Translations under genes and position numbers: made by a program | Origin: Myxococcales bacterium | GTDB lineage: Bacteria > Myxococcota > Myxococcia > Myxococcales > JAKAPL01 | Direction: 5' to 3' | NCBI GenBank assembly: GCA_021783235.1 | Contig: JAJXUD010000016.1 | Coordinates: 1-64,000, forward strand | Length of the DNA stretch: 64,000 bases | Notes under the pieces: model-generated | Seen by the model: only the letters and a program-made list of their open reading frames with translations | The model's database searches: none | Told to the model about the DNA's origin: nothing | In this document: positions 1 through 64,000 of the stretch, piece after piece | Numbering within the stretch: position 1 is the stretch's first letter | How the letters are laid out: every line of letters begins with the position of its first letter

Positions 1-356
1 CGCACCCGGACTCGACCTCCCCGCAGGTGGACTCGTGCTCCCCGCACGCGGACTCGTGCTCCCCGCACCCGGACTCGACCTCCCCGCAGGTGGACTCGTG
101 CTCCCCGCACGCGGACTCGCGCTCCCCGCACGTGGACTCGTGCTCCCCGCACGCGGACTCGACCTCCCCGCACGTGGACTCGTGCTCCCCGCACGCGGAC
201 TCGACCTCCCCGCACGTGGACTCGTGCTCCCCGCACGCGGACTCGACCTCCCCGCACGTGGGCTCGTGCTCCCCGCACGTGGACTCGTGCTCCCCGCACG
301 TGGACTCGGCCTCCCCGCACCTGGGCTCGTGCTCCGCGCACGTGGACTCGACCTCC
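1..356. repeat. 21-bp tandem repeat array, about 17 units
   Basis: The left edge opens inside an uninterrupted array of a 21-bp unit (approximately ggactcgtgctccccgcacg plus one base) that runs to about position 356, the last two units being the most divergent. Variation is concentrated at two spots in the unit (tg/ac/cg/gc after gactcg, and cgc/cgt/ccc/ggt after ccccgca). Because 21 is a multiple of 3 the array is open in many frames: Leu-Pro-Ala-Arg-Gly-Leu-Val/Asp heptads in one forward frame, Asp-Ser-Cys-Ser-Pro-His-Ala heptads in another, and an Arg/Thr/Pro-rich frame that comes in from outside the window and stops at 367-369. Which frame, if any, is translated cannot be decided here. 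There are no spacers, so it is not a CRISPR array. Confidence 0.95.
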
Positions 357-413
357 CGAAGAAAAGTGAGCGGCCGATGTCAGGGATCTCGGCGTTCTCG
401 AGAAAGGGGGACC

Positions 414-443
414 TTGCCCCTCGCGCTGCCGGTCGTCTATACC
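414..443 (+). promoter_or_regulatory. Predicted sigma70-type promoter for the 452 gene
   Basis: TTGCCC (414-419) and TATACC (438-443) are separated by 18 nt. The ATG at 452 lies 8 nt beyond the -10 element, so the transcript would start at or next to the start codon. The same geometry recurs before several other genes of the window. Confidence 0.5.
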
Positions 444-451
444 GCCGCGGC

Positions 452-1795
452 ATGGCCGGGCCCGAACGCGCGCACCTCGATCTCGCCGAGCGGTTCGCCC
501 GCGCCCAGCGCCGACGACTCCTCGGCCGGCGGGCCCCGTGGCTCGCGCGCGCCGCTTCGGGAGCTGGGCTGCCCGCGGACCTCGGGGAGCACGGTGCCGC
601 GTCCGTCCGCGCGGTCGCCCTCGCCGCGGAGGGAGCGGTGATCGACGAGGGGCTCGCTCGCCTGGCCGAGGCCCGGGCCCACGGGGGGGCTCGCGAGGTC
701 GGGACGCCGATGGAGGCGCTTTGGCGGCTCGCCGTCGAGCCGGAGGGTGACGCGCGGGGCGCCCTCGCGGCCTCGCTTTCGCGATCGATCCGCGACCCCG
801 CGCTCGCGCTCGCGGGAGCCTTCGCGCGCGTGCTCGAGCGGGCCGCCGAGGCGGGCGTGCCAGAGGTCGCCTCCGAAGCAGACGAGCGCGCGGCGAAGCT
901 GCTCATCGCCGCGACGGAGGATCCCGTCCGCGACGTCCTGGACTGGGCGACCGTTCGGCTCGGGCGCGGGCGGCGGGAGAAGCTCTCGTGGAGCGACTCC
1001 TTTCGCGCACTCTGGAACCGCCCGGCCGAGCTTCGCCTCCGGCCGGCCGCCGACCCCTGGCCGGCCCTGGCGGGTTGGCGGGCGAGGATCGGCGCGCCGC
1101 TCGAGGACGACGTCGGGCTGGAGGCGGCGCCGGCGACGATCGGGTGGGGAAGCTGGGCGGTCCGGGCGGGGGGGAAGGCGCGCATCGGGGTCGCGGCTCC
1201 GCCGGGCGCCCCGCGCTGGAGACTCGCCTTGCAGTCCATCGGCCGCTGGGATGCCCTGCGCGAAGGGGGGCGGCGGGCGTTCCTTCCGGCGGACCCGGCC
1301 TCGGCCGAGCTTCTCCCTTCGCTCTGGCCGTTGCTCCTCGCCGATCGGCTCTTCCTCGAGCGGGGCGTGGGGGCGCCTGGGGTCGATCTCGACGACGTGC
1401 GTCGCCTCGCGCTCTCGGAGCTGCTCTGCGCGCGGCTCGGCGCGGCGGCCGTGCTCGTCCGCCGTGGCTTCCAGGAGAGCCGCTCGGTCGAGGGGGCCCG
1501 GGGCGAGGCGGCCGACCGCTTCCGCGTCGCGCTCTACGCCCCGATCGCGCCCGAGCTCGGGCTGCTGCTCTGCGCGCCATGGCAGCCGTCGTCCTCCGAG
1601 CCGCGGGCGATCCTCGCCGCGATCGGACTCGCCTCGGAGCTGCGCGAGCGGTTCGACGTCGATTGGTGGCGCAACCCGCGGGTCTGGCCCGAGCTGCGCC
1701 GGATCGCCTCCGAGGCCGGCACGGCGACGCTGCCGCCGCAGCCAGCCGAGCGGGCGCCGCTCGACCGCTGGATCGTGGAGAAGCTCGGCGCCTAG
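452..1795 (+). CDS. Conserved-looking protein of unknown function, 447 aa
   Basis: I do not recognise the family. The product is soluble-looking, rich in Ala, Arg and Leu, with no signal peptide, clear membrane segment or catalytic motif that I can name. It has a long helical N-terminal half and a Trp/Leu-rich C-terminal half that ends with a DRWIVEKLG-like tail. The start at 452 was chosen because a promoter-like TTGCCC/TATACC pair ends 8 nt upstream. An in-frame ATG at 377 would add 25 residues but would lie upstream of that promoter. The frame also stays open back through the tandem repeat to position 35, which I attribute to the repeat rather than to the gene. It converges with the small lipoprotein gene downstream (12-nt gap). 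Confidence 0.7.
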   Translation: MAGPERAHLDLAERFARAQRRRLLGRRAPWLARAASGAGLPADLGEHGAASVRAVALAAEGAVIDEGLARLAEARAHGGAREVGTPMEALWRLAVEPEGDARGALAASLSRSIRDPALALAGAFARVLERAAEAGVPEVASEADERAAKLLIAATEDPVRDVLDWATVRLGRGRREKLSWSDSFRALWNRPAELRLRPAADPWPALAGWRARIGAPLEDDVGLEAAPATIGWGSWAVRAGGKARIGVAAPPGAPRWRLALQSIGRWDALREGGRRAFLPADPASAELLPSLWPLLLADRLFLERGVGAPGVDLDDVRRLALSELLCARLGAAAVLVRRGFQESRSVEGARGEAADRFRVALYAPIAPELGLLLCAPWQPSSSEPRAILAAIGLASELRERFDVDWWRNPRVWPELRRIASEAGTATLPPQPAERAPLDRWIVEKLGA

Positions 1796-1807
1796 CTGGC
1801 GCGCCGA

Positions 1808-1933
1808 CTACCGGCTCGCCTGGGTCGTCGGACGGGCCTGCCGGACCTGAGCGAGCGGATCGGGAGGCGCCACCGCGACGCAGCAGCAACCCGCGAGCGA
1901 GAGGAGCGCGACAGCGAGAAAGAGGTTCTTCAC
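1808..1933 (-). CDS. Small lipoprotein, 41 aa
   Basis: A GTG-initiated reading frame encodes MKNLFLAVALLSLAGCCC followed by a short polar tail ending in QASR. The Lys-containing n-region, hydrophobic core and LAGC lipobox are a textbook lipoprotein signal, so the mature peptide would be about 26 residues starting with three cysteines in a row. The gene starts 8 nt after the stop of the 101-aa gene upstream on the same strand and is probably its operon partner. Function unknown. Similar tiny lipoproteins include entericidin-type peptides, but nothing specific ties this one to them. The short length makes the call tentative; the clean signal peptide supports it. Confidence 0.6.
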   Translation of the reverse strand: MKNLFLAVALLSLAGCCCVAVAPPDPLAQVRQARPTTQASR

Positions 1934-1941
1934 CCGAGAGC

Positions 1942-2247
1942 TCACTTGCGGCGGAGGGCGCGGACGATCTTGTCCTTGGTCTTCGATGCCTTGGGGGCCG
2001 CCTGGCCCAGGCCGTAGACGTGCCCCATCGCCTGGAAGGCGCGCAGCTCGATCTCGGCGATCCGGGCCTTGGCCTCGGGATGCTCCTGGCCGACGCGCGC
2101 GAGCGGCGTCCGCGCCGATGAACCGAGGCCGTTGCGGAGCCGGAGGACCCGCTCCTCCTCGGCGGTGAGCGAGCCCGCCCGGGCCGCCCGCTCGAGCGCC
2201 CGTTCGGTCACGGTCACGGTCCGCTCGCTGGTCGATTTCTTGGGCAT
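1942..2247 (-). CDS. Small basic protein of unknown function, 101 aa
   Basis: The start MPKKSTSER at 2247 is preceded by AGGAG at suitable spacing, so I prefer it to an upstream in-frame start at 2304. The protein is short, charged and largely helical: a Lys/Arg N-terminus, a central segment with an EEERVLRLRNG motif, a helix carrying AEIELRAFQAMGHVYG, and a very basic C-terminus (KTKDKIVRALRRK). There is no signal peptide or membrane segment. The basic ends would suit nucleic-acid binding, but this is only inference. It is followed within 8 nt by the 41-aa lipoprotein gene and lies 85 nt after the end of the upstream lipoprotein gene on the same strand. Confidence 0.7.
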   Translation of the reverse strand: MPKKSTSERTVTVTERALERAARAGSLTAEEERVLRLRNGLGSSARTPLARVGQEHPEAKARIAEIELRAFQAMGHVYGLGQAAPKASKTKDKIVRALRRK

Positions 2248-2332
2248 CGGGGATCTCCTCGGCTGGAATGAAACCGGTCCGGCGACCGCAGTGTCGCCCG
2301 TCACGTAATCCTAGGGCTGGCCAAGAACGCCG

Positions 2333-3325
2333 TCAATTTTTCTGCCGGCCGCTCTCTTCTCGGGCGGCAGGCTGGGACGGCGCCCCGGGGGTTCCCCCGT
2401 CGGTCAGCTCCGCGAAGCCGAAGCGCGCGAGCGTGCCAGCCGGCCCCCGCGGCCGTCGTGGCGGTGGCAGCGGCTTGGACGGCTCCTCGATGGCGATGGC
2501 CTCGCCCACGTGCCGCAAGGTCTCGGAGAGCTCGGCCGTCGCGTGCGCCGTCCCGGCATCCCCGCTCGCCGTCCAGCGGACGTCGAGCGTCGCGGCGAGG
2601 ACCACTCCGCTCTCGCGATCGACGCAGACGTCGCCGGAGGCCTCCTCGAGCCGCCGGCCATGGAGAAAGGCGAAGCGCTTCGAGGTGCCGTCGTCGAGCC
2701 TCCCCTCGAACCGCTCCGGCCGGAGCGGCGGACGCGCCTCGCCGAGCGAGATCTCGTAGCGCTCGCAGCGGCGGCCCGCGACCTGACGCTCGCCCGCCGG
2801 CGCGAGGTGGAAGGCGCGGTCGGCCTCGAGGTAGAGCGCGCCCAAGGCGCCCCAGACGAGGTCGCGGTCGCGACTGAACTCGTCGTTGACCTCGCGCTGC
2901 ACGAACGGCCCATAGCGACTGCGGCCGTAGAGGGCTCCCTTCGCGAGCAAGAGCTCCATGCCGCTCCCGCTGCTCTCGAGGAGCCGCAGGTGGACGTCGC
3001 CTTCGCTCGACTGCTCGACCAGCCGATCCTCGGTGAGCGAGAGCGTCTGCCCCGGGCCGCGGAACGAGGTGTGGAGTGTCCCGCGGAGGGTGAACGAGCC
3101 GAGCCGCCGCGCCGCCTCGGCCTCGCCCATGCCGAGCACGTGGTCCGCCAGCGCGGGATCCTCCGCGAGCTTGGCCGCGTCGATGGGGAGCTGCCACGGC
3201 GCCAAAGGCTCCGCGGGGTGGGCCGCGAAGATCCGCTCCTTCGCGCGGCCGTTGTCCGACCGCCCGCCGCCGAAGCAGCCGGCGACGAGGAGCGTCGTCG
3301 CGACGAGGATCGAAGAACGTCTCAA
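2333..3325 (-). CDS. Lipoprotein of unknown function, 330 aa (TTG start)
   Basis: The N-terminus MRRSSILVATTLLVAGC is a lipoprotein signal with an LVAGC lipobox, so the product should be anchored in a membrane facing the periplasm. The mature part (about 313 residues) contains repeated beta-rich stretches of the kind seen in LolA/LppX-like lipid-carrier folds (for example FTLRGTLHTSF and RRCERYEISLGEA), but the similarity is too weak for a firm call. The only start that gives the complete signal peptide is TTG at 3325-3323. It overlaps the mutY stop codon as TTGA, so translation is probably coupled to mutY. The C-terminal 60 residues are Pro/Gly/Arg-rich. Confidence 0.75.
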   Translation of the reverse strand: MRRSSILVATTLLVAGCFGGGRSDNGRAKERIFAAHPAEPLAPWQLPIDAAKLAEDPALADHVLGMGEAEAARRLGSFTLRGTLHTSFRGPGQTLSLTEDRLVEQSSEGDVHLRLLESSGSGMELLLAKGALYGRSRYGPFVQREVNDEFSRDRDLVWGALGALYLEADRAFHLAPAGERQVAGRRCERYEISLGEARPPLRPERFEGRLDDGTSKRFAFLHGRRLEEASGDVCVDRESGVVLAATLDVRWTASGDAGTAHATAELSETLRHVGEAIAIEEPSKPLPPPRRPRGPAGTLARFGFAELTDGGTPGAPSQPAAREESGRQKN

Positions 3326-4479
3326 GGGGCGCCGAGCCTAGCAGAGGCGCGTTGGTGCGTCACCGTGCGGCGCGCCGGTCGGTCTGCTCGCCCATCGAGC
3401 TTCGCGAGCAGCTTGCGCGTCACGGACGAGAGGCCGAGCGACGCCAGATCCTCGCGGCCCGCGAAGCGCACCCCGAGATAGCCCGTGAGGGCGCTCGGCG
3501 AGCCGGACGAGGTCGCGGCGTGGGCGACGACTCGTAGGTCGCGGTGGGTGAGGATCTGCGAGACCTCCGCGACGGCGGCGCCCACCCGGACCCGAATCCC
3601 GAGCCGTTCTCGGAGGAGCCGCGCGAGCTCGCGCCGCTCGTCCCCGGTACTGGAAAGCTCGCCCCCCGGGAGCTCCCAGAGCCCGCCGAAGAGGCCGCGC
3701 TCGGGACGGCGCGCGAGCAGGATCCTGCCTCGCTCGTCGCGCAGGACCGCCGCCACCCAGGAGAGCCGGCGCCGGGCCGTGGGCTTGCGCGCCGGCGGGA
3801 TCTCCGCCTGCAGCCCGAGCCTTCGCGCGACGCAGGGCTCGCGCCAGGGGCAGAGGGGGCAGGAGGGCGTCGCAGGAGCGCAGAGCGAGGCGCCGAGGTC
3901 CATCACCGCCTGGTTCAGCTCCGAAGGCTTGCCGTGGGCGAGCAGCGGCCGGACGAGCTCCCGAAGCAGCGGCTCGGCCTCGGCGCGGGCCGCCCTCAGC
4001 CCGACGAGCCGGCCGTAGACGCGCAGCGCGTTTCCGTCGATGGCGGGCTCCGGGCGCTCGAAGGCGATCGAGGCGACGGCGGCGGCGGTGTAGGGGCCGA
4101 AGCCGGGCAGCGACCGGAGTTCGTCCATCGTGTCGGGAAAGGCGCCGCGCAGGGCGATCTCCTTCGCGGCGGCGTGCATGGCTCGCGCCCGGGCGTAGTA
4201 GCCGAGGCCGGACCAGCGCGCGAGCAGCTCGGGCAGCTCGGCCCGGGCCAGCGCCTCGACCGTCGGGAAGGCCTCGAGGAAGCGGCTGAAGTAGCCCTTG
4301 CCGAGCACGGTCGCGACCTGGGTCTGCTGGAGCATGACCTCCGAGAGCCAGATGGCGTAGGGATCCTTCAGCCCGCGCCACGGCAGGCTGCGCGCCGCCG
4401 CCCGGTACCAGAGGGCCAGCGAGCTGGCGAGCGCCTCGGCCGAGGCCGGAAGGCTAGCGCTCCCGCTCGATGAGCGCAT
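3322..4479 (-). CDS. mutY: A/G-specific adenine DNA glycosylase MutY
   Basis: MutY removes adenine mispaired with 8-oxoguanine or guanine in base-excision repair. The 385-aa product has the whole family signature: catalytic Glu47 in SEVMLQQTQV, the helix-hairpin-helix LPGFGPYTAAAV, catalytic Asp148 in PAIDGNALRVYG, and the four iron-sulfur cysteines in the expected C-x6-C-x2-C-x5-C spacing (LCAPATPSCPLCPWREPC). The C-terminal third is the NUDIX-like 8-oxoG recognition domain (GLFGGLWELPGGEL). The ATG at 4479 makes a 26-nt overlap with the end of folE2. A longer in-frame extension upstream is only an open shadow of folE2. The stop overlaps the TTG start of the next lipoprotein gene. Confidence 0.96.
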   Translation of the reverse strand: MRSSSGSASLPASAEALASSLALWYRAAARSLPWRGLKDPYAIWLSEVMLQQTQVATVLGKGYFSRFLEAFPTVEALARAELPELLARWSGLGYYARARAMHAAAKEIALRGAFPDTMDELRSLPGFGPYTAAAVASIAFERPEPAIDGNALRVYGRLVGLRAARAEAEPLLRELVRPLLAHGKPSELNQAVMDLGASLCAPATPSCPLCPWREPCVARRLGLQAEIPPARKPTARRRLSWVAAVLRDERGRILLARRPERGLFGGLWELPGGELSSTGDERRELARLLRERLGIRVRVGAAVAEVSQILTHRDLRVVAHAATSSGSPSALTGYLGVRFAGREDLASLGLSSVTRKLLAKLDGRADRPARRTVTHQRASARLGAP

Positions 4480-5236
4480 AGGCGTCGTGGGCATGAATGC
4501 TCTCTTCGCTCCAGGCCTCGATGCGGTGGGCGAGCACCCCCTCGATCCGGCCGATGGCGAGCGAGGCGTCTCGGACGACGTCCTCGACGAAGGCCGGCTT
4601 CTCGTACGCCCGCTCCGTGACCCACTTCTCGTCTGGGCGCTTGAGCACGGGGAAGAGGGGACAGCTCGCCGCCCCCTCGATCGCCTCGAGGATGGAGAGG
4701 TAGGGAACGCCCGCGCTCGTGCGGACGCTCGCCTCGACCCGGCAGCGCTGGTTGTGCGCTCCCGCGCGGGCGATCTCCTTCGAGCAGGGGCAGAGGGTCT
4801 GGACGGTGGCGAAGAGCCGCTGCCAGAGGATCCGCTCGCTCCCGTGGGCGCGCGCCTCGAAGCCCGCCTCGACCTCGAGGAGGCCCGAGGCACCGCTGAC
4901 GGGCGCGCGCCGCTCGAGGACGATGCCGAAGCGGCCGCGGACGACGCCGGCCTCGGAGTCGAGGCGGCGGGCGAGCTCCACGGCGCGGGTCGGTAGCTCG
5001 GCGAGGGCGAGCCTCTCGTTCCAGCTGGAGACCGCCTCGCCGAAGCGAGAGAGGTGGGCGCCGCGCCGTTCGCCGCCGAGGGAGACGCCGAGGGAAAGCC
5101 GCACGCTGGTTGGGCCGTGGGCCGTCCGGCCGTCGAAGACGGCGAGCCTCGCGAGGTAGCCGCGCACCCCGACCTCGGGCAGCGGCAAGGCGCGCGGGTC
5201 TGGCCGCGCGTGGACGTCGGGGAGGGAGTCGTTCAC
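4454..5236 (-). CDS. folE2: GTP cyclohydrolase FolE2 (type IB)
   Basis: FolE2 converts GTP to 7,8-dihydroneopterin triphosphate at the head of tetrahydrofolate (and possibly queuosine) synthesis, using a broader range of metals than zinc-dependent FolE. The 260-aa protein shows the family hallmarks: the CPCSKEI metal-site motif, the following HNQR, and a C-terminal DEKWVTERAYEKPAFVED block. The GTG start at 5236-5234 overlaps the TGA of the upstream lipoprotein gene (GTGA), and the frame is otherwise open far upstream only as a shadow. There is no Zur-like box that I can identify. Its place between a lipoprotein and mutY looks like a housekeeping operon rather than a folate cluster. Confidence 0.93.
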   Translation of the reverse strand: MNDSLPDVHARPDPRALPLPEVGVRGYLARLAVFDGRTAHGPTSVRLSLGVSLGGERRGAHLSRFGEAVSSWNERLALAELPTRAVELARRLDSEAGVVRGRFGIVLERRAPVSGASGLLEVEAGFEARAHGSERILWQRLFATVQTLCPCSKEIARAGAHNQRCRVEASVRTSAGVPYLSILEAIEGAASCPLFPVLKRPDEKWVTERAYEKPAFVEDVVRDASLAIGRIEGVLAHRIEAWSEESIHAHDAYALIERER

Positions 5237-7191
5237 GGCGTCTCGCAGGTGAGCGCGCTGCCCGGGCTGCCATAGCTTCCCATGCTGCCCGAGGGCGAGA
5301 AGGTGAACTGCGGGGGAAGGCTCCCCCCGTCGGCCGCGAGGTGACCGCCGCCGATCCAGTGGATGGTGCCGACGTGCCAGAGCTGGCAGGGGGAGGTGAG
5401 GATCGCGCCGAGGGGCGAGCCGCCGTCGATCTCGGCGCCGCCCACGAAGGTCCGGATCGAGGCCGTCGCCTGCGGCACGCACTCTCCGTTCAGGCAGGCG
5501 GGATAAGGGATCGCGCAGTCGGAGGAGGTCTGGCAGCCGGCGTCGGCCTCGCCCTGGCTCGGCGCGTAGTAGTGAACGTAGAGCTCGTAGTCGGCGCCGG
5601 CCTCGGGCCCGGTGAGGCTCACGACGTCGAGCGGCTCGCTCGGCAGCGGCGCGTCGCCGAACTGGGCGGCGAGGAGTGGGTCGTCGAAGTCGCGCGCGCC
5701 GAGCGCGTCCTTCTGGCCCCAGTCGACCAAGGTCGGGTAGGGCTGCCCCGGCGAGACGAGACAGGGCGACGATCCGGTGCCGTAGTCCGCGGCCGGCAGG
5801 CAGTCGCAGTAGAAGCAGTCCTGCGCGGGGTCGCCGACGAGCGACTGCGGGGCCGGCCCGGCGTCGGGGTTTTCGACCCGGACGAGGTGCAGGTCGAGGT
5901 CCACCGGGACGGGCGACTGCCAGGTCAGCTCGGCGGAGAGATCGTCGTGCGGCTGCACCGGAAAGGCCGCCTGCGCCCCCGCCGAGAGGCCCGCCGAATC
6001 GGTGGCCGAGAGCTGCACGGTGTAGAGGCCGGCCACGTCGAAGAGGAGCGAGCGCTGCTCGGGGTGGCCGGAGACGGGAGCGAGTTGCGCCGAGGAGCCG
6101 GCCGGCCCGGCCAATGCGAAGGCGTAGGCGAGGTTCTGCCCGTCCTGGGGGTCCGAGGAGCAGCCTGGCGACGGCTCTGCCGTCAGCAGCACGCGGTCGA
6201 GGGGCCCGGGAGGGAGGATCGAGGGCTGGGCGGAGAGGGGCTTCGTGGGGTCGAGCTGCGGGGGACCGACGCTCTGGCCGGCCGCGTAGCCGATCTCCAG
6301 GACTCCGAGGCAAGCGGTCGGCTTCCCCGGCGCCTCCCCGCTCCCGGCGAGCGCGATTGCGGGCGGCGCGCTGGAGGACCAACGGGGGTCGTCGCTCGTC
6401 ACCGAGAGGGTCCCCGCGAGCGCCCCGCTCTTTTTCGGGGCGAGCGTCACGTGGAAGGCGAGCGAGAGCCCTTGGGCCGCCGACAGCGTCAGAGGCCCAT
6501 TCACCGGCTCGACGATCGAGAAGCCCGCTGCCCGCGCCGCCGCGTCGAGCGCGAGCGCCGTCACCGTGAGCGGTACGTCCGCGCGGTCGACGAGGTCGAT
6601 CTCCTGCGGCGGGGAGACGCCATTCGGCGGGACCTGGCCGAGCGCCACCGTCACCGGCCCCTGCGAGAGGCAGCGCTGGGTCGTCGGCGTCTCTGCCCAG
6701 CAGAGGTCGACCGTGGGCGCGGCAGCCTTCCCCGCGAGCGCGACGGCGATCGTCGGGTGGGCGGGGTCGTCCGTCGCGAGGGTCAGGGTCGCCTGCTCGG
6801 CCACGTCGCCGGCCGGGATCGGGTTCGGCAGCGTCGGGGCGAAGGTCACCGTGAAGCCCTTCGCCGAGCTCGCCGGGATCGTCTGCGGCGCCGCCGGCGA
6901 GACCGAGAAGAGCGCCGCCTGAGGGCCGGAGAGCGAGAGCGAGGTGACGCGGGCGTCGACGGTGGAGACCGAGGCGACGGTGAAGCTCTGGCTCGCCGTC
7001 GCGCCGAAGGCCGTCACCGGGAAGACGAGCGACGAGAGGGGCTGCCCGCCGCTCGTCTCGAACTTCACCGCCGGGGAGACCTCCTGCACCGACGGCCCGC
7101 GGCAGCAGGCCGAGAGCGCGAGCAGGCCCACGGCCGAGAGGCGCGGGCTCACCCAGTTGACCCCGCCGGAACGAGCGGCCCGTTTCGGCAT
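5233..7191 (-). CDS. Secreted lipoprotein with choice-of-anchor (ASH-like) domains, 652 aa
   Basis: The N-terminus (VSPRLSAVGLLALSACC) is a lipoprotein signal with an LSAC lipobox. The mature chain opens with two repeats typical of choice-of-anchor D/ASPM-SPD2-hydin domains (QSFTVASVSTVDARVTSLSL..., then FTVTFAPTLPNPIPAGD and a second GLSLAFHVTLAPKKSGALAG block). A PKD/Ig-like segment follows (VLLTAEPSPGCSSDPQDG... VAGLYTVQLSATDSAGLSAG). The C-terminal third has clustered cysteines and an acidic metal-site-like DLDLHLVRVENPDAG. It is probably a surface-exposed adhesive or structural protein. Start: ATG at 7191 is used; GTG at 7152 would give a shorter n-region and is equally possible. It is the first gene of the run folE2-mutY-lipoprotein, with a GTGA overlap to folE2. 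Confidence 0.8.
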   Translation of the reverse strand: MPKRAARSGGVNWVSPRLSAVGLLALSACCRGPSVQEVSPAVKFETSGGQPLSSLVFPVTAFGATASQSFTVASVSTVDARVTSLSLSGPQAALFSVSPAAPQTIPASSAKGFTVTFAPTLPNPIPAGDVAEQATLTLATDDPAHPTIAVALAGKAAAPTVDLCWAETPTTQRCLSQGPVTVALGQVPPNGVSPPQEIDLVDRADVPLTVTALALDAAARAAGFSIVEPVNGPLTLSAAQGLSLAFHVTLAPKKSGALAGTLSVTSDDPRWSSSAPPAIALAGSGEAPGKPTACLGVLEIGYAAGQSVGPPQLDPTKPLSAQPSILPPGPLDRVLLTAEPSPGCSSDPQDGQNLAYAFALAGPAGSSAQLAPVSGHPEQRSLLFDVAGLYTVQLSATDSAGLSAGAQAAFPVQPHDDLSAELTWQSPVPVDLDLHLVRVENPDAGPAPQSLVGDPAQDCFYCDCLPAADYGTGSSPCLVSPGQPYPTLVDWGQKDALGARDFDDPLLAAQFGDAPLPSEPLDVVSLTGPEAGADYELYVHYYAPSQGEADAGCQTSSDCAIPYPACLNGECVPQATASIRTFVGGAEIDGGSPLGAILTSPCQLWHVGTIHWIGGGHLAADGGSLPPQFTFSPSGSMGSYGSPGSALTCETP

Positions 7192-7225
7192 TCGGGGCAG
7201 GCTGGCCCTTCGACGGAGGGCGTGC

Positions 7226-7272
7226 CGCCCTCCCTGCCAGGCCGCTGGCGCAGCCTGGCATTCCCTCCCTGC
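7226..7272. repeat. Inverted and direct repeats in the 152-nt gap before the 7191 gene
   Basis: A perfect 8-bp inverted repeat, tgccaggc (7233-7240) and gcctggca (7251-7258) with a 10-nt loop, lies between two copies of ccctccctgcca (7226-7237 and 7261-7272). The gap separates two minus-strand genes. There is no T-run, so a classical terminator is not supported. A processing hairpin or protein-binding site is possible. Confidence 0.55.
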
Positions 7273-7343
7273 CACGGCCGGACTCCCGGCCGGGCCGCCT
7301 CCGGCGGCCGGATCGATCGCTCCGCTGCTCGTGACGGGGTCCA

Positions 7344-9317
7344 CTAGCCTCCCGCGATTGCTTCGAAGACCCGGGGGCCGCGCCGGTTGATGGCGTCGAC
7401 GAGCCCGCCCTCGCTCCGCAGCGCCTGGACCACGCCCGAGGGCGGGGCGCCGTGAAAGCTCGTTCCCGAGGCGACGTGGGTCACCCGGTTTTGCGAGAGA
7501 TCGACCTCGAGCTCCTCGCCCTCCTTCGCGAGCGCGTAGAACGCGTCGTCCCGCACCACGAGGAACGGCAGCGCCTCGTTGACGAGGTTGCGCTTGTGGA
7601 TGAAGGCGAACGAGCGCGCGACCACCGCCTTCACCCCGGCGCCCTTGAGCGCCCAGACGGCCTGCTCGCGCGAGCTGCCGCTGCCCCAGCCCTCGCCGGC
7701 GACGACCATCGACGCCCCGGCCTGCGCCCGCTCGAAGAACGGCGGCCGGACGTGGTGGAAGCAGTGGCGGCCGAGATCGGGAAGGCTCGTCAGGTGGCAG
7801 AACTCGCCGGGGATCATGGCGTCGGTGTCGACGTTGTCGCCGAAGCGCTGCACCCGGCCGCGGACGGGCGCGGCCGCGGCGGCGCCGCCGCTCGCGCCGC
7901 CGGCGGTGTGCGGCGAGGCGAGCTTCGGCGCGGGCTCCGTGCCCCGGACCTCGGGGACGTGGGCCGGCCGCCGGTCCAGGATTGCCTCGTAGCGCTCCCG
8001 GTCGACCCGCGCGAGGAGCGGGCGCGGGTCGCGCAGCCGCATCTGCGTCGACGAGGCCGCCACCGTGGCCGCCGAGGCGAGGTGCGCGAGCGAGCCCTCG
8101 CCCATCCGGTTCTCGAAGTTGCGGTTCTGCGAGGAGAGCCACACCTCGCCCTTGCCCGCCTTCTCGCTCGCGACGCCGAGGCACATGCTGCAGCCCGGCG
8201 CGCTGACGCGGAAGCCGGCGCGCTCGTAGAGCGCCCAGACGCCGGCGGCGGCGAGCTTCCGCTGGATGTCCATCGAGCCGGGCACGACGATTCGCTTCTC
8301 GCTTCTGACGGGCGCCCCGTCGCGCAGCGCCTGCTCGAGGACGAGCGCTCCGAGCACGAGCTCCTCCTCGGTGGTCGTGCAGGCGCCCACGAAGCAGCCC
8401 TGCAGCTCGAGCCCCTCCACGGCGCCGACGTCGAAGACGTTGTCCGGCGAGAACGGCTTCGCGACCTTGGGCGCGAGCTGGCCGAGCTCGATGGGGTAGG
8501 TCGCGACGTACGGCGCCCCCGCGTCCGCGCGGTAGAAGCGGCTCCCGTCCTTGCACTCTCTCCGGCGCGCGAGCCAGGCCGCCACGGCCTCGTCGGGCTC
8601 GAAGATGCCGTTGAGGCCGCCGAACTCGGCCGTCATGTTCGCGATGGTGAAGCGGACGTCGGTCGAGAAGCCGCGCACCGCCGGGCCGCGGTACTCGACC
8701 GAGCGCTCCATGGCCACGCCGTTGCGGCCGAGCGAGCCGAGCGTCGCGAGGATGACGTCCTTGCCGCCGATGCCGAACGGCAGCTCGCCGCGGTACTCGA
8801 CGGCGATCGCCTCGGGGACCTCGAGCCAGCTCTGCCCGAGCACCATCGCCGCGGTGATGTCGGCGCCGCCGAGGCCGATGGCGAAGGCGCCGAGGCCGCC
8901 GTGCGAGGAGGTGTGCGAATCGGCGCCGAGGACGACGTCGCCCGGCCGGACGAGCTCCCGGTAGAACTCGGTGTGGAGGATGGTCTCGTTCGCGTCGTAG
9001 AAGTGCTTGATCCCGCGCTCCTTCGCGAACGAGCGCGAGAGCTGCACGAGCTTCTGGGTGCGCGCGTCGTTCGCGAGCGTCACCGGGTCCACCGTGTGAT
9101 CGATCGCGAGGTAGAAGCGGTCGGGGTCGTGCAGCGCGGGCCGCCCGAGCTGCGTGTAGGTCCGGTCCATGCCGTTCCAGGCGAGCTCGGAGGCGATCGT
9201 CCAGTCGACACGGAGCTGCAGCACGTCTCCGGCCTCGACCCAGGGCCTCGTCAGCCCGACCGCGTGGTCGAGGAGGATCTTCTGCGTGAGGGTCATCGGC
9301 TTCTGGCTCGCGGGCAT
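7344..9317 (-). CDS. Fused large+small aconitase/3-isopropylmalate isomerase-family protein, 657 aa
   Basis: This protein joins the iron-sulfur dehydratase domain (about residues 5-420) and the swivelling small-subunit domain (about 500-650) in one chain; isopropylmalate isomerase normally uses separate LeuC and LeuD. Cluster-ligand motifs are visible (ELQGCFVGACTTTEEEL and SAPGCSMCLG), as are active-site blocks such as VVLGADSHTSSHGGLGAFAIGLGG split by the usual loops. The small domain begins RVQRFGDNVDTDAMIPGEF and carries GWGSGSSREQAVWAL. The domains are linked by a 40-residue Ala/Gly/Pro stretch. The start at 9317 has GGAGG 6 nt upstream. An isopropylmalate-dehydrogenase-like gene and an isopropylmalate-synthase-like gene lie nearby, so 3-isopropylmalate dehydratase is the favoured role. 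Homoaconitase or aconitase remain possible. Confidence 0.85.
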   Translation of the reverse strand: MPASQKPMTLTQKILLDHAVGLTRPWVEAGDVLQLRVDWTIASELAWNGMDRTYTQLGRPALHDPDRFYLAIDHTVDPVTLANDARTQKLVQLSRSFAKERGIKHFYDANETILHTEFYRELVRPGDVVLGADSHTSSHGGLGAFAIGLGGADITAAMVLGQSWLEVPEAIAVEYRGELPFGIGGKDVILATLGSLGRNGVAMERSVEYRGPAVRGFSTDVRFTIANMTAEFGGLNGIFEPDEAVAAWLARRRECKDGSRFYRADAGAPYVATYPIELGQLAPKVAKPFSPDNVFDVGAVEGLELQGCFVGACTTTEEELVLGALVLEQALRDGAPVRSEKRIVVPGSMDIQRKLAAAGVWALYERAGFRVSAPGCSMCLGVASEKAGKGEVWLSSQNRNFENRMGEGSLAHLASAATVAASSTQMRLRDPRPLLARVDRERYEAILDRRPAHVPEVRGTEPAPKLASPHTAGGASGGAAAAAPVRGRVQRFGDNVDTDAMIPGEFCHLTSLPDLGRHCFHHVRPPFFERAQAGASMVVAGEGWGSGSSREQAVWALKGAGVKAVVARSFAFIHKRNLVNEALPFLVVRDDAFYALAKEGEELEVDLSQNRVTHVASGTSFHGAPPSGVVQALRSEGGLVDAINRRGPRVFEAIAGG

Positions 9318-9337
9318 GAGGGCCTCCGTGGCGCGCG

Positions 9338-9367
9338 ACGTTAGCCCGCCGGCGGGCATCCGGGCAA
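9338..9367 (-). promoter_or_regulatory. Predicted promoter of the isomerase gene with a palindrome in the spacer
   Basis: On the minus strand TTGCCC (9367-9362) and TAACGT (9343-9338) are 18 nt apart. The spacer contains the perfect 14-bp palindrome gcccgccggcgggc (9344-9357), which would be an operator placed between the two recognition elements. The mRNA would start near 9331, leaving room for the GGAGG ribosome-binding site. Confidence 0.5.
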
Positions 9368-9383
9368 CGCCCTCCGCGCCCGC

Positions 9384-10736
9384 TCACGGGGGCAGGTACT
9401 GGAGGTCCAGCGGGCAGCCGTCGACGACGTCGAAGGGGCCGGGCCGCGCGACCACCCGCATGCCCGTGTACGATGGGACGCTCTGCGCCGCGCCCGAGGG
9501 GGCGAGCGCCGAGGCCGGCAGCGGGACGGGCGGGGGCAAGGGCGCGTTGCCGACGATCGCCATCGTCGAGCTCGCGCTCGTCGCGAGCTCCGTCCTTCCG
9601 GCGAACGGTTCGTAGGCGAGGGCGCTGAATTCCACCACGTCGCCCCTCGCCGGCACGTTCGTGCCGATGCTCGGCACGTCGGCGAGCGCCACGTAGACGG
9701 CGAGGCCGCTGCGCGGCGCGGGCGTCCCGCCCGGCGGCACCGGGTCCTCGAGGTAGACGAGGCCGCTCTTGCCGCTCGTCCACGGGTAGAACGCCGTGAC
9801 GACGCCGTAGACGCTCATCGAGGCGCCCTGCGTCTGGATTGCCTGGGCGACCGTGAGGGCGCCCGCCGGGGGCGTGTAGTTCAGCCCGCCATCGCCCACC
9901 CCCGCGAACGGTCCGAGCCCCATGTCGTCGCAGCCGCCCGGGAAGAGCGCGTAGACCGGTCCGGTCGTGCCGTTGTCGTCGGGGTCGACGTCCCAGATCC
10001 CGCCGGGCGCGGCGTAGCTGCCGCCATCCTGCTCGAGGGTGGCCTGGCAGCCGCCGCCCGAGAGCGCCTGCCAGAAGAGCTGGACGCCCACGAGGATCTC
10101 GACGCCCGACGGGTCGTCCGCCGCGAAGCCGTCGCAGTAGACGCAGGCGCCGCCCACGTAGCGCTCGGACGACCTCGGGCAGACGCAGCTTCCGGCGCTG
10201 CAGCTCGCGGTTCCGGTGCAGGCTGGCGAGCAGGGGACGCTTCCCGTCGAACCGCCGCTCCCGCCGGTCGTCCCGCTCCCCCCGCCCGTCCCGGAAGGCC
10301 CGCCGCCCGTGCCGGAGGCCGTCCCGCCGCCGGCTCCGGAGCTCCCGCCGCCCGTCGCTCCCCCCGTCGCTCCCGAGGTCGAGGCCGCCCCGGAGCTCCC
10401 GCCGCCGCTCCCGCCCGTCGACCCGCCGCTCGAGCCTCCGCCCGGCGAGACGCAGCGCCCGCTCTCGCAGATCTGCGCCGGCGAACAGACCGGGTTGCAG
10501 CCGCTCGCCACCTCACACGTGCCGTTCACGCACTGCTCGGAGTTCGGGCAGTCGCCGCTCGACTTGCAGGTCACCGACTGGCAGACCCCCTGGTAGCAGA
10601 CCTCCGCCGGGGGGCAGCCCACCGGGCAGGCGAGCCCGTTCCCCGCGTCTCCGCCGGTCCCGCCGCCGGTCCCGCTCCCGGTCGCCTGCGAGCAGGCCAC
10701 GAGCGCGAGGAGGCCGATGGCGAACGGGGAACGCAC
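9384..10736 (-). CDS. Cys-rich lipoprotein with Gly/Ser linker and OB-fold-like C-terminus, 450 aa
   Basis: A GTG start at 10736 gives a lipoprotein signal (VRSPFAIGLLALVAC). After the lipid anchor come about 90 residues with some fifteen cysteines in a repeated CPPAEVCYQGVCQ / CPNSEQCVNGTCE / CSPAQICESGRC pattern, as in EGF-like or 'Dickkopf N-terminal'-type cysteine repeats of myxobacterial surface proteins. A 75-residue Gly/Ser/Thr/Ala low-complexity linker follows, then another Cys cluster (CSPACTGTASCSAGSCVC), and a C-terminal domain (SVYGVVTAF..., GLVYLEDP..., VPARGDVVEFSALAYEPFAGRTEL) that resembles an OB-fold found in secreted nucleases and lamin-tail proteins. It is likely a cell-surface protein. 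It is transcribed away from the leuB-like gene. Confidence 0.8.
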   Translation of the reverse strand: MRSPFAIGLLALVACSQATGSGTGGGTGGDAGNGLACPVGCPPAEVCYQGVCQSVTCKSSGDCPNSEQCVNGTCEVASGCNPVCSPAQICESGRCVSPGGGSSGGSTGGSGGGSSGAASTSGATGGATGGGSSGAGGGTASGTGGGPSGTGGGSGTTGGSGGSTGSVPCSPACTGTASCSAGSCVCPRSSERYVGGACVYCDGFAADDPSGVEILVGVQLFWQALSGGGCQATLEQDGGSYAAPGGIWDVDPDDNGTTGPVYALFPGGCDDMGLGPFAGVGDGGLNYTPPAGALTVAQAIQTQGASMSVYGVVTAFYPWTSGKSGLVYLEDPVPPGGTPAPRSGLAVYVALADVPSIGTNVPARGDVVEFSALAYEPFAGRTELATSASSTMAIVGNAPLPPPVPLPASALAPSGAAQSVPSYTGMRVVARPGPFDVVDGCPLDLQYLPP

Positions 10737-10784
10737 GGCCCCATGAGAGCCCGAAGCGACGCGGCGAGGCAAGCGCCGCCTCGT

Positions 10785-10813
10785 TTGACAGGGAACCGGA
10801 CGGCCGGTAGATC
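10785..10813 (+). promoter_or_regulatory. Predicted promoter of the leuB-like gene
   Basis: TTGACA (10785-10790, a perfect -35) and TAGATC (10808-10813) are 17 nt apart. The ATG at 10822 lies 8 nt beyond the -10 element and no Shine-Dalgarno sequence is present, which together suggest a leaderless mRNA. Confidence 0.6.
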
Positions 10814-10821
10814 GCCCGCCC

Positions 10822-11886
10822 ATGGTCAAGATCGCGGTGATCCCGGGGGACGGCGTCGGCAAGGAAGTCATCCCCGAGGCGGTGCGGGCGCTCGAGGCGT
10901 TGAACCGGGCCCGCTCGCTCGATCTCTCCCTCGAGACCTTCGACTACGGCGCGGACCGCTACCTCCGGGACGGCGTCACCATGCCGGACGAGCAGGTGGA
11001 GGCCTTCCGCGAGGACTACGACGCCATCCTGCTCGGCGCCATCGGCGACCCCCGCGTCCCCGACAACCGGCACGGTCGCGAGATCCTTCTCGGCCTGCGC
11101 TTCAAGCTCGATCTCTACGTGAACCTCCGGCCGGTGCAGCTTCTCGACGAGCGCTTCTGCCCGCTCAAGGGCAAGACCGTCCGCGACATCGACTTCACGG
11201 TCTTCCGCGAGAACACCGAGGGGCTCTACGCCGACGTGGGCGGCATCTTCAAGAAGGGCACGCCCGACGAGATCGCGGTCAACGAGGACGTGAACACGCG
11301 CAAGGGGGTCGAGCGGGTGATCCGCGCGGCCTTCGAGTTCGCGAAGAAGCGCGGGAAGAGGCGGGTCTGCATGAGCGACAAGGCGAACGCGCTCCGCTTC
11401 GCCCACGACCTCTGGCAGCGCGTCTTCCGCGAGGTCGGCGCCGAGTACCCCGGCATCGAGAAGCGCCACCTCTACGTCGACGCGCTCGCGATGCAGCTGC
11501 TCCTGCGGCCCGAGGCCTTCGACGTGATCGTCACCTGCAACCTCTTCGGCGACATCCTGACCGACCTCGGCGCGGCGCTCTGCGGTGGGCTCGGCCTCGC
11601 GGCGTCGGCGAACCTGAACCCGGCCTCGACGCCGATGTTCGAGCCGGTCCACGGTTCGGCCCCGGACATCGCCGGAAAGGGCATCGCGAACCCGCTCGCC
11701 TCGTTCCTCACGAGCGCGCTGCTCCTCGACGAGCTCGGCCTCCCGGCCGAGGCGCAGATCCTCGAGCGGGCGGTGCGCGACGCGGTGGCCGCGGGCAAGC
11801 TGACGCCGGACGCGGGCGGCACGGCGAAGACCCGCGAGGTCGCGGACTTCGTGATCGCCCGGGTCGAGGCGCTCTCCGGCGGTTGA
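10822..11886 (+). CDS. leuB: Isopropylmalate/isocitrate-family dehydrogenase, probably 3-isopropylmalate dehydrogenase
   Basis: A 354-aa NAD-dependent decarboxylating dehydrogenase; the expected reaction is oxidative decarboxylation of 3-isopropylmalate in leucine synthesis. Seen: N-terminal VKIAVIPGDGVGKEV, the substrate-selecting helix REILLGLRFKLDLYVNLRP with the Leu-Leu pair typical of LeuB rather than isocitrate enzymes, FRENTEGLYADVGG, the metal-binding aspartates in CNLFGDILTDLGAALCGGLG, and the cofactor loop FEPVHGSAPDIAGKGIANP. The loop before the helix (GDPRVPDN) is shorter than in Escherichia coli LeuB, and tartrate dehydrogenase-type relatives share it, so the substrate is inferred from the neighbouring isomerase and synthase genes. 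The 11902 gene follows after 15 nt. Confidence 0.85.
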   Translation: MVKIAVIPGDGVGKEVIPEAVRALEALNRARSLDLSLETFDYGADRYLRDGVTMPDEQVEAFREDYDAILLGAIGDPRVPDNRHGREILLGLRFKLDLYVNLRPVQLLDERFCPLKGKTVRDIDFTVFRENTEGLYADVGGIFKKGTPDEIAVNEDVNTRKGVERVIRAAFEFAKKRGKRRVCMSDKANALRFAHDLWQRVFREVGAEYPGIEKRHLYVDALAMQLLLRPEAFDVIVTCNLFGDILTDLGAALCGGLGLAASANLNPASTPMFEPVHGSAPDIAGKGIANPLASFLTSALLLDELGLPAEAQILERAVRDAVAAGKLTPDAGGTAKTREVADFVIARVEALSGG

Positions 11887-11901
11887 GCGCCCCCTCGCGC
11901 G

Positions 11902-12561
11902 ATGCCCTGGCAGATCCTCATCGCTGCGGCCGTCGCGCTCTGGCTCTTCGGCAAGAACCTGCCGCAGGCCCTGCTCTTCCTCTTCCCCGGCCTCCTGCGC
12001 GCCCGTGAGACCGAGGACGACGGCTCGCTCGACCCCGCCCGGGAGCCTGCCATGGAGCGGGTGGTCCGCGGGCTCGGCGAGCTCGGCTTCTCGAAGATCG
12101 GAGCCATCGAGGCTCGGCCGCCGCTCTCGCGCGGCTTCGCGGAGCAGTGCTGGGCCGCGCCGGCGCTCGGGACCTTCGCCGACGTCTCGGTGCGCGAGGG
12201 CGAGGTCGCGGTCACTCTCCTCACGCCCTTCCCGGGAGGGGCCGCGGTGGCGACCTCGGATTTCCGGCGGCCCGGGGTCGACTGGCCCGACTACGTGGCG
12301 GGCGGCCTCGACGGCATGGACGTCCCCGAGCTCTGGGCGGTCCACCGGCGCCGGATCGACCACTTTCCGGCGGCGAAGACGGCGGCGCTCTGGACCGATT
12401 TCAGCCTGGCCGGGCGGCTCTTGGCCGACGCCGCGATCAAGGGCGGCCCGGGCCGGCGCGAGACCCGAAGGCGCGCCGCCGCCGCCTTCGTCATCGCCCT
12501 CGTCGCGCTCGCCCTCTCCGTCACGAGCTTCCTGCAGCTCGCCCGGCTCGTCGGGCGCTGA
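11902..12561 (+). CDS. Two-helix membrane-anchored protein of unknown function, 219 aa
   Basis: I do not recognise this family. The first 30 residues (MPWQILIAAAVALWLFGKN...) form one membrane helix and the last 30 (RRAAAAFVIALVALALSVTSFLQLARLVG) another. The roughly 160 residues between are soluble and contain several Trp and Pro positions (DYVAGGLDGMDVPELWAVHRRRIDHFP). With both ends hydrophobic, the middle domain probably faces one side of the inner membrane; the basic residues before the last helix favour the cytoplasm. It starts 15 nt after the leuB-like gene and is probably cotranscribed. Confidence 0.75.
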   Translation: MPWQILIAAAVALWLFGKNLPQALLFLFPGLLRARETEDDGSLDPAREPAMERVVRGLGELGFSKIGAIEARPPLSRGFAEQCWAAPALGTFADVSVREGEVAVTLLTPFPGGAAVATSDFRRPGVDWPDYVAGGLDGMDVPELWAVHRRRIDHFPAAKTAALWTDFSLAGRLLADAAIKGGPGRRETRRRAAAAFVIALVALALSVTSFLQLARLVGR

Positions 12562-12602
12562 GGCTCGCGGACGAGCCGGCCGCTTCGAGGCCGAGGGCCG
12601 TC

Positions 12603-12656
12603 GCTCTCGCGAAGAGAGCCTCGCCACTGGTCACCGGGCGCGCGCTTTGGTAGGAG
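12603..12656 (+). promoter_or_regulatory. Stem-loop followed by weak promoter before the thiolase gene
   Basis: gctctc (12603-12608) and gagagc (12614-12619) form a perfect 6-bp stem with a gcgaa loop just after the 11902 gene; there is no T-run. Downstream TGGTCA (12628-12633) and TAGGAG (12651-12656), 17 nt apart, could form a promoter with a 24-nt leader to the thiolase ATG. Both calls are weak. Confidence 0.35.
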
Positions 12657-12686
12657 GCGTCAACGCCCATCCGGAGGTTGCCCACC

Positions 12687-13883
12687 ATGAAGCGCCTTCC
12701 CAAGGAGATCGTCGTCCTCTCAGCGAAGCGCACGCCCTTCGGCACGTTCGGCGGCTCGCTCAAGGATCTGTCGGCCACCGACCTGATGGTCGTCGCCGCC
12801 AAGTCCGCGATCGCGGCCTCCGGCGTCTCGACCGAGGACGTGGGCCACGTGATCGTGGGCAACGTCGTGCAGACCTCCGCCGACGCCATCTACCTCGCCC
12901 GCCACGTCGGGCTGCGGGCCGGGCTTCCCGAGCGGGTGCCGGCCGTCACCGTCAACCGGCTCTGCGGCTCGGGCTTCGAGGCGGTGATCCAGGGCGCGCA
13001 GCGGATCCTCCTCGGCGAGACCGAGGCCTGCCTCGTCGGCGGCACCGAGTCGATGTCGCAGGCGCCGCACGTGGTCCGCGGGGCACGCTGGGGAATCCCC
13101 CTCGGCAAGGGCGCCCTCGAGGACAGCCTCTGGAGCGCGCTGACCGACAGCTACACGGGCCTTCCAATGGCGATGACCGCGGAGAAGCTCGCCGAGCAGT
13201 ACGGCATCTCGCAGGACGCCGTCGACGAGTACTCGGTCCTCTCGCAGAGGCGCTTCGCCGCCGCGCAGGAGGCGGGCCGCTTCCAGGAGGAACTCGTGCC
13301 GGTGGAGGTCCCGGGACGCAAGGGGCCGACGACCTTCGCGAAGGACGAGCACCCGCGCCCCGAGACGACGGTGGAGGGGCTGAAGAAGCTCCCGAAGGTC
13401 TTCAAGAAGGACGGCGTCATTCACGCCGGGGCGGCGAGCGGCATCTGCGACGGCGCCGGGGCGCTGGTCATCGCCTCGGGCGAGTGGGCGAAGAAGAAGG
13501 GCCTCCGGCCGCTCGCGCGGCTCGTCGGCTGGGGCGTGTCCGGCTGCGATCCCAAGATCATGGGCATCGGCCCCGCGCCCGCCATCCGGGCGGCGCTCGT
13601 CGCGACCGACAGCCGGCTCGAGGATTTCGACCTCGTCGAGGTCAACGAGGCCTTCGCGCCGCAGTACCTCGCGGTGGAGAAGGAGCTCGGGCTCTCGCGC
13701 GAGAAGACCAACGTCGACGGCGGCGCCATCGCGATGGGCCACCCGCTCGGCGCCTCGGGCGCGCGCATCACGGCGCACCTCGTCCACGAACTGCGGCGGC
13801 GGCTTCCGGGGAAGGGCCGGGGAATCGGCTCCGCTTGCATCGGCGGAGGGCAGGGCATCGCGCTCCTCGTGGAGGCGGTGTGA
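12687..13883 (+). CDS. Thiolase (acetyl-CoA C-acetyltransferase type), 398 aa
   Basis: The enzyme condenses two acetyl-CoA to acetoacetyl-CoA or performs the reverse thiolysis. It shows the full thiolase signature: nucleophilic Cys93 in VNRLCGSGFEAV, GGTESMSQAPH, VNEAFAPQYLAVEKELG, His352 in GGAIAMGHPLGASGAR, and Cys384 near the C-terminus (SACIGGGQG). The length is normal for the biosynthetic/degradative tetramers. ATG at 12687 is preceded by GGAGG with 9 nt spacing; an in-frame TTG at 12678 directly abuts the GGAGG and is not credible as a start. The stop overlaps the GTG of the next gene (GTGA), so thiolase and the synthase-like enzyme are probably made together, possibly linking acetoacetyl-CoA metabolism with acyl-CoA-dependent condensation. 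Confidence 0.94.
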   Translation: MKRLPKEIVVLSAKRTPFGTFGGSLKDLSATDLMVVAAKSAIAASGVSTEDVGHVIVGNVVQTSADAIYLARHVGLRAGLPERVPAVTVNRLCGSGFEAVIQGAQRILLGETEACLVGGTESMSQAPHVVRGARWGIPLGKGALEDSLWSALTDSYTGLPMAMTAEKLAEQYGISQDAVDEYSVLSQRRFAAAQEAGRFQEELVPVEVPGRKGPTTFAKDEHPRPETTVEGLKKLPKVFKKDGVIHAGAASGICDGAGALVIASGEWAKKKGLRPLARLVGWGVSGCDPKIMGIGPAPAIRAALVATDSRLEDFDLVEVNEAFAPQYLAVEKELGLSREKTNVDGGAIAMGHPLGASGARITAHLVHELRRRLPGKGRGIGSACIGGGQGIALLVEAV

Positions 13884-15175
13884 AGAACCGGCTCCAGAAG
13901 CAGCAGGGCGAGGCGCTCATCTTCGACTGGAACAGCCTCGACCAGATAGGGAAGCCCATCGGCCAGCGGCCGATCCGGCTGAACGACGAGACCTTGCGCG
14001 ACGGTATCCAGTCGCCCTCGGCCATCGATCCCCCGCTGGAGCAGAAGATCGAGCTGCTGGATCTCATGGACTCGCTGCGCGTCGCGGCGGCGGACATCGG
14101 TCTGCCCGGCGCCGGGCCGCGCGCCCTCGCGGACGTGACCGCGCTCGCGAGGCACATCGCGAAGCAGAAGCTCGGTATCGCCCCGAACTGCGCGGCCCGC
14201 ACGCTCGCTCAGGACATCGCCCCGGTGGCGGAGGTCCAGCAGCGGGCGGGGATCCCGGTGGCGGCCTACACCTTCATCGGCAGCTCGCCCATTCGGCAGT
14301 ACGCCGAGGAGTGGGACGTCGAGCACCTCCTGCGTGTCTCGTCGGAGGCGATCGACTTCGGGGTGAAGCAGGGGCTCGAGGTCGCCTACGTCACCGAGGA
14401 CACGACTCGCAGCAACCCCCGGACGCTCGACCGGCTGTTCCGCAACGCCATCGAGCACGGCGCGAAGGCGCTCGTGCTCTGCGACACGGTCGGTTTCGCG
14501 ACCCCGGACGGGGTGCGCCGGCTCGTGCAGTGGACTCAGGCGCTCGTGCGCGGGAGCGGCGAGGACGTGCGCATCGAGTGGCACGGCCACAACGATCGGG
14601 GCCTCGCGGTGGTCAACGCGCTCTTCGCCATCGAGTACGGCGTCGACCAGGTCCACGGCTGCGCGCTCGGCATCGGCGAGCGGGTCGGCAACACCGCGCT
14701 CGATCAGCTGCTGCTCAACTTGAAGCTCCTCGGCGCGGTGGACTGGGACCTGCGCGCGCTCGTGCGCTACGTCGAGACGGCCTCGCGGGCGCTCGGCTTC
14801 CCCGTGCCGCGCAACTACCCGCTCGTGGGCGAGGACGCCTTCCGCACCGCGACGGGCGTCCACGCGGCGGCCATCGTCAAGGCGCAGAAGAAGGGCGACC
14901 GCTGGCTCGCGGATCGGGTCTACTCGGGCGTGCCGGCGGGCCTCTTCGGCAAGCGGCAGGTCATCGAGGTGGGGCCGATGAGTGGGCTGTCGAACGTGAT
15001 GCATTGGCTAGAGCGGCACGGCATTCGAGCCGGCGAAGCGGGCGCGCGGGCGGTGCTGCGCCGGGCCAAGGCGTCGAACCGGACGCTCAGCGACGACGAG
15101 ATTCTGGCCGAGGTGAGGTCGGCCGGGAAACCGAAGGGGCCGGCGGCGGCGCCACCGAGGGCGCGGGTCGGCTAG
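13880..15175 (+). CDS. 2-isopropylmalate synthase-like DRE-TIM metallolyase, 431 aa
   Basis: The protein belongs to the HMGL-like/LeuA family that condenses acetyl-CoA with a 2-oxoacid (2-isopropylmalate, homocitrate, citramalate) or cleaves HMG-CoA. Seen: RLNDETLRDGIQSP (metal-binding Asp of the DRE-type motif), AADIGLPGAGPRA, VTEDTTRSNP, LCDTVGFATPDGV, and the metal-ligand block EWHGHNDRGLAVVNAL followed by HGCALGIGERVGNTALDQ. FRTATGVHAAAIVKA supports a synthase. The chain ends soon after the barrel; the C-terminal LeuA allosteric domain of feedback-regulated synthases is missing. The GTG start at 13880 overlaps the thiolase stop, with GGAGG 4 nt before it. Substrate assignment rests on the nearby isomerase- and dehydrogenase-like genes. 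Confidence 0.82.
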   Translation: MKNRLQKQQGEALIFDWNSLDQIGKPIGQRPIRLNDETLRDGIQSPSAIDPPLEQKIELLDLMDSLRVAAADIGLPGAGPRALADVTALARHIAKQKLGIAPNCAARTLAQDIAPVAEVQQRAGIPVAAYTFIGSSPIRQYAEEWDVEHLLRVSSEAIDFGVKQGLEVAYVTEDTTRSNPRTLDRLFRNAIEHGAKALVLCDTVGFATPDGVRRLVQWTQALVRGSGEDVRIEWHGHNDRGLAVVNALFAIEYGVDQVHGCALGIGERVGNTALDQLLLNLKLLGAVDWDLRALVRYVETASRALGFPVPRNYPLVGEDAFRTATGVHAAAIVKAQKKGDRWLADRVYSGVPAGLFGKRQVIEVGPMSGLSNVMHWLERHGIRAGEAGARAVLRRAKASNRTLSDDEILAEVRSAGKPKGPAAAPPRARVG

Positions 15176-15184
15176 GAGGCACTC

Positions 15185-15382
15185 ATGGGGCTGCCGTTCA
15201 CAGGGGTGAAGGTCTTCTCGACGACGCTGGCGCGCGACCGGGAGGTCATGGGCGAGACCATCACGGCCTGGCTGCGCGAGCGGCCACAGCTCGAGGTCGT
15301 GCACAAGGAAGTCACGCAGTCCTCCGACAAGGAGTTCCACTGCCTGACCGTCACGATCTTCTATCGGGAGAAGGCGAAGTAG
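15185..15382 (+). CDS. Small protein of unknown function, 65 aa
   Basis: The 65-residue product begins MGLPFTGVKVFSTTLARDRE and reads as a compact alpha/beta protein: a beta strand, a helix (REVMGETITAWLRERP), then two strands (LEVVHKEVTQSSD and FHCLTVTIFYREK). There are no signal peptide or catalytic motif. The ATG at 15185 has a GGAGG ribosome-binding site, and the gene starts 9 nt after the synthase-like gene and ends 9 nt before the rhomboid-like gene, so it is well embedded in the operon. The arrangement of strands is reminiscent of small dodecin-like or tautomerase-like folds, but no residue proves either. Confidence 0.75.
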   Translation: MGLPFTGVKVFSTTLARDREVMGETITAWLRERPQLEVVHKEVTQSSDKEFHCLTVTIFYREKAK

Positions 15383-15391
15383 GACGGCCGC

Positions 15392-16144
15392 ATGGTCGAA
15401 CGATTCGGCAGGCGCGGCTTCGGGCCGCTCGCGAGTGTGCCGCCGGTGACGCTGCGCCTCGTCGTCGCCACCGGCGTGACGACGCTGCTCTGCGTGGTCA
15501 CATCCCACCTCGGGCACGAAGAGGTGCTCGAGGCATTCCTCCTGCGCCCCTACCAGGTGATCCCGGGGCTGCGGGTCTGGAAGCTCGTCAGCTACCTCTT
15601 CGTCTCGGGGCTCGACCCGATCGACTTTCTGGTCTCGCTCGCGGTCCTCTACTTCTTTGGGGCCTGGTTCGAGCGGAGCTGGGGGCCGCGCCGCTTCCTC
15701 TTCTTTTACGTCGCCTCCGGGGCCGGGGCGGCGCTCGGCACGACGATCGTGGGCCTCTTCAGCTCGGCGGTGGCTCGCAGCCCCTACTTCGGGATCTGGC
15801 CCGTGATGGAGGCGCTCACCGTGGCGCTCGGGGTGCTCGAGCCGAACTCCGAGGTCTACTTTTATTTTCTCCTGCCGGTGAAGGCGCGGCTCCTCATGTT
15901 CCTCTCCTGGGGCCTCCTCTTATTGTTCATCGTCTTCTCGGGGAGCCCGGTGCCGTATGTCGCGGCGGCCTTCGGGGCCGTGATGGGGCTCGCCTTGACC
16001 CTGGGCGCTGGGGGGCCGCGGCGCGCGCTCTTGCGGCTGCGGGCGGCCTGGATCGAGCGGCAGCTCGCCCGCCGCAGCCGCCACCTCAAAGTCGTGCGGC
16101 CCGAGGACGAACAGAAGGACGGCGGGAACGGCTGGCTGAACTGA
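15392..16144 (+). CDS. Rhomboid-fold membrane protein lacking catalytic residues, 250 aa
   Basis: Hydrophobic segments and the YFFGAWFERSWGPRRFLFFY block (the rhomboid L1-TM2/TM3 region) place this in the rhomboid superfamily of intramembrane serine proteases, with six predicted membrane helices. The catalytic GxSG is replaced by Gly134-Ile135-Trp136-Pro137, and the TM6 His that should follow the VA of VAHLGG-type motifs is Ala (about residue 192, in YVAAAFGAVMG). Both residues of the catalytic dyad are therefore missing. Known inactive relatives (iRhoms, derlins, UBAC2) act as chaperones or substrate binders, and a similar role is an inference here. A charged C-terminal tail of about 45 residues follows the last helix. 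Confidence 0.85.
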   Translation: MVERFGRRGFGPLASVPPVTLRLVVATGVTTLLCVVTSHLGHEEVLEAFLLRPYQVIPGLRVWKLVSYLFVSGLDPIDFLVSLAVLYFFGAWFERSWGPRRFLFFYVASGAGAALGTTIVGLFSSAVARSPYFGIWPVMEALTVALGVLEPNSEVYFYFLLPVKARLLMFLSWGLLLLFIVFSGSPVPYVAAAFGAVMGLALTLGAGGPRRALLRLRAAWIERQLARRSRHLKVVRPEDEQKDGGNGWLN

Positions 16145-16302
16145 CGCCCGACGACCCGTTCGGTCGAGGAGGGAGCCCGGCGAGGTCGGCCGGGGCGGCG
16201 GGGCGCGAGCTCCTGCCAGCTGCTTTTCGGTTAAGTCAGCGGCTCGTTCCCCGTGAATGGTCTCTTCGCGGTCATCCGTTGCCCTGCCGGTCGAAGGCCG
16301 AG

Positions 16303-16334
16303 CGACTGCAAAGCAGTCGACAATCTGGTATCAT
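16303..16334 (+). promoter_or_regulatory. Palindrome and possible -10 before the LuxR-type gene
   Basis: cgactgc (16303-16309) and gcagtcg (16313-16319) form a perfect 7-bp inverted repeat with an AAA centre. TATCAT (16329-16334) or gacaat (16319-16324) could be the -10; no good -35 is present. The 17-bp palindrome, sitting directly before a gene for an HTH protein, looks like an activator or autoregulatory site. Confidence 0.4.
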
Positions 16335-17289
16335 GGGCGAAAATCCCCCAATTCCCGTGAACGAGGTCCCCAACCAGCTCATCGCCGCGCTCCTCGGCTC
16401 CGCCGAGGCAATGGGCCACCGGGTTTCCCCCCTCGTGCGCGGCCTGCCGTTTCGGGGGCGGCCCTGGGAGCGGGTCTCCGCCGGCGGACGAACCGACTGG
16501 GAGCTGTTCGCGGCGCTGCTCGACCGCATCGAGCGGGCGGTCGGAGTTTTCGGCCTCCAGCGGTTGGGGGAGCGGCTCGCGACCCAGTCTCGTCAAGCCC
16601 TCGTGATCCGGGAGCTCGGTGTGACGGCCCGCGAGGCCTTCGAGCTCGTCAACGGGCACGTCTTCCCGTGGCTCCTGCCGCAGGTCGCCTGCCGGCAGCG
16701 TTTCTTGGGGCGCGACCGGGTCGTGGTCGAGCTCGAGCTTCCCCGGGGCTGGCGCCGCTCGGAGGCCTGGTTCCATCTCGGGCACGGAGCGCAGCGGGCG
16801 CTCCCCACCCTCGCTGGGGCCCCGCCCGCCGAGGTCGACGCCAGCTTCGATGGGCAGAGGGGCGTCTATCGGATCCGGCTCGCTCGGCCGCGACGGCGCA
16901 TGCGCCGGCGCGTCGGGCCGAGCGCCGTCGAACTCTACAAGGCGATGCTCGCGGGCCAGCGCGAGGAGATCCTCTGGACGATCCGGGTCTCGAACGCCCA
17001 GCTCGGCCACGCGAACGAGCTACGCGAACGGGCGCGGCTCCTCGGCGTCGCCTGGAGCCTCTCGGCGCGGCAGGCCGAGTGCCTTCGGCTCGTCGGCGTC
17101 GGGCGGACGAGGGCGGAGATCGGAAAGAGCCTCCGGGTCTCGCCGAGGGTCGTTTCGTCCGAGATCGAGCGCATCCTCGGGCGCTCCGGGATCCGAGACG
17201 CCCAGAGCCTCATCCGAAGGTTCTGGGAAGGCTACCGCACCGCCGAAGATCCCGCCGTGCCAGGGGTGAGGGGTCGGAGAAGAAGGTGA
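16333..17289 (+). CDS. LuxR-type HTH transcriptional regulator, 318 aa
   Basis: The C-terminal 70 residues carry a LuxR/FixJ-type helix-turn-helix: SLSARQAECLRLVGVGRTRAEIGKSLRVSPRVVSSEIERILGR with the expected recognition helix, split here by its turn, and a following RDAQSLIRRFWEG. The N-terminal 200 residues are not a recognisable receiver or PAS domain. They contain Trp- and Arg-rich stretches (RGLPFRGRPWERVSAGGRTDW) and resemble the DUF2378-type or heme-NO-binding-like sensing regions of myxobacterial regulators, but only loosely. Start: ATG 16333 is taken; GTG 16357 is possible, and would be preferred if TATCAT at 16329 is the -10. The stop overlaps the rsmE start (GTGA). Confidence 0.75.
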   Translation: MGENPPIPVNEVPNQLIAALLGSAEAMGHRVSPLVRGLPFRGRPWERVSAGGRTDWELFAALLDRIERAVGVFGLQRLGERLATQSRQALVIRELGVTAREAFELVNGHVFPWLLPQVACRQRFLGRDRVVVELELPRGWRRSEAWFHLGHGAQRALPTLAGAPPAEVDASFDGQRGVYRIRLARPRRRMRRRVGPSAVELYKAMLAGQREEILWTIRVSNAQLGHANELRERARLLGVAWSLSARQAECLRLVGVGRTRAEIGKSLRVSPRVVSSEIERILGRSGIRDAQSLIRRFWEGYRTAEDPAVPGVRGRRRR

Positions 17290-18017
17290 TTCGTCTCCTC
17301 GTCGCCGGAGATCTTGAGGGCGAGCGTGCGGCGCTCGGCCCGGAGGCGGCGCACTACCTCGGGAGAGTGCTGCGGCTCGCGCCCGGTGCCGAGATCGAGG
17401 CCTTCGACGGTCGCGGGCTGCGCCGCCGCGCTCGACTGACGAGGCTGTCGGATGACGGCGGAGAGCTGGAACTCGGCGAGCGGCTCGCGGAGGCGGCCCG
17501 CCGGCTCGAGATCTCGCTCTGGCAGGGGCTCGCCAAGGGGGAGAAGCTCGACTGGGTCGTTCAGAAGGCCACCGAGCTCGGCGTGAGCGAGATCGTGCCC
17601 TTCGCGAGCGCCCGCTCGGTCGTGCGGCTCCCCATCGAGCGGGCGCAGGGTCGAGTAGCCCGCTGGCGGAAGATCGCCGAAGAGGCCGCGCGCCAGTCGA
17701 ACCGGACGGACGTCCCGCGGGTGACGCCACCGGCTACGCTCGAGGAGCTCGCCCGCCGCTGCGCGGGCGGCTCGCCCGTCGTGGCGCTCCACCCCGGGGC
17801 TCCGCTGCCCTTCGGCGAGGCGCTCGCCCGCTCGCGCGGGTCGGGCTCTCTCGCCCTCGCGGTCGGCCCCGAGGGCGGCTTCGAGCCGGCCGAGCTCTCC
17901 GCGCTCGAGGGGGCGGGCGCGCTCCTCGCCTCGCTCGGCGCGCTCGTGCTGCGGACGGAGACCGCGGGGCTCGTCGCCTGCGCGCTCGCGGCGTTCGCTG
18001 CAGGCGACCTCGGCTGA
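17286..18017 (+). CDS. rsmE: 16S rRNA m3U1498 methyltransferase RsmE
   Basis: RsmE methylates U1498 of 16S rRNA in the small-subunit decoding centre using S-adenosylmethionine. The 243-aa protein has an N-terminal PUA-like domain (AHYLGRVLRLAPGAEIEAFDG) and a C-terminal SPOUT knot. Family markers are LWQGLAKGEKLDWVVQKATELGV, the EEAARQSNRTDVPRV block and the SAM-binding knot LAVGPEGGFEPAEL with LGALVLRTETAG. The GTG at 17286 overlaps the previous stop and has a purine-rich GGAGAAG upstream. Length is typical. No promoter of its own is apparent. Confidence 0.95.
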   Translation: MIRLLVAGDLEGERAALGPEAAHYLGRVLRLAPGAEIEAFDGRGLRRRARLTRLSDDGGELELGERLAEAARRLEISLWQGLAKGEKLDWVVQKATELGVSEIVPFASARSVVRLPIERAQGRVARWRKIAEEAARQSNRTDVPRVTPPATLEELARRCAGGSPVVALHPGAPLPFGEALARSRGSGSLALAVGPEGGFEPAELSALEGAGALLASLGALVLRTETAGLVACALAAFAAGDLG

Positions 18018-18141
18018 GCCCGACCCCCTGGGCCACGAACCGCCTGCGGCGAGCGGCTGCAGGCGCAGAGGGCGGATGGACTTCGAGGCCGACGACGGCT
18101 TCGTCAAACGCTTCGAAGCGGTGTCCTCGGGTGCGGTTTTG

Positions 18142-18170
18142 TTGACCCCGTGAGGGTCCGAAAGTAACGT
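18142..18170 (+). promoter_or_regulatory. Predicted promoter of the RDD-pilD-kinase-regulator operon
   Basis: TTGACC (18142-18147) and TAACGT (18165-18170) are 17 nt apart, and the ATG at 18181 follows 10 nt later. A GTG at 18169 lies inside the -10 element and is therefore unlikely as a start. Confidence 0.55.
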
Positions 18171-18180
18171 GATTGGCCCG

Positions 18181-19152
18181 ATGATCGCCTGTCCGTCCTG
18201 CCGCAAGGAACTCCCCGGTCCGCTGGCATTCTGCCCCGCGTGCGGGCAGCCGACCGGGCTCGTGCCCCCACGGGCGGCGCCACCTCTCGCGGCGGCGCCA
18301 CGGCCCGCGGCCCCGCCGCCCGCGACCCGTCCCGCCGTGGCGAAGCCCTTCGGCGCGACCCTGCACCCCCTGCTGGGCCAGCGGTTCCACGACACCGCGC
18401 CCGGTCCCGTCTCACCCGCGAGCCTCGCGCGGTCGCTCGACTCGCAGCCGCCGGAGCCGGCGCTCCTCGCGCGGGATCTGCCGCTCGACCGGCGCACCGA
18501 GGTGGCCCGCGCGGCCGTGCCGCCCACCCCCGCTCGCCCGCCGCTGGGCGATCTCGTGCCGCCGCCGGCTGCAGCGCAGCCCGCATTGGTCGAGCCGTCT
18601 CGACCCGAAGCCGCCGTTTGCGTCCGGACGCCCTCCGACGATGCGGAGGGCGTCGCCCGGCGCGCTCGGGTGGCGCCGGGCTGGCGGCGCCTCGGCTCAT
18701 GGCTCGTGGACGGCGCCGTGCTCGTCGGGCTCGCGGCTCTCTTCCTCGGGCTCGCCGCCTCGCTCGTCCATCACGGCCCGTCCAGCCGGCAGACGGGGCT
18801 CGACTGGCTCGCCGAGACGACGCTCGCCTACCGCCGCCTCTGGGGTCCGGGGGCGGGTCTCGTCGGCCTGCTGGCCTTCGCCTACGAGGCGCTCTTCACG
18901 GCGCTCGGAGGCCAGACCCCGGGCAAGCGCGCCTTCGGGCTGCGAGTCGTCGACCGGCACGGGCTCTGTCCGTCGCCGCTCCGGGCCGCGGGTCGGGCCG
19001 TCGCGTCCCTGGCCTCGGGCTTCGCGGCCTGCGCCGGATTGCTGCTCGCGCTCGTCGACGGCCGTGGGCAGGCGCTCCACGACAAGCTCGCCGGGACGTT
19101 CGTCGTGGTCGGGCCCGTCGGCGAAAACCTCTCCCCATCGAACGGGGCCTAG
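18181..19152 (+). CDS. Zinc-ribbon and RDD-domain membrane protein, 323 aa
   Basis: The first 22 residues are a zinc ribbon with two CxxC pairs (Cys4, Cys7, Cys18, Cys21). A Pro/Ala-rich linker of about 130 residues follows, then an RDD domain with three to four membrane helices: GWRRLGSWLVDGAVLVGLAA (Arg/Asp of helix 1) and GGQTPGKRAFGLRVVDRHG, the diagnostic RDD segment, then LHDKLAGTFVVV at the end. RDD proteins are generally of unknown function, some acting as ion exchangers. The gene heads the pilD operon, with its stop directly abutting the TTG start of pilD, so a link to pilus assembly is possible but unproven. Start choice rests on the promoter position. Confidence 0.85.
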   Translation: MIACPSCRKELPGPLAFCPACGQPTGLVPPRAAPPLAAAPRPAAPPPATRPAVAKPFGATLHPLLGQRFHDTAPGPVSPASLARSLDSQPPEPALLARDLPLDRRTEVARAAVPPTPARPPLGDLVPPPAAAQPALVEPSRPEAAVCVRTPSDDAEGVARRARVAPGWRRLGSWLVDGAVLVGLAALFLGLAASLVHHGPSSRQTGLDWLAETTLAYRRLWGPGAGLVGLLAFAYEALFTALGGQTPGKRAFGLRVVDRHGLCPSPLRAAGRAVASLASGFAACAGLLLALVDGRGQALHDKLAGTFVVVGPVGENLSPSNGA

Positions 19153-20001
19153 TTGCCGGCGGGGCTGCGCTCCCTGGTCTTCTTTGGCGCGTTCGCCTTC
19201 GGCGCCCTCTGGGGGAGCTTCTTGAACGTCGTCATCGTCCGCGTCCCGCGGGGCGAGTCGATCGTCTTCCCTGGCTCGCACTGCGTCGTCTGCAAGAAGC
19301 GGATCCGGCCTTGGGACAACGTCCCGATCCTGAGCTGGCTCTGGCTTTGGGGGCGCTGCCGCGATTGCGGCGCGCGCATCTCCCCCCGCTACGCGATCGT
19401 CGAGGTGCTCGGGGGGCTCTTCGGCGTGGCCGTGGTCGCCGCGTTCGGCCCGTCCGTCGCGGCGCTCGGCTTCTTCGTCTTCCTCGCGCTCCTGCTCGCC
19501 ATCGCGGCGATCGACCTCGAGCACTGGATCATCCCCCACGAGCTCTCGTGGCCCGGGATCGCGCTCGGCCTCGCCTTCTCGCCCATGAACCCGCGGACCG
19601 GGCCCCTCGAGGCGGCGCTCGGCGCCGCCATCGCCTGGGCGGTCTTCACACTCTTGTCGTTCATCGGGGAGAAGATCTTCAAGAAGGAGGCGCTCGGCCT
19701 CGGCGACCGCTGGTTGCTTGCCATGGAGGGTGCGTTCCTCGGGCTGCCCGCGCTGCTTCCGATCGTCTTCTTGGCGTCGTTCCAGGGCTCGATCGTCGGG
19801 CTCGCGCTGATCGCCGCCGGGCGCAGCCAGACGGGCGAGCCCGCCGCCGGCGCCGAGGCCGACGGGGAGGCATGGGTCCCCCCCAAGAACGCCTTGCCGT
19901 TTGGCCCCTTCCTCGCCCTCGCGGGAATCGAGATCCTCTTCTTCGGTCCCTGGCTCGTGCGCAGCTACTCGAGCTGGGTGGCGCACTGGGTGGCGCGGTG
20001 A
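19153..20001 (+). CDS. pilD: Prepilin peptidase / N-methyltransferase PilD
   Basis: PilD is the inner-membrane aspartyl protease that removes the leader of type IV prepilins and methylates the new N-terminus. The 282-aa protein has the N-terminal motif GSFLNVVIVRVPRGES, the cytoplasmic zinc-binding pairs Cys44/Cys47 and Cys69/Cys72, and the two catalytic aspartates, Asp121 in AAIDLEHWIIP and Asp185 in the LGLGD motif. It is predicted to have seven or eight membrane helices. The only available start is TTG at 19153, directly after the TAG of the preceding gene. The stop shares a base with the next ATG (TGATG). A poorly conserved extra 25-residue loop precedes the last helix. Confidence 0.94.
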   Translation: MPAGLRSLVFFGAFAFGALWGSFLNVVIVRVPRGESIVFPGSHCVVCKKRIRPWDNVPILSWLWLWGRCRDCGARISPRYAIVEVLGGLFGVAVVAAFGPSVAALGFFVFLALLLAIAAIDLEHWIIPHELSWPGIALGLAFSPMNPRTGPLEAALGAAIAWAVFTLLSFIGEKIFKKEALGLGDRWLLAMEGAFLGLPALLPIVFLASFQGSIVGLALIAAGRSQTGEPAAGAEADGEAWVPPKNALPFGPFLALAGIEILFFGPWLVRSYSSWVAHWVAR

Positions 20002-21097
20002 TGCGCCCCTCTCCCCCTCGCCGAGCGGTTCGGCGCCGCCTCGCGCTGCTCTGGGGCGGGGGGCTCGTGCTCTGCCTCTTGCCGATCGCGCTCGCATTCT
20101 CCCTGCGGGTCGGAATGGCCTTTCGGCACGGCCGGATCGACGCCCACCTACCGGTGAGACTCGTCCTGGGGATCGCGGGCGGCGCGGCGGCCGCCTGGGT
20201 CATCGGCCTCTGGCTCAGCGATCGTTCCCTCGGGCCGACGCTCGACCGGCTCCACGAGATGGCGGAGGGCGCGGCGGAACTCGCGCTTCCGGACGAACTC
20301 GTGCCGGCCCTCCGGTCGGCCCACCTGACGTCGGCGTTCGGGCAGCTCGCGGCGCGGCTGCAGGAGGCCGACGTCCGGCTCAGGGCGCAGATCGCCGAGC
20401 TCGAGCGGGCGCGCGCGGAGCTGCTTCGTTCCGAGCGGCTCGCGACCATCGGCCGGCTCGCCGCGGGCATCGGCCACGAGATCGGAAACCCGCTCGGAGC
20501 ACTGCTCGGCTTCGTGGACATCGGAGAGCAGGAGGGCTCGGGCGCGGTGCTCCCCGCCATCCGGGCCGAGGCGCTGCGGATCCATCGGACGGTCCAGGAG
20601 TTGATGGACTTCGCGCGGCCGGGCAAGATGGAACTCGCGCCGGCATCGCTCCAACGCTCCCTCGACGCGGCCCTCCGGCTGGTTCGCGCCCACCCGAAGT
20701 GGCGGTCGATGAAGACGATCCTCGAGCTGCAGCAGGGCCTTCCCCCCGTGAGGGCGAGCGAGCATCACCTCGTCCAGGTGCTCGTGAACTTGCTGCTCAA
20801 CGCGGCGGACGCCTGTGGCGGCGAAGGGACGGTTACCGTGCGGGCCGCGAGTGAGGTCGGGCGCGTGGTCGCGTGGGTCGCGGATGACGGTCCCGGGTTG
20901 CCAGAGGGGGCCGAGGAGCAGCTCTTCGAGCCGTTTTTCACCACCAAGGCTCGGGGGGAAGGGACCGGGCTCGGACTCGCAGTCTGCCGCAGGCTGATGG
21001 AGGGCTTCGGGGGCGAGATCCGGGCCGAGCGAGCCGACCGGGGCGCATCCTTCCGCCTCGTCTTCTCCTCGGCCGGCGCCCCCGGCGAGGCTGCGGC

Positions 21098-21101
<4 letters not shown>
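20001..21101 (+). CDS. NtrB/PilS-like sensor histidine kinase, 366 aa
   Basis: Two N-terminal membrane helices (about residues 14-36 and 52-72) enclose only a short periplasmic loop, so a classic extracellular sensor domain is absent. A HAMP-like coiled coil (about 75-145) leads to the dimerisation/phosphoacceptor domain with His159 in LAAGIGHEIGNPLGALLGF. The ATPase domain has the N box (LVNLLLNAADACG), G1 (DDGPGLP), F box (FEPFFTTKARGEGTGLGL) and G2. No PAS domain is seen. The gene overlaps the NtrC-type regulator downstream by ATGA, forming a two-component pair; next to pilD and pilMNOPQ the pair is best called PilS/PilR-like, but no pilA is nearby. Confidence 0.9.
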
Positions 21102-22465
<1,364 letters not shown>

Positions 22466-22473
22466 AGGTCCAA

Positions 22474-22493
22474 TGAACCCTAACTTGGGTTCA
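22474..22493. repeat. Perfect 7-bp inverted repeat between the regulator and the XRE gene
   Basis: tgaaccc (22474-22480), a 6-nt loop (taactt), then gggttca (22487-22493). It lies 24 nt before the -35 of the next promoter, and no T-run follows. An operator for the XRE regulator or for the PilR-like protein is a better reading than a terminator. Confidence 0.5.
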
Positions 22494-22516
22494 CTGCTCC
22501 TCACGTGGTGGCTTTC

Positions 22517-22546
22517 TTGACTCGGATCGCGACCGGACGCTAGGAT
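22517..22546 (+). promoter_or_regulatory. Predicted promoter of the XRE-pilMNOPQ operon
   Basis: TTGACT (22517-22522) and TAGGAT (22541-22546), 18 nt apart. The GTG at 22556 lies 9 nt beyond the -10 element, again with no Shine-Dalgarno sequence, so a leaderless message is predicted. Confidence 0.6.
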
Positions 22547-22555
22547 CCCTGGCGG

Positions 22556-22807
22556 GTGATCGAAATGCAGACCGGGAGGGCCGAGTTGCTGCGAAAGGCC
22601 AGAAACAACGTGCAGAAGATCAGAGAGGCCCAGCTGCTCAGCAAGGCCGAGCTCGCGAGGCGCGCGGGCATCTCGACGTTGACCATCGATCGGGTGGAGG
22701 CCGGCAACGACTGCCGCCTCGACACCAAGCGCAAGATCATCTTGGCGCTGGGGCTGAGCATCGCCGATCGCGAACGCGTCTTCGGATCCACCCGCAAGGG
22801 TGGCTGA
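22556..22807 (+). CDS. Small XRE/Cro-type DNA-binding protein, 83 aa
   Basis: The protein is little more than a helix-turn-helix: LRKARNNVQKIREAQLLSK, then AELARRAGISTLTIDRVEAG as the recognition unit, then a short helical tail (RLDTKRKIILALGLSIADRERVFG). Such single-domain XRE proteins usually bind a palindromic operator as dimers. GTG at 22556 fits the near-leaderless promoter; ATG 22565 is an alternative. The next gene, pilM, starts 15 nt after its stop, so this regulator is cotranscribed with the pilus alignment complex. The inverted repeat at 22474-22493 is a candidate operator. Regulation of pilMNOPQ by this protein is inferred from position only. Confidence 0.85.
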   Translation: MIEMQTGRAELLRKARNNVQKIREAQLLSKAELARRAGISTLTIDRVEAGNDCRLDTKRKIILALGLSIADRERVFGSTRKGG

Positions 22808-22822
22808 CAGGGAGGCGTGGCG

Positions 22823-23887
22823 ATGGCGAATCGAAGGTTGGCGGTTGGACTGGACATCGGCTCGAGCTCGGTGAAGCTCGCGCGTCTCAAGGAGACGAAG
22901 CGCGGCTTCTCTCTGCTCAGCTACGCCTCGGCGCCGCTTCCCCCGGAGGCCATCGTGGACGGCGCGCTCATGAACAGCGCGGCGATCGTGAGCGCGATCC
23001 AGGATCTCTGCGCGGCTAACAAGATCAAGGCGAGGGAGGCAGCCATCGGGGTCAGCGGTCACTCGGTGATCATCAAGAAGATCACGCTGCCGAGGATGAC
23101 GCAGGAAGAACTCGACGAGTCGATCCAGTGGGAGGCTGAGCAGTACATCCCCTTCGACGTCAAGGACGTCAACATCGACACGCAGATTCTCGGCGAGAAG
23201 GGCGAGGGGACGGGGCAGATGGACGTCCTGCTGGTCGCCGCCAAGAAGGACATGATCAACGACTACGTCTCGGTCGTGACCGAGGCGGGGTTGCAGCCGG
23301 TGGTGGTCGACGTCGACGCCTTCGCGGTACAGAACATGTTCGAGGCGAACTACGAGCAGGTGGCCGGCGAGACGATCGTCCTCATCAACGCCGGCGCGAG
23401 CGTCGTCAACATCAACGTCGTCACGAATGGCGCGAGCACGTTCACCCGCGACATCACGGTGGGCGGCAACCAGTTCACCGAAGAGATCCAGAAGCAGCTC
23501 AACGTGAGCTACGACGAGGCCGAGGCACTCAAGGTCGGTGGGCAGCGCGCTGGCGAGGCGGACGCGGTCGTCCCCCAGGAGGTCGAGCGCGTCATGCTGG
23601 GCGTCGCCGAGCAGATGGCCGGCGAGATCCAGAGATCGCTCGATTTCTACTCCGCGACGGCCGCCGACTCGCACTTCTCGAAGGTCTACCTCTCGGGCGG
23701 CGCGGCGCGGGTCCCGGCCCTCTTCAAGGTCATCGAGCAGCGGGTCGGCGTTCCGGTCGAGATCTTGAACCCCTTCAAGTCGATCGAGGTCGACAACCGG
23801 AAGTTCGATCCGCAGCACATCCTCGAGATCGCGCCGGCGGCTGCCGTCGCCGTCGGTCTCGCCCTCAGAAGCCCCGGGGACAAGTAG
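22823..23887 (+). CDS. pilM: Type IV pilus assembly ATPase-like protein PilM
   Basis: PilM is the cytoplasmic actin-like component that binds the short N-terminal tail of PilN and helps align the pilus secretin with the inner-membrane platform. The 354-aa protein begins with the phosphate-1 motif GLDIGSSSVKLARL and has the type-specific QWEAEQYIPFDV block, NINVVTNG and the VYLSGGAARVPAL phosphate-2/adenosine region of the FtsA/PilM fold. The ATG at 22823 has GGGAGG 7 nt upstream; a GTG at 22817 is too close to that sequence. First structural gene of the pilMNOPQ run. Confidence 0.96.
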   Translation: MANRRLAVGLDIGSSSVKLARLKETKRGFSLLSYASAPLPPEAIVDGALMNSAAIVSAIQDLCAANKIKAREAAIGVSGHSVIIKKITLPRMTQEELDESIQWEAEQYIPFDVKDVNIDTQILGEKGEGTGQMDVLLVAAKKDMINDYVSVVTEAGLQPVVVDVDAFAVQNMFEANYEQVAGETIVLINAGASVVNINVVTNGASTFTRDITVGGNQFTEEIQKQLNVSYDEAEALKVGGQRAGEADAVVPQEVERVMLGVAEQMAGEIQRSLDFYSATAADSHFSKVYLSGGAARVPALFKVIEQRVGVPVEILNPFKSIEVDNRKFDPQHILEIAPAAAVAVGLALRSPGDK

Positions 23888-23897
23888 GAGGGCGATC

Positions 23898-24449
23898 ATG
23901 ATCCACATCAATCTCATCCCCATTCGGCAGGCGAAGAAGCGTGAGTTCGGGCGGCAGCAGCTCATTCTCTTTGGACTGCTCCTGGTCGGCGGCCTCTTCG
24001 CCAACTACAGCTGGATCAGCCACGTGCAGGATCAGCTCGACCAGCGCAAAGGTCAGGTCGCGAAGCTGCAGAACGACATCAAGCAGCTCGAGAAGGTCAT
24101 CGGCGAGGTCAACTCCATCACGAAGGAGAAGAAGGACCTCGAGGACAAGCTCAAGGTGCTGGAGGCGCTCAAGAAGCGTCGAACGGGGCCGGTCAAGTTG
24201 ATGGACGCGCTCGCCCAGCTCATCCCCGCGCACGTCTGGTTGACCGATCTCGGGGACCACGGCGGGTCCTGGGAGCTGTCCGGCTACGGGATGACGAACG
24301 ATGACGTCGCCGAGTTCATGCGGGAGCTGAAGCGCTCGCCGTATTTCAAGAACATCGTGCTCAAGAAGGTCAACGTCCAGGACGTCCAGGGACCGGTCCC
24401 GCAGGTCGTCCAGTTCCAGCTTTCTTGCTCGGTCAACTACGCCGCCTAG
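23898..24449 (+). CDS. pilN: Type IV pilus alignment protein PilN
   Basis: PilN is a bitopic inner-membrane protein whose cytoplasmic tail binds PilM and whose periplasmic part pairs with PilO. The 183-aa product starts with the diagnostic MIHINLIPIRQAKKRE tail (NLxP motif), followed by one membrane helix (about residues 22-41), a coiled coil (QDQLDQRKGQVAKLQNDI...) of about 60 residues and a ferredoxin-like C-terminal domain. The gap to pilM is 10 nt and to pilO 9 nt, with the order as in other pilMNOPQ loci. Confidence 0.95.
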   Translation: MIHINLIPIRQAKKREFGRQQLILFGLLLVGGLFANYSWISHVQDQLDQRKGQVAKLQNDIKQLEKVIGEVNSITKEKKDLEDKLKVLEALKKRRTGPVKLMDALAQLIPAHVWLTDLGDHGGSWELSGYGMTNDDVAEFMRELKRSPYFKNIVLKKVNVQDVQGPVPQVVQFQLSCSVNYAA

Positions 24450-24458
24450 GGGATCTCC

Positions 24459-25064
24459 GTGGAACAATTCCTCGACCGAATCGTCAAGGTCCGCTGGGAG
24501 ATCAAGCTGGGGGTGCTCTTCGGCTCGATCCTCCTCATGTTCCTGGCCAACTACTTCTTCCTCATCTCGGACACCCAGGATGAGATCGTGCGGCAGGACG
24601 CGCAGATCAAGAAGCTCGAAGACGACCTCATCCAGAAGCAGAGCATCGCGAACAACCTGAACGAGTACCGGCGGCAGAAGGAGATCCTCGAGCAGAAGCT
24701 CGCCGAGGCGCTGACGGAGCTTCCGAACGACGCGAACATCGACGAATTGCTCAGCCAGCTCAACGAGGTGGGCGTTCGTTCGGGCCTCGAACTCGCGAGC
24801 GTCGAGCCGGGCAGCGAGGCGAACGAGGGGAGTTTCTACTCCAAGATCCCGGTGAAGCTCTCGATCGTTGGGAACTACCACGAGATCGCGACCTTCTTCG
24901 ACGCGGTAGGTCGCCTGAAGCGAATCGTGAACATCAGCGACATCCAGCTCAAGAGTCCGACGAGGCAGGGCGACAAGGTGGTGCTCAAGGCCGACTGTCT
25001 CGCGACTACCTTCCGGTTCGTGGACAAGAGCGCGAGCGCGGCGAAGAAGGGGGGGGGCAAGTGA
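24459..25064 (+). CDS. pilO: Type IV pilus alignment protein PilO
   Basis: PilO dimerises with PilN and contacts PilP in the periplasm. The 201-aa product has a short cytoplasmic N-terminus, one membrane helix (about 18-37), a coiled coil rich in Glu/Lys/Gln to about residue 90, and a compact C-terminal domain with the VKLSIVGNYHEIATFFDAVG segment typical of PilO. The GTG start at 24459 is used; the stop is overlapped by the GTGA start of pilP. A Gly/Lys-rich tail ends the protein. Confidence 0.94.
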   Translation: MEQFLDRIVKVRWEIKLGVLFGSILLMFLANYFFLISDTQDEIVRQDAQIKKLEDDLIQKQSIANNLNEYRRQKEILEQKLAEALTELPNDANIDELLSQLNEVGVRSGLELASVEPGSEANEGSFYSKIPVKLSIVGNYHEIATFFDAVGRLKRIVNISDIQLKSPTRQGDKVVLKADCLATTFRFVDKSASAAKKGGGK

Positions 25065-25603
25065 ATCGCATGCTCTGGCTGGCGCTCGTTCTGCTCGCGA
25101 CGGCCTGCGGCAGCTCCGCGCCGCCCCCTTCGCGTCCTCCGGCCGCCCACCCGACCACGACCGTCGGCTCGAAGGTCCCGGGGGCTACTGCGCCCTCTCC
25201 AGCCGCGCAGACCGAGCCCGAGTTCGTCTACTCGCCCCTCGGGAAGCGGGACCCGTTTCGGAGTCCGCTCGACGACCTGATCGTCGTCCGCAATTCCGAG
25301 GGGCACTGCCCCCTCTGCCGCTGGACCCTCGATCAGCTCAAGCTCGTGGCCGTCATCACCGGTACGGGCAGCCCAATGGCGATGGTGGAGGATCCGAACG
25401 GGGTCGGCCACGTCGTGCGGCAGGGGACCTCGATGGGGCGCCTCGGGGGCCGGGTGAGCGTCATCGAGCGGGACCGGATGGTCGTCACGGAGAAGTCGCA
25501 CGATCCCTTTGGGAAAGTCGTCCAGAATCGCACGACTCTGCAAATCGAGAAATCTCATGATCAGGTGGATGCCAATGCGAGCGCCAGTCTTCTCGAGGAG
25601 TGA
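25061..25603 (+). CDS. pilP: Type IV pilus lipoprotein PilP
   Basis: PilP links the PilN/PilO dimer to the secretin PilQ. The 180-aa product has a lipoprotein signal (MLWLALVLLATAC), a Pro/Ala-rich flexible stretch to about residue 60, and the beta-sandwich domain with the characteristic YSPLGKRDPFRSPLDDL and a later IMP-type LKLVAVITG...AMVEDPNGVGHVVRQG. Two cysteines (HCPLC) sit in the middle, which is unusual for the family but not unknown. The GTG start overlaps the pilO stop. Confidence 0.93.
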   Translation: MNRMLWLALVLLATACGSSAPPPSRPPAAHPTTTVGSKVPGATAPSPAAQTEPEFVYSPLGKRDPFRSPLDDLIVVRNSEGHCPLCRWTLDQLKLVAVITGTGSPMAMVEDPNGVGHVVRQGTSMGRLGGRVSVIERDRMVVTEKSHDPFGKVVQNRTTLQIEKSHDQVDANASASLLEE

Positions 25604-25637
25604 CCCGCATGGCGAAGGCTCAAGAGGGAGAAGGCCG

Positions 25638-28370
25638 ATGACCAGACTCCGCGTGGGATCTGCAGCGCTGGTGGCGATGTCCGGGTTGCTCGTCGCGGGG
25701 TGGGCCGATGCGGCGGTCTCGCCGCTCGTCGATCGCATCGAACGGATCGACGTCGAGCCGTCGACGACGGGGAGCCGGGTGATCGTCCACGGGACGCGGG
25801 CGCCCGTGTTCAGCGTCTTCCGGTTGAACGCTCCCGAGCGAATCGTGCTCGATCTCTCGGGGGCCGACGTGTCGGCAACGCGCCTTCCATCGGGCGCGGA
25901 GCTCAGGGGGCTCGCGCCGCTCTCGGTCGTCCAGTTCCAGAACGCGAGCGGGCACGTGGGCCGCGTCGTCCTTCAGGCGAGCGCGGATACGCGCTATGAC
26001 GTGCAGGTCCGAGGTGACGACGTCGTCGTCGCCCTCGCGGAGGGAAAGGCGCCGGAGGCGAGGCAGTCGGTGTCGAAGGTGCTCGAGGCGAGGACGGAGG
26101 CCGCGCCTCCCGTCACGGCGGCCGCCGCTCCGACTGGAGCGGCACGGCTTGTCACGGCGGATCCCAGCCTCGTCGAGCGTCGAGTCGAGACGCGCGACGT
26201 CGAGCGGGCTGGCCATCGCGTCCTCTCCGTCAGGGCCGAGCTCCGCGATGGCGAGCCCCGCGTCGACATCCGGACGGATGGGCCGGTCGCGAGCTACACC
26301 GTGCTTCGACTCAAGGATCCGCCGAGGCTCGCGCTCGATCTCCAGGGATTCACCGCTCGGGGCGCCAAGCTCCACGCCGGCAAGGGGGTTCGCGGCATCC
26401 GGTTCGGGAAGAACCCTGACGGGTTGCGCATCGTATTGGACGTCGATGCCGCCGAGATCCCGGCCATGGTCGAGAAGCTCGGAGCTGCGGGTCTCGCCCT
26501 CCGGGCAGTGACGCCGTCCAAGGGGGCGCCGCTGGCGTCGGTGCGTGCCGCCGCGAAGCCGTCCATCGCGCCGTCCGTTGCGCCTCCCCTGGGCGCGCCA
26601 GCCCAGGTCCCAGCCAAGAACCTCGCCCGGGTTCGCGATCTTCGCATCGCGCAGGAGGCTGGCGGTGAGCGCGTGATCGTCGAGCTCGAGGGCGGCGCCG
26701 CCGCGCTGCCGCAGGTTCGCTCGGATGGCCAGGGGGAGTTCGAGCTCTCGCTCGACGGGGTCCTTCTTCCGAAGTCGCTGCAGCGGACCCTCGACGCCTC
26801 GGCCTTCTCGGGTCCGGTTTCCACGGTCTCTTCCTTCAACGACGGTCGGCGCGCCACGAAGGTCGTGGTCAAGGCCGTCGCCCAGGCTCAGCAAGAGCTC
26901 CGCCGAAGCGGCGATCGGCTCACCTGGACGTTCGTTTCCCCGGCGCCAACGGTGGAGTCGCAGGCCAAGGCCGCGGTCGCCGTGACGCCTCCGGTGCGCG
27001 TCGAGGAGAGTGCCGGCCAGGCGGCGGGCTTCGCGACCGCCGTAGCGACGGCGGGAGACGCCGCTCCCTCGCGGCCGCGCTACACGGGACGCCGCGTGTC
27101 GATGGAGTTCAAGGACATCGACATCCAGAACCTCCTGCGGCTCTTCGCCGAGATCAGCCACCGGAACATCGTCGTCTCCGACGACGTCAAGGGCAAGGTG
27201 ACGATCGCCTTGCGCAACGTGCCTTGGGACCAGGCCTTCGATCTCATTCTCAAGACCCACGGCCTCGGGAAGGAGGAGGTCGGGAACATCATCCGGGTCG
27301 CCCCCGAGGCCGTGCTGGAGAAGGAGCAGAAGGAGGCGCTGGACGCGCAGAAGGCGCGACAGCAGCTCGCTCCCCTGAAGGTCCGGCTCATCCCCGTCAA
27401 CTACGCGCTCGCCTCGGACGTCGCCGACAAGATCAAGGACGTGCTCTCCGATCGGGGCGTGGTGACGGTGGATCAGCGGACGAACGTCTTGATCGTCAAG
27501 GACGTGGTCGAGAACCTCGCCAAGGCCGAAGGGATGGTTCGCAACCTCGACACCCAGACGCCCCAGGTCTTGATCGAGTCGCGGATCGTCGAGGCGGCGA
27601 CGACTTACAGTCGCGAGATGGGCATCCAGTGGGGCGGCAACGGCGGGTTCTCTCCGGCCACCGCGAACCCGACCGGCCTGGTCTTCCCATCCTATGCCAC
27701 CGTCGCTGGAGCCGCGGGCGAGGCTCCGAACGCCGGCACGGCCATGAACCCGAACTTCGCCGTCAACTTGCCCGCGGCCATCGGCCCGGGATCCGGCGGT
27801 GGCCTCGGCTTCATCTTCGGGAGCGCCGGCGGCGCTTTCAATCTGAACCTCCGGCTCTCGGCGCTAGAGAACAACGGCCTCGTCAAGACCGTCTCCGCGC
27901 CGAAGGTCGCGACGCTCGACAACCAGGAGGCGACGATTAGTCAGGGTCTGTCGATTCCATTCGCCCAGGTCTCCGCGGCCGGCGTCCAGACGGCCTTCAT
28001 CGAGGCGCGCCTCGAGCTCAAGGTCACGCCCCACGTGACGGCCGACGGCAGCATCCTCATGAAGATCAACGCGACGAACAATCAGCCGAACTCCGGCATC
28101 ACCGGTGCGAACGGCCAGCCTTCGATCTCCCGCAAGGAGGCGAAGACTCAGATGCTCGTGAAGGACGGCGACACCACGGTCATCGGCGGCATCTATACCC
28201 GCCAGACGGGGCTCTCGATCAACGAGGTCCCCTTCCTCGGCAAGATCCCGATCCTGGGGTGGCTCTTCAAGCACCGGGCCGACTCGGACAATCGGACCGA
28301 GCTGCTGATCTTCATTACGCCCCGGATCTTGAACCGCCAGCAGGTCGTCAGCGCCGGCGCGGGCGGTTGA
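25638..28370 (+). CDS. pilQ: Type IV pilus secretin PilQ
   Basis: PilQ forms the outer-membrane ring through which the pilus passes. The 910-aa preprotein has a signal peptide ending near ADAAVS, three AMIN (peptidoglycan-targeting) domains (about residues 30-125, 180-290 and 335-435), an N0/STN domain (488-550, EFKDIDIQNLLRLFAEISH), an N1/NolW domain (581-650, VRLIPVNYALASDVADKIKD) and the secretin barrel to the C-terminus (VPFLGKIPILGWLFKHR and ELLIFITPRI). ATG at 25638 has GGGAGAAGG before it; the frame is open further upstream only inside pilP. The 35-nt gap to pilP is short, so one operon is likely. Confidence 0.96.
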   Translation: MTRLRVGSAALVAMSGLLVAGWADAAVSPLVDRIERIDVEPSTTGSRVIVHGTRAPVFSVFRLNAPERIVLDLSGADVSATRLPSGAELRGLAPLSVVQFQNASGHVGRVVLQASADTRYDVQVRGDDVVVALAEGKAPEARQSVSKVLEARTEAAPPVTAAAAPTGAARLVTADPSLVERRVETRDVERAGHRVLSVRAELRDGEPRVDIRTDGPVASYTVLRLKDPPRLALDLQGFTARGAKLHAGKGVRGIRFGKNPDGLRIVLDVDAAEIPAMVEKLGAAGLALRAVTPSKGAPLASVRAAAKPSIAPSVAPPLGAPAQVPAKNLARVRDLRIAQEAGGERVIVELEGGAAALPQVRSDGQGEFELSLDGVLLPKSLQRTLDASAFSGPVSTVSSFNDGRRATKVVVKAVAQAQQELRRSGDRLTWTFVSPAPTVESQAKAAVAVTPPVRVEESAGQAAGFATAVATAGDAAPSRPRYTGRRVSMEFKDIDIQNLLRLFAEISHRNIVVSDDVKGKVTIALRNVPWDQAFDLILKTHGLGKEEVGNIIRVAPEAVLEKEQKEALDAQKARQQLAPLKVRLIPVNYALASDVADKIKDVLSDRGVVTVDQRTNVLIVKDVVENLAKAEGMVRNLDTQTPQVLIESRIVEAATTYSREMGIQWGGNGGFSPATANPTGLVFPSYATVAGAAGEAPNAGTAMNPNFAVNLPAAIGPGSGGGLGFIFGSAGGAFNLNLRLSALENNGLVKTVSAPKVATLDNQEATISQGLSIPFAQVSAAGVQTAFIEARLELKVTPHVTADGSILMKINATNNQPNSGITGANGQPSISRKEAKTQMLVKDGDTTVIGGIYTRQTGLSINEVPFLGKIPILGWLFKHRADSDNRTELLIFITPRILNRQQVVSAGAGG

Positions 28371-28404
28371 GTTGCTCATGCGTTCGATGAAAGGGAAGGC
28401 TCCC

Positions 28405-29337
28405 ATGCGAAAGATCATCCTCGCCGCTCCCCTGTTGGTGGCCGGCTGCCTGAATCAGGGCAACGAGTCGATCGACATTCCGTTCGCGGTGCTGGCGACG
28501 GACGAACTCCAGGCGCCAGCGCCTGGCACCCCATGCATCTGGGCGCCGGTCACCCAGGCGGGAGGCGTGTTTCGCTCCGACGGATTCGTCGAGCTCGACA
28601 CCGCGATCAACTCCTCGCCCGAGTACGTCCTCGGCCTCCAGGTGGAGAACGACCTCGACAACACGGTCATCGTGGATTCGAACGGGAACCCGGTCGACGG
28701 GCCGCAGCGAAACGAGTTCCACGTCCAGAACGCCCTCATCAAGTACCTTCCCCAGCAGAGCTATCTCTCGGGGAACGGGATGCCACAGGCGGCCACCATC
28801 CTCGTCTCTGGCGCATTCCAGCCCATCGGCGGAGCGGGCGGGACGCAGGGGGCGGGTGTCATGGTTCTCAACACGTTGAGCGGCGCCGCGGTGCAGGCGC
28901 TCGAGGCCAACCTCGCCCCGACGTCGGGGAACACCCAGGGCGACCTCGTGCTTCAGATTCAGCTCAACGGCGTGCTCGGCTCGGGAGAGGCGGCCTCCAG
29001 CGGGACGTTCTTCTTCCCGCTGCACGTCTGTTACGACTGCTTCGGAATCGGCCCGACGGCCTATCCCTCCCAGGGGATCGCCGCATGCCCCGCCGGGACG
29101 GAATTGGTCGTCGAAGGCCACGGTGCCTGCTGCTCGAATCAGGACTTCAGCGCGGCCTGTATGTCTTGCGGTGGCAAGGGAGAGCCGTGCTGTTCGGGTG
29201 GGCCCGCCTGCATCAACGCGGCCGGTGCGACTCAGACGACCTCGTGCCTGCCGCTACTGACTCCGGCAATCGGAACCGAATTCTGTCCGGGAAATGCCGC
29301 GCCGGCGGAGATCGCTTTCTCGAACGCCTGCCAATGA
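28405..29337 (+). CDS. Cys-rich lipoprotein encoded after pilQ, 310 aa
   Basis: MRKIILAAPLLVAGC is a lipoprotein signal (LVAGC lipobox). The first 200 residues of the mature protein look like a beta-rich domain (FAVLATDELQAP..., EYVLGLQVENDLDN), and the last 90 residues hold a cluster of about a dozen cysteines, several in CC pairs (HVCYDCFG, GACCSN, CMSCGGKGEPCCSG). No family is recognised. ATG at 28405 with GGGAAGG upstream is preferred over earlier in-frame starts. The location 34 nt after pilQ suggests a pilus-linked outer-membrane lipoprotein, in the way that Tgl-like pilotins accompany PilQ, but it has no TPRs and is not a Tgl homologue. Confidence 0.8.
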   Translation: MRKIILAAPLLVAGCLNQGNESIDIPFAVLATDELQAPAPGTPCIWAPVTQAGGVFRSDGFVELDTAINSSPEYVLGLQVENDLDNTVIVDSNGNPVDGPQRNEFHVQNALIKYLPQQSYLSGNGMPQAATILVSGAFQPIGGAGGTQGAGVMVLNTLSGAAVQALEANLAPTSGNTQGDLVLQIQLNGVLGSGEAASSGTFFFPLHVCYDCFGIGPTAYPSQGIAACPAGTELVVEGHGACCSNQDFSAACMSCGGKGEPCCSGGPACINAAGATQTTSCLPLLTPAIGTEFCPGNAAPAEIAFSNACQ

Positions 29338-29350
29338 GGCCAATCGATTC

Positions 29351-29390
29351 TTGACTCGCCTGGGCGCGCCGACTACAAACCGGCGCGCCC
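29351..29390 (+). promoter_or_regulatory. Promoter with a 10-bp palindrome enclosing the -10
   Basis: TTGACT (29351-29356) and TACAAA (29374-29379), 17 nt apart, form a promoter for the Roadblock gene, whose ATG (29391) is 11 nt beyond the -10. The arms gggcgcgccg (29362-29371) and cggcgcgccc (29381-29390) form a perfect inverted repeat whose 9-nt centre holds the whole -10 element. A repressor bound here would block the promoter directly. Confidence 0.65.
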
Positions 29391-29750
29391 ATGGCGTTCA
29401 AAGATCACCTCGAGGCGATCTGTTCTTCAGTCGAAGGAGCGATCCTCTCGAGCGTGATGGGCTACGACGGTATCGCCGTCGAGACCACGGAACAGGGCGC
29501 CCCAGGACTCGACGTGCCCTCCCTTCTCGTCGAGTACACCGCTCTGCTCGGCCAGGTGCGCAGTGCGGCCACCGTCCTCCAGTCTGGCAGCGTCGAAGAG
29601 CTGGTTCTTTCCACCGAACGGTTGACCGTGTTCTCGCGTCCCCTGACTGCGGACTACTTCCTGCTCGTCGCGCTGGCGCCCGGGGCCAACTGGGGCAAGG
29701 CGCGCTACCTGATGCGTATCACCGCCCCAAGGCTCCGCTCGGAGCTCTAG
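29391..29750 (+). CDS. Roadblock/LC7 (MglB-like) protein, 119 aa
   Basis: The 119-aa protein is a Roadblock/LC7 domain: N-terminal helix LEAICSSVEGAILSSVMG, the strand MGYDGIAVETT, helix LLVEYTALLGQVRSAATVL, and strands LVLSTERLTVFSRPLTADYFLLVALAP. The fold regulates small Ras-like GTPases; in Myxococcus MglB is the GTPase-activating protein of the polarity switch MglA. No MglA-type GTPase gene is adjacent, so the partner is unknown. It stands first in the transcript that continues with efp, accB and accC (45-nt gap to efp) and is controlled by the palindromic promoter described before it. Confidence 0.88.
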   Translation: MAFKDHLEAICSSVEGAILSSVMGYDGIAVETTEQGAPGLDVPSLLVEYTALLGQVRSAATVLQSGSVEELVLSTERLTVFSRPLTADYFLLVALAPGANWGKARYLMRITAPRLRSEL

Positions 29751-29795
29751 CCCGAACAGCTCTCGGGGGTGTTCCCCGGGAGTGCCGGAGGGAGC

Positions 29796-30365
29796 ATGGC
29801 CGAAGTCATCGACACCAGTGAGTTTCGAAAAGGCCTCAAGATCGAGGTCGAGGGCGATCCGTATGAGATCGTCGACTTTCAGCACGTCAAGCCCGGAAAG
29901 GGCGGCGCCTTCGTCCGCACTCGAATCAAGAATCTCCTGACGGGCAACACGCTGGAACGCACGTTTCGCTCGGGGGACAAGGTTGGCAAGCCCGACATCG
30001 AAGAGCGGGAGATGCAGTACCTCTATGCCGAGGGCGACGCCTACCACTTCATGGATAACAAGTCCTACGAGCAGACGTTCGTGACGGCTGAAGCCCTCGG
30101 CGACGCGAGGAACTATCTCAAGGCCAACATCAATGCCTCGATCCTCTTTTACAAGGGGAAGGCCATCGGAGTGACGCTCCCGAACGCAGTCGATCTCAAG
30201 GTCGAGAAATGCGACCCCGGGGTTCGGGGCGACACGGTTTCGGGGGCCACCAAGCCCGCGACCATGGAGGCCGGTTGCATCGTCCAGGTGCCGCTCTTCG
30301 TCAACGAAGGGGACGTGCTACGCATCGACACCAGGACAGGCGCCTATATCACCCGGGTCGGCTGA
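29796..30365 (+). CDS. efp: Translation elongation factor P
   Basis: EF-P binds between the P and E sites of stalled ribosomes and relieves stalling at proline runs, of which this genome has many (Pro/Ala-rich linkers in several products of the window). The 189-aa protein has the three beta-barrel domains of EF-P, including the N-terminal KOW-like segment with the modification loop [10 protein letters not shown] (Lys35 being the residue normally modified), and the C-terminal [16 protein letters not shown] signature. The ATG at 29796 has GGAGGGAG 5 nt upstream. It starts the efp-accB-accC order frequent in myxobacteria. Confidence 0.97.
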
Positions 30366-30372
30366 GGAGCCC

Positions 30373-30831
30373 ATGGACCTCGAGAAGCTCAAGGCCATCT
30401 TCGCGCTGCTCGAAGGCAGTGACGTCACCTCCCTCGACTGGAAGAATGGCGAGGAGAGTCTCACGCTGAAACGCGGAAACCTGGCCTCACCCTCGCTCGC
30501 TGTCGTCCCGCCTCCGCCAAACGCCGCTTCGAGCCTCGCGGTGCCCGCGTCGGCGGGCCGCCCGGAGCCGGTCGTCGCGAAGAACGTCTATACGGTGACG
30601 TCGCCTTTCGTCGGGACCTTCTATCGGTCGGCCTCTCCCGAGGCTCCGCCGTTCGTGGAACCCGGGCATTCCGTGCGCAAGGGGCAGGTTCTCTGCATTG
30701 TCGAGGCGATGAAGCTCATGAACGAGATCGAGGCAGAGGTGCCCGGCAAGATTCTCGAGATCCTGGCCGAGAACGGTCAGGCCGTCGAGTTTGGCGAGCC
30801 CCTCTTTCGCATCGAGCCAGCCGGGAGCTGA
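30373..30831 (+). CDS. accB: Biotin carboxyl carrier protein of acetyl-CoA carboxylase
   Basis: AccB carries the biotin that shuttles CO2 from biotin carboxylase to the carboxyltransferase in fatty acid synthesis. The 152-aa product has an N-terminal helical region, a Pro/Ala-rich flexible stretch (about residues 38-66) and the biotinyl domain with the biotinylation site Lys114 in [13 protein letters not shown]. The family thumb and [15 protein letters not shown] block are present. The stop codon directly abuts the GTG of accC. Confidence 0.96.
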
Positions 30832-32196
30832 GTGTTCTCGAAGATCCTCATCGCGAACCGCGGCGAAATCGCGCTCCGCATCATTCGGGCCTGTCGCGAA
30901 TTGGGAATCGCCACCGTCGCCGTCCACTCCACCGTGGACGCCCAGGCCTTGCACGTCCGATTCGCCGACGAGTCGATCTGCATCGGCCCGCCTGCCGCCA
31001 AGGAGAGCTACCTCAGCATCCCCGCGCTTCTGTCGGCCGCCGAGGTGACGGGTGCCGACGCCATTCACCCGGGATACGGCTTTCTCTCTGAGAATGCTGA
31101 GTTTGCCGATGTCTGCCGGAACTGCGGCATCCACTTCATCGGCCCTTCCCCAGAGGCGATTCGCCTCATGGGAAACAAGGTCCGAGCCCGCGAGGCCATG
31201 TCGAAGGCCGGCTTGCCGCTTCTCCCCGGTAGCAGCGGCGTCTTGCGCGACGAGGACGAGGCCGAGCAACTGGCGCGCGACATCGGGTTCCCGGTGATCC
31301 TCAAGGCCGCTGCCGGCGGCGGTGGCCGTGGCATGAAGATCGTGCGCGAGGTCGGGCCCTTGCGTCAGGCGTTTCGGACGGCGCAGGCCGAGGCCGCTGC
31401 CTCCTTCGGAAGCCCGGACATGTTCCTCGAGCGGTACGTCGAGAGGCCTCGGCACATCGAGATTCAGATCGTGGCCGACACCAAGGGCTCGATGATCCAC
31501 CTCGGCGAGCGCGAATGCTCCGTGCAGCGTCGCCACCAGAAACTCATCGAGGAGAGCCCGTCGCCCGCGCTCGACGAAGCGCGTCGCGCCAAGATCGGAA
31601 AGATCGCCGTCGATGCGCTCAAGAAGACCGGCTATTCCACCGTTGGAACCCTCGAGTTCTTGATGGACGAGCGGGGCGATTTCTACTTCATGGAGATGAA
31701 CACGCGGATCCAGGTCGAGCACCCGGTCACCGAGCAGGTGACGGGCATCGATCTCGTCCGCGAGCAGATTCGCCTCGCCGCGGGGGAGCCGCTCGGCCGC
31801 ACCCAGAAGAGCATCCGCCTCCACGGGCACGCCATCGAGTGCCGAATCAACGCCGAGGACCCGGTGACGTTCGCGCCCTCCCCCGGGAAGATCACCGGCT
31901 ACCATGTCCCCGGTGGCTACGGCGTCCGCGTCGATTCCGGAGTCTACGAACAGTACGTCGTCCAGCCCTTCTACGATTCGCTTCTGGCGAAGGTGATCGC
32001 CTTCGGGGACGATCGCGAGATTGCCCTCGCCCGGATGCGCCGCGCGCTCGGGGAGTTCGTCGCCGAGGGAATCCGGACGAACATTCCGTTCCACCGGTCG
32101 GTTCTCGCCTCGGACGACTTCCGCGAGGGGCGCTACGACACCCGTCTCGTCGAGCGGATCCTCGGAGGCGAGGGGGCCCTTCGCCAGGCCTCCTAG
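30832..32196 (+). CDS. accC: Biotin carboxylase subunit of acetyl-CoA carboxylase
   Basis: AccC uses ATP and bicarbonate to carboxylate biotin on AccB, the first half reaction of malonyl-CoA synthesis. The 454-aa enzyme has the N-terminal domain (ILIANRGEIALRIIRACRELGI), the ATP-grasp domain with the glycine-rich KAAAGGGGRGMKIV, the EMNTRIQVEHPVTE active-site segment, and the C-terminal barrel. The length is the standard one for a stand-alone biotin carboxylase. The GTG start is directly after the accB stop. A possible terminator lies 18 nt after its stop. Confidence 0.97.
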   Translation: MFSKILIANRGEIALRIIRACRELGIATVAVHSTVDAQALHVRFADESICIGPPAAKESYLSIPALLSAAEVTGADAIHPGYGFLSENAEFADVCRNCGIHFIGPSPEAIRLMGNKVRAREAMSKAGLPLLPGSSGVLRDEDEAEQLARDIGFPVILKAAAGGGGRGMKIVREVGPLRQAFRTAQAEAAASFGSPDMFLERYVERPRHIEIQIVADTKGSMIHLGERECSVQRRHQKLIEESPSPALDEARRAKIGKIAVDALKKTGYSTVGTLEFLMDERGDFYFMEMNTRIQVEHPVTEQVTGIDLVREQIRLAAGEPLGRTQKSIRLHGHAIECRINAEDPVTFAPSPGKITGYHVPGGYGVRVDSGVYEQYVVQPFYDSLLAKVIAFGDDREIALARMRRALGEFVAEGIRTNIPFHRSVLASDDFREGRYDTRLVERILGGEGALRQAS

Positions 32197-32213
32197 CGCT
32201 GGGGCGTGGCTCC

Positions 32214-32232
32214 GCCAAAGTTGGCCGTTTTT
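32214..32232 (+). terminator. Weak rho-independent terminator after accC
   Basis: gcca (32214-32217) and tggc (32222-32225) can form a short stem followed by cgttttt, the only T-run in any intergenic stretch of the window. The stem is only 4 bp; with the flanking ggcgtggc an alternative longer structure is possible. It separates accC from the next promoter. Confidence 0.35.
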
Positions 32233-32242
32233 ACTCGCTTTC

Positions 32243-32271
32243 TTGACGGCCCTCGCCCAGTTGGATAGGCT
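32243..32271 (+). promoter_or_regulatory. Predicted promoter of the TPR-ATPase-tamBA operon
   Basis: TTGACG (32243-32248) and TAGGCT (32266-32271) are 17 nt apart. The transcript would start about 120 nt before the ATG at 32400, unlike the near-leaderless arrangement elsewhere. A 19-codon Arg-rich reading frame (ATG 32288) begins 16 nt after the -10 and may be a leader peptide. Confidence 0.5.
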
Positions 32272-32399
32272 CCGGCACCTGAACTGAATGGTGGGTCGGG
32301 GCAGCGGCCGCCCCCTTCGGCGTGCTGGCTCTCGGGTGATCCGGTGAGCGACGCGCGGGAGGGGCGAAGCCGCGAGCCTCCAGACCCGTCGACCGGCCG

Positions 32400-35273
32400 A
32401 TGGACAAGAACAAGATCATTCAGGCCGCGACCAAATTCGTCCAGAAGGGGCAGTTCGACAAGGCCATCAAGGAATACCAACGGATCCTCGAAGAGGACCC
32501 GAAGGACATCCGCATCCTCCTCAAGATCGGTGAGCTGCACCAGAAGCGAGGGGACAACGTCCAGGCGGCTCAGGATCTTCTCAAGGTCGCCGAGGCGTAT
32601 TCGAACGACGGCTTCTTCCTCAAGGCCGCTGCCGTCTACAAGCAAGTCCTCAAGCTCAATCCAAACCTCGTCGACGTCAACCTCAAGCTCGCGGAGCTCT
32701 ACCAGCAGCTCGGCCTGATGAGCGACGCGTTGCAGCAGTTCCAAGTCGTCGCGACGGCCTACGAGCAGCAGGGCAACGTGCAGTCGGCCCTGGGGACGCT
32801 CAAGAAGCTAATCGAACTCGATCCCGAGAACGTCGCCAATCGAATCCGGCTCGCCGAGTCCTTCGCCCGCGAGGGCATGAACCGCGAGGCCATCGAGGAG
32901 TTCCAGAAGGTCGCCACGACGCTCAGGGAGGCAAACCGGGCCGACGAGTACGTCAAGGTCGCCGAGCGGCTCAGCTTCCTCGACCCACAGGACCTCACCC
33001 TCGCGCGCGATCTCGCGAACGTCTACCTCGCCAAGGGCGATACCAAGCGCGCCCTCGCGAAGCTCCAGATCTGTTTCAAGGCCGACCCGAAGGACGTGGA
33101 CACGCTGGTGCTGCTCGCCCAGGCGTTCAAAGAGCTCGGCCAGATCGCGAAGACCGTCTCGGTCTACAAGGAACTCGCGAAGATCTACTCCGATGCCGAT
33201 CGTTCGGACGACGAGCGCGTGGTTTGGCGAAAGATTTTGGCGCTGGTTCCCGACGACCCGGATGCCCAGCGCTGGCAAGGGGGCCCGGCGCCGGTGCGCG
33301 CTGCTTCGGCTCCCGCGATCGCGCCCGCCGCTCCCGCCCGTCCTGCGGCGGGGCCGGTCGCGGCCCCACGGGCCGAGGCTCACGGCCCGGAGGCGGTTGC
33401 AAAGCTGCTGACGGAAACCGACGTCTATCTCAAATATGGGCTGCACGCGAAAGCGGCCGAGCACATCAAGAAGATTCTCGCCCTCGCGCCAGGCAGCCTC
33501 CCGGCGCACGAGAAGGCGAAGGATCTCTTCCTGACCATGGGTGACAAGGCTCGCGCCGCGGACGAACTCGTGAGCTGCGTGCGGCTCGCCCATGCCGCCG
33601 GCGGCTTGGACGCGGCCCAATCGCATCTTCGTCAGCTCCAGGAGATCGTTCCAGAACACCCCTCCATCGCCGACCTCGCGGCGCAAGTCGGAGCGCCGGT
33701 CGAGGCGTCCGAGATCGCGGACGATGCAATCTTGGTGGAGGCGGCCGAGGAGGAGCTTCTCGTCGCCGCGGATGGCGAGGAGGAGCTCGTCGCGGCGAGC
33801 GATGACGAGCTGCTCATCGCTGAGCCCGACGTAGAGGAGGACGAGGCGCTCTTCTCCGAGGAGGAGGCGCAGCCCGGCGCCGCCGAGGTTGCCCTCATCG
33901 ATGGCGACGAGTCGATCGTACCGGAAGACGAATCCTCGGAGATCTCTTTGGACGAGGGATCGGGCTCCGAGGAGCTCGGCGAGGAGCTCGTCACCGCGAC
34001 GGAGGAGGAGGCGCTGGCGAGCACCGTCGTTCGGGAAGTCGTCGAGGACGAGAGCGTCGAGCCAGCTCTTTCCCTCGAGCCCTCGGTCGACGAGCCATGG
34101 AACGAGCCGCCGTCGGACCTCGAAGAGGCCGCCGAGGCGACGATCGTCGGAGCGCCGATGCCCGTCGTGCCGGTCGCCAAGGTGGAGCAGCCTCCGGCAA
34201 GGGTTCCTCCCCCCAGCGAGGCGCCACGTCGAGTAGCTCCTCCCGGGGTGGCGGTGGCTCCTCGCCCCGTATCGCCTCCAGCTTCACCCGTATCGCGGCC
34301 CGTTCCCGTTCGTCCTCCCGCCGTAGGCGCTTCGCCCGAGGCAGCCGTTCCATCGAGGCAGCAGGCTTCGTCCGACAGACGGTCTGGCTCGTCGTCGTCC
34401 GCGGCGCCCGCCGCGCCCGCCGCCTCGCCGGCGTCCCGGGCACCGAGGCCGGCCGCCGCTGGCGCCTCGTCGGCAGGGGCCCCCGCGGCGCCCAAGAAGG
34501 CGGCCGCTCCGGCTCCGGCTCCGCCTGCTGCCGAGGAGTTCGAGCCCGAGGAACTCGCGGAGACCGAGTTCTTCCTCGAACAGGGCCTCCTCGACGAGGC
34601 ACGTGAGGCACTCGAGGCGCTCCGCGGCAAGGGCCTCCACGGCGAGGCGCTCAGGAAACTCGAGGCCCTCGAGGCTCGGCTCGCGGCCCCGTCGAGCGGC
34701 GAGGGAGGGGCGATAGAAGAGGAGGAGAGCTTCGACCTCGCGGCAGAGCTCGAAAAGGAAGTCGAGGAGACTCGTGCCTCGATGCCCCCGGCCGACGATT
34801 TTCAATACTCGGTCGAGGACGTGCTTCGCGACTTCAAGAAGGGTATCGAGAAGGTCGTTCGGCCGGAGGATGTCGAGACGCACTACGACCTCGGAATCGC
34901 TTACAAGGAGATGGGGCTGACCGACGAGGCCATCTCCGAGTTCGAGCAGGCCGCGAAGGGCGCTACTGGCAGACCGCGTGAGGCCGATTGCCTCGCGATG
35001 CTGGGGCTTTGCCTGGCCGGAAAGGGGGAACCCCAGAAAGCGGTCGAGGTCTTCGAGCGGGCGCTCGAGATCCAGGGGCTCCGGCCGGAGAGTCGGCTCA
35101 ACCTTCACTACGAGATCGGTGCCGCAAAGGAGGGGCTCGGGGACGTCGACGGGGCCATGGATGCCTTTCAGAAGGTCGCGGGCCTCGATCCCGCCTATCG
35201 CGACGTCGGCGAGAGCCTCGCCCGCTTGAAGGCCACGCCGAAGGGTGGGACCAGAAAGATCGGCTACGTCTAG
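32400..35273 (+). CDS. Large TPR protein with acidic and Pro/Ala-rich regions, 957 aa
   Basis: Three regions can be read. Residues 1-290 contain a series of TPRs (AIKEYQRILEEDPKDIRILLKIGELHQKRGD split over two helices, and so on). A Pro/Ala linker (about 295-325) leads to another TPR block (330-430). A very acidic stretch (about 435-585, dense in Glu/Asp) and a Pro/Ala/Ser linker (about 587-710) follow, and the C-terminal 245 residues carry more TPRs (HYDLGIAYKEMGLTDEAISEFEQAA). There is no signal peptide or membrane helix, so it is probably cytoplasmic. The acidic-plus-TPR layout recalls FimV and similar scaffolds of pilus and secretion systems, an inference only. The ExeA-like gene follows after 3 nt. 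Confidence 0.85.
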   Translation: MDKNKIIQAATKFVQKGQFDKAIKEYQRILEEDPKDIRILLKIGELHQKRGDNVQAAQDLLKVAEAYSNDGFFLKAAAVYKQVLKLNPNLVDVNLKLAELYQQLGLMSDALQQFQVVATAYEQQGNVQSALGTLKKLIELDPENVANRIRLAESFAREGMNREAIEEFQKVATTLREANRADEYVKVAERLSFLDPQDLTLARDLANVYLAKGDTKRALAKLQICFKADPKDVDTLVLLAQAFKELGQIAKTVSVYKELAKIYSDADRSDDERVVWRKILALVPDDPDAQRWQGGPAPVRAASAPAIAPAAPARPAAGPVAAPRAEAHGPEAVAKLLTETDVYLKYGLHAKAAEHIKKILALAPGSLPAHEKAKDLFLTMGDKARAADELVSCVRLAHAAGGLDAAQSHLRQLQEIVPEHPSIADLAAQVGAPVEASEIADDAILVEAAEEELLVAADGEEELVAASDDELLIAEPDVEEDEALFSEEEAQPGAAEVALIDGDESIVPEDESSEISLDEGSGSEELGEELVTATEEEALASTVVREVVEDESVEPALSLEPSVDEPWNEPPSDLEEAAEATIVGAPMPVVPVAKVEQPPARVPPPSEAPRRVAPPGVAVAPRPVSPPASPVSRPVPVRPPAVGASPEAAVPSRQQASSDRRSGSSSSAAPAAPAASPASRAPRPAAAGASSAGAPAAPKKAAAPAPAPPAAEEFEPEELAETEFFLEQGLLDEAREALEALRGKGLHGEALRKLEALEARLAAPSSGEGGAIEEEESFDLAAELEKEVEETRASMPPADDFQYSVEDVLRDFKKGIEKVVRPEDVETHYDLGIAYKEMGLTDEAISEFEQAAKGATGRPREADCLAMLGLCLAGKGEPQKAVEVFERALEIQGLRPESRLNLHYEIGAAKEGLGDVDGAMDAFQKVAGLDPAYRDVGESLARLKATPKGGTRKIGYV

Positions 35274-35276
35274 CTC

Positions 35277-36209
35277 ATGGGCTACCTCGAACACTTCGAA
35301 CTCCGCAGCGAGCCGTTTTCGAATGCCCCGGTCAGCCGCTTTTACTTCGAGAGTGAGCAGCACCGGCAGGCGCTCGTTCGCGTGCTTCACGTTGTCGAGC
35401 GAATGAAGGGACTCGCGGTCGTCGTCGGCGACATCGGCGCGGGTAAGACCACGCTGGCACGTCGGATGCTCGACCGTTTGCCCGAATCGGAGTATGAGGC
35501 CGCCCTCTTGGTCATCGTTCATTCGGCGGTGACGGCGAACTGGCTGCTCAAGCGGATTGCCGTTCAACTCGGCGTCGCGCAGCCGGCGGACGAGAAACTC
35601 GCCCTTCTCGCCCAGCTCTACCAGCGGCTCGTGCAGATCTACCAGGAAGGGCGGAAGGCCGTCGTCCTCATCGACGAGGCCCAGATGCTTCAGACCCAGG
35701 AGCTCATGGAGGAATTCCGTGGTCTCTTGAACCTCGAGGTCCCGGAGCGCAAGCTCCTGTCGTTCGTCTTCTTTGGGCTCCCCGAGATCGAGCAGAACCT
35801 CAAGCTCGACCCCCCGCTGCAGCAGCGCGTGGCGATGCGCTATCGGCTCGATTCGCTTAAGGAGTCGGACACCTCGGCCTACATCGCGCATCGCTTGCGT
35901 GAGGCCGGTTCCCTTCGAAATCCCTTCGCACCGGGGGCGATTGCGTCAATCCACCGTTGGAGTGGAGGGACCCCACGGGCGATCAACACGATCTGCGACA
36001 ACGCGCTCTTCGAGGCCTACCTCGCCGGCCAGAGCGATATCGATGACTCCCTCGTCGATCGGATCGCCGAGAACCTCGGGCTGCTGATCGGCCCGTCCTC
36101 CCGGGCGCCAGAGCCGCGCCCGGCAAGCGAGCGCCCGGTCTTCCAGCCCCGTGCCCGGGTCGATCTCGAGGAGATCGACCGCTACCTCGAAGGGCTGCGC
36201 AAGTCGTGA
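35277..36209 (+). CDS. ExeA/GspA-like AAA ATPase, 310 aa
   Basis: The N-terminus MGYLEHFELRSEPFSNAPV and the following Walker A (VVGDIGAGKTTLARRML, about residues 47-62) and Walker B (KAVVLIDEAQML, about 127-138) match the ExeA/GspA subfamily, which in type II secretion helps insert the secretin through peptidoglycan. GGTPRAINTICDNALFEAYLAG corresponds to the sensor-2 region. The peptidoglycan-binding domain and membrane helix of true ExeA are missing, so this is the soluble ATPase module alone, as seen with transposon or gliding-motility ATPases of this family. The tamB-like gene starts one base after its stop. Confidence 0.88.
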   Translation: MGYLEHFELRSEPFSNAPVSRFYFESEQHRQALVRVLHVVERMKGLAVVVGDIGAGKTTLARRMLDRLPESEYEAALLVIVHSAVTANWLLKRIAVQLGVAQPADEKLALLAQLYQRLVQIYQEGRKAVVLIDEAQMLQTQELMEEFRGLLNLEVPERKLLSFVFFGLPEIEQNLKLDPPLQQRVAMRYRLDSLKESDTSAYIAHRLREAGSLRNPFAPGAIASIHRWSGGTPRAINTICDNALFEAYLAGQSDIDDSLVDRIAENLGLLIGPSSRAPEPRPASERPVFQPRARVDLEEIDRYLEGLRKS

Positions 36210-36210
36210 A

Positions 36211-39200
36211 ATGGAGCGCCCGCGCCGACCGACGCTCGTGGCCTCTCTTGCGATCGGCGCTATAGTCGCCTGCTCCCTCGCCTCCATTTCCCTTCTGAGG
36301 CGGCCACCAGTCGCCAACACCCTTTGCAGAGCGGCGGCCGCAATCGCCGGCCGCGAACTCGGCTTGTCGGTCGCCGTCGGTTCCTGCCGTCTCGACCCGC
36401 TCGATGCGAGGCTCGAGTTGTTGGACGTCAACGCGCGTGACCCGCGAGCGGGCGGTCGCGAGATCGCAATCGACAGCATCGACGTCGCATTCCGTCCGCT
36501 GCAGGCCGTTCTGGGCGGCCTCTGGGTTCGCCGCCTCGAGATCCAGGGGGGCCACGCTGCTTGGCGGAGTGCACCGGGGCATCCAATGGAGAAGCGTCCC
36601 GGCTCCGCGGGGCCGTGCTGGATCGATTGGCTCAGGCTCGTGCACGTCGAACAGCTAGCGCTTCATCGGATTCAACTCGCGATCGACCTCGGCGAGGAGC
36701 ACGTGGACGTCGCCTCCTTGGATGCGACCGCCGCTCTCCGGGCCCGGATCTACGAAGGGACCGTCGAGGCGACGGGTCATGTGGGGCGCGAGGGAGCGAG
36801 CCGTGCCGCGCTCGTCTTCCGGCTCGATCCGAGAGCCCACTCGCTCGCCATCGGGCGGTTGCTCCTCGCCATGACCGCGGGCAATCTCGTCGCGAGCGGC
36901 GAAGTACGGGATGTCTGCAAGCCCTCGTCGACGCTGCGCCTCAAGGCTGATCTGCCGGTGCCGCTCCTGGCGAGCCTGCTGTCTCCTCACCTCGACGGCC
37001 ATGGCACCCTGTCCGTGGGATACGTGGCGGAAGGGCCGCACCGTCCCGCCTCCGTCCATGTGACGGCCCACGACGCACGGATTCTGAATTACCGGATCGG
37101 CGACCTCGATGCCGAGGCGGTGATCCAGGATGGGCTCGTGCGGTTGCATCACCTGCATCTCCCGCTCGACGAAGGAGGCGCAGTCGATGTCACGGGGACG
37201 GTCATGATGGGCCCGGTGCCCACGCTCGACCTGCATGCGGCCCTGGCGCGAGTCGATTTGGCCCGACTGCTCGACCGTGTGGATATACGGCACAGCCTCG
37301 TGGATTTCCGATTCAACGGTCACGCTCACCTCGCCGGCAGGATGTTCGGTCCCTGCCTCCTTCGCGGGGAGGGGGCGGGCGAGGCCTCTGGCCTGACGGT
37401 CGACGACTGGGGCTGGGACCGGACCGTGCCTCGCCACCGCATCCTCACGGGCCCCGCGCCGTTCCAGGTGGCGACGAGGCTCACCGTGGATGCCGACGGC
37501 GTCCACCTGGAGAAGGCGACCATCCAGGGCGGCGGGGACGAGATCGAGGGAGACGCGTTCATCCACTACGACCCGTCGAAGGGCGTGAAGCTCGAGGCAC
37601 GCGCGGTCCACCTCGACCTCGGCAAGTTCGATCGACTCGCCTGGATCCCCTGGCGTGGGGAGGGATCCGCGACCCTCTCGGTGGAGGGCCCCTACTCGGA
37701 CCCACTCCTCACCGGCCATGCGGCGCTCGGCGACTTCCATTTCCTCGGCATCGACTTCGGCCACGTCGCGGTCGATCTCTCGTTCCGCGGAAACACGCTC
37801 ACCTTTCCCATCTGGCTCGGCTCCTTGGGTAAGACCGCCTACTCCGGTTCCGGGAAGATCGACCTGTTTCACGATTTCGACAGCGAGTTCGACCTGGACG
37901 TTCCATCGGGGCGGCTCGAGGACCTCACCCTGGCCGTGCAGGATCTCGCTCCGCCGATGGCCGACGTTCACCGGGCCCTGGCAGGCGCCTTTTCTGGCCA
38001 TGCGCGGCTCACGGGGCCCATTGCCGTCGCGGACGCCGGTGGCGAGATCGCGCTCGGCGCCTTCTCGGTCTTCGGCCGCGAGTTTTCCGAGGGCGTGATC
38101 GACGCGAGGCTCGAGCGGGGTCGAGACGTCCAGATCGACCGGCTGACGGCTCGCCAGGGGAACGGGGCTCCCGTTCCCGGGATCACCCGTGGCATCGACG
38201 GCCGGCTGGAAGCCACTGGCCGAGTCGGAGTGGACGGCGCGCTCGCGCTCTCCTTGCGGGGCGTTGGCCTCTCGCTCGCGGATCTGCTCTGGGCCCGAGG
38301 CCGAGGAGCCAGCGCACAGGGACGCCTTCGGGTGGAAGGCGGCATCGGTGGAACGCTCGCCGCCTGGGAGCCGAGCGGCGAGGCTCGCATCGAAGGGTTT
38401 CGTGCGTTCGGCGTACCGCTCGGCACCGCTTCGCTCACCGCCTCGACGAAGGCCGAGACGCTCCGGTTCTCGGGAATGGCGGGAGACGAGGAGCGAGTGG
38501 AGGGTGCGATCTCGCTTCACGGGGCCGGGCCCTTCGAGGCCACGATCCGCGGCGCCACCGGGCAGTTGGAGCGCTACCTGCGGGGCTACGGCTTTCGAGA
38601 CCCGCCGTCGGGGTCGCTCGCGGGGGACGTGCGGCTCGGCGGCGAGATCCTCGTGCCCGAGCGGACCAAGGGAGAGTTTCGGATCGACCGCCTCGCGCTC
38701 GCGCGTGGAGCGCTGCGCGTTGCCACCGAGGGAATCACTCGGATCGGGTTGGACGCGGGCGCGCTGTCGCTCTCCGAGGCCGTGCTCGTCGGTAAGAACA
38801 GCCGCCTCTCGCTCTCCGGGACGCGCGACGCGGAGGGCATCGTGCAGGGGGCCGTGAAGGGGCAACTGGACGTGGGACTGCTGGAGGGCCTCGTCCCGAG
38901 CGTCGAGCATCTGGGTGGGGTCTTCCGCCTCGGTGCCGAGGTTCATGGCCCCTTGGAGCGCCCGGCCATCGTCGGGACGGCCCGGTTCGAGGACGGGCGA
39001 TTCGACTGGATTGGCTGGCCGCTCTCGATCCGCGACTTCTCCGGGGTCGCCGAGTTCAGCGAGAGACGGGTCGTGCTGGGGCGTTCCCATGGCCGACTGA
39101 ATGGCGGAACGGCCGATCTCGCGGGCGACCTCGGAATGGACGGCTGGCAGGTCGAGCGCTGCAACCTCGAATCCGACCTCGACGAGGTGCCGTTCTCCAT

Positions 39201-40161
39201 TCCCGATTCGATCCCCTCCGTGGTCACCGGGCGGCTTTCACTCGACGGTGCGCTTGCTGCCGGGCTCCTGATGAGCGGCGAGTTGCACGTCGTCCGCGCC
39301 CGGTACTCCAAGGACTTCGAGATCGACCGGCTCTTGCAGGCGTTCTCAGCAACGGGAGCGCTGCGTAATGCCACGGCCCCGCAAAAGGGCGCACCTCTTC
39401 ATCTCGACATCTGGCTCCGCGGTGACGGTGACCTCAAGGTTCAGAACAACGTCGCCGAACTCGCGCTGGCGGGAGATCTGCACCTGACTGGGACGAACGA
39501 GCGGACCGGCCTCGTCGGCACCCTGACGGCCAAGGACGGCCTCGCGCAGTTTCGCGGCAACGAATACCATGTCTCCGATGCGACGCTGACGCTCCTCGAG
39601 CCAGACCGAATCGCGCCGAGCTTCGACATCAGCGCGGACACCGACGTCCGACAATACCGCGTCTTCGTCCATGCCTTCGGCACGCCGCAGAGCTACCAGC
39701 TGAGCCTCCGGTCGCAGCCGGAACTCGCCGAGGACGACGTCGTCAAACTCCTCGCATTTGGCGTCACTTCGCAAGACGCGGCCTCGATGGCGGGCGCCGC
39801 GGGGCAGGCGGGCTACCTCGGTGATGTCCTCTGGAACATCTCCGGCCTGCACGATCAGGTGAAGAAGATCATCCCAAAGAACCGCGTCATACGGGACTTT
39901 TCGTTCAACATCGGCAGCGCTTTCCTCGAGGCAACCGGCCAGGTCGAACCGGTCGCGCAGATCGAATCGCGCGTTTTCTCGGACTCGCTGCGGCTTCGGG
40001 CACAGGTGCCGCTCTCCGAGTACTCGGGCAAGCGGGCCGAGGCCGAGTACCAGCTCTCCGACCACATGAGCCTGCAGGGGGAGTGGAACAACGATTACAG
40101 CGATTACAACATAGGTGACCTCGGGCTCGATCTCCGGATGCGCTGGGAGTTCGGCGAATGA
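36211..40161 (+). CDS. TamB-like translocation/assembly module protein (AsmA/DUF490 family), 1316 aa
   Basis: One N-terminal membrane helix (about residues 9-31) is followed by a very long beta-rich periplasmic chain and a C-terminal DUF490 domain, the layout of TamB and related bridge-like lipid-transfer proteins. The C-terminus has the typical repeated strands (LKVQNNVAELALAGDLHLTG, GTLTAKDGLAQFRGNEYHVSD, the PSFDISADTDVRQYRVFVHAFG block, LSLRSQPELAEDDVVKLLAFG) and ends in RWEF-GE. The start at 36211 follows the ExeA-like stop. Its stop is overlapped (ATGA) by the Omp85-like gene, making a tamB-tamA pair with the order reversed relative to Escherichia coli. Role: outer-membrane protein assembly or phospholipid transport between membranes. 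Confidence 0.92.
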   Translation: MERPRRPTLVASLAIGAIVACSLASISLLRRPPVANTLCRAAAAIAGRELGLSVAVGSCRLDPLDARLELLDVNARDPRAGGREIAIDSIDVAFRPLQAVLGGLWVRRLEIQGGHAAWRSAPGHPMEKRPGSAGPCWIDWLRLVHVEQLALHRIQLAIDLGEEHVDVASLDATAALRARIYEGTVEATGHVGREGASRAALVFRLDPRAHSLAIGRLLLAMTAGNLVASGEVRDVCKPSSTLRLKADLPVPLLASLLSPHLDGHGTLSVGYVAEGPHRPASVHVTAHDARILNYRIGDLDAEAVIQDGLVRLHHLHLPLDEGGAVDVTGTVMMGPVPTLDLHAALARVDLARLLDRVDIRHSLVDFRFNGHAHLAGRMFGPCLLRGEGAGEASGLTVDDWGWDRTVPRHRILTGPAPFQVATRLTVDADGVHLEKATIQGGGDEIEGDAFIHYDPSKGVKLEARAVHLDLGKFDRLAWIPWRGEGSATLSVEGPYSDPLLTGHAALGDFHFLGIDFGHVAVDLSFRGNTLTFPIWLGSLGKTAYSGSGKIDLFHDFDSEFDLDVPSGRLEDLTLAVQDLAPPMADVHRALAGAFSGHARLTGPIAVADAGGEIALGAFSVFGREFSEGVIDARLERGRDVQIDRLTARQGNGAPVPGITRGIDGRLEATGRVGVDGALALSLRGVGLSLADLLWARGRGASAQGRLRVEGGIGGTLAAWEPSGEARIEGFRAFGVPLGTASLTASTKAETLRFSGMAGDEERVEGAISLHGAGPFEATIRGATGQLERYLRGYGFRDPPSGSLAGDVRLGGEILVPERTKGEFRIDRLALARGALRVATEGITRIGLDAGALSLSEAVLVGKNSRLSLSGTRDAEGIVQGAVKGQLDVGLLEGLVPSVEHLGGVFRLGAEVHGPLERPAIVGTARFEDGRFDWIGWPLSIRDFSGVAEFSERRVVLGRSHGRLNGGTADLAGDLGMDGWQVERCNLESDLDEVPFSIPDSIPSVVTGRLSLDGALAAGLLMSGELHVVRARYSKDFEIDRLLQAFSATGALRNATAPQKGAPLHLDIWLRGDGDLKVQNNVAELALAGDLHLTGTNERTGLVGTLTAKDGLAQFRGNEYHVSDATLTLLEPDRIAPSFDISADTDVRQYRVFVHAFGTPQSYQLSLRSQPELAEDDVVKLLAFGVTSQDAASMAGAAGQAGYLGDVLWNISGLHDQVKKIIPKNRVIRDFSFNIGSAFLEATGQVEPVAQIESRVFSDSLRLRAQVPLSEYSGKRAEAEYQLSDHMSLQGEWNNDYSDYNIGDLGLDLRMRWEFGE

Positions 40162-43100
40162 CCCGCGCCATGCTCGCGCTGGTCTGTGCGCTCCTCGGGC
40201 CGACGTCCCCGCTTGGACCGTCGCTGGGGACGACCGTCGACTCGGTCGAACTCGTTGCCCCACGGGGGCTCGACGCGAAGGAACTCGAGCCGCTCGTGCT
40301 GGTGCGGGCCGGACAGCCTTACTCCGTGGCGCTCGTGAGTCGCACCGTCGAGCTGCTCTACGAGTCGGGCAAGGTCCAGAATGTCTACGTCTACCGCCGG
40401 CCGGCCCCACATGGGATCGAGCTGGTATTTCGGCTCATCCCGAAGCAGCGCCTCACTTGGATCGGCTTTCACGGCAACCAGAGCCTGTCGCGCGAGGCGC
40501 TGCGGCGCGCGAGCGGACTTGAAGTGGGAGACGAGGTCGTGGTCGAGAAGTTGCGAGCGGCCCTGCAGCGGATCGTCGCGGCCTATCGACGAAAGGGCTA
40601 TCCCGCCGCGCAGCTTCGGCCCCAGCTCACCGAGGGGATGACGGAGGTCGCCCTCGACGTCGAGGTCGACGAGGGGCCGCCGGAGATCGTGCGCGAGGTC
40701 TCGCTCGAGGGGGACCTAGGCGAGACCCGTTCGAGGGACCTCGCGGTGCTCGAAGAGCGGGGCGGCTTACGTACGGGCGCGGTGCTGGATCGCGATGCGC
40801 TCGTCGATGGCGCGCGGAGGCTCGAACTCTGGCTGCGTCGACGCGGTTTCGATCGCGCGAGGGTGGGGCCGCCGTCGGTCGTCGATCGTCCCGATGGCCG
40901 CGCCGACGTGAGGCTTCCTGTCCAGGCCGGTCCCCGCATCTCCTTCGCCTTCTCGGGAAACCTGAGCTTCGAATCGGAGGAGCTCGAGGCCGCGCTCGCC
41001 TACGACCCGACCGAGCGGCTCGACGACCTAGCACTCGCCCGCCTCTCCGAGCGGATCCGGGTGTTCTATCTGTCGCGTGGCTTTCTCGAGGCACACGTGC
41101 GGCTCGAGAGTGAGGGCGGCCACCAGCGCCGAGCCGCCCCTGGCCTTCTCGTCGAGCGCTTCGTCGTGAACGAGGGCCGACCGGTCTCGGCCCTCGACGT
41201 GCGGGTCCTCGGCGTACACCACCTCGACGCGGCGGACCTCGAGCGGGTCGTTCGCGCCATCGTCACGGGCGGAGACGAGACCCCATTGCTCGGTCGGCCA
41301 GAGGACGCCGCGGTCGACTCGATCGGCCCGAGTGGCCGGCCCCTCGAGGGCGACGTGCAGCGCTTCCGCGCCCCGCACCCGGGCTACGTCCCTGAGGCCC
41401 TCGAGGCCGCGGCCGAGGAGATCGCGCGCCGTTACCAGGAGGGGGGCTGGCTCGACGTGCAGATCCCTCCCCCTTCGCTCGACCTTGACGAGGCGACGGG
41501 GCGCGCCCTCATCTCTTTTGTCGTGAAGGAGGGGCAGCGGACCTTCGTGCGGGAGATCCGCTTCGAGGGGGTGGCGTCGCTCTCGGAGGCACGAGCCCTG
41601 CAGATCGTTGCGCTGCGTCCCGGAGATTCGTTCTCGCGCTCCGAGATCGATCGCGCGCGGGCGCGTCTCCAGAATGCCTATGCGAGGTCCGGCCGGCCGT
41701 TCGCGCGCGTCGACGTCGAATCCGGCTCCTCGAGAGGAGCGGGCAGGGTCGTCTTCGTCGCCGAAGAGGGGCCGCTCGCTCGCATCGGCCAGCTTCTCGT
41801 GCGCGGTAATCGGCACACGAGCGAGGGCGTGGTCCGCAGGGCGCTCGCGCTCGAGCCGGGCGAACTTCTCGACCCCGAAGCGCTCGAGCACGCGCAGCAG
41901 CGGATCGCCGGTCTGGGGGTGTTCGACTCGGTTCAGGTGGCGATGGTCGACCCTAGCCAGCCGGACGAGGTCAAGGACGTCGTCGTCTCGGTTCACGAGC
42001 GGAAGCCCGAGGGGATCGTCGTCGGCGGCGGTTACTCGATCGTCGAGGGCCCCCGCGCCTTTGTCGAGTACACGCACACGAACCTCTTCGGCCGTGGCCT
42101 TCATTTTCAGTCGGAACTCAAGCTCAACTATTTTCCGCTGTCCTACCTCGCGCTTTCGGGGCCGTCTGGATCGCTCGTGCTCGAAGGGCTGCCACCCGCG
42201 CAGACGCTTGCCGGCAAGGACAACTTCTTCGGATTCGGCGGGCGGCTGAACGCGGTGCTCAGTGAGCCCCGTGCATTCGATCTCTTGTCTGGAGACGGCA
42301 GCATGCGTGGCGAGGCGCTCGTGGAGCGGATCGACCGGCCCTATTACGCCTTCAGCCGCGGTGCACTCGTTCCAGGCCTCGAGTGGCGCTACGGCCGTCG
42401 GCTCTCCGTCGCGATCCAGCTGCAGGGCGAATGGGATCAGATCCTCACGTACTGGGAGAACCTCGACCAGATCTATCAGTACCTCTCTTTCGCGGATCTC
42501 GAGAACCTGCGCTTCCCGGATGGCTGGGGGCTGCTCGCCAGCGTGGGCCCGACGATTTCGTGGGACCAGCGAGACGATCCCATCAACCCACGCCACGGCG
42601 TGCTCGCGAGCCTACGCGGCAACGCGGTGGGCGGCGTCTTCTTCCCGTCGTCGCAGGGCGGGCAGATCCTCGAACTTGGCGGGACCTGCGCCACGCCCGG
42701 GGCGCCCTGCAGCGTCGAACTCTTCTCCGCGCAAGGGCTCGTCGCGGGCTACGTGCCGCTTGGGCCCCGCTTCACGCTGGCGCTCTCGGCCAAGGCCGGC
42801 CGGATCTTTCCGGCGGCGGGCAGCTTCGTCATCCCGACGCAGCGCTTCTTTCTCGGTGGTCCCGACGCCGATCGCGGCTTTCAGCAGGACATGATGCTGC
42901 CGCAGGACGTTCGGGAGAGCCTCCACCAGGATGTCGCGCTGTGCAACCGGACGGCGGGCGGGCTCGGCTGCACCACCGCGGCTCAGTTGCTCCGCACGCC
43001 CGCGAACCAGCTTCCCTCCCCCGGGGGAGAGGTGTTCGACCTCGTGCGAGGTGAACTGCGCTTTCCGCTCTACGACGAGAGCATCGACGGCGCGGTCTTC

Positions 43101-43292
43101 GTCGACGCGGGCAACCTCTGGGCGAACCCCGCTGCGTTCGACCCGCTGCTGCTCCGCCCAGCGGCAGGCGTGGGCGTGCGCGTACCGAGTCCGATCGGGC
43201 CCGCGGCCTTCGATCTTGGCTTCAACCTGGATCCCGACACGACGGTCAACGAGACGATCGTTCAGATCCACCTCGCGATTGGCCTTTTCTAG
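40158..43292 (+). CDS. TamA/BamA-like Omp85 outer-membrane protein, 1044 aa
   Basis: A signal peptide (about 25 residues) is followed by a long series of POTRA-like repeats (for example LTWIGFHGNQSLSREALRRASGL, IGQLLVRGNRHTSEGVVRRALAL), probably five to seven, and a C-terminal 16-stranded barrel. The barrel signatures include GFGGRLNAVLSEPRAFDL, GPTISWDQRDDPINPRHGVL, FFLGGPDADRGF and the terminal phenylalanine (HLAIGLF) needed for recognition by the assembly machinery. The chain is longer than BamA or TamA because of the extra POTRA domains. The overlapped tamB-like gene upstream supports a TAM-type complex. A gene for BamA proper would be elsewhere. Confidence 0.92.
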   Translation: MTRAMLALVCALLGPTSPLGPSLGTTVDSVELVAPRGLDAKELEPLVLVRAGQPYSVALVSRTVELLYESGKVQNVYVYRRPAPHGIELVFRLIPKQRLTWIGFHGNQSLSREALRRASGLEVGDEVVVEKLRAALQRIVAAYRRKGYPAAQLRPQLTEGMTEVALDVEVDEGPPEIVREVSLEGDLGETRSRDLAVLEERGGLRTGAVLDRDALVDGARRLELWLRRRGFDRARVGPPSVVDRPDGRADVRLPVQAGPRISFAFSGNLSFESEELEAALAYDPTERLDDLALARLSERIRVFYLSRGFLEAHVRLESEGGHQRRAAPGLLVERFVVNEGRPVSALDVRVLGVHHLDAADLERVVRAIVTGGDETPLLGRPEDAAVDSIGPSGRPLEGDVQRFRAPHPGYVPEALEAAAEEIARRYQEGGWLDVQIPPPSLDLDEATGRALISFVVKEGQRTFVREIRFEGVASLSEARALQIVALRPGDSFSRSEIDRARARLQNAYARSGRPFARVDVESGSSRGAGRVVFVAEEGPLARIGQLLVRGNRHTSEGVVRRALALEPGELLDPEALEHAQQRIAGLGVFDSVQVAMVDPSQPDEVKDVVVSVHERKPEGIVVGGGYSIVEGPRAFVEYTHTNLFGRGLHFQSELKLNYFPLSYLALSGPSGSLVLEGLPPAQTLAGKDNFFGFGGRLNAVLSEPRAFDLLSGDGSMRGEALVERIDRPYYAFSRGALVPGLEWRYGRRLSVAIQLQGEWDQILTYWENLDQIYQYLSFADLENLRFPDGWGLLASVGPTISWDQRDDPINPRHGVLASLRGNAVGGVFFPSSQGGQILELGGTCATPGAPCSVELFSAQGLVAGYVPLGPRFTLALSAKAGRIFPAAGSFVIPTQRFFLGGPDADRGFQQDMMLPQDVRESLHQDVALCNRTAGGLGCTTAAQLLRTPANQLPSPGGEVFDLVRGELRFPLYDESIDGAVFVDAGNLWANPAAFDPLLLRPAAGVGVRVPSPIGPAAFDLGFNLDPDTTVNETIVQIHLAIGLF

Positions 43293-43311
43293 GGCGGACC
43301 CGGGGTCGGCT

Positions 43312-43326
43312 CGAGGTCCCACCTCG
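43312..43326. repeat. Short inverted repeat after the Omp85 gene
   Basis: cgaggt (43312-43317), a ccc centre, and acctcg (43321-43326) form a perfect 6-bp inverted repeat 20 nt after the stop codon. There is no T-run. It could stabilise the 3' end of the transcript. Confidence 0.35.
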
Positions 43327-43366
43327 CGGTCGAGAACTGGTTCTCCCAGATCGATCGGTCGAAGCC

Positions 43367-43395
43367 TTGCCAAGCGTCCAACGCCTGGCTAGAAG
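43367..43395 (+). promoter_or_regulatory. Predicted promoter of the fatty acid hydroxylase operon
   Basis: TTGCCA (43367-43372) and TAGAAG (43390-43395) are 17 nt apart; the ATG at 43406 is 10 nt beyond the -10 element, with no Shine-Dalgarno sequence. Confidence 0.55.
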
Positions 43396-43405
43396 ATCCG
43401 GGCGC

Positions 43406-44161
43406 ATGGGGCTCTTCCGCTACACCCACGACTGCCTCGAGGCTGGACAGGGGCGCTGGCCCGCGGCCGGACCGGATCGGGTCTTGCCGCCGGGTCAGAC
43501 GCTGCGCGATCGGCCGAAGCAGATCCGCATCTTCGCGAACCCGGTCGTCGAATTCTTCGGCCGTGCCCACCCGGCGACGCCGGTGGTCTGGTTCGCGCCC
43601 GTCGTGACGGGAGCCATGTGGTGGTCCATCGGCCGCCTGGGCCTGCGTCAATCTCTGTTCGCGTTCGCCGCGGGCGTGTTTCTCTGGACCCTGATGGAGT
43701 ACCTCCTCCACCGGGTGGTCATGCACGGGCTGCTGCGTCGGACCGAGACAGCCGAGCAGCGCTTTCGGGGCTTCATGATTCACGGCTATCACCACGAGTT
43801 TCCGGACGACCCGATGCACCTCGTGATGCCGCCGCTCGTCTCGTGGCCGCTCGCCCTTGCCGTCGGGCTGGTCTGGCGGGCCTGCTTCGGCCCGCTCGTC
43901 TTTGGGGCCGTCCTCGCGGGGACCGTGACTGGCTACGTGGCTTACGACGAGATCCACTACTACACGCACCACGCGCGGCCGAGAAACCCGGTCGGCAAGT
44001 GGCTGCGGCAGTACCACATGCGCCATCACTTCGAGCACGAGGAGAGCCGCTACGGCATCTCGAACCCGCTCTGGGACCTCGTGTTCGGCACCTTCCGTAG
44101 CAGCCGCCGCGCGCCCGGCAACGGCGCGCCCAAAACCCCGTCACAGGAGCAACCCGCATGA
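43406..44161 (+). CDS. Fatty acid hydroxylase/sterol desaturase-family membrane enzyme, 251 aa
   Basis: The diiron histidine clusters of the fatty acid hydroxylase superfamily are all visible: HRVVMH after the second membrane segment, HGYHHEFPDDPMH, HYYTHH, and HMRHHFEHEESRYGIS near the C-terminus. Four hydrophobic segments place it in the inner membrane. The pattern is closest to the FA2H/2-hydroxylase branch that oxidises fatty acyl groups of sphingolipids and ceramides, which fits Myxococcota making such lipids, though the substrate is unproven. The start ATG 43406 is chosen from the promoter. It overlaps the peroxiredoxin gene (ATGA). Confidence 0.9.
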   Translation: MGLFRYTHDCLEAGQGRWPAAGPDRVLPPGQTLRDRPKQIRIFANPVVEFFGRAHPATPVVWFAPVVTGAMWWSIGRLGLRQSLFAFAAGVFLWTLMEYLLHRVVMHGLLRRTETAEQRFRGFMIHGYHHEFPDDPMHLVMPPLVSWPLALAVGLVWRACFGPLVFGAVLAGTVTGYVAYDEIHYYTHHARPRNPVGKWLRQYHMRHHFEHEESRYGISNPLWDLVFGTFRSSRRAPGNGAPKTPSQEQPA

Positions 44162-44631
44162 TCCAGGTCGGACAGAAGGCCCCGGAGTTCAGCCTCCCCT
44201 CGAACCTCGAGGAGGGCGGCAAGCCCGGCAGGAAGATCTCGCTCGCGGACTACAAGGGAAAGAACGTCGTCCTCGCCTTCTACCCGCTCGATTTCTCGCC
44301 GGTATGCTCGAGCGAGGCGCAGTGCTTCGTGAGCGATCTCACCCAGTTCTCGGGCATCGGCGCCGACGTGCTAGGGATCAGCGTCGACAGCGTCTGGACC
44401 CACAAGGCGTTTGCCGAGAAGCTCGGCATCAAGTATCCGCTGCTGGCCGACTTCAACCCGAAGGGCGAGGTAGGCAAGAAGTACGGCGTCTACCTGGAGG
44501 ACAAGGGTATCCAGTCGCGCACCACCATCGTCGTCGACAAGACCGGCACCGTCCGTTGGGTGAAAGCGGTGGAGATCCCGACCGTTCCCGACACCAAGGA
44601 GATGATCGCGGAGCTGAGGAAGCTCGGCTAG
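44158..44631 (+). CDS. Peroxiredoxin (AhpC/TSA family), 157 aa
   Basis: A thioredoxin-fold peroxidase that reduces hydrogen peroxide and alkyl peroxides. Seen: APEFSLPSN, the active-site segment FYPLDFSPVCSSEAQCF with peroxidatic Cys50 and a second Cys56, and VDSVWTHKAFAEKLGI with the GVYLEDKGIQSRTTIVVD strand pair. The length and the second Cys a few residues on resemble the AhpE/BCP-type enzymes. The ATG overlaps the hydroxylase stop, so the diiron enzyme and a peroxidase are made together, perhaps to deal with uncoupled oxygen chemistry. Confidence 0.92.
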   Translation: MIQVGQKAPEFSLPSNLEEGGKPGRKISLADYKGKNVVLAFYPLDFSPVCSSEAQCFVSDLTQFSGIGADVLGISVDSVWTHKAFAEKLGIKYPLLADFNPKGEVGKKYGVYLEDKGIQSRTTIVVDKTGTVRWVKAVEIPTVPDTKEMIAELRKLG

Positions 44632-45081
44632 GTGAGCGAGCCGCTGCCTGCCCCCTACGGCCTGCGCCATGTTGCGCTGAAGGTGCGCGACATGGCCGCA
44701 GCCGAGGCGTTCTACGCGGGCCTGCTCGGCTTTTCGGTCGAGTGGCGGCCGGATCCGGAGAGCCTCTATCTCAGGCTCCGGGGCGACAGCCTCGCGCTCC
44801 ACCGGGGGGAGCCGGCGCGCCATGGGGTGCTCGAGCATCTCGGTATCGCCTTCGCGAAGCCGTCCGACGTCGACGCCTGGGTCCGACACCTCTCGTCTCA
44901 CGGGGTCCGGCTGCTCGCCCCAGCAAGGCAGCATCGCGATGGTGCGTACTCGGCCTATGTCGCGGACCCCGATGGAAACGCGGTCCAACTCATCTGCCAC
45001 CCGCCGATCGTAGAGTTCGAAGAGGGCCGCCCAGATGGCGGCGCTCAATCGCCGAGTGCCAATTCACCTGGCTCCTGCTAG
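44632..45081 (+). CDS. VOC-superfamily (glyoxalase/bleomycin resistance/dioxygenase) protein, 149 aa
   Basis: The VOC fold is recognised from LRHVALKVRDMAAAEAFYAGLLGFSVEW at the start (divided here by the helix) and YSAYVADPDGNAVQLIC at the end, where the metal ligands of glyoxalase-like enzymes usually sit. One potential metal ligand is His13 in the first strand, another is the Glu or Gln of the VQLIC strand. The substrate cannot be told. GTG at 44632 directly follows the peroxiredoxin stop. The last 25 residues (SPSANSPGSC) are low-complexity and probably unstructured. Confidence 0.85.
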   Translation: MSEPLPAPYGLRHVALKVRDMAAAEAFYAGLLGFSVEWRPDPESLYLRLRGDSLALHRGEPARHGVLEHLGIAFAKPSDVDAWVRHLSSHGVRLLAPARQHRDGAYSAYVADPDGNAVQLICHPPIVEFEEGRPDGGAQSPSANSPGSC

Positions 45082-45084
45082 AGT
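45056..45084 (+). promoter_or_regulatory. Possible promoter of the envelope cluster
   Basis: TAGAGT (45079-45084) lies 7 nt before the ATG at 45092, and GTGCCA (45056-45061) is 17 nt upstream of it. The -35 is poor. The geometry matches the other near-leaderless promoters. Confidence 0.4.
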
Positions 45085-45091
45085 ACAGACG

Positions 45092-45517
45092 ATGCTGTCC
45101 TCCCTCTGGCGGTCGGCCTCTCTCTTCTTCCTCTGCGGTTTTTTCCTCTGCCGTGGCGACGCTGCCCGTGCCTCTGAGAAGAAGCATGGCAAGCGCAGCA
45201 GCCACGAGCACCCGGCGGCGGCCCACCACAAGCGGAGCCACGAGCGGGGGAGCGGGCGGGTCGAAGGGGCGGTGACCTCCGCGCCTCCCGCCGCAGCGCC
45301 CGCCACGGCGCCAGAGGTGATGACCACCCGCGGGCCGACGCGCCTCGACTTCGACGATCGGGTCGTGCAGGGGCAGTCGAACAAGGCGGGCGCCATCTTC
45401 CTTTACGACCGGAAGAGCCTCCCGCTGCGCAGCATGGTCCGCGAGCCGGATCGGTTCCGAGGCGAGATTCAGGCGCAGCTTCCCGATGACGAGCCTGCCT
45501 CCCGGACGGTCGAGTGA
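45092..45517 (+). CDS. Secreted protein of unknown function, first gene of the envelope cluster, 141 aa
   Basis: A signal peptide (MLSSLWRSASLFFLCGFFLC, cleavage probably after ARAS) is followed by a His/Lys/Arg-rich region (KKHGKRSSHEHPAAAHHKRSH), an Ala/Pro stretch, and a conserved-looking C-terminal block (LDFDDRVVQGQSNKAGAIFL... LPLRSMVREPDRFRGEI). I recognise no enzyme motif. The start at 45092 is preferred over one at 45035 because it places the signal peptide at the N-terminus. It immediately precedes the FHA/AgmX protein (45-nt gap) and is a likely periplasmic partner of it. Confidence 0.75.
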   Translation: MLSSLWRSASLFFLCGFFLCRGDAARASEKKHGKRSSHEHPAAAHHKRSHERGSGRVEGAVTSAPPAAAPATAPEVMTTRGPTRLDFDDRVVQGQSNKAGAIFLYDRKSLPLRSMVREPDRFRGEIQAQLPDDEPASRTVE

Positions 45518-45562
45518 GCGTTTCCAGATTCCCGGAGAAGCGGCGTGGCTGAGGGAGTGCTC

Positions 45563-47638
45563 ATGGTCGTCATCCTCAAGGATGGCGCCCTCGTCGGCAG
45601 CGAGGTATTTCCGCCGGGCGTCTATCGGATCGGGCGCGCACCGAGTTCGGACTTGCGGCTCGACGATCCGATGATCTCGGCGCACCACGCGTCGCTCGCA
45701 TTGCGAGGCGGACAGATCGGCATTCGCGACGAGGGGAGCGCGAACGGCATCTGGCTGAACGGTGAACGGGTGGCCCTCGCCAAGGTGACGAGCAAGGACG
45801 AACTCGAGATCCGGCCCTACACGCTGAAGGTCCGGCTGCTCGAGAAAGGTGAGCGCACGGGCGCCGCAACGTCGTCGGTCGAGGAGACGGTGATCGCCCC
45901 GGTTTCGGCGCGATCGCACCTCGCCGCCGTGCCCGCGCTGGCGGACGAGACGCAGGAGAACGAGCCGACGCTCGAGAATCCGGTCCGCAAACCTGCTCCG
46001 GCCCCCGACGTGCTCACGCCCCGACGCCTCAAGAAGCGCGGCTCCGAGGAGAGGCCGGCGCGCAAGTCGAGCCCCGGCGCGCCGCGCGAGCCGACGCCCG
46101 CCGGCCCCTTTCCGCCCTCCTCTTCGCCGGGGACCGCCCCGAGCGCCCGCGCCCTCGCGGGCGAACTGGTACCGGAGCTCGCCACCGTTCCGAGCTCGCC
46201 GCCGGAGAGCATCCTTTCGGCACTCGCGGGGAAGGACAAGCCCGCTCACGGCGAGCGGCCGGCCCTGCCGCGCCCCGTCGCCTTGCGGCCGAAGGGGGCC
46301 GTCGAGCCCCGGGCGGCCGAGTCCGAGGGGGGTGAGGAGGCGCTCGCGCCGGTCCCGGAGGGAGCGCCCCCTGTTTTGCGGGCGAAGCTGCTCTGGGGCC
46401 GCTCGATCATTCACGCGCAGGCCTTCCGCAGCGGTGGGGTCGTCTCCGTCGGAGCCTCGGATGGGGCTGCCATCCCGGTCTACGGCTGGCCGCTGCAGAG
46501 GAGCTCGACCCGCGTCGCTGCCTTTCGAGAGGGCGCCTGGAAGGTCGTCGTTCCGCAGGGGTTGAGGGCCTACGCCCTCGGGCCCGGTGGACGGGCGCGG
46601 CCCACGCAGGGCCCTGTCTCCCTCTCGAAGGGGGAGGGGGTCGTGCTCGTCGCGGGCAAGCTGGCACTCGAGCTGTGCGCCGAATTGCCGTCCCCCACGG
46701 TGCCGCTGCGCTTTCGCCCCGAGATAGACAAGCAGCTCCTGGTGCCGCTCGTCGGAGCGGCGCTCTTGCTCGGGCTCTTTTTTCTCTTCATGCCGAAGAA
46801 GAGCGAGCTCCCCGATTTCACGCCGAAGGCGCTACCCGCCATCCGCGCCATCCTGGAGGCGCCGAAGAAGCACCCGAAGGAGAAGCCGCCCAAAGCCAAG
46901 AAGAGCGACCAGCAGCGGATCACGAAGGAGCGCAGCGAGGGGACGCACGAGAAGGTCGCGCGCTCTCGGCCCGCGTCGCGCCGGGCTGAGCTTCCCGTCC
47001 CGCAGAGCCAGGCGATCGCCGCGGTCGAAAAGATCCTGGGAGGGGGCAAGGCGACGAAGCAACTCTTCTCGGCGGTTTCGAAGATCGGGAAAGGGCGGGG
47101 CGGCGGCGGCCTCAACTTCAAGGCCTCCGGGCTGCTTGGGAAGGTGCCCCTCGGCGTGAGCGGAGGTGGCGGCCTCACCCTCGGGGCGGGGTTGGGCCAC
47201 GGCGGGGGAACAAAAGGCGCCTGGGCGTTCGGCGGGCTGGGTGGTCTCGGCGGGCCTGGCGCCTTGGGGCGTGGGGGCGTCGGTCGGCGCGGAGTTCTCG
47301 GCGGCGTCGTCTCGGCGCCGCGGCGCGGTGGCAAGGTCGCGGGGTTGCTGCCGATGGAGGCGGTTCGGCGCGTGGTGGACGAGCACATCGCCGAGATCCA
47401 ACAGTGTTACGAGAACGCCCTCTTGCGAACGCCGGGCCTGACCGGCAAGGTCGTGCTGGAGTGGACGATTGGTCTCAGCGGAGGGGTCGAACGGGTCACG
47501 ACCAAGGTCTCGACTCTGCGATCCCCTGGTGTGGCAGGCTGCGCGGTGGAGAGCCTTCGGCGTTGGCGTTTCCCGCGGCCCAAGGGCGGCGTCGTGGTGG
47601 TGTCGTACCCTTTCCTGTTCAACAGCGTCGGCTACTAG
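45563..47638 (+). CDS. FHA/transmembrane/Gly-rich/AgmX-type protein (GltG/NfsG-like), 691 aa
   Basis: Domains in order: an N-terminal FHA phosphothreonine-binding domain (about 1-95; GVYRIGRAPSSDLRLDDPMI then SAHHASL and SANGIWLNGERV), a 290-residue Pro/Ala/Glu linker, one membrane helix (about 394-411), a Lys-rich segment, a Gly-rich periplasmic stretch, and the AgmX/PglI C-terminal domain (about 597-691; VDEHIAEIQQCYENALLRTPGL, then VAGCAVESLRRWRFPRP). This is the plan of Myxococcus GltG and NfsG, inner-membrane components of gliding and spore-coat machines whose C-terminal domain acts in the periplasm like TonB. ATG 45563 is preceded by GGGAG; a GTG at 45545 is an alternative. Confidence 0.88.
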   Translation: MVVILKDGALVGSEVFPPGVYRIGRAPSSDLRLDDPMISAHHASLALRGGQIGIRDEGSANGIWLNGERVALAKVTSKDELEIRPYTLKVRLLEKGERTGAATSSVEETVIAPVSARSHLAAVPALADETQENEPTLENPVRKPAPAPDVLTPRRLKKRGSEERPARKSSPGAPREPTPAGPFPPSSSPGTAPSARALAGELVPELATVPSSPPESILSALAGKDKPAHGERPALPRPVALRPKGAVEPRAAESEGGEEALAPVPEGAPPVLRAKLLWGRSIIHAQAFRSGGVVSVGASDGAAIPVYGWPLQRSSTRVAAFREGAWKVVVPQGLRAYALGPGGRARPTQGPVSLSKGEGVVLVAGKLALELCAELPSPTVPLRFRPEIDKQLLVPLVGAALLLGLFFLFMPKKSELPDFTPKALPAIRAILEAPKKHPKEKPPKAKKSDQQRITKERSEGTHEKVARSRPASRRAELPVPQSQAIAAVEKILGGGKATKQLFSAVSKIGKGRGGGGLNFKASGLLGKVPLGVSGGGGLTLGAGLGHGGGTKGAWAFGGLGGLGGPGALGRGGVGRRGVLGGVVSAPRRGGKVAGLLPMEAVRRVVDEHIAEIQQCYENALLRTPGLTGKVVLEWTIGLSGGVERVTTKVSTLRSPGVAGCAVESLRRWRFPRPKGGVVVVSYPFLFNSVGY

Positions 47639-48298
47639 GTGAGGTTCCCTGACGTGACACCCTTCCAGAAGTTGGTCCGCGCGCCGGGGCTCCTACTCGT
47701 GGTTGCGGCGCTCCTCTCGGCGGCGGGCGCGCGGGCGGACGATGGCGACGAGGTCGAGGACTCTGGTCAGGTTGCCGCGGTGCAGAACCGCGAGTACCGG
47801 ATGGGTCAGGAGATCGAACTCGCGGCGACGCTCCTTCCCTACGATGCCTTCTACAAGGGTCTCGCTCCGACGGCGAGCTACACATTTCATTTCTCGGACA
47901 CCCTGGCGTGGGAGGTCTTCCGCATCGGCTACTCGGTCGATTTCGACACGGGCCTCAAGCAGCAGCTCCTCCAACTCGGGGCGCAGCCGACGCAGTTCGA
48001 GCAGACGCAGCTCTTCGTGACGAGCAACGTGATGTACAGCCCTCTCTACGTGAAGGGGACGCTCGCGAACAAGAGCGTCGTCCACGGTGAGGGCTACCTT
48101 CTCCTCGGTGGCGGCGCTTTCGACGAGACCGATGGCTTCCACCCAGCGCCGGACGCGGGGCTCGGTGCTCGTCTCTTCCTCTCTCGAGCTTTCTCGCTGC
48201 GCCTCGAGGTTCGCGATGCGGTCATCCTCGACTCGAAGCTGACGAACTCCGTGGATGTGAACCTGGGAATCGCGCTCAACTTCCTCGCGCCGGGTTGA
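47639..48298 (+). CDS. Outer-membrane beta-barrel protein, 219 aa
   Basis: A signal peptide (about 34 residues, ending GARADD) is followed by a chain of alternating amphipathic strands ending in VDVNLGIALNFLAPG, as in small eight- to ten-stranded barrels of the myxobacterial OMP family found with Glt and Nfs proteins. Aromatic girdle residues are frequent (YTFHFSDTLAWEVFRIGY). The GTG start at 47639 directly follows the previous stop; GTG 47654 is an alternative. In the proposed envelope machine it would be the outer-membrane component. Confidence 0.8.
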   Translation: MRFPDVTPFQKLVRAPGLLLVVAALLSAAGARADDGDEVEDSGQVAAVQNREYRMGQEIELAATLLPYDAFYKGLAPTASYTFHFSDTLAWEVFRIGYSVDFDTGLKQQLLQLGAQPTQFEQTQLFVTSNVMYSPLYVKGTLANKSVVHGEGYLLLGGGAFDETDGFHPAPDAGLGARLFLSRAFSLRLEVRDAVILDSKLTNSVDVNLGIALNFLAPG

Positions 48299-48311
48299 GT
48301 CGACGCCGCCG

Positions 48312-49829
48312 ATGAGCCTCTCCTCGATCCTCAGTCTCTGCCTGCTCGCCGCGGCGAGTCCCGCCGCGCAGACCGCGGCCCCGGCGGTGGCGCCGAAGCC
48401 CGCCGCCGCGCCTTTGGCTTCGGCGCCTGCTTCGGTGCCTGCACCGCCGCCTGCACCGCCGCCGAAGCTCTTCGAGCGGGCGCTTGCCGAGCACGAGGCG
48501 GGGAGCGCGGACCAGGCGGCCCGCGACTTCTACTGGTTCTTGCGCACCTCGCCCGAGACCGCCACGAACTATGGCTGGGCCGAGTACTTTCTCGGCGCCG
48601 ATCTCGCTGCCATCGGTTTCTCGCAGGCCGCCGTCGACTACCTGGTCCTCGTTTCAAAGGAGAGACCGACCCCGGAGATTCTGGGCCCCGCGCTGACCGC
48701 GCTCGAGAAGCTGGCTCTCGCGGGGCCCGTCGATCGGGACCTCGTCTTCGTCGAGCTCGTCTATGGGACAGACTTCGGGATTGTGCCCAGGGAGGCGCGG
48801 GACTTCGTCGAGTTCCACCGCGGGGTCGTCGACTACGAGCAGGGGCGGGCACGCTGGGGCGAGCGCCACTTCGCGGAGCTCGAGCCGAAGGGGCGCTACG
48901 CGGCGCAGGCTCGACTCGTCGAGGCGATCGAGGCCCTTCGCTCGGCGGGGGCGACGGACGAGGTCGTCGCCCGGTTTGCCGTGCTGGCGAAGGACGCCAA
49001 GGCGCCGCTCGAGGTCCGGAACGAGGCGTCGTTGGATCTCGCCCGGCTGAGGTACGAGCGCAAGGAGCTCCCTGCGGCGATCGCCGCCTACGATTCGGTA
49101 CGGCTTCCCAAGCTGGATCCGGGTCGCGGAGAGATCTACCTCGAGCGGGCGTGGGCCCTGCATCGGCTCGGCCGCGACGACGAGGCCTTCGGCTACCTGA
49201 CGGCGCTCGACGCGCCGAGCTTTCGCGGTCTCTTTCTGCCGGACGAGTACCTCGTCCGCTCCCTCGTATACGACGCGCGTTGCCATTTCCTCGCGGCCAA
49301 GCGCTCAGCCCGAGAGTTTCAGCGTCGCTACCGGTCGGCGCTGACCGTCATCACGGAACGCGGCGACCTCTCGCAGGACCGGAAGTTACTCGCGGCGGCC
49401 GAGGAGCAGCCGAGCGTTCGCGAGGCCGAGGAGTTGCTGCGTCGCGTCCGAGACGAGAAGGCCTTGGTGGATCGCTTTGCCTCCCGCTTCGCGACCCCGG
49501 GGCTCACGGGTCGCCTACGTGAAATCTATCGGCTCGCCGAGGAAAACGCTCTGCGGCGAGAGCATCTCGCCCTGGAGGCGGCGCTCGAGGGGGCCGCCGA
49601 CGCGGTGCTGCGGGCCGACGAGAACCTACGGTTGCAGGACTACCAAGTCGGCCTCCAGATGTACCGCCGTTTCAAGAGGGGAGACGCGGCGCCGACGCCG
49701 CTCGTCACCCCAGCCATCGCCGCCTCCCAGGTCATCGAGCCGTTTCACGGCGAGTTCTGGAACGACGAGCTGCGCAGCTACCGTCTCTTCCTCTCGGATC
49801 GTTGCCTCGGCGAGGAGGGCGCACCGTGA
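48312..49829 (+). CDS. Secreted TPR-like protein, 505 aa
   Basis: Signal peptide (MSLSSILSLCLLAAASPAAQ), a Pro/Ala-rich segment to about residue 55, then helix-turn-helix repeats of TPR type (LFERALAEHEAGSADQAARD; LERAWALHRLGRDDEAFGYL) through to the C-terminus. There is no lipobox. Its size and repeats are comparable to the soluble periplasmic TPR proteins of the Glt cluster. It is 13 nt after the barrel gene and overlaps the following lipoprotein gene (GTGA). Confidence 0.8.
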   Translation: MSLSSILSLCLLAAASPAAQTAAPAVAPKPAAAPLASAPASVPAPPPAPPPKLFERALAEHEAGSADQAARDFYWFLRTSPETATNYGWAEYFLGADLAAIGFSQAAVDYLVLVSKERPTPEILGPALTALEKLALAGPVDRDLVFVELVYGTDFGIVPREARDFVEFHRGVVDYEQGRARWGERHFAELEPKGRYAAQARLVEAIEALRSAGATDEVVARFAVLAKDAKAPLEVRNEASLDLARLRYERKELPAAIAAYDSVRLPKLDPGRGEIYLERAWALHRLGRDDEAFGYLTALDAPSFRGLFLPDEYLVRSLVYDARCHFLAAKRSAREFQRRYRSALTVITERGDLSQDRKLLAAAEEQPSVREAEELLRRVRDEKALVDRFASRFATPGLTGRLREIYRLAEENALRREHLALEAALEGAADAVLRADENLRLQDYQVGLQMYRRFKRGDAAPTPLVTPAIAASQVIEPFHGEFWNDELRSYRLFLSDRCLGEEGAP

Positions 49830-52800
49830 CCTTCCGCCGACTGGCTCCTTGGCTGCTTCTTTCGGGGCTCGGCGCCTGCGCCGCGCCTCAGGCGAAGCCC
49901 GACGAAGCGCTCGTCCAGGAGATCCACGACCGGGCTGACGAGCGCGCCCGCAACCTCGAGCGGCTAAAGCGGGACATCCTCAAGGTGGACAAGACGATGG
50001 CGGTGACGCGCAAGCTCATCGTCCAGAGCAAAGCGGCACCCTACCTGCCGGATCTGCTCTTCCGGCTCGCCGAGCTCTACGTCGAGAAGAGCCGCTACAT
50101 CTTCATTCTGGAAGCCGAGGAGCAGGCCGGACCCTCGGGCGGAGTCGCGCCGCAGAAGAGTTCGATGATCGCTCCCGAGGTGAGGCTGCTCAAGGGCAAG
50201 GCCCTCCAGATCTATCGGCAGATCCTCGATGAGTTCCCCGATTACCGCGACCGTGACAAGATCCGTTTCTTCATCGCCCACGAGTACAGAGAACTCGGTC
50301 GTTTCCCGGAGATGCTTCAGACCTACGACGAACTCGTTCAGAACGACCCGAAGAGCCCGCTCGTCGACGAGGCGCTCTACATCGAGGGCGACTACTGGTT
50401 CGACAAGGGCGACCAGGCGAAGGCCGAGAGCTTCTACCAGCGGCTGCTCGATCGCCCGAAGTCGCCGGCGCGCCAGCTCGCCTTCTACAAGATGGGCTGG
50501 ATCCGTCTCTTCCAGAAGAACATGAAAGAGAGCTTCAAGTACTTCGAGTCGGCGGTGAAGGGCGCGCCACCTTCCGGCTCGGACAAGGCTTTGGACATTC
50601 GCCACGAGGCGCTCACGGAGCTCGTCTACACCTACACCGAGGTCCGGCCCGCGAAGGACGCCATCCCCTACTTCGAGGCGCTTGCCGACGACAGCGACAC
50701 CCTGGCGTTCGTCCTCGGCAAGCTCGCGAACCGCTACTGGATCAAGCAGGAATGGGCGAACGCCGCGCCGGTCTACCGGCGATTGCTCGAGCTCCAGGAG
50801 GACGGCGAGCGCGACCCCGAGCGCGCGGAGCGGCTCTACGATTGCATCCGCAACGCCAAGGGTAAGCTCTTGCCGACGGCCGCCGACGTCTCGGTCATCG
50901 TGCGAGTGGCGGCTCGCGGGCGGGTGGATTTCCGGGCCACGGCTCAGGATCGCTCCCAACTCGGGAAGGACTTCGAGGTCTTCGCGCGCGACCTCTCGAC
51001 CCGCCTCCAACTGGCGTCGCAGGAGCGGCAGGACCCCAGGCTCGAGGCCCAGGCGGCAAAGGCCTACGAGGCCTACCTCTCGCTCTTCCGGGTGCCGACG
51101 CAGTTGCGGGCCATGCGAAAGAACCTCGCCGAATCACTCTTCGCGAGCGGCCTCTATGTCCAGGCCGGGCGCCAATACGAGGCCCTCGCGCGCTCCCTCG
51201 CTCCGAGCGACGCCTCCCGCGAGGACCTGCTCTACTCGTCGATCCTCTCCTACTTCACGGCCTTCGCTTCGAAGGAGAAGATGACGCTCTTCCAGACCGT
51301 GTTCGCCCGCTCGGGGATCGAGCAGCTCGGGAGTGCGTACGTTCGCAGCTACCCGAGGTCGCCGCGGGCCTCGACGGTGAGGTTCAACGTCGCCAAGGCC
51401 TCGTACGACGAAGGCAACTTCGCGAAGGCGAGCGAGCTCTTCGTCGCCTACGTCGGCGCCTACCCGACGACGAAGGAGGCCGGGATCGCGGCGCACCTCG
51501 CGCTGGACGCGCTGCACAACCTCGGCGACTACGAGAAGCTCATCAAGGTGGCCCAGCAGCTCGCGGCCAACCCGGCCCTCCCGTCGCAGATCGCCGCCGA
51601 GATGCGCGAGATCGCCGGCCACAGCCGGAGCGAGGAGATCGACGAACTGGCACTTCGGGCGGGAGAGAAGACCGGCGACGTCGCCCAGGGGCTTATCGAG
51701 TTCGCCGCTGGGCAGAAGGGGACGAGCCAGGGCGAGATGGCGATGAGCGCCGCCTTCGACGCTTACAGGGACAAGCGCGACGTTCCGAAGATGAAGGAGA
51801 CGGCCTGGAAGTTCTTGCAGCAATACCCGAAGAGCAAAGTCGCGGCCTCCGCCCTGCTCACGCTCGCGCACGCCGCGACCGAGGCGGTCGACTACGAGGA
51901 TGCGGAGCAGGCCTACGAGGAGTTCGCCCGGCGCGTGCCAGGCGCACCCCAGGCGCTCGACGCGCTGATCGCGGCGGGCACCCTTCGGCTGCTGGCCGGA
52001 GATCGGCCGCGTGGCCTCGACGATCTCGAGCGGGCGTTCGCGATGGCCCCGCCGGCCAGGCGCCCGGAGATTGGAGAAAAGATCGCGCGGGCGAAGCTCG
52101 ACGCGGGTGACGTCTCGGGCGCCGCCCAGGCGGCCGAGCGCGTGCTGGCGCAGAACGCGGCCGACGCCGAGGCCGCCTCGGTGCTCGGTCGGGCGCTGCT
52201 CACCGAGAACCGGTTGGGCGAGGCCGAGCAGCGACTCGCGCAGGCCGGCCAGGCCATCCAGCGGGCGAGCCGTGGCAGCGCTGGCGAGAGCGAGGCCGCG
52301 GGCAAAGTCTTCTTCTTGCTTGGAGAGGCGCTCTGGCGGCAATTCTCCGCGCTTGGAGCGGGCGAACTCGAGAAGAAGGCGCAACTCGTCGATCCGCTGA
52401 CGCAGGCCTACACGGGCGCGGCCCAGCTCGGTTCGGGCGCGGACGCGGTGGGCGGCCTCTATCGAATCGGCCGAGTCTACTCGATCCTCGCCGACGAGCT
52501 GTCGAAGACGCCCGAACCGGCGGGCCTCCCGGCCGATCAGCGGAGCGCCTTCCGCGACCAGATCGAGAAGCAGTCGGCGCCCCTCCGCGCGCAGGCCGAC
52601 GAGGCCTTCACTACCTGCCTTCGCAAGGCTCGCGACCTCGACATCGTCTCCCCGTTCACGGTGGGCTGCCGCACGAAGGGCGAGGTGTCGGTGGGACCGG
52701 TGGCGCCCGGCTTCGCGAGCGGCGCGGCCGATCCCGCCAAGATCTTGGAGCTTCGCCAACGCCTCGCGCGAAATCCGAACGACGTCGAGTCCTTGCGTGC

Positions 52801-53125
52801 TCTTGCCGACGCCTATCTTTCGGCGGGTGACGCCGCGCACGCTCGCCTCGTGCTATCGCGGATCCTGGAGCTCTCGGAGGGGGACGCGCCCGCCCAGGCG
52901 GAGCTCGGCGCGGCCCTCTGGAGGCTTGGAAAGGTCGGCGAGGCCACGGCCTCGTTTCATCGGGCTCTCGAATTGGACCCGTCCGACGCAGTCGCGAAGG
53001 CGGATCTCGCGGCCATGCTCTGCCGGATGGGTGATGTCGAAGGGGCGAAGGCCGAACTGGCGGGGCTCGCCGCGCCGCCTGCTCCGTCCTTCGACGTCGA
53101 TGGAGGCTACTCACGGTGCCGTTGA
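49826..53125 (+). CDS. Large TPR lipoprotein, 1099 aa (GltI/GltE-like position)
   Basis: The GTG start at 49826 gives the lipoprotein signal MTFRRLAPWLLLSGLGAC; an in-frame start at 49802 would put eight residues before it. The mature protein is a long solenoid of TPR-like helices (LLFRLAELYVEKSRYIF, FKYFESAVKGAP, AEQAYEEFARRVPGAPQAL split by turns, and a canonical C-terminal set with ELGAALWRLGKVGEATASFH). It is probably anchored in the outer membrane and spans periplasm. Large TPR lipoproteins of this kind are part of the Myxococcus gliding complex; orthology is not established here. It overlaps the gene before it by 4 nt and the lipoprotein gene after it by 10 nt. Confidence 0.85.
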   Translation: MTFRRLAPWLLLSGLGACAAPQAKPDEALVQEIHDRADERARNLERLKRDILKVDKTMAVTRKLIVQSKAAPYLPDLLFRLAELYVEKSRYIFILEAEEQAGPSGGVAPQKSSMIAPEVRLLKGKALQIYRQILDEFPDYRDRDKIRFFIAHEYRELGRFPEMLQTYDELVQNDPKSPLVDEALYIEGDYWFDKGDQAKAESFYQRLLDRPKSPARQLAFYKMGWIRLFQKNMKESFKYFESAVKGAPPSGSDKALDIRHEALTELVYTYTEVRPAKDAIPYFEALADDSDTLAFVLGKLANRYWIKQEWANAAPVYRRLLELQEDGERDPERAERLYDCIRNAKGKLLPTAADVSVIVRVAARGRVDFRATAQDRSQLGKDFEVFARDLSTRLQLASQERQDPRLEAQAAKAYEAYLSLFRVPTQLRAMRKNLAESLFASGLYVQAGRQYEALARSLAPSDASREDLLYSSILSYFTAFASKEKMTLFQTVFARSGIEQLGSAYVRSYPRSPRASTVRFNVAKASYDEGNFAKASELFVAYVGAYPTTKEAGIAAHLALDALHNLGDYEKLIKVAQQLAANPALPSQIAAEMREIAGHSRSEEIDELALRAGEKTGDVAQGLIEFAAGQKGTSQGEMAMSAAFDAYRDKRDVPKMKETAWKFLQQYPKSKVAASALLTLAHAATEAVDYEDAEQAYEEFARRVPGAPQALDALIAAGTLRLLAGDRPRGLDDLERAFAMAPPARRPEIGEKIARAKLDAGDVSGAAQAAERVLAQNAADAEAASVLGRALLTENRLGEAEQRLAQAGQAIQRASRGSAGESEAAGKVFFLLGEALWRQFSALGAGELEKKAQLVDPLTQAYTGAAQLGSGADAVGGLYRIGRVYSILADELSKTPEPAGLPADQRSAFRDQIEKQSAPLRAQADEAFTTCLRKARDLDIVSPFTVGCRTKGEVSVGPVAPGFASGAADPAKILELRQRLARNPNDVESLRALADAYLSAGDAAHARLVLSRILELSEGDAPAQAELGAALWRLGKVGEATASFHRALELDPSDAVAKADLAAMLCRMGDVEGAKAELAGLAAPPAPSFDVDGGYSRCR

Positions 53126-53610
53126 CGCGCCCGATCGGGGCGGCGATCGCCGCTGGACTCGCCCTCGCCGGCTGCTCCGGCGGTAACGAGCTCGCTGGGA
53201 GCCTCGGCGAGCTGACGCCGCTCGCCTTCACCGGCACGGTCGTGAGCGATGACCAGAGCCAGCTCGTCGTGGCCTACCACGATGCACCGGATGGAGGCAT
53301 CGCGAGCGGCAACGTTCCCTTCGAGCTGGCGGTCGAGGTGGGGAAGGGGCCCCTCGACGCCGGAACGACCTTCGATCTCGCCGCGCTCGATCCGTCCGGG
53401 GAACCGGTGGCGCTGGCGAGTCGCTCGGTCGCGGGCGATCCGCGGGCCTTTCCTCAGATCCAGAAGGGCACGCTCACACTCGACTCGTCGATCGCGGTGG
53501 GGGCGAAGGGCTCGGGTCATTTCTTCCTCGTCTTCGACTACCAGCAGGACGGGACGCTCGGGCAAGGGCGGACCGTGCAGGGGAGCTTCGAGGGGGTGGT
53601 CTCCCAGTGA
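53116..53610 (+). CDS. Lipoprotein of unknown function, 164 aa
   Basis: MPLTRPIGAAIAAGLALAGC is a lipoprotein signal with an LAGC lipobox. The mature 145 residues are beta-rich (LAFTGTVVSDDQSQLVVAY; FFLVFDYQQDGTL) with no known motif. The GTG at 53116 sits 9 nt after a GGAGG inside the end of the preceding gene, giving a 10-nt overlap. The stop overlaps the next GTG (GTGA). A structural accessory of the envelope cluster is the likely role. Confidence 0.78.
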   Translation: MPLTRPIGAAIAAGLALAGCSGGNELAGSLGELTPLAFTGTVVSDDQSQLVVAYHDAPDGGIASGNVPFELAVEVGKGPLDAGTTFDLAALDPSGEPVALASRSVAGDPRAFPQIQKGTLTLDSSIAVGAKGSGHFFLVFDYQQDGTLGQGRTVQGSFEGVVSQ

Positions 53611-54248
53611 TTCGGCGCTCGGTCACCGTCGTCGCTTTCCTCTCGCTCGCGGCCTGTGGCGGCGGGGTTTCGCTTCGCGTCCCCAAGAAGAGCCTCGATG
53701 CCCTTCCGGTGGACGAGCGGCTGGATCTTCTCGACGCGGAGAATGACCTCTTCGTCGCGATCGACAAGCACGACGACGCCGTCGAGGCGGTTCGGGACGC
53801 CCGGGAGGCCTACCGGCGCGCGGCCTCGCAGGTCGCTCAGGCGGTCAGGGACCTCGATCGATCGAGCGGCTCGAGTGACCCGGAGGCGGTGGTCGCCCGA
53901 GAAGAACTCGTCGAGGCGAAGCTCCATCGTGCCTGGCTCGACCGATCGATCGACCTCGCGGAGGAGGCGCTCGCGGTCGCGGACGAGGAGGTACTGGTCG
54001 CTCGGGCACGGCTCGAGCGCGCCAAGGTTCAGGCGGTCGAGCGGGCCAAGGTGCCGGGAGCGGCGAGTCTTTCGATGCGGGACTTCGAGGCGCAGGTCGT
54101 CCGACTCGAGCGCCGGGAGAAGTCGCTGCGCGATGATCTCGCGAACGACCGCAAGCAGGCCAACGAGGAGCGAGGCGCCTGGCTGTCCGAGAGCCGCAAG
54201 CTCTCGGACATGACCGGTGGAGCGCTCGGATCGCCATGGGTGGAATGA
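53607..54248 (+). CDS. Coiled-coil lipoprotein, 213 aa
   Basis: The signal VIRRSVTVVAFLSLAACGGG carries an LAAC lipobox. Most of the mature protein is one helical coiled coil with many Glu, Asp, Arg and Ala (AVEAVRDAREAYRRAASQ; SIDLAEEALAVADEEVLVA; KVQAVERAKVP), resembling periplasmic helical lipoproteins such as Lpp/OmpA-linked spacers. It overlaps the preceding gene (GTGA) and the following one (ATGA). No enzyme motif. Confidence 0.78.
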   Translation: MIRRSVTVVAFLSLAACGGGVSLRVPKKSLDALPVDERLDLLDAENDLFVAIDKHDDAVEAVRDAREAYRRAASQVAQAVRDLDRSSGSSDPEAVVAREELVEAKLHRAWLDRSIDLAEEALAVADEEVLVARARLERAKVQAVERAKVPGAASLSMRDFEAQVVRLERREKSLRDDLANDRKQANEERGAWLSESRKLSDMTGGALGSPWVE

Positions 54249-56143
54249 TGCGTCGCATCGTCCCGATGAGCTTCTGCCTTTCGGCGCTCGCGTTGGCCGC
54301 CGTCGCGCGACCGGTCGAGGACGGCGGCGTCGCCGGCGGCGTGGCGCCGTCGCCGGCTCGTTACGAGGACGCACTGCAGCGCGGTCGCCAGGTCGCGGAG
54401 ACGCGGGACTTCGCCGGAGCCGTCGACGCGTTCGTCGAGGCGACCCGGGCCGATCCCGCGAAGCCGGAGGGCTGGTTCGAGCTCGCCCGCGCGCAGACGG
54501 CGATGGGCGCGGCAGCCGATGCCCTCAAGTCGTACGAGCGTGGGCTCGCGATCGATCCGGAGGACGAGGCGGCGCACGAGGAGATTGGGCTACTTCGCCG
54601 TCAGTTGGACGACGCGGCAGGGGCGGTCCGGGAATTCCAGCAGGCGCTCGCTCGCAAGCCGGACGATCCGGATCTCCTCTTCGCCCTCGGCGAGGCGGAG
54701 CAGAAGAGCGGCGACGCACAGTCGGCCCGTCAAATCTACGAGCGGATCCTCGCGCGGGACCCGAAGAACGCCCGCGCGCGGGTGAACCTCGCCGAGCTGC
54801 TCTCGGAGCGCGGGGAGGTCGCGGGCGCGGTCGACCAGCTCAGCCGGGCCCTCGCCGCGGCTCCCAACGACCCCGAGGCCAATTACGATCTCGGCGTGCT
54901 CCTCTTCCGCCAAGGAAAGATCGCCGAGGCGATCGCGTCCTACCGGCGCGCCATCCAGGCGGACCCCGACCGGGCGCAACCACACAACAACCTCGCCGTG
55001 GCGCTCGAGCAGACGGGCAAGGGGGGCGCAGAGGCGCTGGCCGAGTTCCGCGAGGCGACCCGCCTCAAGCCGGACTATTCGGAGGCGCACTTCAACCTGG
55101 GGCTCGCGCTCTACCGGCGCGGCCAGAACGACGAGGCGATGAAGAGCTTTCGGGCGGCCCTCCAGCTCGATCCCCACTCGCCGAGGTCGATGATTGAGAT
55201 CGCCACGGTCTACCTCAAGGAGAAGGTCCCCGTTCAGGCGCTGGCATTTCTCGAGCGCGCGCGAAAGGAGCGGCCCGACGATCCCGAGATCTACCGAAAA
55301 ATGGCGGAGGCCGATCTCGATCTCCACCGGCTTCCCGCTGCCATCGCGGCCTTGCGCAAGACGACGGAGCTGCTTCCGAGCGATCCTTTCGCCTTCCAGG
55401 CGCTCGGGGCCACACTGCTCGAGGCGCGGGAGTTCGACGGCGCGATCGCGGCCTACCAGCGGCGCGCCAGGCTCGACGACTCGTCGACTGCCCACCTCGA
55501 CCTGGCCGAGGCCTATGCCGACAAGCACGTCTCCGCCGAGGCGGATGCCGAGTACCAGAAGGCCGAGCAACTCGCCCCGAACTCTCCAAAGCCACTCTTG
55601 CGTCGGGCCGATCTCCTCCTCTCCAAGGGCGACGTCGACGGAGCTCAGAAGATTTACGGCGAAGCGCATCAAAAGTTCCCGAATGATGGCGAGATCGAGG
55701 CGCGCCTCGGGCTCGTCCGGTCGCGGCTCGGAGACTTTTCGGGAGCCATTCCCCTGCTCGAGGGGGCGCTGAAGACGGACCCAGGTCAGGTAGACGCCGA
55801 GGTCGAGCTCGGCTTCTGCTACTACCGGGCCGACGAGAACCAGAAGAGCCTCGAGACGCTGCAGCGGGCGCTCGCGATGCGACCGAACCACGCGCTCGGG
55901 AACTATTACGATGGTGTCGCGCTCTACAAGGCGGGTCGGACCCAGGCGGCGATCCGGGCGCTCCAGCGGGCGGTCGAGGCCGATGCCTCCCTGGCCGACG
56001 CTTCGTATTCGCTCGGCATGATCCTCGAGGCCCAGGGGTCCAAGGACCGGGCCGTCGCGGCATACCGAGCGGCCTTGAAGGCGCGTCCGGATCACGCGGA
56101 GGCGAAGGCCGCGCTCGTCCGCCTGAAGTCCAGCGGGCGCTAG
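54245..56143 (+). CDS. TPR protein with signal peptide, 632 aa
   Basis: The N-terminus (MRRIVPMSFCLSALALAAVA) is a signal peptide, and from about residue 40 on the chain is almost entirely canonical TPR repeats (A-rich, with Asp/Pro turns; DAADPEGWFELARAQTAMG type spacing) some fifteen to seventeen in number. Examples: NLAELLSERGEVAGAVDQL, NYDLGVLLFRQGKIAEAIAS, HFNLGLALYRRGQNDEAMKS. Three ATG codons (54236, 54245, 54248) could start the gene; 54245 gives the usual ATGA overlap. It is probably periplasmic and 12 nt upstream of the Ser/Thr kinase gene. Confidence 0.85.
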   Translation: MMRRIVPMSFCLSALALAAVARPVEDGGVAGGVAPSPARYEDALQRGRQVAETRDFAGAVDAFVEATRADPAKPEGWFELARAQTAMGAAADALKSYERGLAIDPEDEAAHEEIGLLRRQLDDAAGAVREFQQALARKPDDPDLLFALGEAEQKSGDAQSARQIYERILARDPKNARARVNLAELLSERGEVAGAVDQLSRALAAAPNDPEANYDLGVLLFRQGKIAEAIASYRRAIQADPDRAQPHNNLAVALEQTGKGGAEALAEFREATRLKPDYSEAHFNLGLALYRRGQNDEAMKSFRAALQLDPHSPRSMIEIATVYLKEKVPVQALAFLERARKERPDDPEIYRKMAEADLDLHRLPAAIAALRKTTELLPSDPFAFQALGATLLEAREFDGAIAAYQRRARLDDSSTAHLDLAEAYADKHVSAEADAEYQKAEQLAPNSPKPLLRRADLLLSKGDVDGAQKIYGEAHQKFPNDGEIEARLGLVRSRLGDFSGAIPLLEGALKTDPGQVDAEVELGFCYYRADENQKSLETLQRALAMRPNHALGNYYDGVALYKAGRTQAAIRALQRAVEADASLADASYSLGMILEAQGSKDRAVAAYRAALKARPDHAEAKAALVRLKSSGR

Positions 56144-56155
56144 GAGCGCGGCTCG

Positions 56156-58120
56156 ATGGAGAACGGCGGCGCAGGATCGGCGAAGCTCGGCCAGTATCGG
56201 ATCCTCGCGCGGATCGCCACCGGCGGGATGGCCGAGCTCTTCTTCGCGCGCCGAGAAGGCCCCGCGGGCTTCCGGAAGATCGTCGCCATCAAGCGGCTGC
56301 TTCCGCATCTCACCAAGGAGCCGAAGATCGTCGAGATGTTCCTCGACGAGGCGCGCATCGCGAGCCGCTTCGATCATCCGAACGTCGTGCAGGTCTTCGA
56401 CCTCGGCGAGGCCGACGGCTCCTACTTCCTCGCCATGGAGTTTCTCGAGGGGAGGTCTCTCTCCGAGGTGGCGGAGCGTGCGGCCGAGTTGGGGGAGCTC
56501 GTGCCCCTCGGGATCATGGCGAGGGTTCTCGCCGAGGCCTGCCTGGGCTTGCATGACGCCCACGACGCGAGGGACGACGCTGGCCAGCCGCTCGGGGTCG
56601 TCCACCGCGACTTCAATCCCTCGAACGTGTTCGTCACCTACGACGGTCGAGTGAAGGTCCTCGACTTTGGCATCGCGAAAATCCAGTCGCTCTCGCGCGA
56701 GAGCGAGCCGGGGGTCCTGCGAGGCAAGTACTATTACATGAGCCCGGAGATGGTGGCCGGGCGGCCGGTGGATCGACGCGCCGACCTGTTTGCGGCCGGG
56801 GGGATGCTTTACGAGCTCTTGACCGGCCGCCATCCGTTTGAGGCGGACGACGTCCGCTCGCTTCTCGTGGAGATCGGGAACTGCTCGCCGGAGCCGCCGC
56901 GGCAGCTGGAGCCGGAGGTCCCGCCGTCTCTCGATTCGCTCTGCTGTGCCCTGCTCCAGCGCTCGCCCTCGGATCGGCCACCCACGGCTCAAGCCGTCGC
57001 GGAGAGGCTCGAGCGATTCCTCACGGAGACCAAGAGGGTGGTGGGGCCGAGCGAGATCGCCGCCTACATGGAGCGGCTCTTTCCCCAAGGCGAGGATCTG
57101 CGGCGCCGCCAGATCGCCGAGCTGCGTCGCGCCCAGTCGCTCGACGCTCCGGAACTCGCGCCAGTCCCGCCGCCCACCGCCGACGCGGCGCCGCCGGAGG
57201 CGCCACGGCCGAGGCCTGGGCGCACGGCCGTCGAGGCGCCCGGCAAGCTGCCGCAGGAAGAGCGCCCTAGGCTTCGGGATCGACCGCGGATCCTTCTCGT
57301 GCTCGCGGGCGCCCTGGTCATGGTCATCGCCTTCGTCGCCTGGCGGTTTCGGTTGGGCCGTGGCGCCGCGATGTCCGAGCTCGACCAGGCCCGCGCTGCC
57401 TTCCAGAGGGGCAACCTCGATTCCGCCCGCTCCCGGCTCGAGCGGCTGGTCTCGGCGAACCCATCCGATGAGCAGGCGCACCTGCTGCTCGGCCAGCTGC
57501 TCTCGGCGCAGCGCCACGGGCAGCGGGCCGAGGCCGAGTTGCGAGCGGCGCTTCGTCTCGCGCCGCGGGATCCGGCGCCACCGCGCGCGCTGGCGGAGCT
57601 CAGGGTCGCTCAGGGCGACCTTCCCGGGGCGGTCAAGCTGCTCGTCGAGGCCCGCCGTCTGGCCCCCGATGACGGCTCGATCGGGCTCGAACTCGGCGGG
57701 CTCTACGGCCGGCTCGGCGACTGGAAACGATCGGCTGCGACGCTGGAGGGAGCGATCGAGAGAAAGGGCCAGGACGCCGGCGGCTGGGCCGACCTCGGCT
57801 TCGCCCGCTACCAGCTCGGAGAGGACAGCCGCGCGGCGTCCGCCATCGCCCGAGCGCTCCGGCTCGAGCCAGGGCTGGCCCGCGCCTGGTACTACCAGGG
57901 CTTCCTCGAGTACCGCCGCGGGCACGTCGACAAGGCGATCGAGAGCTACCGGACCGCCGCGGCGAAGGATCCCAGCTCATCGGCGGCGTTGCTCGCCCTT
58001 GGCCAGCTCTACCGCGATCGGCATGAGCAGGCGCTCGCCGAGGGCGCCTTCAAGGACGCGCTCGCCCGTGACCCGGGCAACGAGACGGCACGTGCTGCCC
58101 TCGCCGATCCGGGCCACTGA
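56156..58120 (+). CDS. Transmembrane Ser/Thr protein kinase with TPR C-terminus, 654 aa
   Basis: Kinase domain (about 12-285): glycine loop LARIATGGMAELF, ATP-binding Lys46, Glu65, catalytic loop His150-Arg151-Asp152 followed by Phe-Asn rather than the usual Leu-Lys, DFG at 170-172, and GKYYYMSPE. The absence of the catalytic-loop Lys is common in myxobacterial kinases (HRDxS/NPxN). A Pro-rich juxtamembrane region leads to one membrane helix (about 379-398) and a periplasmic TPR region (about 405-654). The TPRs could sense the envelope complex. Located between the TPR gene and the FHA-type activator, so its phosphorylation may feed the two FHA proteins of the cluster. Confidence 0.9.
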   Translation: MENGGAGSAKLGQYRILARIATGGMAELFFARREGPAGFRKIVAIKRLLPHLTKEPKIVEMFLDEARIASRFDHPNVVQVFDLGEADGSYFLAMEFLEGRSLSEVAERAAELGELVPLGIMARVLAEACLGLHDAHDARDDAGQPLGVVHRDFNPSNVFVTYDGRVKVLDFGIAKIQSLSRESEPGVLRGKYYYMSPEMVAGRPVDRRADLFAAGGMLYELLTGRHPFEADDVRSLLVEIGNCSPEPPRQLEPEVPPSLDSLCCALLQRSPSDRPPTAQAVAERLERFLTETKRVVGPSEIAAYMERLFPQGEDLRRRQIAELRRAQSLDAPELAPVPPPTADAAPPEAPRPRPGRTAVEAPGKLPQEERPRLRDRPRILLVLAGALVMVIAFVAWRFRLGRGAAMSELDQARAAFQRGNLDSARSRLERLVSANPSDEQAHLLLGQLLSAQRHGQRAEAELRAALRLAPRDPAPPRALAELRVAQGDLPGAVKLLVEARRLAPDDGSIGLELGGLYGRLGDWKRSAATLEGAIERKGQDAGGWADLGFARYQLGEDSRAASAIARALRLEPGLARAWYYQGFLEYRRGHVDKAIESYRTAAAKDPSSSAALLALGQLYRDRHEQALAEGAFKDALARDPGNETARAALADPGH

Positions 58121-58173
58121 GCATCGTCGTCCCGCATGGTCGTCATGCTGGATTCCTGCTACGAATCGACGCC

Positions 58174-59541
58174 ATGAGCGAGGAGCGAGTCCCCCGGCCC
58201 GGGATTCCCGGCGGCACGGTCGTCGGCGGCAGGGCCCCGCAAGGGGATCTGCGCATGCAGTGCTTCCGCCTCGCTCTCGAGAGCGGCGGGGCGAAGGGGG
58301 TGACGTTCGACCTCGGCGAGGGCGAGACCCGCGCCGGCAAGGCCGCCGAGAACCAGATCGTCCTCGACCACCCGACGGTCTCGAGGGCGCACTTTGCAAT
58401 CGTCCACGAGGGGGACCGCTGGCTCCTCCGAGACCTCGGCTCGACGAACGGCACGTTTCTCGACGGCTCGCAGGTCCGCGAGGCCTACCTGAGGGCTGGC
58501 GCCCTCATCGAGGCGGGCGACGTCGCGCTGCGCTTCGTCCCGGAGCAGGTGGCGCTCGAGATCGCCCCGTCGGAAGATCGCCGCTTCGGGCGGCTCGTCG
58601 GAGAGAGCCGGCGAATGCGGGAGCTCTTCGCGATGCTCGAGCGGGTCGCTCGGGCGGATGCCCCCGTGCTCCTCCAAGGGGAGTCCGGCACTGGCAAGGG
58701 TGCGGTCGCGGCGGCCATTCACGAGCACTCGGGGAGGGCCGGCGGAGCGTTCGTCGTCTTCGATTGCGCGTCGGTCTCGAAGTCCCTCATCGAGAGCGAG
58801 CTCTTCGGCCACGAGCGTGGCGCCTTCACGGGCGCCGTCAACCAGCACGTCGGCTTTCTCGAGCAGGCGCTCGGCGGGACGCTCTTCATCGACCAGATCG
58901 AGGATCTCGACCTCGACTTGCAGCCGAAGCTGCTTCGCGCCCTGGAGGAACGTGTCTTCAGGCGCGTCGGAGGAACCGGGCCTCTGAGGTTCGACGCCCG
59001 GGTCGTGGCCGCCTCACGCAAGGATCTGCGGGCCGAGATCGCGACGGGCCGCTTCCGGGAGGACCTCTACTTCCGGCTCTCGGTCTTCGTGCTCGGGCTT
59101 CCGCCACTGCGGGAACGCCGCGAGGACATTCCCTGCCTCGTGGAGGCCTTCGGTGGCGCCGGGCTCTGGGAGAGGCTTCCGGTCGCGGTCCGCGAGCTGT
59201 TCGAGCGGCACGCCTGGCCCGGCAACCTCCGCGAGCTGCGCAACGCGGTCGAGCGGGCCGAGCATCTCTCGAGCCTGCCTGGCGGCCAGCTCGCCGAGCG
59301 GCTCCTCGGGGCGGTGGGTGCCCCGGAGATTCCCCGCCCCGCGGCGCTCGAGAGCCTCTCCGTCTCCTACGAGGGTAGCTTCAAGGCAGGGAAGGAGAGC
59401 CTCCTCGCCGCCTACGAGCGCGAGTATCTGCGGCGCCTCCTCGAGCGGACCGGCGGCAACGTCGCCCGGGCCGCCCGCGAAGCCGATCTGGACCGGAAAC
59501 ATCTCTACGCGCTGCTCAAGAAGCATTCTCTCGCCGGCTGA
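58174..59541 (+). CDS. FHA-domain sigma-54-dependent activator, Walker B Asp-Gln, 455 aa
   Basis: An FHA domain (about 40-130; VLDHPTVSRAHFAIVHEGDR and LGSTNGTFLDG) replaces the usual receiver, so the signal would be threonine phosphorylation rather than phospho-aspartate. The AAA+ domain (about 145-370) has Walker A GESGTGKGAVAAAIH, an intact GAFTGA loop and an arginine-finger region; Walker B reads Leu-Phe-Ile-Asp240-Gln241, Gln standing where the catalytic Glu is normally found. The C-terminus has a Fis-type HTH (GNVARAAREADLDRKHLYALL). A TACGAA -10-like hexamer ends 8 nt before the ATG, so the gene may have its own near-leaderless promoter in the 53-nt gap after the kinase. Confidence 0.92.
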   Translation: MSEERVPRPGIPGGTVVGGRAPQGDLRMQCFRLALESGGAKGVTFDLGEGETRAGKAAENQIVLDHPTVSRAHFAIVHEGDRWLLRDLGSTNGTFLDGSQVREAYLRAGALIEAGDVALRFVPEQVALEIAPSEDRRFGRLVGESRRMRELFAMLERVARADAPVLLQGESGTGKGAVAAAIHEHSGRAGGAFVVFDCASVSKSLIESELFGHERGAFTGAVNQHVGFLEQALGGTLFIDQIEDLDLDLQPKLLRALEERVFRRVGGTGPLRFDARVVAASRKDLRAEIATGRFREDLYFRLSVFVLGLPPLRERREDIPCLVEAFGGAGLWERLPVAVRELFERHAWPGNLRELRNAVERAEHLSSLPGGQLAERLLGAVGAPEIPRPAALESLSVSYEGSFKAGKESLLAAYEREYLRRLLERTGGNVARAAREADLDRKHLYALLKKHSLAG

Positions 59542-59573
59542 CGCTGTGCGTCGAGTTCCAGGCGGGCGCATCG

Positions 59574-59603
59574 TTGACCTCGTCGCTCGCCTGGTCCTAT
59601 AAG
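59574..59603 (+). promoter_or_regulatory. Predicted promoter of the glutamate dehydrogenase gene
   Basis: TTGACC (59574-59579) and TATAAG (59598-59603) are 18 nt apart, the best -10 of the window. The transcript would begin near 59610 and carry a leader of about 55 nt with a hairpin and a GGAGGAG ribosome-binding site. Confidence 0.65.
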
Positions 59604-59612
59604 GACCGCGCT

Positions 59613-59633
59613 TCCCGCGATTTCTTCGCGGGA
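59613..59633 (+). promoter_or_regulatory. Hairpin in the leader of the glutamate dehydrogenase mRNA
   Basis: tcccgcg (59613-59619), a 7-nt loop and cgcggga (59627-59633) form a perfect 7-bp stem at the very 5' end of the predicted transcript, 33 nt before the ATG. It may stabilise the message or be a regulatory site. Confidence 0.5.
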
Positions 59634-59665
59634 CCCATTTCGAAACTCAACCTCACGGAGGAGTC

Positions 59666-61192
59666 ATGCGGATGGTCGCCGAAAAGACCAAGCGGACGAT
59701 CTACACCGAGGCCATGGAGATCTTCGAGCATGCCGCCGACCTGATCGGGCTCGACCCCCGGGTTCGGCTCGAACTCGAGGAGCCCGACTACGAGCACATC
59801 TTCTACGTGACCGTGAAGCTCCGCGAGCGGCTCGTGCCGCTCCCGAAGGAGGACCAGAAGCGCTACGCCGATCTGCCCGAGTCGAGCGTCACCGAGGGCA
59901 TCGAGCCGCTCGCCGACGGTCGGTTCATCCTCCGTGGGAAGGCGCTCCTTCGCAGCGACGTCACGGTCCGTGACGGGGTCATCCGCCTCAAGGAGCACGG
60001 CCTCTACCGGCTCGAGCCGGGTCAGGTCCGCCGTTTCAAGGCCTACCGTGTCCAGCACAACCAGGCGCGAGGGCCTTACAAGGGCGGCGTCCGCTACCAC
60101 AAGGAGGTCTCGCTCGACCTCTTCAAGTCGCTGGCCGCGGAGATGACCTGGAAGACCGCCATCGCCGACATCCCGTTCGGCGGCGCGAAGGGCGGCATCA
60201 AGCTCGATCCCAGGCACTACTCGAAGGAGGAGCTCGAGAAGATCACCCTTCGCTACATGTACCGGCTCAAGGATCTCGTCGGCCCGCACCGGGACATTCC
60301 CGCGCCGGACGTCGGCACCAACCCCGAGGTCATGGGCTGGATGTTCCGCCAGTACTCCGATGGTGAGCGCGAGCGGCACAACCTGCGGGGCGTCGTCACG
60401 GGCAAGGACGTCCGGATCGGCGGCAGCGAGGGGCGGGCCAAGGCGACCGGCCAGGGGCTCGCCTACTGCATCGAGGAGTGGTACGCCGACCACAACCAGA
60501 CGGTGAAGGGACAGAGCTTCATCCTGCAGGGTTTCGGAAACGTCGGTTCGAACGCCGCCGAGATCCTCTGCGGCATGGGCGGCAAGCTCCTCGCGGTCAA
60601 CGACGCGGACGGGACGATCTTCAACCCCGAGGGGCTCGATCCGCAGAAGCTCGTGGCCTACGTCTACGAGAACCCGAAGAACATCAAGCGGAGCGTCCTC
60701 GGCTTCCCCGGCGCCCAGGAGATCTCGAAGAAGGACTTCTGGGAGATCTCCTGCGACTTCCTCGTCCCCGCGGCGCTCGGCGGTGAGATCACGGCGGACG
60801 TCGCCGAGCGGCTGAAGGTGAAGCTCGTGGCCGAGGGCGCGAACGGCCCCACGACGCCCGACGCCGATCGGGTGCTCCAGGGGCGGAAGATCGAGCTCAT
60901 CCCCGACATCATCGGAAACGCCGGTGGCGTGACGGTGAGCTACTACGAGTGGCTGCAGAACGCGCGGATGGAGCATTGGACCGAGGCCGAGGTCAACAGC
61001 CGCCTCGAGCGGGCCATCAAGACGAACTACCGGATCATCCGCGACATCGCCCGCAACAACCCCCGCCGCACCACCACCCACGACAGCCGCCGCTACTGCA
61101 TCGGCCGCGAGGTGGACACCCGCAGCGCCGCCATGATCCTGGCGCTCAAGCGGATCGAGGCGCACTACCAGCTCGAGGGGTTCTCGCAGTAG
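59666..61192 (+). CDS. Glu/Leu/Phe/Val dehydrogenase-family protein, probably glutamate dehydrogenase, 508 aa
   Basis: The family catalyses reversible oxidative deamination of an amino acid with NAD(P). Catalytic segments are plain: VQHNQARGPYKGGVRYH, TWKTAIADIPFGGAKGGIK (catalytic Lys), and RDIPAPDVGTNPEVMGW; the Rossmann motif is ILQGFGNVGSNAAEIL. The protein is about 85 residues longer than typical 420-aa enzymes. The extra material is an N-proximal insert (about residues 58-115, PLPKEDQKRYADLPESSVTE to GLYRLEPG) and a basic, His/Arg-rich C-terminal extension (PRRTTTHDSRR). Substrate specificity is inferred. Start ATG 59666 follows GGAGGAG; ATG 59672 is an alternative. Confidence 0.92.
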   Translation: MRMVAEKTKRTIYTEAMEIFEHAADLIGLDPRVRLELEEPDYEHIFYVTVKLRERLVPLPKEDQKRYADLPESSVTEGIEPLADGRFILRGKALLRSDVTVRDGVIRLKEHGLYRLEPGQVRRFKAYRVQHNQARGPYKGGVRYHKEVSLDLFKSLAAEMTWKTAIADIPFGGAKGGIKLDPRHYSKEELEKITLRYMYRLKDLVGPHRDIPAPDVGTNPEVMGWMFRQYSDGERERHNLRGVVTGKDVRIGGSEGRAKATGQGLAYCIEEWYADHNQTVKGQSFILQGFGNVGSNAAEILCGMGGKLLAVNDADGTIFNPEGLDPQKLVAYVYENPKNIKRSVLGFPGAQEISKKDFWEISCDFLVPAALGGEITADVAERLKVKLVAEGANGPTTPDADRVLQGRKIELIPDIIGNAGGVTVSYYEWLQNARMEHWTEAEVNSRLERAIKTNYRIIRDIARNNPRRTTTHDSRRYCIGREVDTRSAAMILALKRIEAHYQLEGFSQ

Positions 61193-61207
61193 CGGCCTTC
61201 CGCTTCG

Positions 61208-61239
61208 CCCCGCAGGCCCTTACCGTTCGGCCTGCGGGG
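61208..61239. repeat. Perfect 11-bp stem-loop between the dehydrogenase and holin-like genes
   Basis: ccccgcaggcc (61208-61218) and ggcctgcgggg (61229-61239) with a 10-nt loop. It lies 15 nt after the dehydrogenase stop and 5 nt before the next ATG, so it covers the only Shine-Dalgarno-like purines (ggggga). It has no T-run. It could end the upstream transcript or occlude translation of the downstream gene. Confidence 0.65.
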
Positions 61240-61244
61240 GAGCG

Positions 61245-61682
61245 ATGGCACTGCGAGACGGGGACGGGGTATCGGCGGCGCTCGCGCAGGTGACGGGCAG
61301 CCTGGGCCGGCTCGTGGCCGATCACCTCGAGCTCGCCCGGCTCGAACTCTGGGAGGAGATCGTGCCGCTCGCCGGCGGCGCGGCGCTGACCGTGGTCGGC
61401 GGCGCGTTGCTCCTCTTTGGCTGGCTTCTCCTCATGGGCTGCTTCACGGCGCTCCTCGCGCAGGCCCTGCCGCTCTCGCTCGCGTTCCTCGTGGTCGCTG
61501 GAGCGAACGTGCTCGCCGGGGGCGCGGGCACTCTCCTGGGGTTCGCTACGCTGCGGCGGGCGCACATCGGCCTCAAGGCCTCGCGGCAGGAGCTCGATCG
61601 CGACCGGCGGATGGTCCGAAGCGTCTCGCACGAGCTCGCGAGAGCCTCACGAGAGGCGGGCCGCCCCGAGGCCCGGCAGTGA
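61245..61682 (+). CDS. Phage-holin-like membrane protein (Holin-X/DUF1469 type), 145 aa
   Basis: The layout is that of the putative Actinobacteria holin-X (Phage_holin_3_6) family: an N-terminal amphipathic helix (GSLGRLVADHLELARLELWEE), two closely spaced membrane helices (about 43-65 and 75-98), and a basic C-terminal tail (SRQELDRDRRMVRSVSHEL). Despite the name these chromosomal proteins are not part of a phage; they are thought to act at the membrane, for example in envelope stress. There is nothing viral around. The ATG is 5 nt after a strong stem-loop. Confidence 0.85.
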   Translation: MALRDGDGVSAALAQVTGSLGRLVADHLELARLELWEEIVPLAGGAALTVVGGALLLFGWLLLMGCFTALLAQALPLSLAFLVVAGANVLAGGAGTLLGFATLRRAHIGLKASRQELDRDRRMVRSVSHELARASREAGRPEARQ

Positions 61683-61694
61683 CGGTGAGGACGC

Positions 61695-63089
61695 TCAGGC
61701 TCGCGGGTACGGGGTGCTGGAAGCACGCCGGCCCCGCGAGGGCTGCTTCGCCACTGGCAAGGTCAGGGTGAACGCGCTTCCGCCCTCCGATGGCCGCCGC
61801 AGCTCGAGGCCGCCGCCGTGGGCCTCGGCGATCCGCCTGCTGAGGTAGAGGCCGAGGCCCGAGCCCGGCACGCGCAGCTCGAGGGCGTCACCCGTCCGGA
61901 AGTAGCGCCGGAACAGGAGCCCTTCCGCCTCCGGGGGGACGCCGGGACCGTGATCCCTCACCGTGATCTCGCAGGCGCCATCGCGCGCGACCGCGTCGAT
62001 CTCGATCGGTTCGCCGGGCGGCGAGTACTTGAGGGCGTTGTCGACGAGGTTCAGGAGCACCTGCTCGATCCGCTCGGGATCCGCCCAGACGGCCAGCGTC
62101 TCCGGGCAGCTCAGCCGCACGTCCCGGCTCGCCAGTCGATCGTGGACGAGTGAGAGGACGTTTCCCAGCAGGCCGCCGACGGGCACCTCGACGGGACGGA
62201 TGGGAAAGTCCGTCGCCTCCATCCGCGCACCGCGCAAAAGGTGGTCGATCAACCGCTCGAGGCGGTCGGTCTGCCGCTGCATCCGTTGAATCAGCTCGGT
62301 GCTCTGGCTGCCCTGCGCGGCGAGGTGGAGCCCGACTTTCAGCGGCCCGAGCGGCTGGCGGAGCTCGTGGGCGACGAGCGCCGTGAACTCGTCGCGGCGC
62401 TGGAGGTCCTGCTCGAGCAGAGCGCGTTCGTTGCGCGTCCGCGCGACCTCGCGGCCGAGCCGGTAGGCGCGCTCGAGGTGAGCGCCGAGGAAGAGCGAGA
62501 CGATGGCAACCCCGGCGAGGAGCCCGCCGAGCGCGATCTCGGAGGAGGCGATAGCCGTGAGCGAGCGCTCCACCCCCGGCAGCTCGAAAGGAGTCGAGAC
62601 GTGCGGGACGACCCCGGCCCATTCGAGCCAGACCAGCGCGCTGAAGAGTCCGATGGCCCAGAGGCCGTGGGCGACGGCGTCGAGGCGTCGAGACAGAGGG
62701 ACCCCGGCCGCCAGCACCGTGAGGGCGAGGAACGAGCGAAACGGGCTCAGCGCGCCGCCCGTAAAGTGGACGGCGGCGACGAGGACGACGACGTCGAGGG
62801 CCAGAAAGACGTTCGAGCAGGCGCGCGGGGCGAGCGGCCGAGGGGCCTGGCGCCGCCAGCGCCGGCAGAGCAGCCAGGGAACGACGTTGTAGAGGGCGGT
62901 GGTGAGCGCGAGGGCGTCGAGCGGCTCGCGCGGGACCCCGCTGCCCGAGGCGTGCCGCCAGAGGACCGCCACGCCGTACACGAAGGGCGCGAGGAGCCAA
63001 CGAAGTCGGACCTGCCACGAGAGATGGCTCAGCTCTAGGTCGGCCGAGGGAGGGCTCGGTGTTCCGAGCCCGATGGGATCGTCCGCCAC
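61695..63089 (-). CDS. Membrane sensor histidine kinase, 464 aa
   Basis: About six hydrophobic segments between residues 25 and 205 form a membrane sensor region (for example VFLALDVVVLVAAVHF; LGGLLAGVAIVSLFLG). A linker helix leads to the phosphoacceptor domain, His241 in FTALVAHELRQPLG, and the ATPase domain with LLNLVDNALKYSPPG (N box), DHGPGVPPEAEG (G1) and GSGLGLYLSRRIAEAHGG (G2). There is no receiver domain and no regulator gene in the window. The GTG at 63089 is used; a TATAGT -10 ends 6 nt before it. It lies 18 nt downstream of the ABC-2 permease gene on the same strand. Confidence 0.9.
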   Translation of the reverse strand: MADDPIGLGTPSPPSADLELSHLSWQVRLRWLLAPFVYGVAVLWRHASGSGVPREPLDALALTTALYNVVPWLLCRRWRRQAPRPLAPRACSNVFLALDVVVLVAAVHFTGGALSPFRSFLALTVLAAGVPLSRRLDAVAHGLWAIGLFSALVWLEWAGVVPHVSTPFELPGVERSLTAIASSEIALGGLLAGVAIVSLFLGAHLERAYRLGREVARTRNERALLEQDLQRRDEFTALVAHELRQPLGPLKVGLHLAAQGSQSTELIQRMQRQTDRLERLIDHLLRGARMEATDFPIRPVEVPVGGLLGNVLSLVHDRLASRDVRLSCPETLAVWADPERIEQVLLNLVDNALKYSPPGEPIEIDAVARDGACEITVRDHGPGVPPEAEGLLFRRYFRTGDALELRVPGSGLGLYLSRRIAEAHGGGLELRRPSEGGSAFTLTLPVAKQPSRGRRASSTPYPRA

Positions 63090-63095
63090 ATGTCG

Positions 63096-63101
63096 ACTAT
63101 A
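63096..63101 (-). promoter_or_regulatory. Possible -10 element of the sensor kinase gene
   Basis: On the minus strand TATAGT (63101-63096) is six bases before the GTG start codon; a -35 match is absent. A leaderless transcript is possible, or the gene may be read through from the permease upstream. Confidence 0.4.
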
Positions 63102-63107
63102 CCACGA

Positions 63108-64000
63108 CTACAGGGTGCGCTTGAGGGCCAGGGTCGAGAGGACCAGCATGCAGCAGGTGAAGACCGCCAAGAAGCCGACGTGCTGCCAGGCGGCCGCGAG
63201 GTCGCCGCCACGGAAGAGGATCGCCTTGATGGCCGCGATGGCGTGCGTCTCCGGGTTGACCTGCGCGAACGTCCGTAGCCAGCTGGGGAAGCTCGCGATC
63301 GGGTAGAGGGCGCCGCTTGGGAAGAAGAGGATGACGTTGAGAAAGCCGCTGATGACGCCGACCATCCGCGGGTGGTTCGCGCGGCCGAGGAGCGCGAGCA
63401 TCATCGCGAGCATGCCGAGCGAGGTGATGGCGACGACCCCGGCGAGCGCGAGGTAGCCGAGCGGCCCGCCGTGCACCGACGCGCCCGTGATGAGGAGCCC
63501 GAGGACGAGGACGAGGCCGCTCGAAGTGAGGGTCACCGTCGTGCCGCTGAGCAGGATGCCGAGGGAGATGTCCGAGCGGCGCAGCGGGGTCGAGAGGTAG
63601 CTCTCGTGGACGCCGAGGAAGCGATCCATCACGAGGTTGAAGGCACCCGCGATCATCGTGCCCATGAAGATCGCCATCACGACGACCCCAGGGACGAGCG
63701 AGGTGTCGTAGTCGACCCGGGGGTAGAGCTCCTGCGGCCGCATCTGGGCCGGCCCGATGTGGAGCTCGAAGCGGGCGAGCGGCTGCTGGATCGACGCCAG
63801 GGCGCCCTGGACCGCCCCCTCGACGGCCGCCGCGGCGATGGCGTCGACGTTGTCGACGTAGAGTCCGATGCTCGCGTTCAGGTGCCGCTCGAGGTCGCGC
63901 GAGAAGCCGGGCGGCACCACGACCAGCCCGGAGATCTCGCCGTTTCGGAGCTTCGTCAGTCCGAGGATCGGGTTCGTGAGCGGCAAGAGGACGATCGTCC
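63108..64000 (-). CDS. ABC-2 type transporter permease, 5' end outside the window
   Basis: The reading frame is open to the right edge, so the start is missing; at least 297 residues are present. A large periplasmic segment (LNASIGLYVDNVDAIAAAAVEGA... to RVDYDTSLVPGVVV) precedes about five membrane helices (VVMAIFMGTMIAGAFNLVMD; SSGLVLVLGLLITG; LALAGVVAITSLGMLAMMLA). FFPSGALYPIASFPSWLRTFAQVNPETHAIAAIKAI is the hallmark C-terminal ABC-2 (YhhJ/NodJ-like) segment, broken here by its loop. The ATP-binding partner would lie beyond the edge. Typical roles are export of drugs or polysaccharides; the cargo is unknown. Confidence 0.88.
   Translation of the reverse strand, partial: TIVLLPLTNPILGLTKLRNGEISGLVVVPPGFSRDLERHLNASIGLYVDNVDAIAAAAVEGAVQGALASIQQPLARFELHIGPAQMRPQELYPRVDYDTSLVPGVVVMAIFMGTMIAGAFNLVMDRFLGVHESYLSTPLRRSDISLGILLSGTTVTLTSSGLVLVLGLLITGASVHGGPLGYLALAGVVAITSLGMLAMMLALLGRANHPRMVGVISGFLNVILFFPSGALYPIASFPSWLRTFAQVNPETHAIAAIKAILFRGGDLAAAWQHVGFLAVFTCCMLVLSTLALKRTL

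Follow-up and report, generated by a model that had tools for sequence, protein, structure and literature searches.

The junction in front of mglC raises the question of what a palindrome is doing around the -10 hexamer of a promoter that runs directly into a start codon, and whether it would act on DNA or on RNA. The junction lies in a window of 64,000 nucleotides, the whole stretch of DNA that was analysed, taken from a Myxococcales bacterium. Between the stop of the upstream gene (29337) and the mglC ATG there are 53 nt, and within them TTGACT and TACAAA, spaced by 17 nt, form a sigma-70-type promoter that overlaps the palindrome: the -10 hexamer sits inside the loop and the right arm occupies the gap to the ATG. 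The sequence-only reading had described a palindrome with a central -10 element that touches this ATG, and its coordinates proved exact; the perfect repeat is really 11 bp long, given an extra pair, T29361/A29391, which includes the A of the ATG.

Table 1. Features of the mglC junction and its neighbouring genes, in window coordinates (f1, the family of the window genome; f4, a second family compared).
Feature	Position	Strand	Basis
pilQ	25635..28370	+	TIGR02515; start chosen within the frame open from 25509
Lipoprotein-like gene, upstream of mglC	28405..29337	+	Frame open from TTG 28372; 'lipoprotein' from the N-terminal sequence
-35 hexamer TTGACT	29351..29356	+	Direct read; TTGAC kept here in 36 of 80 f1 and f4 upstreams
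Left arm of the perfect 11-bp inverted repeat	29361..29371	.	Direct read; 29362-29371 in the sequence-only reading, GGGCGCGCCG
Loop between the arms, 9 nt	29372..29380		Direct read, ACTACAAAC
-10 hexamer TACAAA, in the palindrome loop	29374..29379	+	Direct read; orthologues TACAAG, TAGAAC, TAGAAG or TAAGAG
Right arm, last base the A of the ATG	29381..29391	.	Direct read; 29381-29390 in the sequence-only reading, CGGCGCGCCC, abutting the mglC ATG at 29391
Expected transcription start zone	29386..29391	+	Inferred from the -10 spacing
mglC orthologue (Roadblock/LC7 fold), heads the downstream gene group, no Shine-Dalgarno	29391..29750	+	Profile and predicted fold
efp	29796..30365	+	TIGR00038
accB	30373..30831	+	TIGR00531
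accC	30832..32196	+	TIGR00514

The genes run in the order pilO, pilP, pilQ, lipoprotein-like gene, mglC, efp, accB, accC, followed by genes for a 957-residue TPR protein and an AAA ATPase. The lipoprotein-like gene has no Pfam or NCBIfam family and weakly matches the gene found at the same place in genome G036 (E 1.6e-4). As for the 119-residue product encoded at 29391, a 19-member profile (the product plus 18 homologues) aligns with M. xanthus MglC (7ct3) along its full length (residues 1-119) at E 4e-50, and the predicted fold of the product (mean pLDDT 89.9) most resembles MglC, MglB and Roadblock proteins, with MglC at Foldseek rank 1. By this full-length profile match and predicted Roadblock fold the product is identified as the cell-polarity protein MglC, and the label 'Roadblock' given earlier to the gene agrees with both. 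The Pfam family Robl_LC7 misses this MglC (E 0.15), as does NCBIfam at a threshold of 0.001; among the 19 MglC homologues Robl_LC7 matches nine at E values up to 5. The downstream efp, accB and accC, already named in the sequence-only reading, were borne out by the family matches listed in Table 1. All three are presumably essential genes. Behind accC, at 32400-35273, the TPR protein occupies the place where a counterpart of M. xanthus SgmX is expected from the accessible part of the literature on that protein and, judged by position, it could be this counterpart.

The sequences upstream of mglC were compared across genomes. The gene is present in all 60 genomes of the relatives search (the window genome, G000, being counted), and family f4 has it in 95 of its 96 genomes. 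Upstream sequences were taken from those 60 genomes, 17 of them in f4, and from 60 further f4 genomes, so that 77 of the 95 f4 matches are covered; the total is 120 sequences, which are related and not independent. A promoter was defined as TTGACN, 16-18 nt, a TA-hexamer, 5-14 nt and a start codon. This arrangement occurs in 3/3 upstreams of f1 and 33/77 of f4 (the other 44 fall outside the rule) and in none of the 40 from other families, while 100 rounds of shuffling the 80 f1 and f4 upstreams gave a mean of 0.06 matches and a maximum of 1. Across the 36 promoter-bearing upstreams the -10 hexamer lies 6-12 nt before the start codon, and in 28 of them exactly 9 nt; in the window the end of TACAAA is 11 nt from the ATG, inside the distance of about 15 nt expected of a leaderless or near-leaderless gene. 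Furthermore, a Shine-Dalgarno sequence, defined as a duplex match of -5 kcal/mol or better, is lacking in 33 of the 36 upstreams with the promoter versus 22 of the 84 without it, and is present in most of the other families. For the mglC of the window the duplex energy is -1.7 kcal/mol, computed with an assumed anti-Shine-Dalgarno sequence, and the gene is thus counted as having none. Together, the comparison makes a firm case for a conserved mglC promoter adjoining the start codon in f1 and much of f4, and the putative near-leaderless layout is common to the same genomes. The promoter to which the -10 element of the sequence-only reading points is supported beyond anything visible to that reading, since its hexamers, spacing and position beside the start codon recur.

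Within the window genome, three places match TTGAC-N18-TANAA near an RTG, mglC being one of them. At L043:1501-1541 we find TTGACA-N17-TAGAAC with an ATG 9 nt further on, another near-leaderless candidate whose gene product looks HAD-hydrolase-like by eye; the third place was discarded because it precedes a cysteine-desulfurase-like gene whose start is further on. In G003, of family f2, mglC has no Shine-Dalgarno sequence, an AATAAT 9 nt before the ATG and no clear -35 (L030:1430-1500). A search of the open-licence literature listed no transcription start-site map of M. xanthus that includes leaderless genes, and the passages of MglC papers searched for operon and promoter say nothing on the mglC promoter.

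The palindrome shows a different distribution from the promoter. Both other family members compared, G001 and G002, keep TTGACA-N17-TAGAAC followed by 10 and 8 nt to a GTG, but the palindrome is absent from them and they have no arm of at least 8 bp; their MglC is only about 65% identical, so they are not close relatives. The upstream sequence printed for L002 is identical to that of G001, and pilQ is not seen upstream of mglC in either genome within about 1.5 kb (3 kb in L002). G002 has a shorter, imperfect hairpin around the -35, which may be due to chance. None of the arms found at f4 junctions has the sequence of the window palindrome. In the genome itself no second copy of the full site occurs within 3 mismatches, and the arms alone are found at one other place with 1 mismatch and at 25 with 2, compared with 17 for a reversed control pattern. 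A dispersed repeat or a regulon was rejected on these grounds, the arm motif being near control level. Moreover, Rfam gave no match at gathering score in the window, and no tRNA was found there. Two of the checks proposed with the sequence-only reading, a search for the palindrome elsewhere in the genome and its conservation in relatives (here two that are not close), thus came out negative. As far as the compared genomes show, the palindrome looks limited to this lineage; given that it is known from one genome, selection on it is not demonstrable.

How readily such a repeat arises was assessed at two scales. When the 53-nt junction is shuffled, an arm of at least 10 bp appears in 1 of 3000 dinucleotide shuffles and in 0 of 3000 mononucleotide shuffles. 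However, the window holds 11 inverted repeats with arms of at least 10 bp and loops of 3-20 nt, seven of them with arms of at least 11 bp, and a 464-kb sample of the genome holds 80 such repeats, about twice the first-order Markov expectation, at a GC content of 72% (70% in the window). Locally, then, the palindrome stands out, but for this genome it is nothing out of the ordinary. A 644-kb sample was scanned for hairpins with arms of at least 8 bp: their density per 10 kb is 16.6 in the 60 nt that follow stops (23 in 13.8 kb), 5.3 in the remaining non-coding sequence ahead of starts (7 in 13.2 kb) and 6.8 in coding sequence (368 in 542 kb). The density after stops is 2.5-fold that of coding sequence, with no enrichment before starts; these counts are approximate, since genes in both samples were called crudely as longest frames. 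A second perfect 11-bp inverted repeat, with a loop of 10, lies at 61208-61239 and ends 6 nt before the ATG at 61245, likewise behind a stop codon by the same crude gene calls.

The folding energy of the region as RNA has a z of -6.7, and the predicted local stem comprises 15 pairs (-32.6 kcal/mol) at 20-24 nt behind the stop codon. In read-through RNA the start region (-12 to +6) has a predicted mean unpaired probability of 0.17, a value as low in 1% of 300 shuffles, and the AUG itself is partly paired (0.35 unpaired, as low in 27% of shuffles), while in RNAs starting at 29385-29391 the AUG is predicted to be 0.67-0.70 unpaired. A canonical intrinsic terminator was considered and rejected: the GC-rich stem is present, but no T tract follows it, and it is not among the terminators that the scan reports. 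Hence the hairpin is not a standard terminator. The sequence-only reading had set aside a role in RNA on the grounds that a transcript starting near 29386 would contain half of the palindrome; this does not hold for pilQ and lipoprotein transcripts, which run on the same strand and would contain the whole.

If the palindrome is functional, it probably works at the RNA level, and the reading that we prefer, with slightly better than even confidence, is that of a conserved near-leaderless sigma-70-type promoter around which a lineage-specific hairpin is likelier to act on RNA from the pilus side. The mglC-efp-accB-accC message would start at 29386-29391, about 7-12 nt past the -10, and would have a leader of 0-5 nt, translation of mglC doing without a Shine-Dalgarno sequence. 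The palindrome would be an addition by this lineage around a fixed promoter. RNA entering on the same strand from the pilQ and lipoprotein side would carry the whole hairpin, which may serve the upstream message as a 3'-end marker or protection and, where RNA reads through, draw the mglC start region into its fold, and messages born at the promoter, lacking the left arm, would be free of it.

A comparable arrangement is found in Myxococcus-like genomes. Nine g24 genomes (G033, G036, G056, G106 and G118-G122) carry at the same junction a TTGACN loop flanked by arms of 10-12 bp, which are unlike those of the window palindrome. In the 300 nt upstream of mglC in these genomes (loci L091, L093, L097, L131 and L149-L153) the 6-nt loop is exactly the -35 hexamer. 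The arms are invariant in 9/9 genomes; for the left arm, which lies outside the core promoter, this holds in 10/10 columns, compared with one of the preceding 20 columns, and the last 8 nt of the spacer contain 4-5 T versus 0-2 in the six compared g24 genomes without the hairpin. The terminator scan lists the hairpin as terminator-like in G036, and it ends 21-23 nt before the start codon, leaving the latter uncovered. In this one clade the hairpin looks selected, and terminator-like for the pilus-side genes. The gene order, verified for G060 and G083, and the promoter are the same in g29 and g31, but such a hairpin is lacking there and is therefore dispensable. A general TTGAC-loop terminator in Myxococcus-like genomes was rejected, because G036 and G106 each have the pattern a single time, at this junction, and G113 and G000 do not have it. 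By title, nothing relevant on promoters inside terminators was found in the open-licence literature. A bolder proposal, which we consider rather unlikely, would have two lineages independently fitting a core mglC promoter hexamer into a GC hairpin loop downstream of pilus genes (the -10 here, the -35 in the Myxococcus-like clade). One DNA stretch would then end or silence incoming RNA and also launch the following message, and the polarity, efp and fatty-acid genes would be insulated from expression of the pilus genes.

The sequence-only reading had favoured tight control at the DNA level, with a homodimeric repressor bound to the palindrome blocking RNA polymerase at the -10. A perfect 11-bp dyad centred on the -10 and overlapping the promoter, of a size reached by one of the 3000 junction shuffles, is what such an operator would look like. 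However, the site is missing from G001 and G002 although both retain the promoter, has no second copy within 3 mismatches in the genome and is built of GC arms that resemble the hairpin arms common there, and no candidate regulator is found among ten classified neighbouring products. With a site that is unconserved and has no genomic copies, the proposed control by a dimer is not supported, and we regard an operator as very improbable and the weaker reading; for this one species, nothing speaks in its favour beyond the dyad itself.

Given the abundance of hairpins described above (11 repeats in the window, 368 in coding sequence) and the lack of conservation, the palindrome could also be incidental and without function, having arisen by chance where a 70% GC genome closes in around AT-rich hexamers. 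AT-rich hexamers are expected in the loops of GC hairpins, since fixed hexamers cannot sit in GC arms. We hold the incidental alternative to be unlikely, the local shuffles reaching such an arm once in 3000 and arms of at least 10 bp occurring at 11/120 orthologous junctions versus 0.3 in shuffles, though nine of the 11 belong to one clade. A further possibility is a switch of the T4 gene e type, in which the hairpin would specifically block translation of mglC from read-through RNA, translation being confined to messages initiated in the loop. The geometry is similar, with a promoter within the DNA of an inhibitory hairpin, as far as the accessible part of that report describes it (PMC3014915), and the start region is predicted to be poorly accessible in read-through RNA and the AUG largely unpaired in RNAs from 29385-29391. 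Nevertheless the AUG is only partly paired in read-through RNA, the window palindrome is not conserved and the Myxococcus-like hairpin stops short of the start codon; such a switch seems improbable.

Comparison was enough to place the promoter, and the likely start, of the mglC-efp-accB-accC message in two myxobacterial families, and it suggests that a near-leaderless message serves a gene group with housekeeping functions. Should the hairpin of our preferred reading be functional, one DNA stretch would provide a compact separation of two adjacent operons. The putative near-leaderless gene with its overlapping predicted hairpin is a new case beside three known systems. The window shares with intrinsic terminators at operon ends a GC-rich stem soon after a stop, and the Myxococcus-like counterpart has a T-rich tail as well; unlike them, the window hairpin has no T tract and its right arm runs into the next start codon. 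Leaderless bacterial genes, in the accessible parts of two reports (PMC3160421, PMC12340547), similarly have a -10-like hexamer adjoining the start codon and no Shine-Dalgarno sequence, and the 2011 survey found such genes in 8 of 33 delta-proteobacterial genomes (PMC3160421). In contrast to these, mglC of the window has a -35 and a hairpin overlapping the promoter, and the first T of its -10 is 17 nt before the ATG (15 in most orthologues), compared with about 12 in what is available of the survey (PMC3160421); since the -10 is farther away, a leader of a few nt is likely here. In the T4 lysozyme gene e, as presented in the accessible part of its report, late promoters internal to an inhibitory hairpin have been demonstrated, whereas in the window the arrangement is inferred only, with no Shine-Dalgarno sequence to hide, a partly paired AUG and no conservation. 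What the two have in common is promoter DNA lying within a hairpin that would be present in long transcripts from upstream and missing from short ones (PMC3014915).

Follow-up and report, generated by a model that had tools for sequence, protein, structure and literature searches.

A third branch of Glt-family clusters in a Myxococcales genome, most likely G5, and its apparent ties to Mts cohesion proteins and an FHA sigma-54 activator

We analysed a stretch of 64,000 nucleotides from a Myxococcales bacterium (contig JAJXUD010000016.1; hereafter the window) and found that the ten-gene cluster at 45092-59541, judged by sequence comparison, is distinct from both Glt and Nfs and forms a third branch of the same family, most likely the G5 cluster (MXAN_1327) of Luciano 2011. 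What appears to be new is that conserved adjacency and co-occurrence tie this orphan Glt paralog both to the Mts proteins of cell cohesion and to a single FHA sigma-54 activator. No earlier statement linking G5, Mts and the activator was found in the literature searched, the coverage of which was partial, making this weak evidence.

Composition of the cluster and its place in the Glt family

Coding statistics and domain searches confirmed that the ten open reading frames, all on the plus strand, are real and coding-like (Table 1), and the gaps between them are, in order, 27, 15, 13, -4, -10, -4, -4, 12 and 53 bp. The initial annotation of a ten-gene same-strand cluster, with gaps of at most 53 bp, was thus borne out. 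Profile searches also recovered the composition that it had listed, namely an FHA/AgmX protein, a barrel, lipoproteins, TPR proteins, a kinase and an FHA activator.

Table 1. Genes of the ten-gene cluster (positions in the window)
Position	Strand	Gene product	Features
45092..45517	+	GltF/CglF-like small secreted protein	ORF opens at 45035; signal peptide at 45092
45545..47638	+	GltG paralog	Cytoplasmic FHA, one TM (about aa 398-416), Gly-rich linker, AgmX/PglI (TonB-like) C-terminal domain
47654..48298 (alternative start 47639)	+	Outer-membrane 8-stranded barrel	TIGR04565 OMP_myx_plus, 88.4 bits (cut-off 60)
48312..49829	+	GltC paralog	Signal peptide, TPR; NF033756, 72.9 bits (cut-off 450)
49826..53125	+	GltD paralog, large TPR lipoprotein	G5 clade in tree, 100/100
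53116..53610	+	lip1, all-beta lipoprotein	Invariant lipobox Cys; AlphaFold pLDDT 86
53607..54248	+	lip2, helical lipoprotein	Invariant lipobox Cys, kept in 10 relatives
54245..56143	+	Secreted TPR protein, GltE position	TPR families; NF033758 GltE, 156.6 bits (cut-off 225); syntenic in relatives
56156..58120	+	Ser/Thr kinase, TM and C-terminal (periplasmic) TPRs	PF00069, 119.7 bits; HRDFNPSN, DFG
58174..59541	+	FHA, AAA sigma-54 activator, Fis HTH	PF00498, PF00158 Sigma54_activat, PF02954 HTH_8

The small secreted protein matched the CglF model only weakly (NF033764, E 0.014), and orthologs scoring 47-77 bits occupy the equivalent position in most G5 loci. Two domains were recognized in the GltG paralog, FHA (PF00498, 53.8 bits) and AgmX/PglI C-terminal (NF033768, 105.8 bits; cut-off 40), and its best equivalog is GltG (NF033760, 162.5 bits; cut-off 650). 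The barrel was modelled by AlphaFold with a pLDDT of 80 and resembled NspA, OmpA and OmpW in Foldseek searches; its nearest relatives within its own genome are the barrels at the GltA and GltB positions (L023; 33 and 30 bits). Orthologs of the GltC paralog were present in 12 genomes (195-439 bits), and the GltD paralog scored 164 bits against the Nfs-type, 109 bits against the Glt-type and 55 bits against the G4-type paralog of its own genome. The lip1-type proteins are an all-beta lipoprotein family; they matched no Pfam or NCBIfam family, and a fold search with lip1 gave no confident PDB match.

The first eight genes, in the order F-G-barrel-C-D-lip1-lip2-TPR, form the conserved unit, and this order is kept across the taxonomic order. 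Specifically, it was found in 10 relatives with enough sequence, plus two on short contigs, with the unit present in families f2, f3, f4 and f7 and partial contigs in f3 and f8. The lip1 gene was undetected in the divergent f7 copy, and F or lip1 fell below threshold in some other relatives. The reading of the cluster as a Glt/Nfs-type envelope machine therefore held, its parts being homologous to Glt components and its neighbours conserved together.

Which member of the family it represents could be refined by comparison with the rest of the host genome (4.58 Mb in 133 contigs, 97% complete), which carries four Glt-family clusters, on C37, C60, C109 and, in the case of the window's cluster, C64. 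On C37 the Glt set is complete, its GltC scoring 725 bits by comparison with 73 bits for the window's GltC; the cluster on C60 has the nfsA-H order and fits Nfs; and C109 carries a GltC-D-E-F-G set adjoining a gene with a full-length match to Myxococcus MglA (379 bits). The window's cluster has the broad Glt-type features, including a GltG with FHA, TM and AgmX/PglI domains and GltC, GltD and a barrel in one operon. It departs from Glt proper in its low GltC score, in a GltD belonging to a separate clade and in having neither GltI nor GltJ within the cluster, and from Nfs in a gene order other than A-H and a GltD outside the Nfs clade. In the GltD tree it groups at 100/100 with the clusters of ten relatives and away from the GltD proteins of Glt, Nfs and G4, and this clade of a fourth paralog set shares its gene order. 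The family assignment of the initial annotation thus stands, with the identity shifted from a match to Glt and Nfs to this separate clade.

According to Luciano 2011 (PMC3169522), the M. xanthus paralog clusters are G1/G2 (gliding), G3 (nfs), G4 (MXAN_1922) and G5 (MXAN_1327), with no function assigned there to G4 and G5. Because C37, C60 and C109 match G1/G2, G3 and G4, respectively, the window's cluster is most likely G5 by elimination, and map position points the same way. In G033, a Myxococcus-like genome in a single contig of 8.97 Mb, GltC paralogs lie at 1.57, 2.95 and 3.96 Mb, and the G5 ortholog at 1.57 Mb is at the place expected for gene 1327 from the spacing of the gltC- and nfs-type loci. 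A GltD-paralog search of contigs from named organisms returned generic TPR matches only. As for G4, the mglA gene on C109 of the window's genome (L025 19065-19652) directly adjoins the G4-type cluster, a suggestive neighbour for an orphan paralog, and MXAN_1922 of M. xanthus is also near mglA.

Several other features of the window were recorded. Gene order and size suggest a type IV pilus cluster at 19153-28370, with a PilD-like peptidase, a PilS/PilR-like pair and PilM, N, O, P and Q-like proteins, so that about 17 kb separates putative social-motility genes from the G5 cluster; the sigma-54 activator at 21098 is the probable PilR-like member of this two-component pair. At 36364-43292, a gene of 1265 aa overlaps a downstream BamA/TamA-like barrel gene (1044 aa, many POTRA-like repeats), perhaps forming a TamB/TamA-type pair. 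Finally, an open frame at 35-1795 consists of near-identical repeats (LPARGLVLPARGLD...) and is repeat-rich with a GC content of 75%.

Linkage and co-occurrence with mts genes

The G5 operon of f3 and f4 genomes diverges from a series of surface-protein genes, those for MtsC and MtsD among them, and mts genes are near G5 in f7 also. G5 genes were found beside mts in further genera (G060, G063, G096, G098, G100, G101 and G102). In G033, the two products scored 1353 bits (MtsD, NF047639) and 600 bits (MtsC, NF047638) against models that NCBIfam names cell-cell cohesion proteins. MtsD combines TSP3 repeats with a vWA domain bearing a DxSxS (MIDAS-type) site, and MtsC combines TSP3 repeats with a MYXO-CTERM tail; in the window's genome, MtsD keeps DESGS and MtsC keeps its tail. 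PMC11980579, citing Zhang 2007, associates the MYXO-CTERM protein MtsC (spelled MstC) with cohesion, social (S) motility and development.

Within a set of 40 genomes, MtsD was present in 13/13 genomes with a G5 GltC and in 0/27 without (Fisher p 8e-11, a value that ignores phylogeny). Five families, f1, f3, f4, f7 and f8, each include genomes with both G5 and MtsD and genomes with neither, and the two were always concordant. Mts relatives were weaker in G008 and G023; in the latter, the MtsD-type match was weak (109 bits, with a stop in frame) and MtsC was not found. In the window's genome (G000), mtsB-C-D-E and a further lipoprotein gene lie on contig C3 and G5 on a different one, and in G003 mts genes are on contigs C3 and C7, both apart from the G5 contig; joint retention therefore does not require the two to be closely linked. 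The names mtsA, mtsB and mtsE were assigned in this analysis by gene order.

Alignment identified a lip1 paralog, lip1b, inside the mts locus of other genera (L107, L110, L123, L163 and L124). This gene (L107 19369-19944, L110 1494-2045, L123 6929-7375) stands beside that of a lipoprotein of approximately 440 aa. The mts side of the G5-adjoining locus opens with a conserved beta-propeller protein of 748 aa with CxxCH-type haem sites (L107 2877-5123, in G033), an odd partner for adhesins. In some genera (G098, G100, G064 and G144), mtsC is present in two or three copies, which lie away from G5 or are spread over different contigs.

The sigma-54 activator, the kinase and the FHA domains

The last gene of the cluster encodes a protein with the features of a bacterial enhancer-binding protein, an AAA domain with GAFTGA and a Fis HTH. 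Its orthologs share 56-61% identity, with a clear gap to paralogs (49% or less), and keep GAFTGA and most FHA residues invariant, an invariant Lys replacing the Arg of the phospho-Thr-binding loop. They were found in 81 of the 145 genomes of the order, one of which (G062) gave a partial match at 58%. In this 145-genome comparison, which covers the activator and mtsC, the activator was present in 76/83 genomes with mtsC versus 5/62 others, phylogeny being ignored; the two genes agreed in 133 genomes (76 with both, 57 with neither) and were discordant in 5 and 7. G5 presence was scored in the 40-genome set, where all nine activator carriers have G5. The gene is directly downstream of G5 in the window's genome and beside the G5 operon in G003. 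Most f4 genomes of the 40-genome set have it about 22-26 kb from G5 on the same strand (about 79 kb in G012), and in G097 and G131 it is beside mtsA. From these comparisons, the activator is a real evolutionary partner of the system.

A -24/-12-like GG-N10-GC site with TTGCT lies about 44-60 bp upstream of mtsC in this genome, G003 and many f4 genomes, and about 2% of shuffled upstream sequences would be expected to reach an equal score. We had considered that the site might be confined to activator genomes, an idea dropped when a larger sample revealed four genomes with the site and no detected activator ortholog (site-activator comparison p 0.41, not significant). The site is therefore not tied to the activator, of which mtsC is the likeliest, inferred target. 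Several of the extra mtsC copies lack the site. Upstream of the G5 operon, no convincing sigma-54 site was found, and f4 genomes have a sigma-70-like TTGACA there.

The kinase has the Hanks-type Lys, HRD and DFG motifs, consistent with its predicted identity. Among the genomes examined, it is at this locus in the window's genome only; no close kinase homologue was present at the G5 locus of any relative examined, nor was a close kinase found beside activator orthologs. The sole full-length close homologue was in G003 (44% identity, on another contig), and matches in f4 genomes cover mainly the kinase domain. The kinase was accordingly rejected as a conserved partner of the machine and is classed as accessory. 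The FHA domain of the window's GltG has all of the G-R, S-x-x-H and N-G residues, as does that of G003; the Arg is kept in G008, but most relatives have lost it, with Ser in its place in the orthologs examined from f3 and f4.

The dedicated phosphorylation module proposed in the initial annotation thus survives in part: the activator is an evolutionary partner, its orthologs being confined to G5 genomes in the 40-genome set and nearly so to mtsC genomes among the 145, whereas the kinase, with no close homologue at the locus in relatives, is not supported as a general feature. Two FHA readouts of one kinase, at the inner membrane and at transcription, do not hold as a general feature. Since no relative has a close kinase at the locus and the GltG FHA Arg is lost in f3 and f4, this scheme may apply at most to this lineage.

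Proposed function and comparison with known systems

All six MotA/ExbB genes of the genome are on contigs other than the window's, in agreement with the earlier reading that no AglRQS-type motor genes lie within the window. A search elsewhere in the genome revealed two ExbB-ExbD-ExbD triads of AglRQS layout (C41:15.1-16.9 kb and C32:24.7-26.7 kb), and a motor is therefore available in the genome though none is linked to G5. Glt offers a precedent (PMC13104615): the action of its proton motor is passed on by components of the inner membrane and periplasm to others in the outer membrane, and these last recruit and retain the vWA adhesin CglB.

On the basis of homology, synteny, the GltD clade, co-occurrence, adjacency and the conserved sigma-54-like site before mtsC, we consider it probable that G5 is a motor-driven scaffold exposing or moving the vWA/TSP3 Mts adhesins for cell-cell cohesion. 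An AglRQS-type proton motor encoded elsewhere would pull the GltG paralog in the inner membrane; the AgmX/TonB-like tail and the periplasmic TPR proteins at the GltC, D and E positions would carry force to the barrel and lipoproteins; and the machine would hold, expose or move MtsD, related lipoproteins and MtsC, by analogy with Glt and CglB. The FHA sigma-54 activator would regulate the system, with mtsC as its likeliest target, and in this lineage the neighbouring kinase may set the activity of the activator and of the GltG FHA domain. A cohesion machine is the most economical reading because G5 has Glt-like parts together with a vWA/TSP3 partner set. The main obstacle is that a polar mutation in MXAN_1327, the G5 gltD, had no appreciable effect on motility, the trait reported for that mutant in PMC3169522, whereas mtsC is reported to affect S motility. 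In M. xanthus at least, some Mts functions can therefore do without G5. Also counting against this reading are the absence of a nearby motor gene, the weaker Mts relatives in G008 and G023, the loose relation between the site before mtsC and the activator, and the failure to find a convincing sigma-54 site upstream of G5.

Alternatively, G5 might be a secretion or assembly route that puts Mts proteins on the surface, force playing no part. The lack of linked AglRQS genes, the single small barrel with its lipoproteins and the conserved adjacency with surface lipoproteins would all suit such a route, which we nevertheless regard as unlikely: the TM and AgmX/TonB-like tail, presumed sites of motor coupling in Glt, are retained in the GltG paralog, folded cargo would not fit through a barrel of only 8 strands, and the polar G5 mutant moves normally. 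Still less credible is that G5 duplicates Glt or Nfs as a further machine for gliding or the spore coat, its mts link being only shared inheritance in social myxobacteria. The homology to both machines is clear and the co-occurrence counts ignore phylogeny, but G5 forms a clade apart and has a lip1, a lip2 and a single barrel of its own, presence and absence are concordant inside five families, and adjacency is preserved across genera; moreover, in PMC3169522, G5 mutation had no motility effect and G5 did not compensate for loss of Glt. That the kinase and sigma-54 genes are merely downstream and unrelated to the machine would fit the presence of the kinase at the locus in this genome only, but is very improbable for the two genes together, given gaps of 12 and 53 bp. 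It may hold for the kinase and is likely false for the activator, which has linkage of its own to G5 or mts in G003, in f4 genomes and in G097 and G131, and co-occurs with mtsC.

A broader form of the cohesion-machine proposal, held tentatively, is that Agl-Glt has a third output, a machine displaying or driving vWA/TSP3 adhesins for cohesion, with the FHA sigma-54 activator and, in this lineage, the membrane kinase sensing the machine and controlling adhesin synthesis. If true, this output would stand besides gliding and spore-coat winding, would be a bacterial analogue of a force-loaded cell-cell junction and would show how multicellular bacteria turned a motility machine to the task of keeping cells attached to one another. 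Through the link to Mts and the activator, an orphan paralog without a function since its description in 2011 gains a testable job.

Compared with known systems, the cluster is closest to M. xanthus G5, likewise a Glt paralog cluster with GltD and, according to PMC3169522, not needed for motility; the window's genome differs in having the kinase and activator downstream and the mts genes on another contig. With the Glt gliding machine (AglRQS, CglB), G5 has in common GltC, D, G and F-like parts, a TPR protein at the E position, an outer-membrane barrel and, probably, a vWA lipoprotein partner, CglB in Glt and Mts-type lipoproteins in G5. Unlike Glt, it has no GltI or GltJ, one barrel instead of GltA/B/H and a separate GltD clade. 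The Nfs spore-coat machine is, like G5, encoded by Glt paralogs in one operon with no motor linked to it, but has the order A-H rather than F-G-barrel-C-D-lip1-lip2-E, a GltD placed elsewhere in the tree and, in the Nfs-type cluster, a retained CglE-type barrel. The Mts cohesion locus, a neighbour and co-occurring partner of G5, encodes surface proteins and not a machine.
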